The notes under the pieces are model-generated. The model was given only the letters and a program-made list of their open reading frames with translations, ran no database searches and was not told where the DNA came from. This document shows positions 1-48,235 of a DNA stretch of 48,235 bases, piece by piece. Position 1 is the first letter of the stretch, and each line of letters opens with the position of its first letter. This DNA is from Komagataeibacter europaeus LMG 18890 (GTDB lineage: Bacteria; Pseudomonadota; Alphaproteobacteria; Acetobacterales; Acetobacteraceae): the NCBI RefSeq assembly GCF_000285295.1, contig NZ_CADP01000001.1, positions 263,398-311,632 on the forward strand. The letters are read 5' to 3'. The translations under genes and the position numbers were made by a program.

Positions 1-20
1 CCGCAAGGCAGCCGGTGGCC

Positions 21-44
21 TGTCTGGCTTCCTTTTGCCAGACA
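21..44. other. Hairpin at left edge
   Basis: TGTCTGGC (21-28) and GCCAGACA (37-44) form a perfect 8-bp stem around an 8-base loop. It is followed by a weak T-containing stretch rather than a clean T-tract. It may end a gene lying left of the window. No gene is visible from 1 to 485; that stretch holds this hairpin, an AT-rich section (45-125) and two repeat copies. Confidence 0.3.
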
Positions 45-303
45 TCTTAATTTCCCTGTTGATTTACAATACAGAATAACCATCCATTTCCATTTTATGT
101 AAAACTTATCCAGTTACATAAAAAACGGACACCTCCAGACCCATGAAATACATGGTTCATGCGCATCCTGGGGTGGCGCCATGCATCATGTACAAAGCAA
201 CAACCCGCAATCAGACTGTCAGGGGCAGTCCTGTATTGCCGTATGATTTCCGCGTGGATCGCGCGATGTGTGGGTCAGGGCAATGTTTTTTTACGGCAGA
301 TAA

Positions 304-395
304 CAGGAACCTGCCTTTTGGATTTTCAGGAAAAGGCGACGTTTCCTGAAGCTTCCTGAAAAAAGCTGCGCCAAAAGCTTCTTTATGATCTGCCG
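304..395 (+). repeat. Dispersed palindromic repeat, diverged copy
   Basis: This stretch aligns by eye with the copy at 14402-14485 in the same orientation: a GGAAC start, a CCTTTT...AAAAGGCG arm pair, then GAAGCTTCCTGAAAAAAGC, then CTTTATGAT. The GAAGC...GCTTC palindrome has drifted, so this is probably an old copy. It lies beyond the terminator of the dehydrogenase operon, in non-coding DNA. Confidence 0.55.
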
Positions 396-402
396 GATAT
401 CA

Positions 403-432
403 TGATGGGAAGCTTTTGAAACAGCCTCTCGA
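403..432 (+). repeat. Short hairpin repeat, second subtype
   Basis: GGAAGCTTTTGAAACAGCCTCTC at this place closely resembles GGAAGCTGTTTGAAAACAGCCTCTC at 37076-37100. The two share a GCT-TTT-GA-AAA-AGC hairpin and the CCTCTC tail. It sits immediately after the diverged repeat copy, suggesting related mobile or structural elements clustering in the same gap. Confidence 0.45.
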
Positions 433-485
433 TCAGATCGGGAAACATTATAAATAACCGTGCCTGATGACGGGCATAACCGAAC

Positions 486-541
486 AAAAAATCCCGACAG
501 CCCTTGCGCCATATCATGCGGCGTTAGGCCTGTCGGGATTT
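486..541 (-). terminator. Rho-independent terminator of the dehydrogenase operon
   Basis: AAATCCCGACAG (489-500) and CTGTCGGGATTT (530-541) are a perfect 12-bp inverted repeat, with further pairing inside (GCGCC with GGCG). Read on the minus strand, the stem ends in six T residues (complement of 486-491). It begins 10 bases after the stop of the cytochrome c gene, so it should end that operon. Confidence 0.85.
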
Positions 542-550
542 CGTATCATG

Positions 551-1930
551 TTACGGCGTCTTGGGAAGCTGCTTGCGCATCTTTTCAACCTGGTCCGGCG
601 TCACCCCATGGTCGCCGCTGCCAAACGTGGAGGTCACGTAATTGACCAGGGCCGCGATCTCGGTATTGCTCAGCCGCTGCACGTCGGAACCATGGTCAAA
701 GCCGGGCATGTAGGCATGCAGGCCGCCGGCTGTCCGGTCCACACCGTTCAGGACCGTCATGATCAGGTCATCCGGATGCGCGGACCCCACAACCGAATTA
801 TGGAACAGCGACGGCGCGTAATGGTCACTGGTGCCCGCCCCGTCACCACCATGACAGGCGGCACAGTTCGCATCATAAATATGCGGGCCGGTCATTTCAT
901 CAAGCTTGTCGATCCGTGTCAGTTCGCCCGAACGGATATCCGGCACATCAAGCGCCTGCCCGAACTGCGCACGGGGACTATGTTCCGCCTCATCTTCCTT
1001 GGCCGGGACCTGAAGGATGTAGGCGGCAAGGGCATGCAGGTCATCATCGGTCAGGTGGCTGGTGCTGTGTTCAACCGCCTCACCCATCGGCCCTGCGGCC
1101 TGGCTCAGACCCGCGACATGACCGGTCTTGAGATAGGTGACGAGATTATCCTCGCTCCAGGTACCGATGCCGCTTGTCTTGCTCGACGTGATGTTGGGCG
1201 CATACCAGCCCAGAAGCGGCGCACCGGCAAGGTAGCTGTCCTGCTCCTCGCTCAGCATCATGTTGCGCGGCGTATGGCAGGTGCCACAATGTTCAAGCGC
1301 ATTGGCCAGGTACCTGCCACGACGCATCTTGTCATACGTGGCGGAATCCCCGGTTTCGGGCGAGACACTGCCCGCGACAAGGTTCCACACCGCCATGGTG
1401 ATGCGCAGATTGGCGGGGAAGTTCAATTCCGTCACCGGCGGCGTTACGGCAACCGGCTTCACCCCATGCATGAACCAGACATACATGGCCTTCACATCAT
1501 CATCCGTCATGCCGGAATAGGACACGTACGGCATTGCGGGATAAAGGCGGCTGCCATCGCGGCGGATGCCATGGCGCACGGCCTTTTCAAAATCATCTTC
1601 GGTATATTTTCCGATGCCATGGTCGGGGTCGGGCGTAATGTTGGTCGAAACGACATCACCCATGGGCGTGGTAATGCGCAGCCCCCCGGCAAAGGCCTTG
1701 CCACCCGGCGCGGTATGACAGGCGACACAGTCACCGGCCGTCGCGATATATTCGCCACGCGCCAGAAGGTCCGCCGAAGGGGCGGCCGGTGCGGCGGCTG
1801 CCGGGGCCGCTGGAGCCGCCGGCGGAGTCCCCGCAGGGTCATCCGCCCGCGCAGGCATTGCGGACAGGGAAGCAAGGGCAGTACCCGTGACCAGAACCGA
1901 CCACAGGATCTTGCGTTTAACGTCAGGCAT
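551..1930 (-). CDS. Membrane-bound dehydrogenase, triheme cytochrome c subunit
   Basis: This 459-residue protein is the electron-accepting subunit of the dehydrogenase formed with the two genes upstream. It passes electrons from the flavin subunit to ubiquinone at the periplasmic face. A Sec signal peptide covers about residues 1-29 and is followed by an Ala/Pro-rich linker (33-52). Three CXXCH heme sites are visible: CVACH at 68-72, CGTCH near 216 and CAACH near 359. Length and three hemes match cytochrome subunits of gluconate, 2-ketogluconate and FAD-sorbitol dehydrogenases. Its ATG overlaps the flavin subunit stop by 8 bases, so the genes are translationally coupled. It is last in a small-large-cytochrome operon. 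The family is clear; the substrate is not. Confidence 0.9.
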   Translation of the reverse strand: MPDVKRKILWSVLVTGTALASLSAMPARADDPAGTPPAAPAAPAAAAPAAPSADLLARGEYIATAGDCVACHTAPGGKAFAGGLRITTPMGDVVSTNITPDPDHGIGKYTEDDFEKAVRHGIRRDGSRLYPAMPYVSYSGMTDDDVKAMYVWFMHGVKPVAVTPPVTELNFPANLRITMAVWNLVAGSVSPETGDSATYDKMRRGRYLANALEHCGTCHTPRNMMLSEEQDSYLAGAPLLGWYAPNITSSKTSGIGTWSEDNLVTYLKTGHVAGLSQAAGPMGEAVEHSTSHLTDDDLHALAAYILQVPAKEDEAEHSPRAQFGQALDVPDIRSGELTRIDKLDEMTGPHIYDANCAACHGGDGAGTSDHYAPSLFHNSVVGSAHPDDLIMTVLNGVDRTAGGLHAYMPGFDHGSDVQRLSNTEIAALVNYVTSTFGSGDHGVTPDQVEKMRKQLPKTP

Positions 1931-3560
1931 GGGTCAGTTCTTTTTTAAGTGTATCGGCAACACGCAAGGCAAGTGCTGCGACCGTCAGGGTGATGTTGCC
2001 GGTTCCGACCGATGAGAAAACGGACGAACTCGCGATGAACAGGTTTTCGTGGTCGTGTGTGCGACAGAAGCCGTCAACCACGGAATCCTTGGGGTCGGTG
2101 CCCATGATGGTACTGCCGGCGGGATGATCCTGCGGGAAGTAACCCGGTGTCCACTGTTCATCCGTGCCATGCATGAGACCGATCAGGTCCTTGAACAGGC
2201 CACGGGTATGTTCGCAGCTTTTCACCGTATATTCAGGCAGCTTGTAATAGACTTCCGGGTGGGGAATGCCCAGCGCGTCCTTGTATGTGGCACTCAGGGT
2301 CAGCCGGTTGTCGGGATCGGCCAGCCCTTCGTTATGGCTGAACAGCCGCACGGTATGGGAAGCAAGATAGCGGATCTGCTCCTCCAGTTCCCTGCCGACA
2401 TACCCCTTGGAAATGGCAAGCGCGGTTGCAAGGTCCACCTGGTTGTCATCAACCATATGCACCAGGTACGCGCCGCGTTCATTGCGCCAGTTCCCATCAC
2501 GGAAATTGTCGATCACGTTGGTTTCAAGCGGGCCACGGCCGGGCCACAGCGCCTTGTCACCACTGATGAACGTGACCTGCACGCCGGTATGGTCCATCAT
2601 GTTGCGACCGACATGGCCGGAACTGTTGGCGATGCCGTCGGGGCTCTGTTCATCGGCCGAGTACAGCATGAGCTTCGCGGTTTCGATGCAGTGCGCCGCA
2701 ATGACGAAATACTTGCCGGTCACACGGTGCGATCCCTTCTCGGGATCGTAATAATGCACGGCGGTGACACGCTTGTTCGCGCTGTCACGTTCAATCCGGT
2801 ACACCACCGCGTTGGGGACGAACTTCGCACCCGCCGCCTCGGCATGATAGACGGAATAGCTGCCGTTATACATCGCCCCGATGGGGCAGATCGGCATGCA
2901 GTTGTTATGTCCCTCGCAGGTCGGGCGGTTGTCATAGGGCCGCGTGTTGCGGGCCTGCGGTTCATGCACGACGCGATACGGGGTCTTTTCACGGATCAGG
3001 TTGCGAAACTGCTCCGCGGCATAGGAAATGGGCAGCGCATCCATCGGATAGGGCTGCCTGCGTGGCGAACCGAGGTCTTCCACCGCCGGGTCCGGGCCAC
3101 AGACGCCCATCATGACCTCGGCCTGGTAATAGAACGGTTCGAGATCGTCATATTTCAGCGCCCAGTCACGGCCCTGTCCATAACGGGTCTTCAGTTCAAA
3201 GTCCGACGGCAGGTAACGCCATGCGCACCCGGCCCAGTGCCATGTCGTGCCACCCATCATGCGCAGGTAGACCTGCTGGTAGGCTTCGGCATCCGGCCCG
3301 GTCGTGTGCAGGTACTTGTTGGGCGTTATCTGGTTGGGCGGATGTTCGGCCCAGGGCACGCAGGGAAAGGGCCCCTGATAGGAGGGCTTGTTTTCCAGGT
3401 TGCGGAAATTATCGACAAAATGCTGGCGGTCGACACGGGGGCCGGCTTCCAGCACGATGACGGAAATACCCGCGCGCGCCAGTTCATTGGCAATGGAACT
3501 GCCAGCGACGCCGGATCCGACGATCACGACGTCTGCGGAAAGGTCTTGTTCGGAAGGCAT
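1923..3560 (-). CDS. Membrane-bound dehydrogenase, GMC-type flavoprotein (large) subunit
   Basis: This is the catalytic FAD subunit, 545 residues. The Rossmann dinucleotide motif GSGVAGSSIANELARAG starts near residue 16 and ends in an acidic VLEAG turn. A Cys cluster (CEGHNNCMPIC, near residues 214-224) resembles the 3Fe-4S ligand region of FAD glucose dehydrogenase and its relatives. The GMC C-terminal domain, with STIMGTDP and a final GTGNITLT block, is present. There is no signal peptide, as expected if it is exported with the Tat-bearing small subunit. An SD-like GGAG lies 8 bases before the ATG. The 545-residue length is nearer FAD-sorbitol dehydrogenase than the usual ~590-residue gluconate enzymes, but I would not fix the substrate on that. 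Confidence 0.9.
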   Translation of the reverse strand: MPSEQDLSADVVIVGSGVAGSSIANELARAGISVIVLEAGPRVDRQHFVDNFRNLENKPSYQGPFPCVPWAEHPPNQITPNKYLHTTGPDAEAYQQVYLRMMGGTTWHWAGCAWRYLPSDFELKTRYGQGRDWALKYDDLEPFYYQAEVMMGVCGPDPAVEDLGSPRRQPYPMDALPISYAAEQFRNLIREKTPYRVVHEPQARNTRPYDNRPTCEGHNNCMPICPIGAMYNGSYSVYHAEAAGAKFVPNAVVYRIERDSANKRVTAVHYYDPEKGSHRVTGKYFVIAAHCIETAKLMLYSADEQSPDGIANSSGHVGRNMMDHTGVQVTFISGDKALWPGRGPLETNVIDNFRDGNWRNERGAYLVHMVDDNQVDLATALAISKGYVGRELEEQIRYLASHTVRLFSHNEGLADPDNRLTLSATYKDALGIPHPEVYYKLPEYTVKSCEHTRGLFKDLIGLMHGTDEQWTPGYFPQDHPAGSTIMGTDPKDSVVDGFCRTHDHENLFIASSSVFSSVGTGNITLTVAALALRVADTLKKELTHA

Positions 3561-3577
3561 GGGGGATGCTCCGGATA

Positions 3578-4201
3578 TCAGGTGGGTTCTACAACGAATT
3601 TCGAAGGCGAAAGGGCAGGCTCGCCAGTTGGAACGGCCACTTCCGGTGGGGTCTGGGTCCAGTAGAACGGCCCGCCCGCAGCATAGGTCTTGGGATAGAT
3701 GGCATCCTTGGTGATGTCGAACATCAGCGCGGATCGGTACACAACCACCTTTTCATCGGCGACACCACGGTACCATGCCGTCATGATGTCATGAATGACA
3801 TCCTTGAACGCGACATCGCTGTGTTCCGCGGCCCTGGCCAGTTCGCGGGCGCTGTCGAATTTACCGCCCGCCATCAGGTCATGCAGCTTCTGCATCTGGT
3901 CACGGCGTTCGGGCGTTGCCTTAATGATGCGGGCGTACAGCGCGCTGCTGATACGTTCATCCAGCACGTCACGGTCGGTCAGACGGCGCGAGAGCGCAAG
4001 GAACAGCGGCGCGACTTCATCCTGCGCCCCTGCATCAGGGGTGGCGGCAATGCCCCGGCCCGCGCCAAGCACCACGGCGGCGGCCCCCATCGCACCCAGC
4101 AGCACATCGCGACGCGACATGCGCAATGCGCGGTTCATCCGTATGGCATTGGGGGTGGACAGGTGGATACTGGTGGGAAAACTGGGCTGGTCTGCAGCCA
4201 T
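3578..4201 (-). CDS. Membrane-bound dehydrogenase, small (gamma) subunit with Tat signal
   Basis: This 207-residue protein belongs to the gluconate 2-dehydrogenase subunit 3 family. It carries the twin-arginine signal that exports the folded flavin subunit. The Tat motif SRRDVLLG is followed by a hydrophobic Ala/Gly-rich segment ending ...GIAATPD. I place the start at 4201, where AGAGG lies 9 bases upstream; a longer reading frame runs back to 4300 without a ribosome site. Conserved features include the YARIIKATPERRDQM helix and the C-terminal PFYWTQTPP. It is the first gene of the operon, 17 bases ahead of the flavin subunit. Its leader is unusually long before the RR, about 30 residues. Confidence 0.85.
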   Translation of the reverse strand: MAADQPSFPTSIHLSTPNAIRMNRALRMSRRDVLLGAMGAAAVVLGAGRGIAATPDAGAQDEVAPLFLALSRRLTDRDVLDERISSALYARIIKATPERRDQMQKLHDLMAGGKFDSARELARAAEHSDVAFKDVIHDIMTAWYRGVADEKVVVYRSALMFDITKDAIYPKTYAAGGPFYWTQTPPEVAVPTGEPALSPSKFVVEPT

Positions 4202-4812
4202 CTGGCGTCGCCTCTCATGCATGTTGGTCCAGCAGGAATGCCGGAAAACAGGCATGACCGTGCGGGATGCAATAATGCCATCACCGATACCGCCACTCAC
4301 GCCGGGTCTGCAACCTTTTATACTCCCATATTAACGTATAGCAGATTCACGTTCAGCGAGTAAAAGCGGCGAAACCGCTATACAGACATGTTTTGTAAAG
4401 ACATCTGCCCCCGTTAAATACGTCACGCACTGCAAAGTCGATCACATATCATTTATGCCATCCCACGCAGGATGCCACCGGGGCGGGAACAATACCGGGC
4501 AGCACATGACAAACATGCACATGCCGTGCATAATTACTTTCCCATGACAAGAGAACTGCATTCCCGCAATACGCATTTCCATGTATTGCCGTGCCGGTAT
4601 CATTTATTCATTCAGGAACCGGAAATACGCGAAGCCTTGCAGGCAACCGGAATCCATCTGCCGGAACAATACTCCCCTACCCTGATACTGGCGACGCGGA
4701 AATTCCCGACCGGATACCCAGATGGGCCCCGGCCCGGTGGCATTGCAAATCCCATTGCACCGCGCGTGATCTTCCCTGACTGTTGTCCCCGCAACAGGCC
4801 GGAACAGGATTC
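4202..4812. other. Intergenic region between divergent transcription units
   Basis: About 610 bases separate the dehydrogenase operon (minus) from the glycerophosphodiesterase gene (plus). It must hold both promoters. I see one nested inverted repeat (4336-4383) and no RNA gene. A 115-codon frame at 4472-4819 has no recognisable sequence and no ribosome site, and I do not call it a gene. Confidence 0.5.
4336..4383. promoter_or_regulatory. Nested inverted repeat upstream of dehydrogenase operon
   Basis: GTATAGC (4336-4342) and GCTATAC (4377-4383) are exact inverted arms. Inside them AGCGG-CGAAA-CCGCT forms a second hairpin that shares the right arm's bases. The position, about 135 bases upstream of the small-subunit ATG, suits an operator or attenuator. 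No regulator can be named. Confidence 0.3.
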
Positions 4813-5916
4813 ATGCTGACACGCAGACTGATTATGACAGGCGCCCTGTCAGGCATGGCGACCATGACGGCACGCCGGGCTTTCGCCGCCCCCTCACTTG
4901 CCCCCCTGCCCTGCGTCATGGCGCATCGTGGCGCGTCTGCCCTGCGGCCCGAACACACGCTGGCCGCCTATGCCAGGGCGATCGCGGATGGCGCGGATTA
5001 TATCGAACCCGACCTTGTACCCACAAAAGATGGCGTGCTGGTCGCCCGTCATGAAAGCCATATTACCGGCACCACGGATGTCGCCAGCCGCCCGGAATTC
5101 GCCACGCGCCGCCGCACGCAGACCATTGACGGCGCAAGCGAAACCGGATGGTTCACCACGGATTTCACGCTGGCCGAACTCAAGACCCTGCGTGCGCGCG
5201 AACGCCTGCCCGACATACGCGCGGCCAACACGCGTTATGACGGGCATTTTGACATTCCGACCTTCGAGGAAATCATCGATTTCGTTGCCGCCGAAGCCGC
5301 AACCCGCGGGCGCATGATCGGCCTGATCCCGGAAATCAAGAACGCCACGCATTTCCACCAGCTTGGCTTTGCACCGGAAGAGACGTTCGTGCGCACCATC
5401 GCAGCGCACGAATACACCCGCTACTGCCCGCTGGAGGTCCAGTCCTTTGAAATCAGCCCCCTGCGCCTGCTGCACGGCCGGGTGCAGGCCATCAACACAC
5501 AGGCGCGCCTGATGCTGCTGATGGGCGAACGCACGGAACATGTTCCCGACACGGCGGGCACCGCCACACCGCTCACCTTTGGTGATCTCATGACGGCTGA
5601 GGGCCTGCGCCACGTGCGGGATTATGCGGACGTGATCGGCCCGTCCAATGCGGACATCATACCGCGTGACGCAACCGGCGCATGGCTTGCGCCGACATCG
5701 CTGATCGATGATGCGCACCGTGCCGGCCTGCTGGTGCATTCCTATACCTTCCGGCCCGAAAACCACTTCCTGCCCGTCCACCTGCGCAATGGCGCGGGGG
5801 ACAATGCGCGCAACCCGCAGGGATCAATCGCGGAAATCCGGCATTATCTGGATATGGGGCTGGATGGCTTCTTTACCGATGATCCCGCCATCGGCCGCCT
5901 TGCCCTGCGCGGCTAG
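4813..5916 (+). CDS. glpQ: Periplasmic glycerophosphodiester phosphodiesterase
   Basis: This 367-residue enzyme should hydrolyse glycerophosphodiesters from phospholipid head groups to glycerol-3-phosphate and an alcohol in the periplasm. The catalytic HRG is seen in VMAHRGASALRPEHTLAAY near residue 38. The metal-binding E-x-D in DYIEPDLVPTKDGVLVARHE follows, and the second catalytic His is in that block. The rest follows the GlpQ TIM-barrel pattern (IPEIKN, FTDDP near the C-terminus). A twin-arginine-like leader (TRRLIMTG, then a hydrophobic stretch to AFA) indicates export. I chose the ATG at 4813 with GGAACAGGA just upstream. The gene stands alone and converges with the FTR1 gene, only 11 bases from it. 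Confidence 0.85.
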   Translation: MLTRRLIMTGALSGMATMTARRAFAAPSLAPLPCVMAHRGASALRPEHTLAAYARAIADGADYIEPDLVPTKDGVLVARHESHITGTTDVASRPEFATRRRTQTIDGASETGWFTTDFTLAELKTLRARERLPDIRAANTRYDGHFDIPTFEEIIDFVAAEAATRGRMIGLIPEIKNATHFHQLGFAPEETFVRTIAAHEYTRYCPLEVQSFEISPLRLLHGRVQAINTQARLMLLMGERTEHVPDTAGTATPLTFGDLMTAEGLRHVRDYADVIGPSNADIIPRDATGAWLAPTSLIDDAHRAGLLVHSYTFRPENHFLPVHLRNGAGDNARNPQGSIAEIRHYLDMGLDGFFTDDPAIGRLALRG

Positions 5917-5927
5917 GCGGCGCCCCA

Positions 5928-6746
5928 TCAGGCACGGGCGGCAGGCCGCCTGCGCACAAGGCGGGTCGCGATGATCATGGTCGCCAGCGTCACCGCCCAT
6001 GTGATGACCTGCACCCCCATGGGCCGGTCGGAATAGCCCAGCAGCGCCTTGGCCGCACGCCCCACCATGCTGCCATCGGACAGCAGCCACGATGTATCCC
6101 ATACCTCATAGCCAAGGGCGGGGATCAGGTCGTCCCCCGCCAGCAGGCCCGCCGCCTGGCTGGCCATGCCCGCCGCCAGAAAGGCGATCAGCAGTCCCGT
6201 CACGCTGAACAGGCGGCTGAGCGGAATGACGATCAGCCCCCGGTACAGCAGCCACGACAGCGCCGCCCCCGCCGCAATGCCCAGCGCGCCCCCCGTCAGC
6301 ATGGCCGCTGGTCCGGAATGGGTCGAGACCGCGATGCCATACAGGAACAGCACGACCTCCACCCCTTCGCGCAGCACCGCCACGGCGACGACGACGGACA
6401 TGGCGGCCAGCGAGCGTTCACCGGATACGACCTCCGCCCCCAGCGTCTTCATCTCACCCGCCATTTCGCGCCCGTGACGGGTCATCCACACCGTATGCCA
6501 GCCCAGCATCAGCACCGCGATGCACAGGATCGTGGCAGAAAATACGTCCTGCCCGTTGCCCGACAGGGCCGCGGACAGGCTGCCCGCGAATACGGCCACG
6601 ATCGCAGCCCCCGCAACACCCGCCGCAATGCCACCGGCAACCCAGCGCCCGCGCCCCGGAATGCCCTGTGTCGCCGCCAGCACGATCCCGACAATCAGAC
6701 CCGCTTCCATGACCTCACGAAAGACGATCAGCAGACTTCCCAGCAT
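5928..6746 (-). CDS. FTR1-family iron permease
   Basis: This 272-residue integral membrane protein belongs to the FTR1/EfeU iron permease family. Two REXXE iron-binding motifs are visible: REVME at residues 10-14 and REGVE near residue 125, each within a hydrophobic helix. About seven membrane segments can be traced, ending in an RLVRRRPAARA tail. It starts two bases after the cupredoxin gene ends, with AGGAG inside that gene's 3' end, so the two are one operon. Such cupredoxin-permease pairs resemble the FtrB-FtrC part of ferrous uptake systems, in which a periplasmic copper protein helps oxidise or deliver iron. No FtrA or FtrD partner lies nearby. Confidence 0.88.
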   Translation of the reverse strand: MLGSLLIVFREVMEAGLIVGIVLAATQGIPGRGRWVAGGIAAGVAGAAIVAVFAGSLSAALSGNGQDVFSATILCIAVLMLGWHTVWMTRHGREMAGEMKTLGAEVVSGERSLAAMSVVVAVAVLREGVEVVLFLYGIAVSTHSGPAAMLTGGALGIAAGAALSWLLYRGLIVIPLSRLFSVTGLLIAFLAAGMASQAAGLLAGDDLIPALGYEVWDTSWLLSDGSMVGRAAKALLGYSDRPMGVQVITWAVTLATMIIATRLVRRRPAARA

Positions 6747-6748
6747 TC

Positions 6749-7090
6749 TCAGGGCTCCTGTGTCACGGTGACGGTGCCCGTCGCCTGATCGGGGTGATAG
6801 TCGTCAAAGAATTTGTAGGTGCCGTGATGCAGCGGTCCCGCATGAACGGTGATCGTGCCGCCGGAGACCACGATCTTCTCAAATTTCAGGTCGTAGCTTT
6901 CGAATTCATCCGTCGTGTCGTCATGGTTGTCCAGCACGATCAGGAAACGCTGGCCCGCCGGAACCGTGATGTGGTCGGGGGTGAAATGGTGATCCTTTAC
7001 CTCCAGGTGTACGGGATCCATCGCCCTTGCCGCCGGTGCAGGCAGGAGTGCCGCAAGCCCGACACATGACAGAACGGTTAGGTAACGCAT
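6749..7090 (-). CDS. Periplasmic cupredoxin-like protein of the iron-uptake pair
   Basis: This is a 113-residue exported protein with a signal peptide ending PAARA. The rest is a single cupredoxin-fold domain: HLEVKDHHFTPDHITVPAGQRF, then a strand rich in D/E (DDTTDEFESYDL), then GTYKFFDDYHPDQATGTV at the end. The usual C-x-x-x-x-H-x-x-x-M copper loop is not present in standard form, because no Cys occurs in the mature chain. Any metal would therefore be bound by His, Met or acidic residues, as reported for P19/FtrB-like proteins. I start it at the ATG at 7090, with GGAG 7-8 bases upstream; a GTG three codons earlier is the alternative. It leads the operon with the FTR1 permease. Confidence 0.78.
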   Translation of the reverse strand: MRYLTVLSCVGLAALLPAPAARAMDPVHLEVKDHHFTPDHITVPAGQRFLIVLDNHDDTTDEFESYDLKFEKIVVSGGTITVHAGPLHHGTYKFFDDYHPDQATGTVTVTQEP

Positions 7091-7114
7091 ACGGCACACT
7101 CCAATAACGCGCGC

Positions 7115-7142
7115 ATGTTATGCGATTTATTATCACTGTCAA
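7115..7142 (-). promoter_or_regulatory. Candidate sigma-70 promoter for the cupredoxin-FTR1 operon
   Basis: On the minus strand TTGACA (7137-7142) and TAACAT (7115-7120) are 16 bases apart, about 25 bases before the ATG. The spacer contains GATAAT, a half-match to a Fur box, but the full 19-base Fur pattern is not met. The promoter is reasonable and the Fur link is weak. Confidence 0.4.
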
Positions 7143-7216
7143 TTACACCAGCACCCGAACGCGACCCCGTGCGCGCCAGCAATACGGATCGTGCATGAGG
7201 GATATGTGCGCCAATA

Positions 7217-7239
7217 AAGATATGCATCGTTGACATCTT
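7217..7239. promoter_or_regulatory. NsrR-like operator, distal site
   Basis: AAGATAT-N9-ACATCTT spans 23 bases and matches the length and outer arms of the NsrR nitric-oxide repressor pattern (AAGATGYATTT-N-AAATRCATCTT), with one mismatch in the left arm. It lies 37 bases upstream of the second site, and 73 bases before the flavohemoglobin start. Confidence 0.6.
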
Positions 7240-7240
7240 T

Positions 7241-7269
7241 TTAACAGGCATTAAAGATGTTTTTATTAT
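7241..7269 (+). promoter_or_regulatory. Candidate promoter of hmp, overlapped by operator
   Basis: TTAACA (7241-7246) and TATTAT (7264-7269) are separated by 17 bases, each matching five of six consensus bases. The -10 element lies inside the proximal NsrR-like operator, so a bound repressor would block RNA polymerase. An alternative -35 is the perfect TTGACA at 7230-7235, but it pairs with a poorer -10. Confidence 0.5.
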
Positions 7270-7276
7270 ACATCTT
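7254..7276. promoter_or_regulatory. NsrR-like operator, proximal site
   Basis: AAGATGT-N9-ACATCTT is a 23-base palindrome with perfect 7-base arms, fitting the NsrR site pattern. It ends 13 bases before the flavohemoglobin ATG and covers the probable -10 element. Confidence 0.7.
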
Positions 7277-7289
7277 AAAGGACCCGAAC

Positions 7290-8498
7290 ATGGCATCGCC
7301 CCTGGATGACAAGACCCGCAGCATCATCAAGGCCTGCGTACCCGCGCTGGAAGCGCACGGCCTGGCGATCACGACGGAAATGTATCGCCGCCTGCTGGCC
7401 AATCCGGACATCCGCGACCTGTTCAACATTTCGCACCAGAAGGATGGGGAACAGCCAAGGGCGCTGGCGCTTGCGGTGCTGGCCTATGCCCGCAACATCG
7501 ACAACCTTGGCGCCATGGCCGGTGCGGTCGAACGCATTGCGGAAAAGCATGTCGGGCTGAACATCCTGCCTGAACATTATCCCTATGTTGCCGATGCCCT
7601 GCTGGGTGCCATCGCCCATGTTCTGGGGGATGCGGCAACCCCCGAAATCATGGAGGCATGGGGCAAGGCCTACTGGTTCCTGGCTGAAATCCTGATCGGA
7701 CGGGAAGAACAGATTTACGTGGCCCATGCCGCAGCACCGGGTGGCTGGGTCGGCTGGCGTCCCTTCCGCGTCAGCCGCCGCGTGGCGGAAAGCGAAACCG
7801 TCACGTCGTTTGAACTGACGCCCGAAAATGGCAGGCCCGTCATGCGCCATGTGCCGGGGCAGTATCTCAGCTTTCGCCTCGACGTGCCGGGATATGGCTC
7901 GGAACGGCGGAATTACAGCATTTCTTCCGCACCCGGTTCACAGTCCTACCGCATCAGCGTCCGTCGCATCGACAATGGCGTGGTATCCGACTGGCTGCAT
8001 GACAGCGTGCACGAAGGTACGGTACTGCAGGTTTCCGCCCCGGCGGGTGATTTCACGCTGGGCAACCCGGTTGCCGCACCCATCGTATTCCTCAGCGCAG
8101 GGTCTGGCCTGACGCCCTTCATATCCATGCTGGGCGCGCTGGGTGCGGGTGCGGCCAGGGGCGTGCGTTACATCCACACAACCCGCACGCCCGCAACGGA
8201 AGCCTTTGGCCCCTATATCCGCGATCTTGCGGCAAGGGGCATGCTGCGCGCCGACCTGTTCTACAGCCGCGCGACACCGCAGGCGGCACAGGACGCCACG
8301 GGCGTCACCACCCATGCAGGCCGCATGACACCGACATGGCTTGCACGGGAAATCGACCGGACCGCGACATATTATATCTGCGGCCCCGACGGCTTCATGC
8401 GTGATGCCATAGCCACGCTGAAGGCCGGTGGCGTGCCCGAAAGCCAGATCCGTTTCGAATTCTTCGGTTCGGCGGCCGATGCGACACTGGTCGGATAG
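7290..8498 (+). CDS. hmp: Flavohemoglobin (nitric oxide dioxygenase)
   Basis: This 402-residue enzyme oxidises nitric oxide to nitrate with O2 and NAD(P)H. The N-terminal globin domain (about 1-140) has the proximal heme His in IAEKHVGLNILPEHY. The reductase has the FAD motif RNYSISSAPG near residue 210, the NAD motif SAGSGLTPF near 270 and the C-terminal CGPDGFM. The real start is the ATG at 7290, after AAAGGA; the open frame begins 33 bases earlier, inside the operator. Two NsrR-like operators upstream suggest induction by nitric oxide. A DUF488 gene follows after two bases and is probably co-transcribed. Confidence 0.95.
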   Translation: MASPLDDKTRSIIKACVPALEAHGLAITTEMYRRLLANPDIRDLFNISHQKDGEQPRALALAVLAYARNIDNLGAMAGAVERIAEKHVGLNILPEHYPYVADALLGAIAHVLGDAATPEIMEAWGKAYWFLAEILIGREEQIYVAHAAAPGGWVGWRPFRVSRRVAESETVTSFELTPENGRPVMRHVPGQYLSFRLDVPGYGSERRNYSISSAPGSQSYRISVRRIDNGVVSDWLHDSVHEGTVLQVSAPAGDFTLGNPVAAPIVFLSAGSGLTPFISMLGALGAGAARGVRYIHTTRTPATEAFGPYIRDLAARGMLRADLFYSRATPQAAQDATGVTTHAGRMTPTWLAREIDRTATYYICGPDGFMRDAIATLKAGGVPESQIRFEFFGSAADATLVG

Positions 8499-8500
8499 GC

Positions 8501-8869
8501 ATGGCGCACACCATTCACGTCAGGCGGGTCTATGACCCGCCCGAGCCCGATGATGGCAGCCGCGTGCTGGTGGACAGGCTGTGGCCCCGCGGGGTCAGCA
8601 GGCAATGCGCCGACCTGACCATATGGCTGAAGGACATCGCCCCCAGCACCGCCCTGCGGCAGTGGTTCGGCCATGATCCGGCCCGGTGGGACGGGTTCCG
8701 GGAACGCTATATCGCGGAACTGCAGGCAAATCCCCAGCCGGTGCGGCAGTTACTGGACATGGCGCGCGCCGGTCCCGTGACCCTGCTGTATGGCGCGCGT
8801 GACACGCAGCATAACGAGGCGGTCGTGCTGGCCGCCTGCCTGCATCGTCTGCTTGACCACGCAGCCTGA
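8501..8869 (+). CDS. DUF488 family protein
   Basis: This 122-residue cytoplasmic protein is of the DUF488 family. Family blocks are visible: RVYDPPEPDDGSRVLVDRLWPRGVS near the N-terminus, IAPSTALRQWFGHDP, and VTLLYGARDTQHNEAVVLA near the C-terminus. Its biochemical role is unknown. It starts two bases after the flavohemoglobin stop and ends before a strong terminator, so it belongs to the putative nitric-oxide-responsive operon. That position suggests a role in the nitrosative stress response, which is inference from context only. Confidence 0.85.
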   Translation: MAHTIHVRRVYDPPEPDDGSRVLVDRLWPRGVSRQCADLTIWLKDIAPSTALRQWFGHDPARWDGFRERYIAELQANPQPVRQLLDMARAGPVTLLYGARDTQHNEAVVLAACLHRLLDHAA

Positions 8870-8902
8870 ACGATCCCGCCATTTCCTGTGTCATCGTGAC
8901 AG

Positions 8903-8948
8903 AAGGCATGCCTCCCGCCCCGACCGGTCGCGGGGACATGCCTTTTTT
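8903..8948 (+). terminator. Rho-independent terminator of the hmp operon
   Basis: AAGGCATG (8903-8910) pairs perfectly with CATGCCTT (8937-8944). The inner sequence can extend pairing (CCCG with CGGG), and T residues run from 8943 to 8948. It lies 34 bases after the DUF488 stop. Confidence 0.88.
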
Positions 8949-9099
8949 CGTGTGCAATGGCAGGGGAACCAAAGCCATGGGCGCTGCTTAGCAGAACATA
9001 GGCATCGCCCTGACCGGCACGTTATTCCAGTGCCGCTGGCTGTCCGTAACAACGGGCCTGCCGGGCGGGGCCGCCTGCCAAATGGAAGGACCGCGTATC

Positions 9100-9795
9100 A
9101 TGATTACCGTGCATCATCTGGACAATTCACGTTCCCAACGGATCCTGTGGCTGCTGGAGGAGCTGGAAATTCCCTACGACATCCGGTTTTACAAACGCGA
9201 CCCCAGGACCATGATGGCCCCCAAATCCCTGCGCACCATTCACCCGCTGGGCAAGGCCCCGGTCATAACGGATACGGATGGCAACGTGACGCTGGCCGAA
9301 AGCGGGGCGATCATCGAATACATCATTGATAAATATGGCAATGGCCGACTGGCGCCCGCGCGGGACACGCCCGAATACATCCGGTTCATATACTGGCTGC
9401 ATTATGCGGAAGGGTCCGCCATGCCGCCGCTGCTGCTCAAGCTGATATTCGGGCTGCTGCCCAGGCGCGCGCCCATGCTGCTGCGCCCCTTCGCCTTCCT
9501 GATCGCCTGCGGGGCGCAGTCACGGCTCATCAACCCGCAGGTCAGGCTGCATATGGATTACTGGGAACGCAGCCTGTCGGAAAATGAATGGTTTGCGGGC
9601 CAGGACTTTACCGCGGCCGACGTCCAGATGAGCTTCCCCCTCGAGACCGCCGCCGCACGCGCCGGGGCCACCGACAGACGGCCCCACGTGGCGGCATTCC
9701 TGCGCCGCATCCATGACCGTCCCGCCTATCAGCGCGCCCTGCTGCGGGGCGGGAAATATGCCTATGCCAATGCCGGAAGCCCGCCCGCGTCGTGA
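9100..9795 (+). CDS. Glutathione S-transferase family protein
   Basis: This 231-residue protein has a thioredoxin-like N-terminal domain (ITVHHLDNSRSQRILWLLEELEIPYDI) with a Ser in the position expected to activate glutathione. LGKAPVITD with cis-Pro follows, then the glutathione-binding LAESGAIIEYI. The C-terminal helical domain contains WFAGQDFTAADVQMSFPLE, the usual N-capping GST motif. It would conjugate or reduce electrophiles in the cytoplasm; the substrate cannot be told. The ATG at 9100 is preferred, with GGAAGGA 9 bases upstream, over an ATG 18 bases earlier. It lies alone between a terminator and the ABC-F gene. Confidence 0.85.
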   Translation: MITVHHLDNSRSQRILWLLEELEIPYDIRFYKRDPRTMMAPKSLRTIHPLGKAPVITDTDGNVTLAESGAIIEYIIDKYGNGRLAPARDTPEYIRFIYWLHYAEGSAMPPLLLKLIFGLLPRRAPMLLRPFAFLIACGAQSRLINPQVRLHMDYWERSLSENEWFAGQDFTAADVQMSFPLETAAARAGATDRRPHVAAFLRRIHDRPAYQRALLRGGKYAYANAGSPPAS

Positions 9796-9887
9796 CAGGC
9801 GGACAGGGCGGCATGGCCCGGGTGATGGTTTACGCTCGGTGCGCGTTCGTATTAAGTGCGCGGGCATTCCCATCCGCCCGAGGTTCC

Positions 9888-11510
9888 ATGATTCGCCTAG
9901 ACAACATCACCAAGCATAATGGCCAGCGGCTGGTCTTTATCGAAGCCTCGGCCGCCCTGCAGAAGGGGGAAAAGATCGGTCTGGTCGGACCCAACGGGGC
10001 GGGCAAGACAACCCTGTTCCGCATGATCACGGGACAGGACGAACCTGACGAGGGCAATATCCTGATCGATCGCGGGGCCACCATCGGCTTTTTCAGTCAG
10101 GACGTAGGCGAGATGGCCGGACGCAGCGCCGTGGCCGAAGTCATGGACGGCGCGGGCGCGGTGTCCGAGGTCGCGGCCGAACTGTCTGCGCTGGAAGCCG
10201 CCATGGCCGATCCCGGGCAGATGGACCAGCTTGACAGCATCCTTGAACGCTTTGGCGAGGTACAGGCCCGTTTCGAGGAACTGGGCGGTTACGCACTGGA
10301 CAGCAGGGCGCGCGAGGTGCTGCACGGCCTTGGCTTCAGCCAGGAGATGATGGATGGCGATGTGGGGCGGCTTTCGGGCGGGTGGAAAATGCGCGTGGCC
10401 CTGGCGCGCATCCTGCTCATGCGGCCCGATGTCATGCTGCTGGATGAACCGAGCAACCATCTCGACCTTGAAAGCCTGATCTGGCTGGAACAGTTCCTGG
10501 CGGGTTATGATGGCGCGCTGCTCATGACATCACATGACCGGGCTTTCATGAACCGTGTCATCAACAAGGTGATCGAGATTGATGGCGGCAGCCTGACCAG
10601 CTTTTCGGGTGATTACGAGTTTTATGAACAGCAGCGCGCCCAGAACGAAAAGCAGCAGCAGGCGCAGTTCGACCGCCAGCAGGCGGCGCTGGCCAAGGAA
10701 ATCAGTTTCATCGAACGCTTCAAGGCCCGAGCCTCCCACGCGGCACAGGTGCAGAGCCGTGTAAAGAAGCTGGAAAAGATCGACCGTGTCGAACCACCCA
10801 AGCGGCGGCAGGCGCTGAGTTTCGATTTCCCGCCCGCCCCGCGATCGGGCGAGGACGTGGTCAAGTTGCGCGGCGTGGACAAGCGGTATGGCGAACGCAT
10901 CATCTACCACAACCTTGACCTGCTGGTGCGGCGCAGGGAGCGGTGCTGCATCCTTGGCGTCAACGGCGCGGGCAAGTCCACGCTGCTCAAGCTGGTGACG
11001 GGCACGACACAGCCCGACGCCGGCACGGTAACACTGGGGGGCAGCGTGAAGATGGGGTATTTCGCCCAGCACGCCATGGACCTGCTGGATGAAAGCCGCA
11101 CGGTGTTCGAAACGCTGGATGACGCCTTTCCACTGGCCAGTCAGGGATCACTGCGCGCACTTGCGGGCAGCTTCGGCTTTTCGGGCGATGAGGTGGACAA
11201 AAGCTGCCGCGTGCTGTCGGGCGGTGAAAAGGCGCGGCTGGTGATGGCGCTGATGCTGTTTGACCCGCCCAATTTCCTGGTGCTGGATGAACCGACCAAC
11301 CATCTGGACATCGCAACCAAGGAAATGCTCATCAACGCGCTGGCCCAATACGAGGGCACGATGCTGTTCGTATCGCACGACCGGCATTTCCTGTCCGCGC
11401 TGTCCAACCGGGTGCTGGAACTGACCCCTGACGGGATCCACCAGTATGATGGCGGCTACAGTGAATATGTCGCGCGCACCGGGCAGGAAGCACCGGGACT
11501 GCATGCCTGA
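9888..11510 (+). CDS. ABC-F family ATPase
   Basis: This 540-residue soluble protein has two ABC ATPase domains and no membrane segments, typical of ABC-F factors that act on the ribosome. Domain 1 has Walker A GPNGAGKTT near residue 36, signature LSGGWKMRVALARILL and Walker B VMLLDEPSNHLD. The interdomain linker includes the charged helix ERFKARASHAAQVQSRVKKLEK. Domain 2 has GVNGAGKST, LSGGEKARLVMALML and FLVLDEPTNHLD. Length and lack of a C-terminal coiled-coil extension fit the YbiT-like branch better than Uup. The ATG at 9888 follows GAGG; the frame extends 96 bases upstream without support. Confidence 0.9.
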   Translation: MIRLDNITKHNGQRLVFIEASAALQKGEKIGLVGPNGAGKTTLFRMITGQDEPDEGNILIDRGATIGFFSQDVGEMAGRSAVAEVMDGAGAVSEVAAELSALEAAMADPGQMDQLDSILERFGEVQARFEELGGYALDSRAREVLHGLGFSQEMMDGDVGRLSGGWKMRVALARILLMRPDVMLLDEPSNHLDLESLIWLEQFLAGYDGALLMTSHDRAFMNRVINKVIEIDGGSLTSFSGDYEFYEQQRAQNEKQQQAQFDRQQAALAKEISFIERFKARASHAAQVQSRVKKLEKIDRVEPPKRRQALSFDFPPAPRSGEDVVKLRGVDKRYGERIIYHNLDLLVRRRERCCILGVNGAGKSTLLKLVTGTTQPDAGTVTLGGSVKMGYFAQHAMDLLDESRTVFETLDDAFPLASQGSLRALAGSFGFSGDEVDKSCRVLSGGEKARLVMALMLFDPPNFLVLDEPTNHLDIATKEMLINALAQYEGTMLFVSHDRHFLSALSNRVLELTPDGIHQYDGGYSEYVARTGQEAPGLHA

Positions 11511-11524
11511 TCACGGCCACACAT

Positions 11525-11553
11525 GACTTGAAAATACCATAGGGGGGTATAAA
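11525..11553 (+). promoter_or_regulatory. copA promoter with CsoR-like operator in the spacer
   Basis: GACTTG (11525-11530) and TATAAA (11548-11553) are 17 bases apart. The spacer and -10 hold ATACCATAGGGGGGTAT (11534-11550), with ATACC and GGTAT as inverted arms around a G-run. This is the style of CsoR/RcnR-family sites. A closely similar 17-mer precedes the second copper operon at 14602-14618. Confidence 0.68.
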
Positions 11554-11582
11554 TCAGGATCTGTACGCGAAGGAGTACCGCC

Positions 11583-13961
11583 GTGTCCCAGACCCTGAGT
11601 TTCCCCGTGGGCGGCATGTCATGTGCCGCATGCGCCGCGCGTATTGAAAAGATCCTCAACCGTCAGGACGGCGTGCAGGCATCCGTCAACTTCGCCACCG
11701 GGCGCGTGCAGGTGGTGCTGGACACGCCCGCCGCCACGATCAATGCGGTTGTCGCCGCCATCCGCAAGGCCGGTTTCACGGTGGATGAAAGCAGCGTGGA
11801 CCTGTCGATCACCGGCATGTCCTGCGCGGCGTGTGCCGCGCGTATTGAAAAAATCCTCAACCGCCTGCCCCTGACACAGGCCAGCGTGAACCTGGCCACC
11901 GAACGGGCGCATATCGTATTCGTACCCGGCATTGCGGATGCGGACACCTTCATCGCCCGCATTGAAAAAGCCGGTTTTGGCGCATCACTGGTAAATGACA
12001 GCGCGCCGGATGACACGCACGCCCGGCGTCTTGCCGCATGGCGGGCGGAACGCGCCCATTTCCTGCTGCTGCTGGCCCTGTCGCTGCCGTTTTTCGCGCA
12101 GATGGTGCTGATGCCATTTGGCGCCATGTACATGATGCCCGGCTGGCTGCAGCTTGTACTGGCGGGCGTGGTGCAGTTCTATGGCGCGCGGCATCTGTAC
12201 CAGCGCGCGTGGAATGCCGTGCGGGGTGGTGGCGCGAACATGGACGTGCTGGTGGTGATGGGGACCAGCATCGCGTACGTCTTCAGCGCAACTGTCGTGA
12301 TCGCCCACCTGCACCAGCCGCTGTATTTCGAGGCCAGTGTCGCGATCATCACCCTGATCTCGCTCGGCAGGCTTATGGAGGCCCGTGCGCGTGACCGGAC
12401 CAGCGCGGGGCTGGAAAGCCTGCTGAAACTGCAGCCGTCGCTTGCGCATGTTCTGGTCAATGGCGCGATGGTGGACCGCCCCGTGGCGGATGTACGGCTG
12501 GGGGATATATTCGTGGTGCGCCCCGGCGAAAGCATCCCGGTTGATGGACAGGTGAGCGAAGGCACATCCGAAGTCAACGAAGCCATGCTGACGGGGGAAA
12601 GCCTGCCAGTGCTGAAACAGGCGGGGGCCCGAGTCTTTGGCGGCACCATCAATACCAATGGCGTGCTGCGGGCCACCGCCACCGCCACCGGCGTGGGGCA
12701 TGACACGGCGCTGGCGCATATCGTGAAAATGGTTGAACAGGCGCAGGGGTCAAAGGCGCACGTACAGCGACTGGTGGACCGGATATCGAATATCTTCGTG
12801 CCCACGGTCATCACCATCGCACTGGTTACGTTCGTGGTCGGCTGGCTGGTGACGGGCAATGCGACGTGGAGCCTGGTTTCCGCCGTGTCGGTACTGGTCA
12901 TCGCCTGCCCGTGCTCTCTCGGGCTTGCAACGCCCACGGCCATCATGGTGGGCACGGGACTGGGCGCGCGCTGCGGCATCCTGTTCCGCAATGCGGATGC
13001 ACTGGAACGCGCACAGAAGCTGACCACCATCATCATGGACAAGACCGGCACCCTGACCGAAGGCCAGCCAACCGTCAGTGACGTGGTACCCGCACCGGGC
13101 GTGGATGCCAGCAGGCTGCTCAGCATCGCCTGCGCACTGGAGCAGGATTCCGAACACCCGCTGGCCCGCGCCATTGTCGATCACGCCACGGCGGCGGGCC
13201 TGTCACCACTGCCTGCAAGCGATTTTCGCGCCATGCCCGGCATGGGGGTAACGGCCACGGTTGACGGCGTGCCTGCATGCCTTGGTTCCCCCCGTTTCAT
13301 GGCGGATCATGGCATGGCGCCCGATGATGCCGTAACGGCCAGGCTGGAACACGAAGGCCGGACTGTCATCGCAGTTGCCGCAGGCGGCCATCCTGTCGGC
13401 CATATCGCCCTGACGGACCGCCTGCGGCCCGACGCCATACGCACCGTAAGCGCACTGAAGGCGGCAGGCATCCGCGTCATGATGCTGACGGGCGACAACC
13501 CGCGCAGCGCGGCCATCGTGGCGAAACAGGCTGGCGTGGATGATTTCATGGCGGGCGTCCTGCCTGGTGACAAGGCACAGGCCGTCAGGGCCTGCCACGA
13601 TCAGGGCGGCGTGGTCGGCATGGTGGGGGACGGGATCAATGATGCCCCGGCGCTGGCCGCTGCCGATGTCGGCTTCGCCATTGGCGCGGGGGCGGCCATT
13701 GCGCTGGACACGGCGGATATCGTGTTGATGAAAAGCGAACTGACCAGTGTGCTGGACGCCATTTCCCTGTCGCGCGCCACGCTGTCCAAGATCCGGCAGA
13801 ACCTGTTTTTCGCTTTCATCTACAATATCCTTGGCCTGCCGCTGGCGGCCTTCGGGCTGCTCAACCCGATCGTGGCGGGGGCCGCCATGGCCATGAGTTC
13901 GGTATCGGTTGTCAGCAATTCCCTGCTGCTCAACCGCTGGAAGCCCGGCGGACGGATATGA
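11583..13961 (+). CDS. copA: Copper-exporting P1B-type ATPase
   Basis: This 792-residue pump would export cytoplasmic Cu(I). Two N-terminal metal-binding domains each carry [17 protein letters not shown] (near residues 12 and 79). The near-identical motif regions suggest recent domain duplication or gene conversion. The membrane copper-binding CPC is in [14 protein letters not shown] near residue 441. The phosphorylation site DKTGTLTEG is near 485, the nucleotide-binding HP is in SEHPLARAI, and [10 protein letters not shown] is the hinge. Translation starts at GTG (11583) after AAGGAG. The promoter holds a CsoR-like operator, and the csoR gene follows 79 bases downstream, so copper induction by derepression is likely. 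Confidence 0.95.
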
Positions 13962-14040
13962 GCAGTGCCACAGCGTAGGCACATGGAATGGCTTGTGATA
14001 GCCATATGGACGCGACAGGACAAAAACGGCGAAGGCACGC

Positions 14041-14379
14041 ATGGCAAAGCACGAAGAACTGGCGACACAACCGGCAGGCTGCGCGCATTGCGCCCCGCCC
14101 ACTGACAAAAAAGTGGAACAGCCGCACAAGAAGGCCCTGATCAACCGTGTCCGCCGGATTGAAGGACAGGTGGGCGGCGTGCTGAACATGATCGAGGATG
14201 ACCGTTACTGTGTCGATATCCTGACCCAGATTTCAGCGGTGAAATCGGCGCTTGATGGTGTCGCCATCCAGATCCTGTCCACCCACGCCAAAGGCTGCGT
14301 GCGCCAGTCGGTCATGGATGATGGCGGGGACGAAGCGATCGAGGAAATGCTGGGCATCGTGCGCAAGCTGATCCGCTGA
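14041..14379 (+). CDS. csoR: CsoR-type copper-sensing transcriptional repressor
   Basis: This 112-residue all-helical repressor belongs to the CsoR/RcnR/FrmR (DUF156) family. The copper ligand set Cys-His-Cys is present as C57, H82 and C86 (DDRYCVDI and THAKGC). The spacings of 25 and 4 residues equal those of Mycobacterium tuberculosis CsoR (C36, H61, C65). This favours copper over nickel or formaldehyde sensing. The conserved NRVRRIEGQVGGVLNMIEDDR precedes them. An N-terminal extension of about 28 residues has an extra CAHC, which may be an accessory metal site. GAAGG lies just before the ATG. It follows copA and probably controls both copper units in this window. Confidence 0.9.
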   Translation: MAKHEELATQPAGCAHCAPPTDKKVEQPHKKALINRVRRIEGQVGGVLNMIEDDRYCVDILTQISAVKSALDGVAIQILSTHAKGCVRQSVMDDGGDEAIEEMLGIVRKLIR

Positions 14380-14401
14380 CAAAAGACTGACAGATGAAAA
14401 T

Positions 14402-14485
14402 AAAAGTTTCCCGGTGTCGCCCTTTTCCAAAAAGGCGGCGTTACCCCGAAGCTTTTTGAAAAAAGCTTCACCAGAAACTGCCTTA
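14402..14485 (+). repeat. Dispersed palindromic repeat, full-length copy
   Basis: This is the most complete copy. It has an arm CGCCCTTTT-CC-AAAAAGGCG, then GAAGCTTTTT-GA-AAAAAGCTTC (14448-14469), a 10-bp perfect palindrome. The core AAAAAGCTTCACCAGAAA runs from 14460 to 14477. It lies 23 bases after the csoR stop. The same core occurs in reverse orientation at 18589-18606 and 45057-45074. Confidence 0.75.
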
Positions 14486-14601
14486 TGATGTGCATGATGG
14501 CGCAGGGGCGGGTTTCTGGAACACCCCCTGATGCCTGCATGCGCAAAACAGGCATCTGTCCTGTAATGCCTGCGCCATTACGCGGAAAAACACTTTTCTT
14601 T

Positions 14602-14621
14602 ATGCCCCCCGTGGGTATTAT
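14602..14621 (+). promoter_or_regulatory. Second CsoR-like operator, upstream of the periplasmic copper operon
   Basis: The complement of 14602-14618 reads ATACCCACGGGGGGCAT, matching the copA operator (ATACCATAGGGGGGTAT) at 13 of 17 positions. A TATTAT that can serve as -10 lies at 14616-14621, again overlapping the operator; the -35 is weak. It is about 50 bases before the next start codon. Confidence 0.55.
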
Positions 14622-14667
14622 GCAGACACGTTCTGTTATGCGATTTGCCTGTGCGTGGGAGCCCTGA

Positions 14668-15051
14668 ATGATCAGGACACATGGCCGGATCTGGATTGGC
14701 CTGCTGGCCTGGCTGCTGATGCAGACCGGGCTGCTGGTCGCATCCTTTCCCGCTACCGCACAGGCGCATGATGCGATGGTGCCCTGCACCGCCGCCACCG
14801 CCCCCCATTGCATGACACCGGCACAACTGACCCACATGGCGCACATGCACCATAAGGAAGGCCAGTGCTGCCATGTCCATGTCAGTTCAACCGACATGCC
14901 GGCCCCACCGGCCACCCTGCTGCCCCCGCAACCCGGGGCTGGCACGCAATCCTACCTGTCACCGCCGCAGGCCCGCCTGGCGGGCGGTGACTGGCTGCGC
15001 CCCATGCGGCCACCCAAATCCCGGAACATGCACGCGCCATCAGGCGTATGA
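14668..15051 (+). CDS. Small exported His/Met/Cys-rich protein of the copper cluster
   Basis: This 127-residue protein has a signal peptide (hydrophobic segment about residues 8-27, ending TAQA). The mature part is rich in possible metal ligands, including MTPAQLTHMAHMHHKEGQCCHVHV, and ends in a Pro-rich tail. I do not recognise a named family. GGGAG lies just before the ATG. It opens an operon with the multicopper oxidase and CopB and lies behind a CsoR-like operator. A role as a periplasmic copper binder or carrier is inferred from composition and context. Four Cys residues, two of them adjacent, make thiol-based Cu(I) binding possible. Confidence 0.75.
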   Translation: MIRTHGRIWIGLLAWLLMQTGLLVASFPATAQAHDAMVPCTAATAPHCMTPAQLTHMAHMHHKEGQCCHVHVSSTDMPAPPATLLPPQPGAGTQSYLSPPQARLAGGDWLRPMRPPKSRNMHAPSGV

Positions 15052-15111
15052 TGTACCCGCCATCCCATCGGGATGGCGGGATGTGACTGCCCTGTTTCCG
15101 GAATTTTTCCC

Positions 15112-16932
15112 ATGTTCAATGCCTCTCGCACACGGGACGGCCTGACACGTCGCCGTTTCGTCACGGGTCTGGGGGCTGGCGGGCTGCTTGCCGCCATGCC
15201 CCTGCCCGCTTCCGCCAGTCCCGTCACATCAGGCATGGTCCCTGCCGCATCCAGTGCGACATGGAACCTGCGTGTCGGCCGCCAACGTATCGAACTCGAC
15301 CGCAAGGTCCTGCACGCTCCCTGTATCGGGGGGAATGTACCCGGCCCCATCCTGCGCTGGCGGGAGGGGGATACCGTGACCCTGAACGTCACCAACACGC
15401 TGCGGGACGAGGATACCTCCATCCACTGGCATGGCATCCGCCTGCCCGCCAATATGGATGGCGTGCCGGGGCTGAGCTTTACCGGCATCCCGCCTGGTGA
15501 GACCTTCACCTATCGCTTTCCCGTCCAGCAGGGCGGAACCTACTGGTACCACAGCCATTCCGGCATGCAGGAAGCGCAGGGGCTGTACGGTGCCATCGTC
15601 ATCGACCCGCGCAGTCCTGACCCGCATGCATGCGCGCGGGATTATGTCATCGTACTGTCCGAATGGACCGACGTGTCGCCCATGGACATGATCAGCAACC
15701 TCAAGATGCAGGATGATTACTACGTTTTCCGCCAGCGCACGCTGGCGTCCCTGCCGCGTGAGGCGCGTGCGGCGGGCAGTATCGGCGCGGCGCTGAAGGA
15801 CCGGCTGCAATGGTCGCGCATGCGCATGGCCGCGACCGATATTTCCGATGTCACGGGCATCATCTACACCTACCTGCTGAATGGCCATGCCCCCGACATG
15901 AACTGGAGCGGCCTGTTCCGCCCCGGCGAGCGGGTGCGGCTGCGGTTTGTCAACGCCGCGTCCATGACGTTTTTCGATATCCGCATACCCGGTCTGGAAA
16001 TGCTGGTGGTCCAGGCTGACGGCAATGATGTCGAACCCGTGCCGGTGGATGAATTCCGCATCGGCGTGGCCGAAACCTATGACGTGATCGTCCAGCCACG
16101 CGACAGCCAGGCCTATACGATTTTTGCCCAGAGCGAGGACCGCACCGGCTATGCCCGTGGCACGCTGGCCCCGCAGCCCGGCATGGCCGGTCCCGTCCCC
16201 CCCATGGACCCACGCCCGGTGCGCACCATGATCGACATGGGAATGGGTGACATGAAACCCGGTGAGGACATGAAGGGCATGGATATGCCCGGCATGACGA
16301 AAAAAGACGACCGGACGGGTGGCATGCACATGCCTGACATGGACCATGGGGACATGGGACAGATGGACATGGACCACATGGACCATGCCATGCCCGCGAC
16401 GCCGGTCATGGAAGTGGATGATCCGGGTCCGCCACCCATCAATGTCGAAAACCAGAATGTCGCGAAAATGCCGGTGGACCGTCTGGGCAGCCCCGGTGAC
16501 GGGCTGGAACACAATGGCCGCCGCGTGCTGGATTACCGGCAGCTACGCGCCACCCGCCCCGGTACCGACCCCCGCCCGCCATCGCGTGAAATCATCCTGC
16601 ACCTGACCGGCAACATGGAACGCTACATATGGGGGTTCAATGGCCGGAAGTTTTCAGAATCCGGGCCGATCCGTCTGAAACTGGGCGAACGGGTGCGCTT
16701 CACCCTCATCAACGACACGATGATGGAACACCCCATTCACCTGCATGGCATGTGGAGCGAACTGGAAAACGGACAGGGTGACCACCGTCCCTACAAGCAC
16801 ACCATCATTTCCCAGCCGGGATCGCGGCTGAGCTACCTTGTCACGGTCGATGCGCCGGGCATGTGGGCCTATCACTGTCACCTGATGCTGCATATGGAAC
16901 TGGGCATGTTCCGCACGGTGATCGTGGCATGA
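15112..16932 (+). CDS. pcoA: PcoA/CopA-type multicopper oxidase
   Basis: This 606-residue periplasmic oxidase probably oxidises Cu(I) and sequesters copper. A Tat signal (TRRRFVTGLGAGG) is present. The four copper motifs are visible: SIHWHG near residue 105, YWYHSHSG near 145, HPIHLHG near 545, and the C-terminal HCHLMLHMELGM with the type 1 copper ligands. Between about residues 370 and 430 is a Met/Asp/His-rich insert with repeated MDMPGM, MDHGDMG and MDMDHMDH units, typical of CopA oxidases that bind extra copper. The start at 15112 is chosen to keep the Tat leader near the N-terminus. Its stop overlaps the copB start (ATGA). Confidence 0.94.
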   Translation: MFNASRTRDGLTRRRFVTGLGAGGLLAAMPLPASASPVTSGMVPAASSATWNLRVGRQRIELDRKVLHAPCIGGNVPGPILRWREGDTVTLNVTNTLRDEDTSIHWHGIRLPANMDGVPGLSFTGIPPGETFTYRFPVQQGGTYWYHSHSGMQEAQGLYGAIVIDPRSPDPHACARDYVIVLSEWTDVSPMDMISNLKMQDDYYVFRQRTLASLPREARAAGSIGAALKDRLQWSRMRMAATDISDVTGIIYTYLLNGHAPDMNWSGLFRPGERVRLRFVNAASMTFFDIRIPGLEMLVVQADGNDVEPVPVDEFRIGVAETYDVIVQPRDSQAYTIFAQSEDRTGYARGTLAPQPGMAGPVPPMDPRPVRTMIDMGMGDMKPGEDMKGMDMPGMTKKDDRTGGMHMPDMDHGDMGQMDMDHMDHAMPATPVMEVDDPGPPPINVENQNVAKMPVDRLGSPGDGLEHNGRRVLDYRQLRATRPGTDPRPPSREIILHLTGNMERYIWGFNGRKFSESGPIRLKLGERVRFTLINDTMMEHPIHLHGMWSELENGQGDHRPYKHTIISQPGSRLSYLVTVDAPGMWAYHCHLMLHMELGMFRTVIVA

Positions 16933-17741
16933 GGCGCGCGCTTCTGCTGGTGGTCCCCATCGTGACCATCATGAACATGCCTGCGCTGGCACAGGTTCCC
17001 TCCACCACCACGGCCACGACAACGCAGGCGACGAAACCGACCTACCGCGCGGCCGACGCCCCGTCGTCGACACCGGTCGTTTATCTGGGCAACATGAAGC
17101 CGGTCATGGATCATGCCAGTTATTTCCATGGCATTCTGGATGAGTTCGAGGGGCGTTACGCCCCCGGCGGCTCGGATTTTCGCTGGGATGGTGAGGCATG
17201 GTACGGCACGGATTACAACCGGGTCTGGCTCAAGACCGAAGGGACGCTGGAACATGGCCGCCTGCATGATGGCGACCATGAACTGCTGTACAGCCGCGCG
17301 GTCTCGCCCTATTTCAATGTGCAGGGTGGCGTGCGCGCGGATATTGACGACGGGCCGACACGTACATGGGGCGCGCTGGGGGTGCAGGGACTGGCGCTGT
17401 ATGAATTCGAATTCCAGGCAACCGCCTATGTCAGCGACCGGGGGCGGTTCGCCACCCGCATCGAAGGATCTTATGATTTCCTGCTGACCAACCGGCTGAT
17501 CCTGCAGCCGCAGGCGGAATTCAACCTCTATACCAAATCCGATCCCGCACGCCAGGTTGGCGCGGGCCTGTCGGATGTCGATGCGGGATTGCGCCTGCGC
17601 TATGAAATCTGGCGCAAATTCGCGCCTTATGTCGCGGTATCCTATGCCGGCTATCTGACGCAGGCCCGCCGGATCGTGCATGACCAGCACGGGGAGACGG
17701 GGGCATTACGTTTTACCTTTGGCATTCGAAGCTGGTTCTGA
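16929..17741 (+). CDS. copB: CopB/PcoB outer-membrane copper resistance protein
   Basis: This 270-residue protein has a signal peptide (MRRALLLVVPIVTIMNMPALAQ) and a CopB family barrel. Recognisable family blocks are FHGILDEFEGRYAPGGSDFRWDGEAWYG, the alternating strands through LYSRAVSPYFNVQGGVRADI, and a final IRSWF ending in Phe as in outer-membrane barrels. It partners the multicopper oxidase, and its ATG overlaps that gene's stop by four bases. It likely binds or limits copper at the outer membrane. The usual Met-rich N-terminal region is short here, replaced by a Thr-rich stretch (residues 25-45). Confidence 0.93.
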   Translation: MRRALLLVVPIVTIMNMPALAQVPSTTTATTTQATKPTYRAADAPSSTPVVYLGNMKPVMDHASYFHGILDEFEGRYAPGGSDFRWDGEAWYGTDYNRVWLKTEGTLEHGRLHDGDHELLYSRAVSPYFNVQGGVRADIDDGPTRTWGALGVQGLALYEFEFQATAYVSDRGRFATRIEGSYDFLLTNRLILQPQAEFNLYTKSDPARQVGAGLSDVDAGLRLRYEIWRKFAPYVAVSYAGYLTQARRIVHDQHGETGALRFTFGIRSWF

Positions 17742-17932
17742 TCCACCACAAGATCCATACAACATGACGAAGGTAATTGTCGCGGCGCATTCCCGACCCT
17801 ATATTTTGATGCATGGATGCATCCCGTGGTGGTGAAGGGCCTGTGCCTTTCGCGTATCGTGATGCAGCCATGGACCCTTCATGGTCGTGCAAAACCGTAC
17901 CCATGAGTTTTTCCTGATGGAGGATTGGGAAA

Positions 17933-18502
17933 ATGCCTATCTGTAAACCTGCCAGAACAGGCGCGTTCTGCGCGCTGGCCGCCATGCTGATGGGTGGTGG
18001 CCTTGCCACACGCCCGGCACAGGCCCAAACGCTTACGGTCATTGATGCCAGCGGGCACCCGGTGGGCGTGATCGTTCCCCGACAGGTGGAAGCCCCGCCA
18101 ATGCTTGATGCGATCGACCAGATGATGGACCGCGAATTGGCCGAGATGGAAGCACGGCAGCAGCGGATGATGCGCCTGATTGACCAGGCCATGCCCAACC
18201 CGGCGGCCGCCCTGCCCACCCCTGCCCTTGATACCCGTGACGGTCACGGACAGGCCAGCATGTACCAGAGTGTCACGACCATATCATGGGACAGCAATGG
18301 CGCCCCGTGCAGCCAGACCGTGACCAGCACCAGCAATGGCCGTGCCGCCCCCGTCGTTCAGGTCGCGACCCGTGGCGATGCCGCCTGCGCCGCGAAAATG
18401 GCCCCGGCCGCCAACCGGCAGGCGCCAGCCACGCGAACACAGGACCTGACCCCGGCCATGGATACGACCCCTGCACGGCAGGCCGTGGCGCATCCTTTCT
18501 GA
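17933..18502 (+). CDS. Exported hypothetical protein
   Basis: This 189-residue protein has a convincing signal peptide (cleavage after RPAQA). A helical, possibly coiled-coil segment follows (MLDAIDQMMDRELAEMEARQQRMMRLIDQAM, about residues 60-90). The C-terminal part is Ala/Thr/Pro-rich with two Cys (PCSQTV and DAACAAK) that could form a disulfide. I do not recognise a family. GGAGG lies about 10 bases before the ATG. It is 191 bases after copB and has its own terminator, so it may be a separate unit. The Met/Glu/Asp-rich helix next to a copper cluster makes a metal-related role possible, without direct evidence. Confidence 0.7.
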   Translation: MPICKPARTGAFCALAAMLMGGGLATRPAQAQTLTVIDASGHPVGVIVPRQVEAPPMLDAIDQMMDRELAEMEARQQRMMRLIDQAMPNPAAALPTPALDTRDGHGQASMYQSVTTISWDSNGAPCSQTVTSTSNGRAAPVVQVATRGDAACAAKMAPAANRQAPATRTQDLTPAMDTTPARQAVAHPF

Positions 18503-18523
18503 ACAGACCTGTCTCCGTGTCCC

Positions 18524-18555
18524 CGCCCATGCCGTACCGGCATGGGCGCTTTATT
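18524..18555 (+). terminator. Terminator after the exported hypothetical gene
   Basis: CGCCCATGCCG (18524-18534) and CGGCATGGGCG (18538-18548) form a perfect 11-bp stem with a TAC loop, followed by CTTTATT. The stem is very stable; the T-tract is short. Confidence 0.75.
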
Positions 18556-18582
18556 GATCTGGACAGCCATCTGACAGAAAAA

Positions 18583-18622
18583 CAGAACTTTCTGGTGAAG
18601 CTTTTTCCAAAAAGCCCCGGGA
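18583..18622 (-). repeat. Dispersed palindromic repeat, partial copy, reverse orientation
   Basis: The complement of 18589-18606 is the exact 18-base core AAAAAGCTTCACCAGAAA found at 14460-14477. The partner palindrome arm is shortened (CTTTTTCCAAAAAG). It lies between two convergent genes. Confidence 0.65.
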
Positions 18623-18705
18623 CAGGGTCATCCAGCACGCGGTTTCCGGGCATGGCGGGTATGGACGCAGCCTGTCCGTCGTCCATACCCGCATCATGAC
18701 GGCAT

Positions 18706-20394
18706 TTATTTACTGAACAGGGATCCGATGCGATCCCATACATACTTCGCCATTACTTCATGCCCGGCCTGATTGGGATGCGTCGTATCGGGATCCCATG
18801 TTTCATGGTCAAGCACGTTGGCAAGGGGCTGCCCGGCGGCAAAGGGATCGATGGTGATGTCGGCACCGATGGTACCCTTCGCGATCGCATCATGAACGGC
18901 GGCACGGGGGGAGCCGCCGGTCTGGGCCTCGTCAATGATGGCGACGGTATAACCCGCCGCCTTCAGGCGACTGACAATCTGCTTCAGGTTACCCACCGTG
19001 TCGGCAGCAGGGATATGGTAGGCGGGCAGGTGGTCATTATAGCCGCCAAAGACAACGGCCACCTTGCGCGCGGCGCCACGAGCCACGGTCTCGGCAGCGG
19101 GCAGCATGTCGAGCATCTGCCGCGTCGTAGCCCCCGACACCGCGAAATCATAACTCTGGTAACGCGCGAAGCGCTGCATGAGGTACGGCCAGTTCCGGCC
19201 ATCATGCACCCGGAATCCCTCGGTCCGGCTGTCACCGATGGCGACAAAGACATCACGCAACTGCGGCATGTAGTCCCCTGCCACCGCAGCAGACGCGGCA
19301 AAGTCCTGCGTCTGCGCTGTCGTCGGGGCGTGGTCGGCTATGACAATACCGGTCCACTGCCCGGTATTGCGCCCCTGCACGAACCATGGCCCGCCATCTG
19401 CATTATAGCCGATATACCCGCCCGACAGCGTGCCACCGGGCAACATGCCCGGCAGGGTGACATGCGCATTGCCCGCCTGCAGCGTGTAGCCACCGGGTCC
19501 CGCCGCCACGCCAGTCGCCGCGGGCGAACTGGTAATGACCAGGTCGGTACGCAGGTCGGGGCTGCGCGTGTCGGCAACATGGACAAACCCGTCAAGGGTA
19601 TAGCTGCCCATGAAGGCCTTGAATTCCCGCCCGCTGCCCGCCTGCCCCAGCAGGACCGGCATGGGAACGGCCGCATTGCCCGAATTGGACGAGGCATAGG
19701 TGCCGGTGGTCCCGAAGAAGAAGCCATCGGCCGCGACCTTCAGCCCCTCCGGCAGCACGAAGCCGCCAGCACCGTTTTCCTCACCCCATGACAGGGTATC
19801 GATCCCCCCGACCCTGACCGCGCCGATATGGACGACATGATGGTCCGGCGTTGCCGTAATGTGGTTGCCATGGCCGGACTGGTCATACACCCGCACCACA
19901 TTTGCGAACGTACCGGGATCGCGGGCGGACAGCGCGCGTTGCAGGGCCACGGTATCCAGTCGGCCATCGCCACCAATGGCCAGCGTGGTGGTGACCATCT
20001 GGCCAGCCGACACCGTCTCGATATCAAGGGCAGGGCCGGCATAGCCACTGACCAGCCGCATCGGGCCGCCGGCAAAGACGGTGTGGGAACCGAATGCGTC
20101 ACCCGGCAGGCGGACCGCGACATTTTCCCACCGGGCATCACCGGGCGCCACCGACACCGCGCGCCATACCCGGCCCGATGCCTGCCACAGGTCACCTGCG
20201 CCATAACCCCGGCGGCTGTCGTCATCACGCCGGGGTGCGCGGTCCAGCCCCCCGCCCGCATGGTCGGGTGCGGGGATGCACACCGTATCCCCCCCCGCCA
20301 GCCCGCATCCCGCCGCCTGCGCCTGCGCCTGCGCCAGAAGCGATGGCGCGGTCATGGCCGCAAGGAAGACTGCCACCTGTCTGTGCGTTTTCAT
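18706..20394 (-). CDS. ORF569-type exported SGNH hydrolase of cellulose operon II
   Basis: This 562-residue protein corresponds in place and size to ORF569 at the end of type II cellulose operons of Komagataeibacter. It has a Sec signal peptide ending AQAQAQAAG. The first half, with VRVYDQSGHGNHITATPDHH near residue 165, resembles the concanavalin-like domain of AbfB-type arabinofuranosidases. The C-terminal half is an SGNH hydrolase: block I IGDSRTEGF near residue 390, block III VVFGGYNDH, and the catalytic DTTHPNQAGH near residue 542. It may add or remove acyl groups on a secreted polysaccharide. The start at 20394 keeps the signal peptide at the N-terminus. It lies 63 bases after bcsC2 and is intact. 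Confidence 0.8.
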   Translation of the reverse strand: MKTHRQVAVFLAAMTAPSLLAQAQAQAAGCGLAGGDTVCIPAPDHAGGGLDRAPRRDDDSRRGYGAGDLWQASGRVWRAVSVAPGDARWENVAVRLPGDAFGSHTVFAGGPMRLVSGYAGPALDIETVSAGQMVTTTLAIGGDGRLDTVALQRALSARDPGTFANVVRVYDQSGHGNHITATPDHHVVHIGAVRVGGIDTLSWGEENGAGGFVLPEGLKVAADGFFFGTTGTYASSNSGNAAVPMPVLLGQAGSGREFKAFMGSYTLDGFVHVADTRSPDLRTDLVITSSPAATGVAAGPGGYTLQAGNAHVTLPGMLPGGTLSGGYIGYNADGGPWFVQGRNTGQWTGIVIADHAPTTAQTQDFAASAAVAGDYMPQLRDVFVAIGDSRTEGFRVHDGRNWPYLMQRFARYQSYDFAVSGATTRQMLDMLPAAETVARGAARKVAVVFGGYNDHLPAYHIPAADTVGNLKQIVSRLKAAGYTVAIIDEAQTGGSPRAAVHDAIAKGTIGADITIDPFAAGQPLANVLDHETWDPDTTHPNQAGHEVMAKYVWDRIGSLFSK

Positions 20395-20457
20395 GTCATG
20401 CTGTTCCCGAAAGGTGATGGGACCGTGCTGGCGTCCCGGCATTGAAGGATCATGGCG

Positions 20458-23400
20458 TTACTGGCCGTCAAGGGTATAGTGCGCCATCCACATGCCGCTG
20501 GTCTCCGACCAGCTGCCCGCACGGCTGTAACCACCTTCCAGCCCCACACGCAGCCGGTGGTCCACCTGGTAGACAAGCCGCCCGCGCACGTTGCCCGCAA
20601 GGCCGCTTGCGCTCTCGTCGCCATAATAGCTGGGCGGGTTCTCATCGCCCTTTGCCTGCAACACATTGCTGGTCGGGAAATATGGCTCGCCATTACTGCG
20701 ATAATACTGGTATCCCGCTTCCCCACGCAGGAACCATGTCCAGCGCCTGTCATGTCCCGACCATTCGACCGGCACCATGGCACCGTAATACTGCCGGGGC
20801 GAGAAGTATCCGCCCTGCCCCCATGTAAAGAAGTAGGCATTGCGCTTGTACCCGAAATACATAAGGTCAAGGCCGACACGCAGCCACTGCCGGTCATGGA
20901 ACTGCCATACGGTGGCGCTGCCGCCCGCACCGGCCTCGGTCTCGGTATTGCCGATGACGTTGGTCCCGCTGAGATAGGCGAAACCGCCACCCGCATATGC
21001 ATTCCACCCCGGCGCGGACCATTCCAGCGCGCCATGGCCGAACAGGCGCGTCACCCCGCCCCACAGCTTGCCCGTGCCCGGGTCGCGTTCACCCGCATAG
21101 GACAGTTCGCTGTCCGTCACCATGCGTCGCCCGCCACTTATGCGCAGGCCAAGGTTACGGGTCAGGCGTGGCGCGAATTCCAGCCCGCCCACCACATTGG
21201 TGATGGGGAAGCCCAGCGGGGAAGACCCTACATCGGCCGAGAACCAGTGGTTGACGTAATTCAGGCTCAGCCCCACGCCCTGCGTGTAGTAATGGTGATA
21301 GCCCCACGGTTGCGCGCCATTGACCGCGACCGTCCCGAACTGGTGGGCGGAATAGGCGTTATCCAGCGGGTCCCCCGTAAACAGCAGCGTTGGCGTCACG
21401 GAAAAGGACAGCCGGTGTTCCCACGATTCAAACGGCAGGGTGGCGGTGATGGGAATGGCGAATTCCGTCAGTTGTCCCAGGCCCGCAATCCCCGTTCGGC
21501 TGCGCACGAAGGTGTTGGCGTCGAACTGCGGCGAAATGGAATCCCGCAGGTAGACGATCTGCCGGTCCATCGCCTCGGGGCTGTCATCCTCGGGGATGTA
21601 ATGGTAGCTCGCGGGCAGGGTCGCGCCATGCAGGTCGAGGTATTCGCTGTCGATATAGGGCCAGCGGTAATCGGGCAGGAAGCTTTCATGCCCGCCACAT
21701 TCGCCTTCCCCGTCAAGACTGCACTGGGTATGCCGGGCATGTTCCACATCCACCAGCTGCGCGCGTGAATTGCCCTCGATACGTTCGATGTCGGATCGCA
21801 CTTCCCAGCTCATCGGGCCATCGGGATCTTCCTGGGCCAGCCGTGTGGCATAGCCCTTCGCCTGCGCCAGATGGTGGGCGCCACCGGCGTCACGCGCGGC
21901 GGCGGCCAGCGCATAGATGTTGGTGGGCTTCAGCCGTAGCGCGATCTCGTCCTCCTCCAGCGCGCGCGCGGCCATGTTCCGGGTCTGGTACACACGCCCC
22001 ATGGCCAGGTGGGCCTCGGCGGAATCCGGGTGGGCGCGCAGCACGGGGGCAAGCACCTGCGTCGCCTGCGCCGTCTGGCCATAGCGGTCGAAATTGTCGG
22101 CGGTCATGACCGCAAGGCCAATGGCGATCTGGTCACGCGCACGCGTCTGTTCGAACGTGATATCGGCGGGATGGGCCTTTGCCATGGTGTCAAAGGCGTC
22201 GAGGCAACGCGTCGTGTCGAAGGACGAGCGCATGCGCAGGTACATCCCCGCATAAGCCAGCATCTGGGCCGCATGGGGTGGCTGCGTCAGGCTTTCCTCA
22301 CGCGCCAGCGCCTGGCCCGCCTCCTGTGGCGCATGCCGCGTTCACCCGTCGGGTCAGGCCGGTCGGCCAGCGCCACAAGGGCGGCGTTGTCCGCGGCGGG
22401 CGGATGGTTGAGTTCGGCTATGCGCCGGTCAAGGGCAAGCAGTTCGGCCACGCTGTCCATGCCCGGCGTACGGCCGGTCCTGGGCAGGCGGTCCAGCAGC
22501 GCACTGGCGGTAGCCGTGTCATGGCGGCCCATGGCGTAGATGATGCCCGCCTGCAGCGCCTCGGCCGAGGCATTGCGCGGTGCGGTCAGGTCGTCCATCA
22601 GGCTTTGCGCCGCCGCATGGTCACCCGCGTCATCAAGCGCATGCGCCAGCTTGAGCCGCACCCACGGATCATTCGGTTCCAGTGCATGCGCGCGACGCAG
22701 CAGGGCAATGCGACCGTCACTGTCCGTCGCCCGGTCGGCCTGCGCGGACAGCGCGGCAACCGTCAACCGCCGCGCCAGCGCCGGGTTCAGCGGCTCAAGG
22801 CGGGCAATGATCGCATCCAGTTCCGTACCATTACCCGTCTGCACCTCAAGCATGCCGAGATTGAACAGGGCCTCGGCATTGCGCGGCGCACGGCGCACGA
22901 CTTCGCGATACAGCCGTTCGGCCTCGTCCGTGTTTCCCAGCCTGCGCTCGAGCATCGCCTGCAGCGACAGGACAGTCAGCGTATTGCCCGGACGGCCGCC
23001 AAGAGTGGCGAGATCGGTGCGCGCCGCATCGTAATGCCCGGTGTTGATGGCATGCACGATACGTGCCACCAGCGGGTCCATGCCCGTGCCGCCGGCTTCC
23101 AGCGCCTTCAGCGCCGCGCGCCAGTGCGGGGCGGTTTCCGGGTCGGCCTGTATGGCCTGCATGAAATACTGCCGCGCGAGCACCGGTTGCTGGCGGGCCT
23201 GCGCCACCAGCCCCAGCCCGCCCAGCGCATCGGGATCATGAGGGTTGAGCACCACGGCGCGATGGAATGCCGCCGCCGCCGCATCAAGGTTGTGACGCGC
23301 CAGCTGCACGTAACCCTGCTGGTGGAAGTTCGCGGCATCAACGACGTTCTGCGTCTCCTGCGCCTTTTTCAGACGCACGGTGAACTCCGTATCATCAGGG

Positions 23401-24278
23401 TGCAGGGCCAGCCATTCATTATAAAGCGGGATGCTCTGCCCGGTTATCGGTTCCCACAGCAACGCGTCACGCCATGCCGCGACCGCATCATTGCGGATCT
23501 GGGCCGATACGTTGGATTTCGCAAGCATGCGCAGCCCGTTCAGACCTTCCTCCCGCGAGGTGACGCGATAGGTCAGGATCCGGTCAAGGCACAGCCGCGC
23601 ATCTATATCACGCGGGTTACGCGCCACCCATGCCGCAAGCTTGGTGCGGGCTTCCTGATAACCAAGGATGGTCGCCCCCAGCACGCGGTAATATTCCAGC
23701 GCAAGGTCGGGTGGCGGATCACCATTCTTGAAGAGCGCCTTGTACTTGAACATCGCGGGCATCATCTTGCCCGACGCCGCCAGCGCGCGGGCTTCGGCCA
23801 GGGCCTTCGGGTCCACCGGCCCGGCCTGGATCTGCGCCTTCAGGTCGGCCACCAGACCGGGCGCATCGCCCTTGCGCTGCAGGCGTTCCAGCGTGCGCGT
23901 GGCCTGGACGGTGCTGCCTTCGGCCATCTGCAGCCGCCCCTGCAGGAACAGGGCCTCGTTATTGTCCGGTTCAATGGACAGCGCGCGCTGGATCGTCTCA
24001 TGCGCCTTGGGCAGATTATGCTGGCCCAGCCAGTAATACCCCTGGTTGAGCAGCAGTTCGAGCACCGCCGCCGCATGCGCAAGATGCGCGCTGTTCGCCG
24101 TCATGGCGGGCGTAGGTTGCGGGCCGACGGGGGCCTCAGGCTGAGCGGGCGCAATCGTGACCGTATCCGCCGGGGCGGCTACAGGTGCGGCCGGATCGCC
24201 CGCCACCGCCATGCCCTGCGCCGCGGCATGGCCGCCCGACAGGATAAGGCCCGCCATCACGGCGCAGGCCATGCGCAT
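20458..24278 (-). pseudogene. bcsC2: bcsC2, cellulose synthase outer-membrane/TPR subunit, frameshifted
   Basis: BcsC carries the growing cellulose chain through periplasm and outer membrane. The N-terminal part (24278 to about 22,320) has a signal peptide and many TPR repeats, such as YYWLGQHNLPKAHETIQRALSIEP. The C-terminal part (from about 22,320 to 20458) has the last TPRs and the BCSC_C beta-barrel, ending HYTLDGQ. The halves lie in different frames. The first runs out of frame at MRHRRRARRW and stops at 22287; the second is open from a TGA just upstream of TRHAPQEAGQALAREESL. One missing base between about 22,315 and 22,345 explains this. Start 24278 has GAAGG upstream. A sequencing error is the alternative. 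Confidence 0.85.
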
Positions 24279-24402
24279 CCCGCCTTCACGTATGCACGAA
24301 TGCGCCAGCATGTCGCCGCGCACCAGCACCCATGCAGCGGGCGCGCACCGCCACGCCACGCCTTCACGCAGGCTGCGCCCGCGTGGTCGTGTCAGGTCAT
24401 GA

Positions 24403-25563
24403 TTAATGGACACGAGACACATGGGAAATATAGGCGAGGATTGCCGCAAGCAGCAGGCAGCCACCCACCAGCAGGCCCGCGCCACGGTTGCGCGCGGCGA
24501 TGCTGACCCGGTCTTCATAATCAAGGCCGGTCCGCTCGACAAAGACGTAGCTCAGCAGGCTGACCACCATGACCAGCGCCAGCACGCCCGCCATCACGGC
24601 CCCGTGCACCTGGAAGAACAGCAGGTAGTTCGCCACGACAATACCCGGCCAGTGCCACAGGTAGACGGAATACGAAATCACCCCCAGCGGTGAAAGCGGC
24701 ACAAGACACCACTGCCCCATTTTCGTGTCAGGCAGCATGATGATGACCGCAACCGCAATGCACGGGAACACCGTCATGTAGGACGGGCAGGCAAAGCGCA
24801 GCGGATAGAACAGTCCCGATCCCACGATGACCGCAAGGGCTGCGGCATAGACAAGGTTGGCCATGCCACGCGACAACCGCAGGCGGGGCAGCATCCAGAT
24901 CATCGTGCCAAGCGAGAACTGCCACAGCCGGTCGAAAATGTTGTAATAGGCCTGGCTGTCGCCCTTGTACCAGGCATAGGCGCAGTATGCCGCCGACGCG
25001 GTGAAGATGGCCGAAAGCACCAGCCTGCGGTGATGCGTCAGCGGCAGCAGCAGCGCCATGACGAAGATGATGGCGTAAAACTGCATTTCCAGCGACAGCG
25101 ACCATGTATGCAGGAACGGGTAGGCAATGGCCTGCCCCTGAAAATACCCGACATGGCCCGATGCCCAGATATTGGACAGGTACACCAGCGCATACGCGCC
25201 ATTGAGCGCGATATCGGCACGATCACTTTGCAGCACCCACCACAGCATCCCTGCCGAGATCGCCGCGATCATGCACAGCAACGCCGGCAGCAGGCGGTAC
25301 AGCCTGCGGCATACGAAGCGCACCGGCTGGAACGGGTGCTGCATGAGCGCCGAACGCCCCATGAAATAACCCGAAATCACCACGAAAATATCGACGCCGA
25401 TAAACCCGCCCTGCAGCCACCCTGCATGGAACAGCACCACAAGGGCAATGGCCAGCCCCCGCAGGCCGTCAATGTCGCGCCGACGGTTCTTGGGAAAGAA
25501 GTCGTTTTCCAGAATGGTGCGCCAGCGGCTGGGCGCGGGCTGAATGGGGGTAAGTTGCAGCAT
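24403..25563 (-). CDS. bcsY: BcsY, acyltransferase-3 family membrane protein
   Basis: This 386-residue membrane protein is an acyltransferase 3 (OafA/NodX type) and is proposed to acylate cellulose in type II operons. The family start RRRDIDGLRGLAIALVVLFHAGW is at about residues 28-50, with the catalytic-type His in LFHAG. GGFIGVDIFVVISGYFM and the later FLHTWSLSLEMQFY are also hallmark blocks. Around ten membrane helices are evident. I chose the ATG at 25563 with GGAAA upstream; the frame opens 54 bases earlier. It lies 83 bases after bcsX and is intact despite lesions in its neighbours. Confidence 0.9.
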   Translation of the reverse strand: MLQLTPIQPAPSRWRTILENDFFPKNRRRDIDGLRGLAIALVVLFHAGWLQGGFIGVDIFVVISGYFMGRSALMQHPFQPVRFVCRRLYRLLPALLCMIAAISAGMLWWVLQSDRADIALNGAYALVYLSNIWASGHVGYFQGQAIAYPFLHTWSLSLEMQFYAIIFVMALLLPLTHHRRLVLSAIFTASAAYCAYAWYKGDSQAYYNIFDRLWQFSLGTMIWMLPRLRLSRGMANLVYAAALAVIVGSGLFYPLRFACPSYMTVFPCIAVAVIIMLPDTKMGQWCLVPLSPLGVISYSVYLWHWPGIVVANYLLFFQVHGAVMAGVLALVMVVSLLSYVFVERTGLDYEDRVSIAARNRGAGLLVGGCLLLAAILAYISHVSRVH

Positions 25564-25646
25564 CAATATTTTCCATGGCTTGCGCCAGTCTCGGGCAAAG
25601 TGGCGGGCGCCCGGCATCCCGGGTCACCCACCACGTCGGGATGGGC

Positions 25647-26264
25647 TTACTGCGCGGCCGCTGGCGGCGCGTCCTTCAGCTTCTCAAGTTCGGGCAGCGT
25701 CGCCTGCACGATCGCATCGCCCCAGACCTTGTAGCTGTCCGGGGTGGCATGGATGCCGTCAATCGTGTTCACGCTCCCCTGCTTGAGCAGCGCGGTGCCA
25801 TCGACATAAGTACACGGCGCAACCTCACCCTTGAGGAAGGTCGCCATTTCCGTCGCCCGCTGGTCGGTCTTGCCGTAACGCGGGCTGAACTGCCCCCATG
25901 TCGGCCCGACCCAGATGCACGCCGTCTTGCCAATGGCGTAGGTCAGGGTCTTGACCTGCTCGTCCACCCAGTCCTTCGACATCGCATTCTGGCCATACGC
26001 CGCCATCGTGTCGCCCAGGACCACCATGACCACATTGGGGTGCCATTTCTCGATCAGCGAACTGATCGGCGGCGGAGACGCGGGCTTCATGTTGGGATTG
26101 GGCACGACCCAGTCGGCAGCGGTGGACGAGCAAACGCCATAAGTCACGACCTTCGCCCCCTGCTTGGTGAATTCATCGGGCAGCACGGACAGGAGCGAGT
26201 CCTTGAAGGTGACATGACTGTCGCCAATAATCAGCAGGGTCAGGCCTGCAAGAAGGGCATTCAT
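25647..26264 (-). CDS. bcsX: BcsX, SGNH/GDSL-like esterase of cellulose operon II
   Basis: This 205-residue protein is an SGNH-fold hydrolase by motif: GDSH at residues 14-17, VVLGDTMAAYG in the middle, and the catalytic pair in DGIHATPDSY near residue 170. The start is firm, because an in-frame TAG immediately precedes the ATG and GGAGAAAG is the ribosome site. Block I therefore begins at residue 14 and leaves no room for a cleaved signal peptide. The hydrophobic LLAGLTLLII is the first beta strand of the fold. BcsX thus appears cytoplasmic, unlike the exported SGNH protein at the end of the same operon. It lies 133 bases after bcsAB2. Confidence 0.85.
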   Translation of the reverse strand: MNALLAGLTLLIIGDSHVTFKDSLLSVLPDEFTKQGAKVVTYGVCSSTAADWVVPNPNMKPASPPPISSLIEKWHPNVVMVVLGDTMAAYGQNAMSKDWVDEQVKTLTYAIGKTACIWVGPTWGQFSPRYGKTDQRATEMATFLKGEVAPCTYVDGTALLKQGSVNTIDGIHATPDSYKVWGDAIVQATLPELEKLKDAPPAAAQ

Positions 26265-26397
26265 CTATTTCTTTCTCCAATACCAGAATTATTTTGGCTG
26301 TACGTCGGCACATCCGCCATGTACGGCATGTGCAGCCGGCTTTCCGCCGTCACGCCGAGTGCAATCGCAGATGATGGGGAAGACTGTATATGACCTA

Positions 26398-29300
26398 TCA
26401 CAAATCCCCCGTCAGGTCGTCATGCTCAACCCGCTTGCGCGACCAGCCCCGCAGCCACGCCCAGACCCCGAGCGCGGCAAGCCCCGCGCCAGCCAGTCCG
26501 GTCAGGTAAAGCACCGTGGGATGACGGCCGAGATACCAGTCAAGGCGCATCCACAGCGGCAGGGAACCTACGGTATAAAGCGGCGCCGTGCGGTAACTGG
26601 TGAACTGGTCGCCATTCTTGAGCACAAGGTCGCCCTGCAGCGAGGGCAGGTCCGTCTTGTCGCGCAGACTGAGCACCATGTCATGGATGCGTTCGGGCGT
26701 ATCCCCCATGAAGGCCACGACCGAGCGATGGCTGTCATAGGGCGACTGCGCGGCCAGCAGCACGCCCGCTTCCACGATCGGGGCGTTCAGGTTGGCCGTC
26801 ACCCCATCCTTCAGCCCCGTATGGTCACGGTCCTGGAACAGGTACCAGATCCCCTGCAGCCCCGTGCGCTGGCCCACCGTAATGTGCTGGTCCTGGATCA
26901 CATAGGGCGAACGGGCCAGCAGCCCGGTTGCGGCACCCAGCTGCGCCGCCGTGCCCAGCACGACAATGTCCCCCTTCGGCGGCGCCTGTTCCACCTCATC
27001 CGCCTTCATGATTTCCACGCCCGCCGCCGGATACCATGTCGATGCGCCAAAGAACCCCATGAGGTCGAGGAACGCGCCGGCCGTGCCCATGTCGGGACGG
27101 GCGGGCAGGACAATGGTGGTTTCCGACAGGTCGGCCATGCGCGAGAACGGGAAGGCCGCTTCGGCAAAGTAGGACAGGTTGGGCAGCCGGGCAAAATGGT
27201 GGCCGCGCCGGAAGTCCAGCGTGGAATCCGAATCCACGCTCATGCGGATATCGCCCGGCGTGCGGCGGCACGCACCACGGTCGATGGGACGGGCGTCAAA
27301 GTTGAACTGCAACTGGTTCTGCCCGAACAGAAGCCATGGCGGCAGCGCCGTGACATGGCCAACCGCCCCTGCATGCTGGTTGACCAGGCGTTCGGACCAT
27401 TTCTGCCACAGGCCCGGCGGCGAGAGCGTATAGCTCTGCAGGTAGTTGTTATTGACGCTGACATCGACGCGCGATGTCTCAAGGTCGACCACGGGGCCGC
27501 CAGGCGCGCGGACCCACATGTTCATGAGGAACGGCCGCCCGCGCCACGTATACAGGTCAGGCGGCAGGTGGAACGGCAGCGTCATGCCCGCGGGCGTGAA
27601 GCCGCCACCCTGCAGGTCAGCCGCGCCCACCAGTTCGCCAAAGCGTACCGGGCGGTCCGTCGGCACGAAGGCTGGCGCATCATAGGGGTGGCGTGTCTCG
27701 AGATTGACATCACTGACCACTTTCGAGGCCACGCCACCCAGCGTATCGGGCGAGAACACCACCGCGCGCGCCGCAACTTCCACTTCCTGCGCGTTACGTC
27801 CCGTCACAACCAGCACCGTGCCCCAGCGGTCATTGGGGTTGGCGATTTCCGCCACCATCGGCCCGGAAGGTCGCGCGCCGTTGGCATCGACAGCCAGGTT
27901 TTCGCCCACTTCCACCGCATTGCCCGAAGCCGGAATGGTGGTGGAGACAGGGAAGGACAGCTGGCGGAAATCGGCAACCTTGCCAAACCACGACGCGATC
28001 AGCCCCGCCGCCTTGAGCGCCGCCTTGTCCCCCGTCGCGGGCAGCACGACAGGCACGCGCAGCGTGGAGCGCAGGTTGGGATCAAAGAAGGGGGCGGGCA
28101 GCCGCGAAAGCTTGCGTTCCGGCGTGATGCGCACCGTTGTCAGCGTAATGCGTGACATGTCGGAGATACGCGCCCACAGGATCTCGTTGAACAGATCGTT
28201 GCAGTCACGCCGGTATTCGCCGGCAAAACGGAAATTGAGCTTGTTGTCGCCCGTGAAATACAGCGGGTCGATATCAAAGGTCAGTGGCCCGAACTGCGGA
28301 TGCTGCGGATCAACCTTGATGGTGCCCACGTACTGTTCGTTCAGCGTGACCGTCACCGCACTCGCCTCGGGCAGCAGCGAGGGCGACAGCGCGCCCGACA
28401 GCGTCAGCTGGGCATGCGTCACCACCCGGTTGGCCGGCACGACCACGTCCAGGCCCTGCAGCGGGGAATACCCGCGCAGTGTCAGTGGCCCGGTCGTGGC
28501 GCCCAGGTTGCGGAACGAGATGGTGCGTGTCACCTCCGTATCACTGATGCGGTCGGCGGCGAGGGGATCGATCGTCGGCGCCTCGTCCGGGACATTGCCG
28601 GTATTGCTGTCCCCGAACGGGGCCTCCGCCGTGACACCGGTCTGGTCCGCGACGGGCGTCATGGCCGGGGGCGCACCCTCCTGCGCCATGGCGGCGGGCA
28701 CCAGGGCCGTAAAGGCGACAAACAGCGCGGCAGATGCGGTAGCGCCATCACGAACGCTACGGGGAACAGGTTTCAGCACGAGGCTTTGTTTCTCCAGTTT
28801 TTCTTCCGTGGCGGGAAGGTCTTCCTCCCCCCCGTCTGGCATGGGGCGCGGCGCCTCGGGCCCGCGCCGCTTCAGCAGGCCGCCAATGCTGCGGAACACC
28901 ATCGCAAGGCTGCGCAGCGGGCGGTCGGGCGCAAAATCCGCCCAGTTCGCCCAGGCGTCATTGCGACCAAAGACCATGTTGACGATCTGTCGCTCATCAT
29001 GCAGGTCGCGCCGGATCCACTGCAGGCGCAGCATGTCCCGCCCCGCCCCTACCGCCCGCGCGGGAACGTTGACATGGATACCATCGCGCGCATTGTCATA
29101 ATGGACCGTAACTTCGGTCCCTTCCATTTCCGCCGTGGTCCATGCCCCCTCTACGGCCAGTCCACCGAGGGAGATGTCGCGTGTATGCGCGTCAAACCTG
29201 CGGCCCCGGGCATCGGTCACCGCAACGGGCAGCCTGACCGTGACGCGTGGCGCGTGGCGTGTCTGCCGCGTTTCCCGCCCCACCGCGATCGACGCCAGCA

Positions 29301-30951
29301 CGATGATCATGCTTATGACCACCCATACCGTGTTCAGCACGAAGGACTGCAATGCCAGCCGGTCATGAAATTGCCAGAAGATGCCGAATATCCCGCGCAC
29401 GAAGGCGACGGACAGCAGCAGGGCAAGAATGACGTTGGGATAGACCGCGTCCCAGTCGAAATAGCTGCGTTCAAGCAGGCCGCCCTTGTCCGTCACGTTG
29501 AACTTGCCCTTGTACGGCTGCAGCAGGGTGACGATGGTGATGCGGATGAGGAACAGTGCGAGCGATGTCTCGTAGATCTCGCTCCAGAAGGAATAGCGCC
29601 ACCGCCCCTCGATCCGCGACAGGGTCACGACCGAATGGAAGATGTGCGGCAGCGCATAGACACTGATGGCCAGTGGTGACGCCGCAATGATGTTCTGCCC
29701 AAGAAACAGGAACGCCAGCGGCGACACCAGGAACGTCACCCGTGGTATGGCAAACAGGAAATGCGACATGGCCGACAGGTAGCAAAGCCGCTGTTCCCAC
29801 CGCAGGCCGCCGCCCAGCATGGGATTGTCCACCCGCATGATCTGGATCATGCCACGTGCCCAGCGCACGCGCTGACCGATATGCAGGATCAGCCGTTCGG
29901 TGGACAGTCCGGCCGCCAGCGGTTCGCGCAGATAGGCCGTCCCCCATCCCTTACGCTGCATCTTCAGCGCGGTGTGCGCATCCTCCGTCACGGTTTCCGT
30001 GGCGAAACCGCCAATGCCCGTCACGGCCTCGCGCCGGATGACGGCGCAGGAACCGCAGAAGAACGTTGCGTCCCAGAAATCATTGCCATCCTGCACCAGC
30101 CCATAGAACATGTTGCCCTCGGGTGGCACATGCATCCCGCTTTCAAGGTTACGCTGAAACGGGTCGGGAGCGTAGAAATGGTGCGGTGTCTGCAGCAGGG
30201 CGAGGTTGGGATCGGCGATCATCCAGCCGATGGTGCGCTTGAGGAACCCGCGCGTCGGCACGTGATCGCAGTCGAAAATGACGGCGTAGGGGCTGTGCGT
30301 CACTTTCAGCGCGTGGTTGAGGTTGCCGGCCTTGGCATGGTTGTTTTCGGAACGGATGATATAGCCCGCCCCCGCCGCCATCGCGAAATCACGGAACGCC
30401 TTACGCCGCCCGTCATCAAGGATGTAGACATTGAGCTTGTCCTCGGGCCAGTCGAGGTCAAGCGCGCCAAGCACCGTCGAGCGGACAAGGGAGAGTTCCT
30501 CGTTATAGGACGGGACAAACACGTCCACGCTCGGCCATAGCGCCGGATCGTCGGGCAATGGGTGTTCCTTGCGCCGCAAGAGCCACGCCATCTGGAAATA
30601 ACTCAGGCACAGCGTCACCAGGGCATAGGTTTCCGCCGCCAGCAGCAGGATGGCCAGCCCCGTCTACAGCCAGTTGCCGAACTGCACCGTCGTGGTCAGC
30701 CGCCACACGATGTAGCGCAGCGATACCAGCAGGGACAGCATCATGAGGAAAATGGTGATTCCCCGCCCCGGTCGACGGTTGAGTACCAGCAGGACCGTAA
30801 CCGTACCGATGGAGATAAAGCCCTGCATCGCAGGGTCAACCGCCACCGAGCCAACAAAAGCCATGATGGCCACACCCAGCACGACCGGCACCCAGACCGG
30901 AACACGGTCCAGCCCCGTACGTGCCAGCAGCCCGGCAATCCTGCCAGTCAT
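26398..30951 (-). pseudogene. bcsAB2: bcsAB2, fused cellulose synthase catalytic/BcsB protein with in-frame amber codon
   Basis: The full frame is 1,518 codons and would encode a Komagataeibacter-type BcsA-BcsB fusion. BcsA motifs are intact: VDVFVPSYNEE, DCDHVP, FFCGSCAV, TEDAHTALKM, the QRVRWARG signature, and a PilZ c-di-GMP domain with RHAPR and DISLGG. BcsB follows from about residue 780 to the end. Codon 96 is TAG (complement of 30664-30666), after ...VQFGNWL. The sequence beyond, TGLAILLLAAETYA, continues the membrane helix in the same frame. CAG to TAG is the simplest origin. The first possible restart is a GTG at 30618 without a ribosome site, which would remove the first membrane helices. 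The rest shows no other break. Confidence 0.88.
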
Positions 30952-31606
30952 GAATCCTGTCCTGTATGCATCGCCTGCTATGTCACTGCCTTAATACATG
31001 AGAATATCTGGTAATTCGCCGCCCGCAGCCATGTTGTTGTATCAACGGGACTGGTACCTGCATACTTTTTCCCAGAATACGACCAGCCGTTTCCTGAAGG
31101 ACAAATACTCTTCATTTATGATCCAGGAGAGAATCCTGGTGACCCGAATCCCCTATCATGCAATACTGAAACAATGCATTTGCAATGCCGCCAACGCGCT
31201 GCGCTGGCCTTGCACCCGAACAATGCGAACGGTGTTAATTTTGCATTAACCTTCTGTCAAGAGAAAAACCAGAGATCGAAAGTCAGCTTTTCACCTTACC
31301 TATCAGCAGGACGCGCCCGGATCATTGTGCGGGACATGGAAAGATGCATTTATATTTTTGTTTCATAGGTAACACTTATCGATATTTTTGTTTCATTATC
31401 AGTGCTATAGGCAAGGCACCCGTTCCCATCGCGCCCGTCAGGACGCGCCCGGGGCCGCCAGATGCCCCGAAGACAGGAATTTATATGAACACTGTTCATT
31501 GTCATCAACACCAGATATCCACGAATGCCAGCATGAATGCCGACCGGACAGGCCTGATGCGGCCTGTCCATTTTCCCGCATGGAGCGGCATGCAAAAAGA
31601 ATGGTC
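30952..31606. other. AT-richer intergenic region upstream of bcs operon II and the TetR pair
   Basis: This 655-base gap separates the divergent bcsAB2 and first tetR genes, so it should contain both promoters. It is AT-richer than its surroundings, especially 31240-31400, and contains a 15-base direct repeat (31352 and 31382). Short frames here lack ribosome sites and recognisable products. I see no RNA gene. Confidence 0.55.
31352..31396. repeat. Tandem 15-base direct repeat, possible operator
   Basis: ATATTTTTGTTTCAT occurs exactly at 31352-31366 and again at 31382-31396, a period of 30 bases or about three helical turns. This spacing would place two bound regulators on the same DNA face. 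The repeats lie 211 bases before the first TetR gene and about 400 bases upstream of bcsAB2. Confidence 0.5.
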
Positions 31607-32272
31607 ATGAAAACCACCCGGCCCGTCATGCGCAACGGCAACTATCACAAGGGACATGTCGCGGAAGACCTGCTGCGCACGGCCCGGAACCTGCTGGATC
31701 AGGAAACGGCAGAAAGCGTTTCGGTGCGGCGCCTGACGCGCGAAATTGGCGTGACACCCGCCAATTTCTACAACCACTTCAGCAGTATTCACGACCTGCT
31801 GTTGCGGATCGCCGCTGATTCATTCGTGCAATGCACCCGACAGCTACGCTATTTCCAGCGCAATACCGTAACGCGTGCGGATGCGCTGAAGGCTGCGCTG
31901 GTGGAATATGCCAGCTTTGCCCAGCGCCATCCGCAGATATTCCGGATCATGTTCGGCTTCGTGCCCAACGCCATTTCCCACAAGATCTACCATCACGCCG
32001 CGATACAGGCATTCGCGGTATTGCTGGAGATTATCTATGGCCGGGAGATGCTCCACCTTCATGACATTGAAGGCACCCGGAAGCGTGCGCGGATCGGATA
32101 TGGCCTGTGTGCAATGGGTCATGGACTGGCGATGATGCTGTCGGATGGCCGGTTGCCGTTTGGCAGGGAACAGGGTCTGGAACAGCAGCAAATGATCGAG
32201 GATATTGTCGATGCCTTCATTCACAACGAATTGCATGAAGCCCTGACCCGACCGGCAGGGCAGGAAGCATAA
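31607..32272 (+). CDS. TetR-family transcriptional regulator, first of a tandem pair
   Basis: This 221-residue regulator has the TetR N-terminal DNA-binding domain: helix 1 YHKGHVAEDLLRTARNLL, then SVRRLTREIGVTPANFYNHFSSIHDLLLRI. The ligand domain (residues 70-210) is helical and contains the pair HPQIFRIMFGFVP. It is clearly a paralogue of the next gene (NFYNHF vs NFYNHY, HPQIFRIMFG vs HPQLYRLMFG). The start is uncertain, with ATGs at 31601, 31607 and 31628 and no good ribosome site; I use 31607. It may act on the divergent bcs operon, on itself or on the downstream transport genes. Confidence 0.8.
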   Translation: MKTTRPVMRNGNYHKGHVAEDLLRTARNLLDQETAESVSVRRLTREIGVTPANFYNHFSSIHDLLLRIAADSFVQCTRQLRYFQRNTVTRADALKAALVEYASFAQRHPQIFRIMFGFVPNAISHKIYHHAAIQAFAVLLEIIYGREMLHLHDIEGTRKRARIGYGLCAMGHGLAMMLSDGRLPFGREQGLEQQQMIEDIVDAFIHNELHEALTRPAGQEA

Positions 32273-32327
32273 GGCCCGGGCAGAAGCCATTCCCCGGTTT
32301 CCAGCAGGGCTGACCTAAAAAATTGGC

Positions 32328-32348
32328 ATTACGGGCCATGGCTGTAAT
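32328..32348. promoter_or_regulatory. Palindrome upstream of the second tetR gene
   Basis: ATTAC (32328-32332) and GTAAT (32344-32348) flank a GCCATGGC core, making a 21-base imperfect palindrome of the size bound by TetR dimers. It lies in an AT-rich gap (32273-32529) that otherwise shows nothing. Confidence 0.35.
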
Positions 32349-32539
32349 AAATTAAGGAATGAATCAACCGGGGAATTCAATCAGATGAAATTTTGTATCC
32401 CAGATATACCTTTTTACTGCCATATTTCTGCAGTCATAAGCCCCCTGGTCCTGTCCCGGCCATGTCGACCGGTGACCGCCTGCCCCGTTCATATGGATTG
32501 ATTCGCCAGATCCGCTCACGCCCACAAGGATGACTTCCC

Positions 32540-33199
32540 ATTTCGAGAGCCTACCATAAAGGAAACGTCGCCGAAGATTTGCGGATCGCCACCGTCAGGA
32601 TACTGAAAACCGAACGGCTGGAAGATCTGTCGGTGCGTCGTCTTGCGCGGGAAGTCAAGGTGGCGCCAGCGAATTTCTATAACCATTACGGCAGCCTGAA
32701 CAATCTCCTGCTGGAAATTGCCGCGGATTATTTCGAGGTTTTCCGGGATCAGGCAGCCCATATCGGTCGCACGTCCGCAAACAGGACGGAAGCGCTGAAG
32801 CGGACTGTTTTCTATTTCGTTGACTTCGCGCGCAGCCATCCGCAGCTCTACCGTCTGATGTTTGGCTATATACCCGATGCCTATACCTATCCCCGGTACC
32901 GTCTGACAGCGGGCGCTGCGTTCGAGGACCTCATGGAACTTATATACGGCTACAAGGTCTTTACCATCAGCGATGATTTCGGCCCCAACGACATGGCGGT
33001 ACTGGGAAGCAAGGTACAGATCGGCTATGGGATGTACGCCATGCTATGCGGCCTGTCGAACCTGTTTGTCGCCAATGACAGCGAGGGACCGTTCGCGAAC
33101 GCCAGCGATCCACGTGAAAGCATCGTCGCGTTCCTGAACGGCATTCTGGATGCCTTTATCAAAGGTGACCTGCCCAAGATCCTTGGGGCGGAACCCTGA
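32540..33199 (+). CDS. TetR-family regulator, second of the pair, with abnormal start
   Basis: About 219 residues, paralogous to the gene just upstream. The HTH is SVRRLAREVKVAPANFYNHYGSLNNLLLEIAADYF, and the ligand domain ends in FIKGDLPKILG. The start is a problem. An in-frame TGA at 32531 precedes SRAYHKGNVAEDLRIA, which is needed for helix 1. The only upstream ATG (32530, with AAGGA in front) is in another frame and stops after nine codons. Options are ATT at 32540 (AAGGA 9 bases before it), TTG at 32579 (which loses half of helix 1), or a one-base insertion in CCCATTT that has broken an ATG start giving MTSHSRAYHKG. I favour the last, as mutation or sequencing error. Confidence 0.7.
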   Translation: MSRAYHKGNVAEDLRIATVRILKTERLEDLSVRRLAREVKVAPANFYNHYGSLNNLLLEIAADYFEVFRDQAAHIGRTSANRTEALKRTVFYFVDFARSHPQLYRLMFGYIPDAYTYPRYRLTAGAAFEDLMELIYGYKVFTISDDFGPNDMAVLGSKVQIGYGMYAMLCGLSNLFVANDSEGPFANASDPRESIVAFLNGILDAFIKGDLPKILGAEP

Positions 33200-33307
33200 A
33201 ACAGTCCGTCTCTTTCCTGTATCCGGGATAGATGATACTTTTCGCGTCCCACACGCATATCATTCCTGTGAAAGTTGGACCGATTGAAGGGGAAGGATCT
33301 GGCTGCC

Positions 33308-34666
33308 ATGGTTTCAGCTCCTCCCAAGGCCCCTGCCGCGCGACCGGAACTGACCCGGTTACAGATCTGGCTTTTCGCCTTTCCGGCGCTGCCGGGGGCC
33401 TTCATCATTTTGCCGATGAACATTTTCATACCGGCCTTCTATGCCAGCCATACGGCTGTCACCCTTGTGCAGATCGGTACGGTTACATCCTTATGCAGGG
33501 TCATTGATGCGCTGATGGACCCGGCCATCGGCTTCATGTCCGACAGCCTTGATAACCGGCGGGGTGGTCGGGGCATATGGGGCGTGGCCAGCGCCATCAT
33601 CTGCTGCATCGCCCTGTATTTCCTGTTCCAGCCATCCGCGCACACGACGGTCCTGTATTACGGAACATGGGCCTTCGTGCTGTATCTGGGATATTCCCTG
33701 TTTGAAATTCCCCGTAACGCATGGAGTGCGGAACTTGGTTCCCGTCCATCCATGCGCACACGCATCAACGCGGCAGTTGGCCTGTCTACCGTTGCGGGCA
33801 GCCTGATTTTCTGGCTGGTTCCCGTCATCCTGTTCCGGGTCTATGGCACGACGGGTTTCACGCAGAAGACACTGTCCATCATTGTCTGGTTATATATGGC
33901 GCTTATGGTGCCTGCCGCGCTGTGCATCATGCATTTCATTCCCGGTGGACCACCCGGACGCGCCACCGCGCCAACATGGCGCGACCTGGTGCAATCCCTG
34001 AAACGGAACCGTCCCCTCGCCCTTTATTTCCTCGCCGTCGGCCTATGGACCACGGGACAGGGCATATGGCTGTCCACGACATACCTGTTCCTGAATGACT
34101 ACCTGCGGGTCGGCAGCGCGTTTCCGTTCATAATGATCGTGTTTTTCCTGTCCACCATTGTCGCCATCCCGTTATGGGCACGATCGGAACGCAGGCTGGA
34201 ACGCCATGGCATATGGGCCATCAGCATCGTTCTGACCGCGGCAACCCGTCCCCTTGCGTTACTGCTGACGCCAGGCATGCAGAACCTGCCCGTCATCCTG
34301 CTGCTGACGGCCCTGGGCGGGGCCTTGTCCGCCCCCACGAATTTCGCGCCCGCCGCCATACTGGGGGATGTCGTGGACTATGATATCTGGAAAACATGGA
34401 CCAACAAGTCCGGTATCATTTATGCCCTCAATACACTCATCACCAAGACCACCCTTGCCATAGGCGGTGGCGCGGGGTTCATCATCCTTGGCTGGGTCCA
34501 TTATCATGCCGGACGGGTGAACCATGGCCTGCCACTGACCGGCCTGCTGTCATGCTACACTGTTCTGTGCAGCATTCCCCAACTGATCGCGACGGCTATC
34601 ATTTTCCGTTTCCCTATTGGACGGCGCGCGCATACCCTGATCCGCCATCGCCTGCATGGACGCTGA
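33308..34666 (+). CDS. GPH-family (MelB-like) sugar:cation symporter
   Basis: This 452-residue carrier has about 12 membrane segments and belongs to the glycoside-pentoside-hexuronide:cation symporter branch of the MFS. The hallmark near helix 2 is DALMDPAIGFMSDSLDNRRGGRG, with the conserved Asp, Pro, Gly and Asp. A second landmark is ILGDVVDYDIWKTWTNKSGIIYAL near residue 360, typical of MelB relatives. The ATG at 33308 with GGGGAAGGA upstream is preferred to a TTG 33 bases earlier. It is followed after 24 bases by a TonB-dependent receptor. The pair would import an oligosaccharide, glycoside or similar solute across both membranes; which one is unknown. Confidence 0.85.
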   Translation: MVSAPPKAPAARPELTRLQIWLFAFPALPGAFIILPMNIFIPAFYASHTAVTLVQIGTVTSLCRVIDALMDPAIGFMSDSLDNRRGGRGIWGVASAIICCIALYFLFQPSAHTTVLYYGTWAFVLYLGYSLFEIPRNAWSAELGSRPSMRTRINAAVGLSTVAGSLIFWLVPVILFRVYGTTGFTQKTLSIIVWLYMALMVPAALCIMHFIPGGPPGRATAPTWRDLVQSLKRNRPLALYFLAVGLWTTGQGIWLSTTYLFLNDYLRVGSAFPFIMIVFFLSTIVAIPLWARSERRLERHGIWAISIVLTAATRPLALLLTPGMQNLPVILLLTALGGALSAPTNFAPAAILGDVVDYDIWKTWTNKSGIIYALNTLITKTTLAIGGGAGFIILGWVHYHAGRVNHGLPLTGLLSCYTVLCSIPQLIATAIIFRFPIGRRAHTLIRHRLHGR

Positions 34667-34690
34667 CATCATCCGGATGCCTGTCAAAGA

Positions 34691-37048
34691 ATGATACCTG
34701 CATATTCCTTTCCTGATTACAGGGAACGACTGGCCCGCAGGATCCCATGGCCTGCATATTTGCTTTTTTTTATTACGTTACATTCCGTATTATGTCCTGC
34801 CAGAGCCACAGCCCAGTCGCCCCACAAAAAGAACCGGAAACTTCCCGTCGCCCATCTGGAACACGACACGCCACAGGCCGAACAGATGGAAGTCACGGCC
34901 CGGCGCACCACGCAGCGCCTGTCTGACGTACCGGCCCCCGCGACTGCCATAAGCGGCCAGACGCTGCATAATTTTGATATTCTTGATATGAAAAGCATCA
35001 TGAACATGGTGCCGAACGCCGTGGTGCCGACTGATCCGCAGAATATCAATACATACATCAATATCCGTGGCATCCGGCAGGTGGATAACAATGCTGATCC
35101 CAATTTCGGCATGTACCGCAATGGCATTTACGATGGCGGCCTGCGCACCAATCTCGGCCCGCAGGTGGATGTCGCACGGGTCGAGGTCAATCCCGGCCCG
35201 CAAACGGGCCTGTACGGACGTGACGCCGTGGGCGGGGCTGTCAACATGGTATACGCGACGCCGGAACAGAAAACCGGGGGATACCTGACCGGATCCTACG
35301 GCAATTATGGCCGGGGTGAATTGCAGGGTGCAATCAATGTGCCGCTGTCGCGTCATTTTGCACTGCGCCTGACAGGGTGGTACATCGACCAGCCACGGGG
35401 TGCGCTCTACAACGCCACATTACATGAATATGAAGACCGCTATCGCCAGCAGGGCCTGCGGCTGGGGGCGAAATGGACACCCAATGACAACCTGTCCCTG
35501 ACATGGATGGCGGAATATGGTGATGTTCACGGGCCGTCCCTGGCCGGTTACGCACCCAATGGTGTCGCCAACCTGATCCAGGGCGGCGCGGCAGAGACAC
35601 CTGGCGTGGTGTACCGTGACACCCCCGACCGTTCCCACAATCACCAGCTCTACCTGTCACAGGATCTGACATACAGGTCACGCTGGGGCACGTTCCAGTG
35701 GCTATCCGCCTATCGGGATTATCATCTTGATTCCGTGGAGGACGGGGACCGGACGGACCTGTCGGCATCATCCTATCCCCTTACGTTACAGAACCAGTTT
35801 GTCCGCCACGAAAATACACGCAATTACTATACCGAACTGCTGTGGTCATCGCCCCGGAACCGCCGCCTGACCTTTATGGCGGGGGCATCCTATTTTCACG
35901 AATATTTCTCATTTCAACAGATATACAATACAAAAATCGACCTGAGCCTGCTGCAGGGCATGTGGGGCAACATTGCCTGTGATGCATTACAGGGTGACCC
36001 GACATGTTCCGCCATTCCCGGTGGCGGCTTTCCCAATACCGGCCTGCAGGCGATAAGCGAATATGCCCCGGGGCCCGGATCGGGTATTGGGACACAGTCA
36101 TGGTCCGGGTTTGTTTCTTCCACATTCCATATTACCCCGTCCCTCAGCCTGACGGCGACGGCACGCTATACACATGACCGGAAAACGCTGTCCTACAACC
36201 AGTACAATAATCCCGTGAATGCCAGCGGTCGGGCCATTGCCGCCCTGTTCGGGGATGTCTACCCGGACATGTCGCTAAATGACACGGCAGCCTATGGCAA
36301 CTGGAGCCCCAGCGCCGAACTGAATTACCACCCGTTCCACAACGTCAACCTTTATGCCCTGTACAGCAACGGCTTCCGCGCGGGCGGTTTCAGCACGACT
36401 ACGACGACACCTTCCCTGATACCGTATGGGGAAGAAACGGCAACCAATTACGAACTGGGCGGACGTACGCAATGGCTTGGCGGCCGTCTGGGCGTCAATG
36501 CCAGCCTGTTTTACATGACACAGAAACACCTGTTGCTGGATGAAGCCGATCCACGCGCCCCGGCCGCATTCAGTTTCTATTACCTTGCCAATGTCGGCAG
36601 TGCGCGGACATACGGCGCGGAACTGTCGGCACAGCTTATGCTGACCCGATGGTGGTCACTGTCGGGCAATGTTGGCTGGCTGCATGCCCGCATGGCTGGC
36701 GGACAGTCATATGGCAGTTACGTTGCCGGGCAGTCCCTGCCCGATACACGGACATGGACAACAAACATACGATCCGAAATGGCGTATCCCATCACGCCCA
36801 CCTATAACCTGCTATTCAATGCCAACTGGCATCATGAGGCAGGCGGCGTGCTGGATATCACCAATGTCCCGTGGCATTCGCTTGACCGCCTGGACCTGAC
36901 ACTGGGCATGGCATGGAAAAAGAACCAGCTTGTGGTCTTTGCCAACAATGCCTTCAACAACCGCGTCGTGGATTATGCACTGACCGATGGAATGGACATC
37001 CTGACTGCGCCCGCAACCTATGGGGTGCGCTTTACCGCGGCCTTTTAG
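34691..37048 (+). CDS. TonB-dependent outer-membrane receptor
   Basis: This 785-residue receptor has a long leader with hydrophobic core PAYLLFFITLHSVL ending ATAQ. Next come a TonB-box-like stretch (EQMEVTARR) and the plug domain: LSDVPAPATAISGQTL, INIRGIRQVDNN, PGPQTGLYGRDAVGGAVNMV. The 22-strand barrel follows and ends GVRFTAAF with the terminal Phe. The plug resembles FecA-like and uncharacterised carbohydrate or siderophore receptors of alphaproteobacteria. Because it is paired with a GPH symporter and has no Fur-like site or FecIR genes, an organic nutrient is more likely than iron. It converges with the deaminase gene 54 bases away. Confidence 0.9.
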   Translation: MIPAYSFPDYRERLARRIPWPAYLLFFITLHSVLCPARATAQSPHKKNRKLPVAHLEHDTPQAEQMEVTARRTTQRLSDVPAPATAISGQTLHNFDILDMKSIMNMVPNAVVPTDPQNINTYINIRGIRQVDNNADPNFGMYRNGIYDGGLRTNLGPQVDVARVEVNPGPQTGLYGRDAVGGAVNMVYATPEQKTGGYLTGSYGNYGRGELQGAINVPLSRHFALRLTGWYIDQPRGALYNATLHEYEDRYRQQGLRLGAKWTPNDNLSLTWMAEYGDVHGPSLAGYAPNGVANLIQGGAAETPGVVYRDTPDRSHNHQLYLSQDLTYRSRWGTFQWLSAYRDYHLDSVEDGDRTDLSASSYPLTLQNQFVRHENTRNYYTELLWSSPRNRRLTFMAGASYFHEYFSFQQIYNTKIDLSLLQGMWGNIACDALQGDPTCSAIPGGGFPNTGLQAISEYAPGPGSGIGTQSWSGFVSSTFHITPSLSLTATARYTHDRKTLSYNQYNNPVNASGRAIAALFGDVYPDMSLNDTAAYGNWSPSAELNYHPFHNVNLYALYSNGFRAGGFSTTTTTPSLIPYGEETATNYELGGRTQWLGGRLGVNASLFYMTQKHLLLDEADPRAPAAFSFYYLANVGSARTYGAELSAQLMLTRWWSLSGNVGWLHARMAGGQSYGSYVAGQSLPDTRTWTTNIRSEMAYPITPTYNLLFNANWHHEAGGVLDITNVPWHSLDRLDLTLGMAWKKNQLVVFANNAFNNRVVDYALTDGMDILTAPATYGVRFTAAF

Positions 37049-37073
37049 GGCCCCATCAATGCAGCGCAACGTT

Positions 37074-37106
37074 CACTTGGAAGCTGTTTGAAAACAGCCT
37101 CTCAGT
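37074..37106 (+). repeat. Short hairpin repeat between convergent genes, second subtype
   Basis: GCTGTTT-GA-AAACAGC forms a 7-bp hairpin with GA loop, followed by CTCTC. It closely matches the element at 403-432. It lies between the TonB receptor stop and the deaminase stop and may end both transcripts, although it lacks a T-tract. Confidence 0.5.
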
Positions 37107-38139
37107 CATCGCGTGATCCGGTCAGTGATCTGATCTGCCGCCTGAAATCGTCCCGCATGGCGTCTTTTTCCATATCCGACAGCCATGTCGCATCAATCGT
37201 TTGCAACGACAGGTCCGCCACCGCATGCACGTCCAGTGACAGGACACGGGCCATCGTAACGTACGCCGTCCCGATATCCGTCGCGAACATGGCAGGATCA
37301 TCGGTGCAGGGAACCATGGACAGGCCCGCCCGGGCCATGGCCTTCAGGGACATCCAGCGCTGTTCCAGACGTTCAGGCACACAGGTCTGCGGACAGACCG
37401 TAAAGGCCACGCCACGTTCACGGCAGCGACAGACCAGTTCGGGATCGGCCAGCAGGTTATAGCCATGGTCGATCCGGTCACAGCCCAGCACGTCAAGGCA
37501 CGTCATGACGTTCCGGGGAGGAGCCTGTTGCAGTGTCTGGTTATCTTCGCACGCATGGGCCGTGCAGCGCAGTCCGGACGCGCGCGCCAGCGCATAGGCA
37601 TCACGGAACAGTTCTGGCGGTCCCTTGCATTCCGCGCAGTCCATTCCGATGCCGATGACCTCCGCGCGTGGATTGGCCACGACTTCCCGGACCATGGCCA
37701 TCGCAGCATCTGGCCCCAGTTCGCGGTTGATGGCCGGGATCAGTCGCCCAACCACACCCAGTTCCGTTTGCGCCGCCCGCAGGCCATCAATCAGCCCATC
37801 CACCATTGTCGTGTACCTGACCCCATGGGGATAATGATAATCGGGGCTGAAAAAAAACTCAGCATAACGCAGGTTGCCCTGACGGTATCCGTCCTCCATC
37901 GCTTCATAGGCTACGCGCGCGAAATCATCACGCGTGACAATGCATTTTCCAATGATCTCAAGCCGGGACAGGAAATCATAGAAATCCACGAAACGGTAAA
38001 ACGCATCCGGATCGGTGGTGGGCAGTGTGACACCGTTCCTTGCCGCCAGAGACATGACCGTCGTGGCCCGCACCGCGCCCGCCAGATGGCAATGAAGATC
38101 AATTTTCGGAATCTTCCGTATAATCGCATCCATATTCAC
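37102..38139 (-). CDS. Adenosine deaminase-family amidohydrolase
   Basis: This 345-residue cytoplasmic enzyme has the metal-dependent deaminase TIM-barrel fold. Zinc ligands are H16 and H18 (DLHCHLAG), the His in AHACED near residue 196 with the catalytic Glu two residues later, and the Asp pair in CTDDPAMF near 283. RIDHGYNL supplies the catalytic His. Most adenosine deaminases have HAGE and CPxSN; here these read HACE and CPQTC, so the purine pocket differs and the substrate may be adenine, a modified nucleoside or another amino-purine. It is last in an operon with a symporter, so the substrate is probably imported. It lies 25 bases after the symporter stop. Confidence 0.8.
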   Translation of the reverse strand: MNMDAIIRKIPKIDLHCHLAGAVRATTVMSLAARNGVTLPTTDPDAFYRFVDFYDFLSRLEIIGKCIVTRDDFARVAYEAMEDGYRQGNLRYAEFFFSPDYHYPHGVRYTTMVDGLIDGLRAAQTELGVVGRLIPAINRELGPDAAMAMVREVVANPRAEVIGIGMDCAECKGPPELFRDAYALARASGLRCTAHACEDNQTLQQAPPRNVMTCLDVLGCDRIDHGYNLLADPELVCRCRERGVAFTVCPQTCVPERLEQRWMSLKAMARAGLSMVPCTDDPAMFATDIGTAYVTMARVLSLDVHAVADLSLQTIDATWLSDMEKDAMRDDFRRQIRSLTGSRDD

Positions 38140-38164
38140 ACTCGATCATCCTTTCCGGGCACCG

Positions 38165-39535
38165 TCATGTAACGCGCTTCCTGCGCCACAGCGGACAGAA
38201 CACAACCGCACAATTGACAAGAAGCCCCATAAAACCCGGATTGATGCCCCCAACGGACAGGCCACTAGCGAACAGGGCAATCGCAGTGACAGCCCCACAC
38301 ACGACCCCGCCCCCCGCGACACGCGCTGGAACAGGCCGGTCCAGCAGGACAACAAACCATAACGATGCAAACTGGATGCCGACATAACCACTGACGTTCA
38401 GCGCTGTCAGCATGATGCCAGGGGCGTGCGTCGTTGCCACCAGCGCCAGGACCAGAAACAGGATAACACCCAGATTGATCGCCCGGCGTGGATGCCCGTG
38501 CGCCAGACGGGGCATGATGCTGCGTGTCATCATCGCCGCAATGTTCAGTGATGTCGCGGCCAGAACCAGCAACCCCGCCAGTACCGCGCCCGCCATGACC
38601 AATGCCACCACCCATGGGGGCAGCAGCATGCCCGCCACATGGAAAAACACCCCGTTTACATCACGCAGCGGGGGCAATGAACGGATGGCAAAATACGTTG
38701 CAAACACCGCAAAGGGATACATCAGCATGTAAAGCGGCATGAACACCATGGCCCTGCGCACCGCCTGCGCCGAACGCGCCGTAAACAGGTACGGTGTCAC
38801 GGATGGCTGGAAATAGAACCCGACACCCTGATAGACAATCGTGCTGACGGCAAAGACCATATCCGTCACGGCAGGCTGCCGGAACACGACAGGATGGGCG
38901 ACATAGGTCCCTGTCCCACCATATTGTGCGCAGATCGCCGCCACACCGACAGCCGCAATCCCGAACAGCATCAGGCTGTCCTTGAGAAACGCGACATAGG
39001 TCGATGCGCGCATGCCGCCCAGCGCCACGTATGCAAAGGCAATGACGGCACATGCCGCCAGCCCTGCCGCCGGCGCGCCAGGCAGGCCCATCATGCCCAG
39101 TGTCGCCCGCAACCCGATAAACTGGAACTGTCCCCACGGCACCAGTGCGGCGATACAGCCCCATGCCGTCAGACGTTCGAAAACGACACTTCCGAAATAC
39201 CTGCCAAAGACTTCGGGCACCGTACAGGCATCATATCGCCGGGCCCGTTCCCATATGGCGGGACCGACAAAATACCCGACCGGAAATGCCAGCAGAAGAT
39301 AACCCAGGAACCAGTATCCATAACTGATCCCATGGGTGTAAAGCCCGGCGGGAAAGGCGACAATCGACCCGATACTGTAGATTTCCCCCACTGTCAGGAT
39401 GAACAGCATGGGCGCGGGCAACGCCCTGTCCGCCACCAGCAGCGTTTCCACCGACAGGTGTTGCGAACGCGACCGGGCAAGGCAGGCCGCGCCAAGCGAC
39501 AGAAGAACAACGCACGCCACAATCCCTGCCATCAT
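38165..39535 (-). CDS. Sodium:solute symporter (SSS family)
   Basis: This 456-residue transporter has about 13 membrane segments. Family blocks are present: SIGSIVAFPAGLYTHGISYGYWF in the first third, EVFGRYFGSVVFERLTAW, and FAYVALGGMRASTYVAFLKDSLML, which corresponds to the usual YT..GGL.a...TD.vQ region. Its ATG overlaps the stop of the preceding small membrane gene (ATGA). It should use a sodium or proton gradient to import the compound handled by the deaminase next door, plausibly a nucleobase or nucleoside. That substrate is inferred only from the operon. Confidence 0.88.
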   Translation of the reverse strand: MMAGIVACVVLLSLGAACLARSRSQHLSVETLLVADRALPAPMLFILTVGEIYSIGSIVAFPAGLYTHGISYGYWFLGYLLLAFPVGYFVGPAIWERARRYDACTVPEVFGRYFGSVVFERLTAWGCIAALVPWGQFQFIGLRATLGMMGLPGAPAAGLAACAVIAFAYVALGGMRASTYVAFLKDSLMLFGIAAVGVAAICAQYGGTGTYVAHPVVFRQPAVTDMVFAVSTIVYQGVGFYFQPSVTPYLFTARSAQAVRRAMVFMPLYMLMYPFAVFATYFAIRSLPPLRDVNGVFFHVAGMLLPPWVVALVMAGAVLAGLLVLAATSLNIAAMMTRSIMPRLAHGHPRRAINLGVILFLVLALVATTHAPGIMLTALNVSGYVGIQFASLWFVVLLDRPVPARVAGGGVVCGAVTAIALFASGLSVGGINPGFMGLLVNCAVVFCPLWRRKRVT

Positions 39536-39738
39536 GATCGTTGCTCACACAGCCACAGGCATAGGGATGTCAGCGGGAACCAGGCGAACATCCAGATCAG
39601 GATGACCGGAATCCCCATAATCGTCCATGACAGGAACCCCAGAAACGCGGCGACAGGAACAATGGCCACGAACGGGACACCCAGCCCCAGCGCGACACGC
39701 CGCCAGTCCGGTCGACCTGACTGACGATCCCCGTTCAT
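39532..39738 (-). CDS. DUF3311-like small membrane protein
   Basis: This 68-residue protein has two hydrophobic helices (LGLGVPFVAIVPVAAFLGFL and IPVILIWMFAWFPLTSLCLWL) and a charged start and end. Size, two-helix topology and position just before an SSS transporter fit the DUF3311 proteins that accompany SSS permeases. They may act as accessory subunits. It is coupled at both ends: ATGA overlap with the tetR stop upstream and with the symporter start downstream. Confidence 0.75.
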   Translation of the reverse strand: MNGDRQSGRPDWRRVALGLGVPFVAIVPVAAFLGFLSWTIMGIPVILIWMFAWFPLTSLCLWLCEQRS

Positions 39739-40325
39739 GGCTGTCCCGTATCATCATGCCGGCTGGCTTCAGCACGGGTTTCACGCAGGACAAGTTCGAT
39801 CGCCCAGCTAATGACTGCGCCCGCATCCTTGCCGTTCATGCCGAATTCTTCCTTGAGCGTAAGCCACGACAGCACGTTATCCAGGCAGGCCACGACAGCT
39901 TCCGCCCGCCTCCGGGCCGCTGGCGGCACATCGGGCGTGTCACGCCACAATGCCTTGCGCCGGCGAAGCGCCAGTTCATTACGGAACCGGATACGCATTG
40001 AACGCCCGATACGGGTCAGGGCAAGGATGCGGGCAAGATTGGGACGGCTGTCGAATTTTTCCGCAGCCGTACGGAAGCCCTGCACCAGTTCCTTTTCATT
40101 CGTGCCAGATACCAGACCGAAGACTTCCGAATTCAGCCAGTCACCGGTTGCGCGCAGCAGATCATCGCGTGAGGGAAAATACCGATAGACAGTCCGCAAT
40201 GACACATCCGCCTTCTTTGCAATGGCGGACGTCGGGACTGTCACATCATCCAGTTCTTCAAGCAGGGCAATGAAGCTGTCGATAATGCGCTGTCGGGTCA
40301 GGGCAACATATTCTTCACGTAACAT
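39735..40325 (-). CDS. TetR-family regulator of the symporter-deaminase operon
   Basis: This 196-residue regulator has the TetR DNA-binding helices: ALTRQRIIDSFIALLEEL, then VPTSAIAKKADVSLRTVYRYFPSRDDLLRA. The C-terminal ligand domain is helical. I use the ATG at 40325; a GTG three codons upstream is possible. No Shine-Dalgarno sequence precedes either, so translation may be leaderless or weak. An 8-bp inverted repeat lies immediately upstream of the ATG, consistent with autorepression. As the first gene of a four-gene operon it probably controls uptake and deamination of the substrate, with that substrate or product as inducer. Confidence 0.85.
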   Translation of the reverse strand: MLREEYVALTRQRIIDSFIALLEELDDVTVPTSAIAKKADVSLRTVYRYFPSRDDLLRATGDWLNSEVFGLVSGTNEKELVQGFRTAAEKFDSRPNLARILALTRIGRSMRIRFRNELALRRRKALWRDTPDVPPAARRRAEAVVACLDNVLSWLTLKEEFGMNGKDAGAVISWAIELVLRETRAEASRHDDTGQP

Positions 40326-40326
40326 A

Positions 40327-40361
40327 TGACACACGCATGCAGTTATGGCACATGTGTGTCA
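40327..40361. promoter_or_regulatory. Probable TetR operator abutting the start codon
   Basis: TGACACAC (40327-40334) and GTGTGTCA (40354-40361) are perfect 8-base inverted arms separated by 19 bases. The left arm ends one base before the tetR ATG. The spacing is longer than classical TetR sites, so it could be two half-sites bound by two dimers, or a long palindrome. Confidence 0.6.
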
Positions 40362-40458
40362 CAATAGCGTAAACGAGTCAATTACGCGCACACATCGTCG
40401 CGTTTGCAGTATTCGTGTCGTGACTGACGGGATGATGGCTATGGGACGCGACAGGGAT

Positions 40459-40481
40459 CAGGCTGTCGCAAAGACAGCCTG
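40459..40481. other. Strong hairpin in the gap before squalene-hopene cyclase
   Basis: CAGGCTGTC (40459-40467) and GACAGCCTG (40473-40481) form a perfect 9-bp stem around GCAAA. Neither side has a T-tract. It lies downstream of the cyclase gene, so it may help end that transcript. The rest of 40362-40579 shows nothing. Confidence 0.5.
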
Positions 40482-40579
40482 AAAAGTGCAGCAGGTCGCA
40501 TCCCGGACCGTTAACCAGAAAAAACGCAGTTCCCTGATCCGGCCACAGGTCGAGAACACGCCCCGACCCGCCGGAAGAC

Positions 40580-42751
40580 CTATTTTTCCAGTTTCATCAG
40601 GCGTGACGCACGGCTGAGCGCCATGATCGGGAAAAACTGCCGGTACAGGTCATAACGCAACATGAACGCACGTGAGAGTTCCGCCCCCTGCTGCAACCGC
40701 TTTGACAATGCGGGATCATCCAGTTTGATGGTCTGCCCGACCCCGTAACCGGGGAATCCGGTGCCGGTGAATTCCTTTTCATCCCAGCTTCCATCAGGCT
40801 GCTGCAGATCGATCAGGTACCGGCAGCCACGGGCAATGGCCCCGTAATCCTGCGGGCGATTGGCCGCGATCAGGCCCATCAGCGCCCATGCGGTCTGCGA
40901 TGGCGTCGTCACCCCCCGCCCGACCATGGACAGTTCCATATAGGATGCGCAGCTTTCACCCCACCCGCCATTTTCCTGCTGGTGGGCCACCAGCCAGTCA
41001 CAGGCCTTGGTGATATAGGGCTGGGTCATGTCCTCGCCAATGGCGGCCAGGGCGGGCAGGACCGCGCCTGTCCCGTACAGGTAATTGACGCCCCAGCGGC
41101 CAAACCACGGGCCATCGGGTTCCTGTTCAGCACGGATATAGGCCAGTGCGCGCTGGATGGTGGGCATGTGACGCGGCAGGCCCAGAATACCAAAGGCTTC
41201 CAGAACATGCGCCGTCACATCTACGGATGGGGGATCAAGGGCTTCGCCAAAATCACAGAACGGAATTTTTGACAGGATACTGCGATTATTGTCCTTGTCG
41301 AACGCGCCCCATCCGCCGCATTCGCTCTGCATGCCGATCAGCCAGTTCACCCCACGGCTGATGGCTTCCTCCACTCCCCGTTTCTTCCATTCCTCGCGGT
41401 TGCGGCACGACGAAAGGGCGATCAGGGCAACGGCGGTGTCATCCGTATCGGGATAGCGGTCATTGGCATATTCAAACGCCCAGCCACCGGGTTCCACGTC
41501 CGGCAGCTTGATGGACCAGTCACCCTTTACACGCACCTGACGGTCCAGCAGCCAGCCCAGCGCCTTTTCCATTTCCGGCGTGAACCGGGTTTCGCCATCG
41601 GCATCATGCAGGGCCATGATCGCCAGCATGGTATCCCATACCGGGCTGTTCGTGGCCTGGATCCAGCTTGCATCGCCCCGGTCATGCCGCCAGCCGGGAT
41701 CATTCAGGGCGGACAGCGCCTTGGCCATCACGGGGTGGTGGAACTGGTAATCCTCCCCATGCAGCGCCATCAGGCCATACACCCATGGCGGCTGGATGCC
41801 ACCCCATCCACCATCGGCATCCTGATGGCGGATGATCCATTCCAGCATGTGCCGGATCGCGGCTTCACGCAGGGTATTGCGCTTGAGGAATCTGGACTGC
41901 AGCCAGTGCAGGCCCCGGTCCGTGGTGCGGAAGAACCGGCCCCACAGATCGCGTTCACCCCTGGCGGGCAGTTCATAGTCAAAATTTGCACGCCCCCCCG
42001 GAAACAGGGCATCCAGACGGTCCTGCGGGCGCAGCGGGCGGGCAGGCCTGCGGGCGGACAGGATGGCCAGCGGCACCAGTGTCGCACGCGCCCACTGCGC
42101 GAAGTTGTAGATGGAGAAGACGAAGTTGTTGGGAAACCAGATGACTTCAGGCGGCAGGTTTGGCGTCTTTTCCCACGGCCATTCCCCGATCAGGGCCAGC
42201 CAGTACCGCGTGAAGACACGGATGTTCTTCAGCCCGCCCTTGCTGGCAATCCATGTGGCGGCCCGGCTTATCGCCGGATCATCGGCGGGATAACCAAGGG
42301 AGCGCAGGGCGGCGTAGGATTCGACGGTAGCGTTGATGTCACCGTTCCCGGCGCCATAATAGGTGCCCCATGACCCGTCCTCGCGCTGCATTTCCAGCAG
42401 GGCCTTGCCCAGACGGAGGCGCAGCGGGTGATCTTCAAGGCCGAGGAACCACAGGGCCAGGCACCATTCCGCCTCCATGGAGGCATTGGACGCGACCGGG
42501 CCAACCCAGTGGCCATCGGGCTTCTGCTGCCCGATCAGCCAGTCACAGGCAGAAGAGATGGCATGGGACAGGCTGTTATCCATCGCCCGCAGCCCTGCGG
42601 CCGCAGCCATGCCTTTTCCGCCCCCGTTCACGGACTGAATGCCAGCAGCGGGAAAAGTGGTGCCGGAAACGGTGTTGTCAGAAGATGTGGCTGTCTTTGT
42701 TAACGGGCGACTTTCCCTGGTCATGTTTTCCATACCTGTGTGAAATGTCAT
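40580..42751 (-). CDS. shc: Squalene-hopene cyclase
   Basis: This 723-residue enzyme cyclises squalene to hopene and diplopterol, the first step of hopanoid synthesis, at the membrane. The catalytic acid motif DTDDTAVAL is near residue 435. Several QW repeats can be seen, such as QKPDGHWVG, QREDGSWGTYYG, QDADGGWGG, QSECGGWGAFD, QQENGGWGES and QQPDGSWDEKEFTGTGFPG. An N-terminal Ser/Thr-rich stretch of about 55 residues precedes the conserved region. ATGs at 42751, 42733 and 42724 are all possible; the last has GGAAA close upstream. The tetR gene ends 30 bases earlier, so the two may be co-transcribed. No other hopanoid genes are in the window. Confidence 0.94.
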   Translation of the reverse strand: MTFHTGMENMTRESRPLTKTATSSDNTVSGTTFPAAGIQSVNGGGKGMAAAAGLRAMDNSLSHAISSACDWLIGQQKPDGHWVGPVASNASMEAEWCLALWFLGLEDHPLRLRLGKALLEMQREDGSWGTYYGAGNGDINATVESYAALRSLGYPADDPAISRAATWIASKGGLKNIRVFTRYWLALIGEWPWEKTPNLPPEVIWFPNNFVFSIYNFAQWARATLVPLAILSARRPARPLRPQDRLDALFPGGRANFDYELPARGERDLWGRFFRTTDRGLHWLQSRFLKRNTLREAAIRHMLEWIIRHQDADGGWGGIQPPWVYGLMALHGEDYQFHHPVMAKALSALNDPGWRHDRGDASWIQATNSPVWDTMLAIMALHDADGETRFTPEMEKALGWLLDRQVRVKGDWSIKLPDVEPGGWAFEYANDRYPDTDDTAVALIALSSCRNREEWKKRGVEEAISRGVNWLIGMQSECGGWGAFDKDNNRSILSKIPFCDFGEALDPPSVDVTAHVLEAFGILGLPRHMPTIQRALAYIRAEQEPDGPWFGRWGVNYLYGTGAVLPALAAIGEDMTQPYITKACDWLVAHQQENGGWGESCASYMELSMVGRGVTTPSQTAWALMGLIAANRPQDYGAIARGCRYLIDLQQPDGSWDEKEFTGTGFPGYGVGQTIKLDDPALSKRLQQGAELSRAFMLRYDLYRQFFPIMALSRASRLMKLEK

Positions 42752-42781
42752 GGAGGATTTGAATAATCCTGCGGGCCTGAA

Positions 42782-43336
42782 TTATGGCGTGCAGGGGTCG
42801 GACAGGATCAGCCGCTGAAAATCGGCAAAGGTGGTTTTCCACCATTCCTGATCCATTTCCAGAAAACCTAGGCTTCTTAGAAAAAACGCTCCTTCAGCAG
42901 CAAATATCGCGGTGCGGGCCTGACGCGCTTCCCGACAGTCAGGGTCGCTCCCGTTGAACCATCCTGCGTACCATGCGCGTATCTTCTGTAAATATTTTGG
43001 CGACTGAAGCAAGGTGACAAGCATGCCGGCCATTCTGGCCTGGGTTGTATCATCGATCTGGCTGATGGTCAGGACATAGGCGCGGGCGCGGTCAATGATA
43101 CCGGCATCAGGTCCGATATGCCGGGCGACACTGGCATCGAATGCCGAAAGCCAGCGGTCGATCAGCGCGGTCATCAGGTCGTCCTTGCTGCCGAAACAGT
43201 ACTGCAGGCCGCCCTTGGTAATGCCTGCCTCCCTTGCCACGGCGTCCAGCGTCAGGGCGGCCACGCCCTCGCGGTGGACAAGCTGTTCGACACAGTCCAG
43301 GACGTTTTCGCGGTCGATGGTTCTGGGACGCGCCAT
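42782..43336 (-). CDS. TetR-family regulator next to the DHA2 exporter
   Basis: This 184-residue regulator has the DNA-binding domain ALTLDAVAREAGITKGGLQYCFGSKDDLMTALIDRW (residues 25-60). The ITKGGLQYxFxSKxxL signature is common in TetR proteins of the same C-terminal class that control drug exporters. The C-terminal part contains FFLRSLGF. The ATG at 43336 has AGAGG in front; an upstream extension has no ribosome site. It lies 85 bases after the exporter stop and 30 bases before the cyclase gene. It most likely represses the exporter, though regulation of the cyclase is possible. Confidence 0.85.
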   Translation of the reverse strand: MARPRTIDRENVLDCVEQLVHREGVAALTLDAVAREAGITKGGLQYCFGSKDDLMTALIDRWLSAFDASVARHIGPDAGIIDRARAYVLTISQIDDTTQARMAGMLVTLLQSPKYLQKIRAWYAGWFNGSDPDCREARQARTAIFAAEGAFFLRSLGFLEMDQEWWKTTFADFQRLILSDPCTP

Positions 43337-43421
43337 GCGGTGCCTCTGCCGTTTCAATCCAGTCGTATGGAAATAAAACACGCACAATCATCCTGCAAGC
43401 CGGAATCAGCACCCCCCTCTG

Positions 43422-45113
<1,692 letters not shown>

Positions 45114-45117
45114 TTCC

Positions 45118-46062
45118 TTACATATCCAGCGTCAGGGACGGACTGCGGCTGCGTGAACAGCACAGGGCAATATGACCACCCTGTTCGTCTTCCGTCAGGA
45201 CCATGTCCCGGTGGTCCACTTCACCGGACAACAGCGGCACGACACAGGCCCCGCACATGCCCTGTTCGCATGACAGCGGCACGTCCACCCCCGCCGCAAG
45301 CAGGGCGGAGGCGATGCTCTGCCCCGCCGGGACGGCCACGGTCTGTCCCGATTGCGCCAGAACCACCTCAAACGGCTGATCCGACCGGGCATCGGACGTT
45401 TCCGTGGGCCGGAAATATTCGGTATGGATCTGATCCGTCCGCCATCCTGCCGCGACGGCATGGGCATAAACGGCATTCATGAATCCATCTGGCCCGCACA
45501 GCATGATGGCCGTATCGGCACATGGCGTACCCAGCGCATCGGGATACCCGTCTTTCAGGCTGGTACTGAAGCGGACCTGCGCTGCATAAGGGGGCGCGCG
45601 CAGCATGTCCCCAAACGGCGCGTGTTCGGGCGCGCGGGCGTAATAATAAAGCTGCCAGTCCGCGCCGTTACGCTGCAACCGCGCCATCATGGACAGCAGC
45701 GGGGTCACGCCAATTCCGCCTGCGACAAGAATGTAACGTCGTGCCCGTGGCAGGGGAAAGGCATTGCGGGGACTGGATATCTGCAGTTCCATACCCTGCC
45801 GGACCTGCGTGCACAGTGATTCCGACCCGCCACGGGAATCCGCTTCGCGCTTGATGCACAATTCATAGGCGGAGGGATCATCAGCCGATCCGCACAGGGA
45901 ATACTGCCGGATCAGGCCCGAAGGCGTCATGACATCAACATGTGCGCCGGGTTCAAAATCAGGCAGGGCGTCATCACCGGCGCGCGCAACCAGACGCAGG
46001 CGGACGCACCCGGCCCCTTCCGGCGCGACATCATCAACAAGAACGGGAAACAGGGAAGACAT
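45118..46062 (-). CDS. VanB/phthalate dioxygenase reductase-like ferredoxin oxidoreductase
   Basis: This 314-residue class IA reductase passes electrons from NAD(P)H through FMN to a 2Fe-2S centre and on to the partner Rieske oxygenase. The flavin motif RQYSLCGSADD is near residue 52, and the NAD-binding GGIGVTPLLSM near 112. LCGPDGFMNAV follows. The C-terminal plant-type ferredoxin domain has the four Cys in CEQGMCGACV near 268-276 and ALCC near the end. Order flavin-NAD-ferredoxin matches VanB. Its ATG is 14 bases after the oxygenase stop, so the two form one operon. The substrate is not fixed by sequence. Confidence 0.9.
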   Translation of the reverse strand: MSSLFPVLVDDVAPEGAGCVRLRLVARAGDDALPDFEPGAHVDVMTPSGLIRQYSLCGSADDPSAYELCIKREADSRGGSESLCTQVRQGMELQISSPRNAFPLPRARRYILVAGGIGVTPLLSMMARLQRNGADWQLYYYARAPEHAPFGDMLRAPPYAAQVRFSTSLKDGYPDALGTPCADTAIMLCGPDGFMNAVYAHAVAAGWRTDQIHTEYFRPTETSDARSDQPFEVVLAQSGQTVAVPAGQSIASALLAAGVDVPLSCEQGMCGACVVPLLSGEVDHRDMVLTEDEQGGHIALCCSRSRSPSLTLDM

Positions 46063-46076
46063 GGGCCATGTTTCCT

Positions 46077-47132
46077 TCAGGCCGTAAAGAACTGGCTCAG
46101 CCCCATCGTGCGCAGGGCACGGCGATAGGCGATCGAACTGCGGTCGGCCATCACGTGCGCCTCCAGCGTCGGGTCCAGTGGCAGGTTCTCCGGCTTCTGG
46201 GCTTCGACCAGCGCGCGATCTTCCTCGAACACTTTCAGGTTGAAATCGTACACATCCTGCAGCGGCAGGTCCCTGTCGAAGTTACGGCACATCGGTGCGA
46301 ACATGCGTGTCTGGCGGGCCGATACGGGTGACGCCGCATTCATGATGACAAGACGGCCGTTATCGGGAAAATGGATTTCCAGCGTCGCGGTAAAGGGTAC
46401 ATGCACCCGGAAATGCCGCAGCCATTCAAAACCCGGCCGCCCGCGATCGGATTTGCCGATGGGGTAGTTGCCGACGCTGCTGCGGTATTCGGCTTCGAAC
46501 CCATCCGGCGTGATGCGGGTCTTGTATGGTGGCACGACAGGGTTTTCAGGATCGGCAAAGGTATCGGTATGGACGAAGGCGAAATGCGCCACGTCAATGA
46601 ACCCTTCGACCTGCCTGCCTGCAAAACCGGCGATATCGATCCACGGGCAGTTGATCTGCTGGAAGGCCGGGTCATTCCAGTGTGGCATGGGGGGAATGGC
46701 GACCGCATCTCCCTCCGGCCGCAGGCAGGTCCAGATCAGGCCATAGCGTTCCACCGCCGGATAGGTGCGCAGGTTGAGCTTTGACGGAATGCCGCTGTCG
46801 GGATGGGCGGGCACCCTGACACACTTCCCCTGCCCGCCAAAACGGAACCCGTGATAGGCGCAGGCCACGGTCTGCCCGTCGCCCTTTCCCATGCTGAGCG
46901 GGACACCACGATGGGGACACAGGTCATCGGCAATGACAATATCCGCACCCGCCCGATAGACCACCAGCGGCGCATCCAGCAGGGTCACGCCCAGCGGCTG
47001 TTCGCCCAGTTCACGCACAAGCGCTACGGGATACCAGCACCGGGCGAGGATGTTCCAGTCATCCACGTCAAACGTCATGGTGCGGGGCAGGCTGTGGGTT
47101 GTGGCGGGACGGGTGCTGGCGGCGGTGGTCAC
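46077..47132 (-). CDS. VanA-like Rieske non-heme iron oxygenase
   Basis: This 351-residue oxygenase alpha subunit has a Rieske 2Fe-2S domain, with CPHRGVPL near residue 71 and CAYHGFRF near 91. The catalytic domain's iron motif is EGFIDVAHFAFVHTD near 177, giving two His ligands. The length and the absence of a beta subunit point to the VanA/phthalate type of monooxygenases or demethylases rather than naphthalene-type dioxygenases. With the reductase it may demethylate or hydroxylate an aromatic acid such as vanillate. A divergent LysR gene 118 bases away would have been the local regulator but is truncated. Confidence 0.9.
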   Translation of the reverse strand: MTTAASTRPATTHSLPRTMTFDVDDWNILARCWYPVALVRELGEQPLGVTLLDAPLVVYRAGADIVIADDLCPHRGVPLSMGKGDGQTVACAYHGFRFGGQGKCVRVPAHPDSGIPSKLNLRTYPAVERYGLIWTCLRPEGDAVAIPPMPHWNDPAFQQINCPWIDIAGFAGRQVEGFIDVAHFAFVHTDTFADPENPVVPPYKTRITPDGFEAEYRSSVGNYPIGKSDRGRPGFEWLRHFRVHVPFTATLEIHFPDNGRLVIMNAASPVSARQTRMFAPMCRNFDRDLPLQDVYDFNLKVFEEDRALVEAQKPENLPLDPTLEAHVMADRSSIAYRRALRTMGLSQFFTA

Positions 47133-47232
47133 GATCGGTTCTCCTGAACGGGCCGGGGCTGCCCGGCGGCTTTCAGAAAGATCATTTCACACGTGATGCG
47201 CTCTCAGATATATCATAATTGATCATTTTCCA

Positions 47233-47247
47233 TTCTCGAAATGAGAA
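47233..47247. promoter_or_regulatory. LysR-type operator candidate
   Basis: TTCTC-GAAAT-GAGAA is a 15-base perfect palindrome containing the T-N11-A pattern of LysR regulators. It lies between the divergent Rieske and LysR genes, three bases before the LysR ATG, where GAGAA may also act as ribosome site. Confidence 0.5.
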
Positions 47248-47250
47248 CGC

Positions 47251-47880
47251 ATGCAGCCTTTTTCCCGCTTTCTGGTCTATTTCCTGGCTGTCGCGCGCCA
47301 CCGGTCCATCCGCAGGGCGGCCGAGGAACTGCACATTGCGGGGTCCGCCATCAACCGGCACATCCTGCTGGGTGAAAAACAGCTGCAGACCCCGCTGTTC
47401 GAACGCCTGCCCACGGGCATGCGCCTGACGGCGGCGGGCGAACTGCTGTATGGCTGTGCGCGGCGCTGGGTCAGGGAGCTTGATGACCTGAGCCGCCAGA
47501 TTGATGACCTGAAGGGCATACGTCGCGGTCAGGTTGACCTGCTGGCGCCCGAGGCGCTGTCGCGCGCCTTCCTGCCCGAACTGGTCACACGCATGAAACA
47601 CAGCCATCCCGGCGTGGTGCTGAACCTGAACATCCGCGATAACCGGCGGATCCATCATGCCCTGCTATCTGGCGAGGGCGATCTTGCCCTTGTGCTGGAC
47701 CCTGAAGAGATGCGCGACCTCACGATCCTGCGGCGCATGTCCTTTCCGCTTGGTTTCATCTGCCGTCCCGACCATGCGCTGGCGCGGCATGCCGCTGTCC
47801 GGCTGACGCAATGCGCGGATTATCCCATGGTGGCGCCGGAACAGCCTCTCGCGCTTTCGGCTGTCTTCTCGCGGCTTATA
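47251..47880 (+). pseudogene. LysR-family regulator truncated by IS630-type element
   Basis: About 209 residues of a LysR regulator remain. The winged HTH is intact: FLAVARHRSIRRAAEELHIAGSAINRHILLGEKQLQTPLFERLPTGMRLTAAG. The effector domain begins near residue 90 (GQVDLLAPEALSRAFLPELV) and breaks after VAPEQPLALSAVFSRL, at a TA dinucleotide at 47879-47880. The frame then runs eight codons into IS DNA before stopping. Full-length family members have about 300 residues, so roughly the last 90 are lost, including part of the effector pocket. It is divergent from the Rieske oxygenase operon and likely controlled it. The truncated protein may still bind DNA but should not sense ligand normally. 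Confidence 0.85.
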
Positions 47881-48235
47881 CCAACCGTTGATTGCTATAA
47901 CCCATGAGCCCAATTGCGCAGTCCGATTGACATGATGCGCCATGGTTGATTGACGAGCTGGTTCCAGGCATGGCAGGCGATATCAACGATATCGTCATAG
48001 GTTCTGAAGATCCTGTTTGAGAGCCATGTATTGCGCAGGAACTGCCAGAGATTTTCCACCGGGTTCAGTTCAGGAGCCCGGGGAGGCAGCGGGAGAATGG
48101 TGATATTGTAGGGAACATCCAGCTTCTGACTGGTATGCCATGCGGCCTGATCCACAATGAGGACGGCGTGAGCGCCCTGCGCGACCGTGCGTGAAATCTC
48201 CGCGAGATGGAGCTGCATGCCGTGCAGGTTGCAGA
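47881..48235 (-). mobile_element. IS630-family insertion sequence, right part off the window
   Basis: The element begins after TA at 47879-47880, which fits IS630 target choice. It carries a transposase on the minus strand and continues past the right edge. Its other end and the TA duplication cannot be seen. Confidence 0.78.
47895..48235 (-). CDS. IS630-family transposase, C-terminal part
   Basis: The frame is open to the window edge; the visible 113 residues are the C-terminal catalytic part. The second catalytic Asp is in VLIVDQAAWHTS, and the block PPRAPELNPVENLWQFLRN carries the final acidic residue of the DDE triad, typical of IS630/Tc1-type enzymes. The tail HAWNQLVNQPWRIMSIGLRNW is usual for IS630 copies in acetic acid bacteria. 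An ATG at 48218 is internal; CNLHG precedes it in frame, so the true start lies outside. It inserted into the LysR gene in opposite orientation. Confidence 0.88.
   Translation of the reverse strand, partial: CNLHGMQLHLAEISRTVAQGAHAVLIVDQAAWHTSQKLDVPYNITILPLPPRAPELNPVENLWQFLRNTWLSNRIFRTYDDIVDIACHAWNQLVNQPWRIMSIGLRNWAHGL

Follow-up and report, generated by a model that had tools for sequence, protein, structure and literature searches.

Amber codon 96 in the operon-II cellulose synthase gene of Komagataeibacter europaeus LMG 18890: a probable recent loss of function within a decaying cellulose operon

A cellulose operon occupies the minus strand of the window, the whole 48,235-nucleotide stretch of Komagataeibacter europaeus LMG 18890 DNA analyzed here, which contains no N and comes from a draft assembly of 4225543 bases in 321 contigs. 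Its gene order is that of bcs operon II, with a fused synthase gene followed by bcsX, the acyltransferase gene bcsY, and the TPR-barrel gene bcsC. The synthase also has the form typical of that operon, a BcsA-BcsB fusion with GT2, PilZ, and BcsB domains. The labels I, II, and III given to the operons follow gene order, the papers cited, and general nomenclature. A GDSL/SGNH hydrolase gene adjoins the operon, in a position that fits the operon-II gene called bcsZ in the available text of PMC9318390. The coordinates of these genes and their lesions, together with those of related loci outside the window, are collected in Table 1.

Table 1. Cellulose genes and lesions in the window and at related loci.
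Feature	Position	Strand	Remark
bcsAB2, fused cellulose synthase (BcsA with GT2 + PilZ, then BcsB)	26398..30951	-	interrupted at codon 96
amber TAG replacing a conserved Gln codon	30664..30666	-	precedes the catalytic domain
95-codon fragment 5' of the stop, confined to N-terminal membrane segments	30667..30951	-	
longest open frame after the amber, GTG at codon 112, 1406 aa	26398..30618	-	
bcsX	25647..26264	-	in-frame 54-bp (18-codon) deletion near 26098 vs closest relative
bcsY, acyltransferase (Acyl_transf_3)	24403..25617	-	no disrupting change vs closest relative
bcsC2 (TPR repeats + BCSC_C barrel)	20458..24542	-	split by 31-bp deletion, 22342/22341 junction
GDSL/SGNH hydrolase adjoining operon II	18706..20442	-	no disrupting change vs closest relative
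bcsC1 lesions	L117 (G000 C313), about 9080 and 12857		5-nt lesion is loss of a repeat unit
operon-III bcsAB, split in two frames by one extra base	L116 (G000 C282), 1773-6426		
broken operon-II bcsAB in other genomes	L181, L184, L185		DDE-transposase insertion, IS66 insertion, and 2-nt frameshift (2 extra nucleotides), respectively

Translation of the 1517-codon bcsAB2 frame meets one internal stop before the terminal one. This stop is a TAG at codon 96, the frame being open on both sides, and the amber is confirmed in this assembly. In the N-terminal membrane region of BcsAB2, it follows the second hydropathy peak and precedes the third (peaks being 19-residue means of at least 1.6), and the truncated product therefore lacks any part of the catalytic domain. 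Residues 38-91 of the 95-residue fragment align weakly to residues 172-225 of the BcsA chain 9b8v_E, and the BcsA stretch that the fragment matches lies just N-terminal of that matched by the part after the stop. Glycos_transf_2, PilZ, and BcsB are all found by Pfam downstream of the stop, where a 586-residue alignment with BcsA is obtained (chain 7lby_A of a solved E. coli complex, E=3.8e-190).

The bcsAB2 gene of the closest relative found (genome G010) also measures 4554 nt and shares 93.2% of its nucleotides, and 95.9% of its protein residues, with that of the window. No indel separates the two genes, and their equal length indicates a point substitution; a frameshift in place of a nonsense change is thus rejected, as the preliminary description had argued from the unchanged frame on both sides of the stop. 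Operon-II-type synthases, taken as those with at least about 75% identity across the query, occur in 13 of 18 other Komagataeibacter genomes, whereas the remaining five lack one, with a 41-residue piece retained in genome G007. Codon 96 is CAG (Gln) in all 13 of these synthases; the same description had expected Gln or another sense codon in other Komagataeibacter strains and had taken CAG to TAG as the simplest route. A wider set of 75 loci was drawn from the best 80 of 100 confirmed stretches in one scan of contigs with one genome per species. All 75 match across codon 96, which is CAG in 42 and another sense codon in 33 (Glu or Asp in 29); the 33 loci belong mostly to other families and include two Komagataeibacter loci with GAG (L041 and L043). 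A stop at this codon occurs in none of the 75 loci and in none of the 13 operon-II copies. Parsimony, with G010 and two further genomes, assigns the replacement of CAG by TAG to the branch leading to the window. Judged from these alignments, the amber appears to be a C-to-T nonsense change in one lineage, and a sense codon in relatives with a stop in this lineage only is the pattern of a nonsense pseudogene.

The age of the loss can be approached through the constraint on bcsAB2. Its dN/dS against G010 is 0.087, within the 0.022 to 0.182 spanned by the 22 comparisons made, of which three concern partial genes. Nonsynonymous and synonymous changes number 26:63 on the window branch, compared with 105:278 pooled over three other branches (Fisher p=0.79). 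These three branches differ among themselves, and one of them (G014) has a higher ratio, 53:78, without a stop. Against G010 alone (23:96, p=0.10), the window branch gives a weak hint of relaxation. Because both dN/dS and the branch counts resemble those of constrained genes, an old pseudogene is rejected and the loss of bcsAB2 is taken to be recent. The preliminary description had likewise called the event recent in view of the intact domains downstream, and both the domains and the date hold. By these counts, bcsAB2 was constrained for most of the window branch. The unrelaxed dN/dS fits a recent loss, and it would also fit some remaining function.

The amber is not the only lesion in operon II. 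Relative to G010, bcsC2 has lost 31 bp, which shifts the frame to a stop at 22287-22289, so that the product comprises 751 codons and does not reach the outer-membrane barrel. At the place of this deletion, G010 has two exact copies of a 13-bp repeat 31 bp apart. In nine other genomes, stops in the bcsC2 alignments fall no further than query residue 30, where the sequence overlaps bcsY, and were not scored as lesions. The deletion in bcsX, a gene without a Pfam match at 0.001, may also be a lesion, because bcsX is described as the operon's most conserved gene in the printed text available. Uninterrupted synthase and exporter frames, as a working operon would have, are lacking here, bcsAB2 being broken by the amber and bcsC2 by the deletion.

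Across the window, 25 of 32 G010 frames found their counterpart by tblastn with neither a stop nor a split of the frame, bcsX being counted among them despite its in-frame deletion. The seven exceptions are bcsAB2 (amber), bcsC2 (frameshift), an MFS transporter frame, and the frames o6, o10, o11, and o21. The stop at 33269 in the MFS transporter frame was rejected as a lesion, lying 6 nt upstream of a window ORF that starts at 33275. The other four, which align with the window solely through stops or a split frame and give no Pfam match at 0.001, are probably chance frames and were left out of the gene comparison. Two TetR-type regulator frames stand side by side upstream of operon II (31388-32272 and 32579-33199), and the latter matches its families weakly.

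Beyond what the preliminary description covered, bcsC2 is frameshifted and bcs genes of two other operons are also broken, so that the bcs genes of all three operons found in the genome carry lesions. Compared with two relatives, bcsC1 of operon I has gained 2 nt close to its start and lost 5 nt close to its end. Two loci in the genome match the BCSC_C family, and each lies in a frameshifted gene (bcsC1 and bcsC2). In operon III, the extra base of bcsAB makes CC of a single C beside a run of A, the shorter form being present in three other genomes; of the lesions described, this one is most open to sequencing error. Assignment of the C282 locus to operon I was rejected, as relatives place operon I on C313 and C282 fits operon III. 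The accessible text of PMC6528568 marks LMG 18890 as not making cellulose and its bcsCII as disrupted, and a passage of a review gives it a 5-bp deletion in bcsCI, no cellulose, and an origin in a submerged-culture vinegar generator (PMC7347698). As far as these excerpts go, both published lesions agree with those of bcsC1 and bcsC2 here; of the two bcsC1 lesions, the review passage gives the 5-bp deletion but not the 2-nt insertion. Since the published lesions possibly derive from the same assembly, they are no independent proof of each base.

Taken together, the observations are very probably explained by a recent loss-of-function amber within the decaying cellulose operon of a submerged-vinegar strain. 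A C-to-T transition would recently have turned Gln96 of the operon-II synthase into an amber codon, and translation would stop after 95 residues. With this stop lying upstream of the glycosyltransferase, PilZ, and BcsB domains, we propose that operon II would yield no functional synthase, and bcsX, bcsY, and bcsC2 may be subject to a polar effect. The amber would then be one of several hits in the decay of the strain's cellulose genes under submerged vinegar culture, a setting in which a cellulose pellicle may be unneeded or selected against. Loss of the BcsAB2 protein, the succession of the lesions, and a relaxation or reversal of selection are what we infer from the gene sequences. The change looks like ordinary gene loss, with no special use of the stop codon.

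A sequencing or assembly error at a single base would leave bcsAB2 intact at codon 96. Such an error is conceivable in a draft of 321 contigs when one base is at issue and a single strain of the species is compared, and the extra base in operon-III bcsAB is of a type that draft assemblies can get wrong. However, the amber is a substitution that leaves run lengths unaltered, lesions of 31, 54, 5, and 2 nt, as seen in the cellulose genes, do not belong to that type of error, and the 5-bp lesion in bcsC1 also stands in the review passage, which may draw on the same assembly. A false amber would still leave operon II without an intact exporter. A base error is therefore regarded as improbable, while retaining a somewhat better chance than the alternatives that accept the stop. 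One of these is a restart at GTG 30618 (codon 112) or ATG 30591 (codon 121), giving an N-terminally shortened but working synthase, and four in-frame candidate starts (codons 112, 121, 125, and 132) do lie within about 110 nt of the stop. The product, including the 1406-residue frame that opens at codon 112, would nevertheless be without the first membrane helices and would have the next one cut, in a region common to solved BcsA structures, and no strong ribosome-binding site is seen by eye in the 20 nt upstream of the candidates. A working synthase made in this way is highly unlikely.

The preliminary description had offered two outcomes, that operon II makes no synthase or that the codon is suppressed or read through; the former is favored, and the latter finds no support. 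An intact downstream frame with conserved domains and a low dN/dS would suit an amber that is read through or suppressed, perhaps under regulation, to give some full-length BcsAB2. The suppressor tRNA that had been proposed for a search did not appear, as none of 54 tRNA genes (Rfam matches in the draft genome, typed with ARAGORN) has a CTA anticodon, although a draft may miss one, and suppression by a tRNA is rejected on this ground. The window itself contains no tRNA genes. The gene for release factor 1 (prfA) is present in the genome above the curated cut-off, and TAG terminates 4 of the 27 window genes examined. Because no suppressor tRNA was found, release factor 1 is present, and TAG serves as an ordinary terminator in these genes, suppression is unsupported. 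Two marks of a recoded or suppressed amber are missing, with no amber-decoding tRNA among the 54 genes and no conservation of the stop in the 75 loci or the 13 operon-II copies, and bcsC2 is frameshifted as well. Read-through is thus given very little credence. Equally little is given to a speculative variant, a leaky and reversible off-switch in which low read-through of TAG96 would keep a trace of synthase and hold the gene under selection, and reversion would restore the synthase when a surface pellicle pays, like the bcsB/bcsC revertants that have been reported.

The preferred reading, a recent loss of function, has counterparts among known cellulose genes. The bcsCI deletion of LMG 18494 and the bcsCI and bcsCII lesions of LMG 18890 are likewise lesions, small or large, of cellulose genes in vinegar isolates listed as cellulose-negative, whereas the bcsAB2 amber and the operon-III frameshift described here are not mentioned in the portions available of those sources (PMC7347698; PMC6528568). 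In another species, K. xylinus LMG 1515 has also lost its operon-II synthase gene, bcsABII, through an IS66-family insertion rather than a nonsense codon, according to the main text of PMC9318390. In E. coli K-12, bcsQ carries a single-base amber near its 5' end (TTG to TAG), with loss of cellulose and a possibly polar effect; that change, in a different gene and organism, was tested by reversal, while the bcsAB2 amber is known from sequence alone (PMC5944007, in the sections available). In agitated culture, a nonsense codon and frameshifts arise in bcsA and a frameshift in bcsC, as the accessible text of PMC13068021 reports. The nonsense codon, TAT to TAA in bcsA of K. intermedius, is again a premature stop in the gene for the catalytic subunit and is enriched in agitated culture; it differs in belonging to a bcsABCD operon and in being polymorphic in one flask of three during laboratory passage (PMC13068021, same text). 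The bcsAB2 amber was not found in literature searches or in the accessible passages of the papers cited here. The present result adds a synthase gene to the known broken cellulose genes of a strain that is very probably the type strain of K. europaeus, and it brings nothing new on translation. Given its broken genes, operon II of LMG 18890 is unsuitable as an intact reference.

Loss of the operon-II synthase recurs in the genus. The gene is broken in 3 of the 13 other genomes that have it, and a contig end truncates it in one of the other 10; counting the window, 4 of 14 synthases are broken, each by a different lesion. These lesions fit repeated, independent loss of cellulose genes in the genus. 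Published surveys bear on the distribution of the operon as a whole, which PMC9318390 describes in all genomes compared, in a main text that does not mention LMG 18890, and which the accessible text of PMC6528568 records as absent from K. europaeus LMG 18494 and NBRC 3261. Plasmid records gave only one distant match, from Sphingobium. In genome G003 (L178, 6074-12200), bcsY is split between two frames and about 2.8 kb separates its end from the start of the bcsC2 match, and operon II looks rearranged there too.
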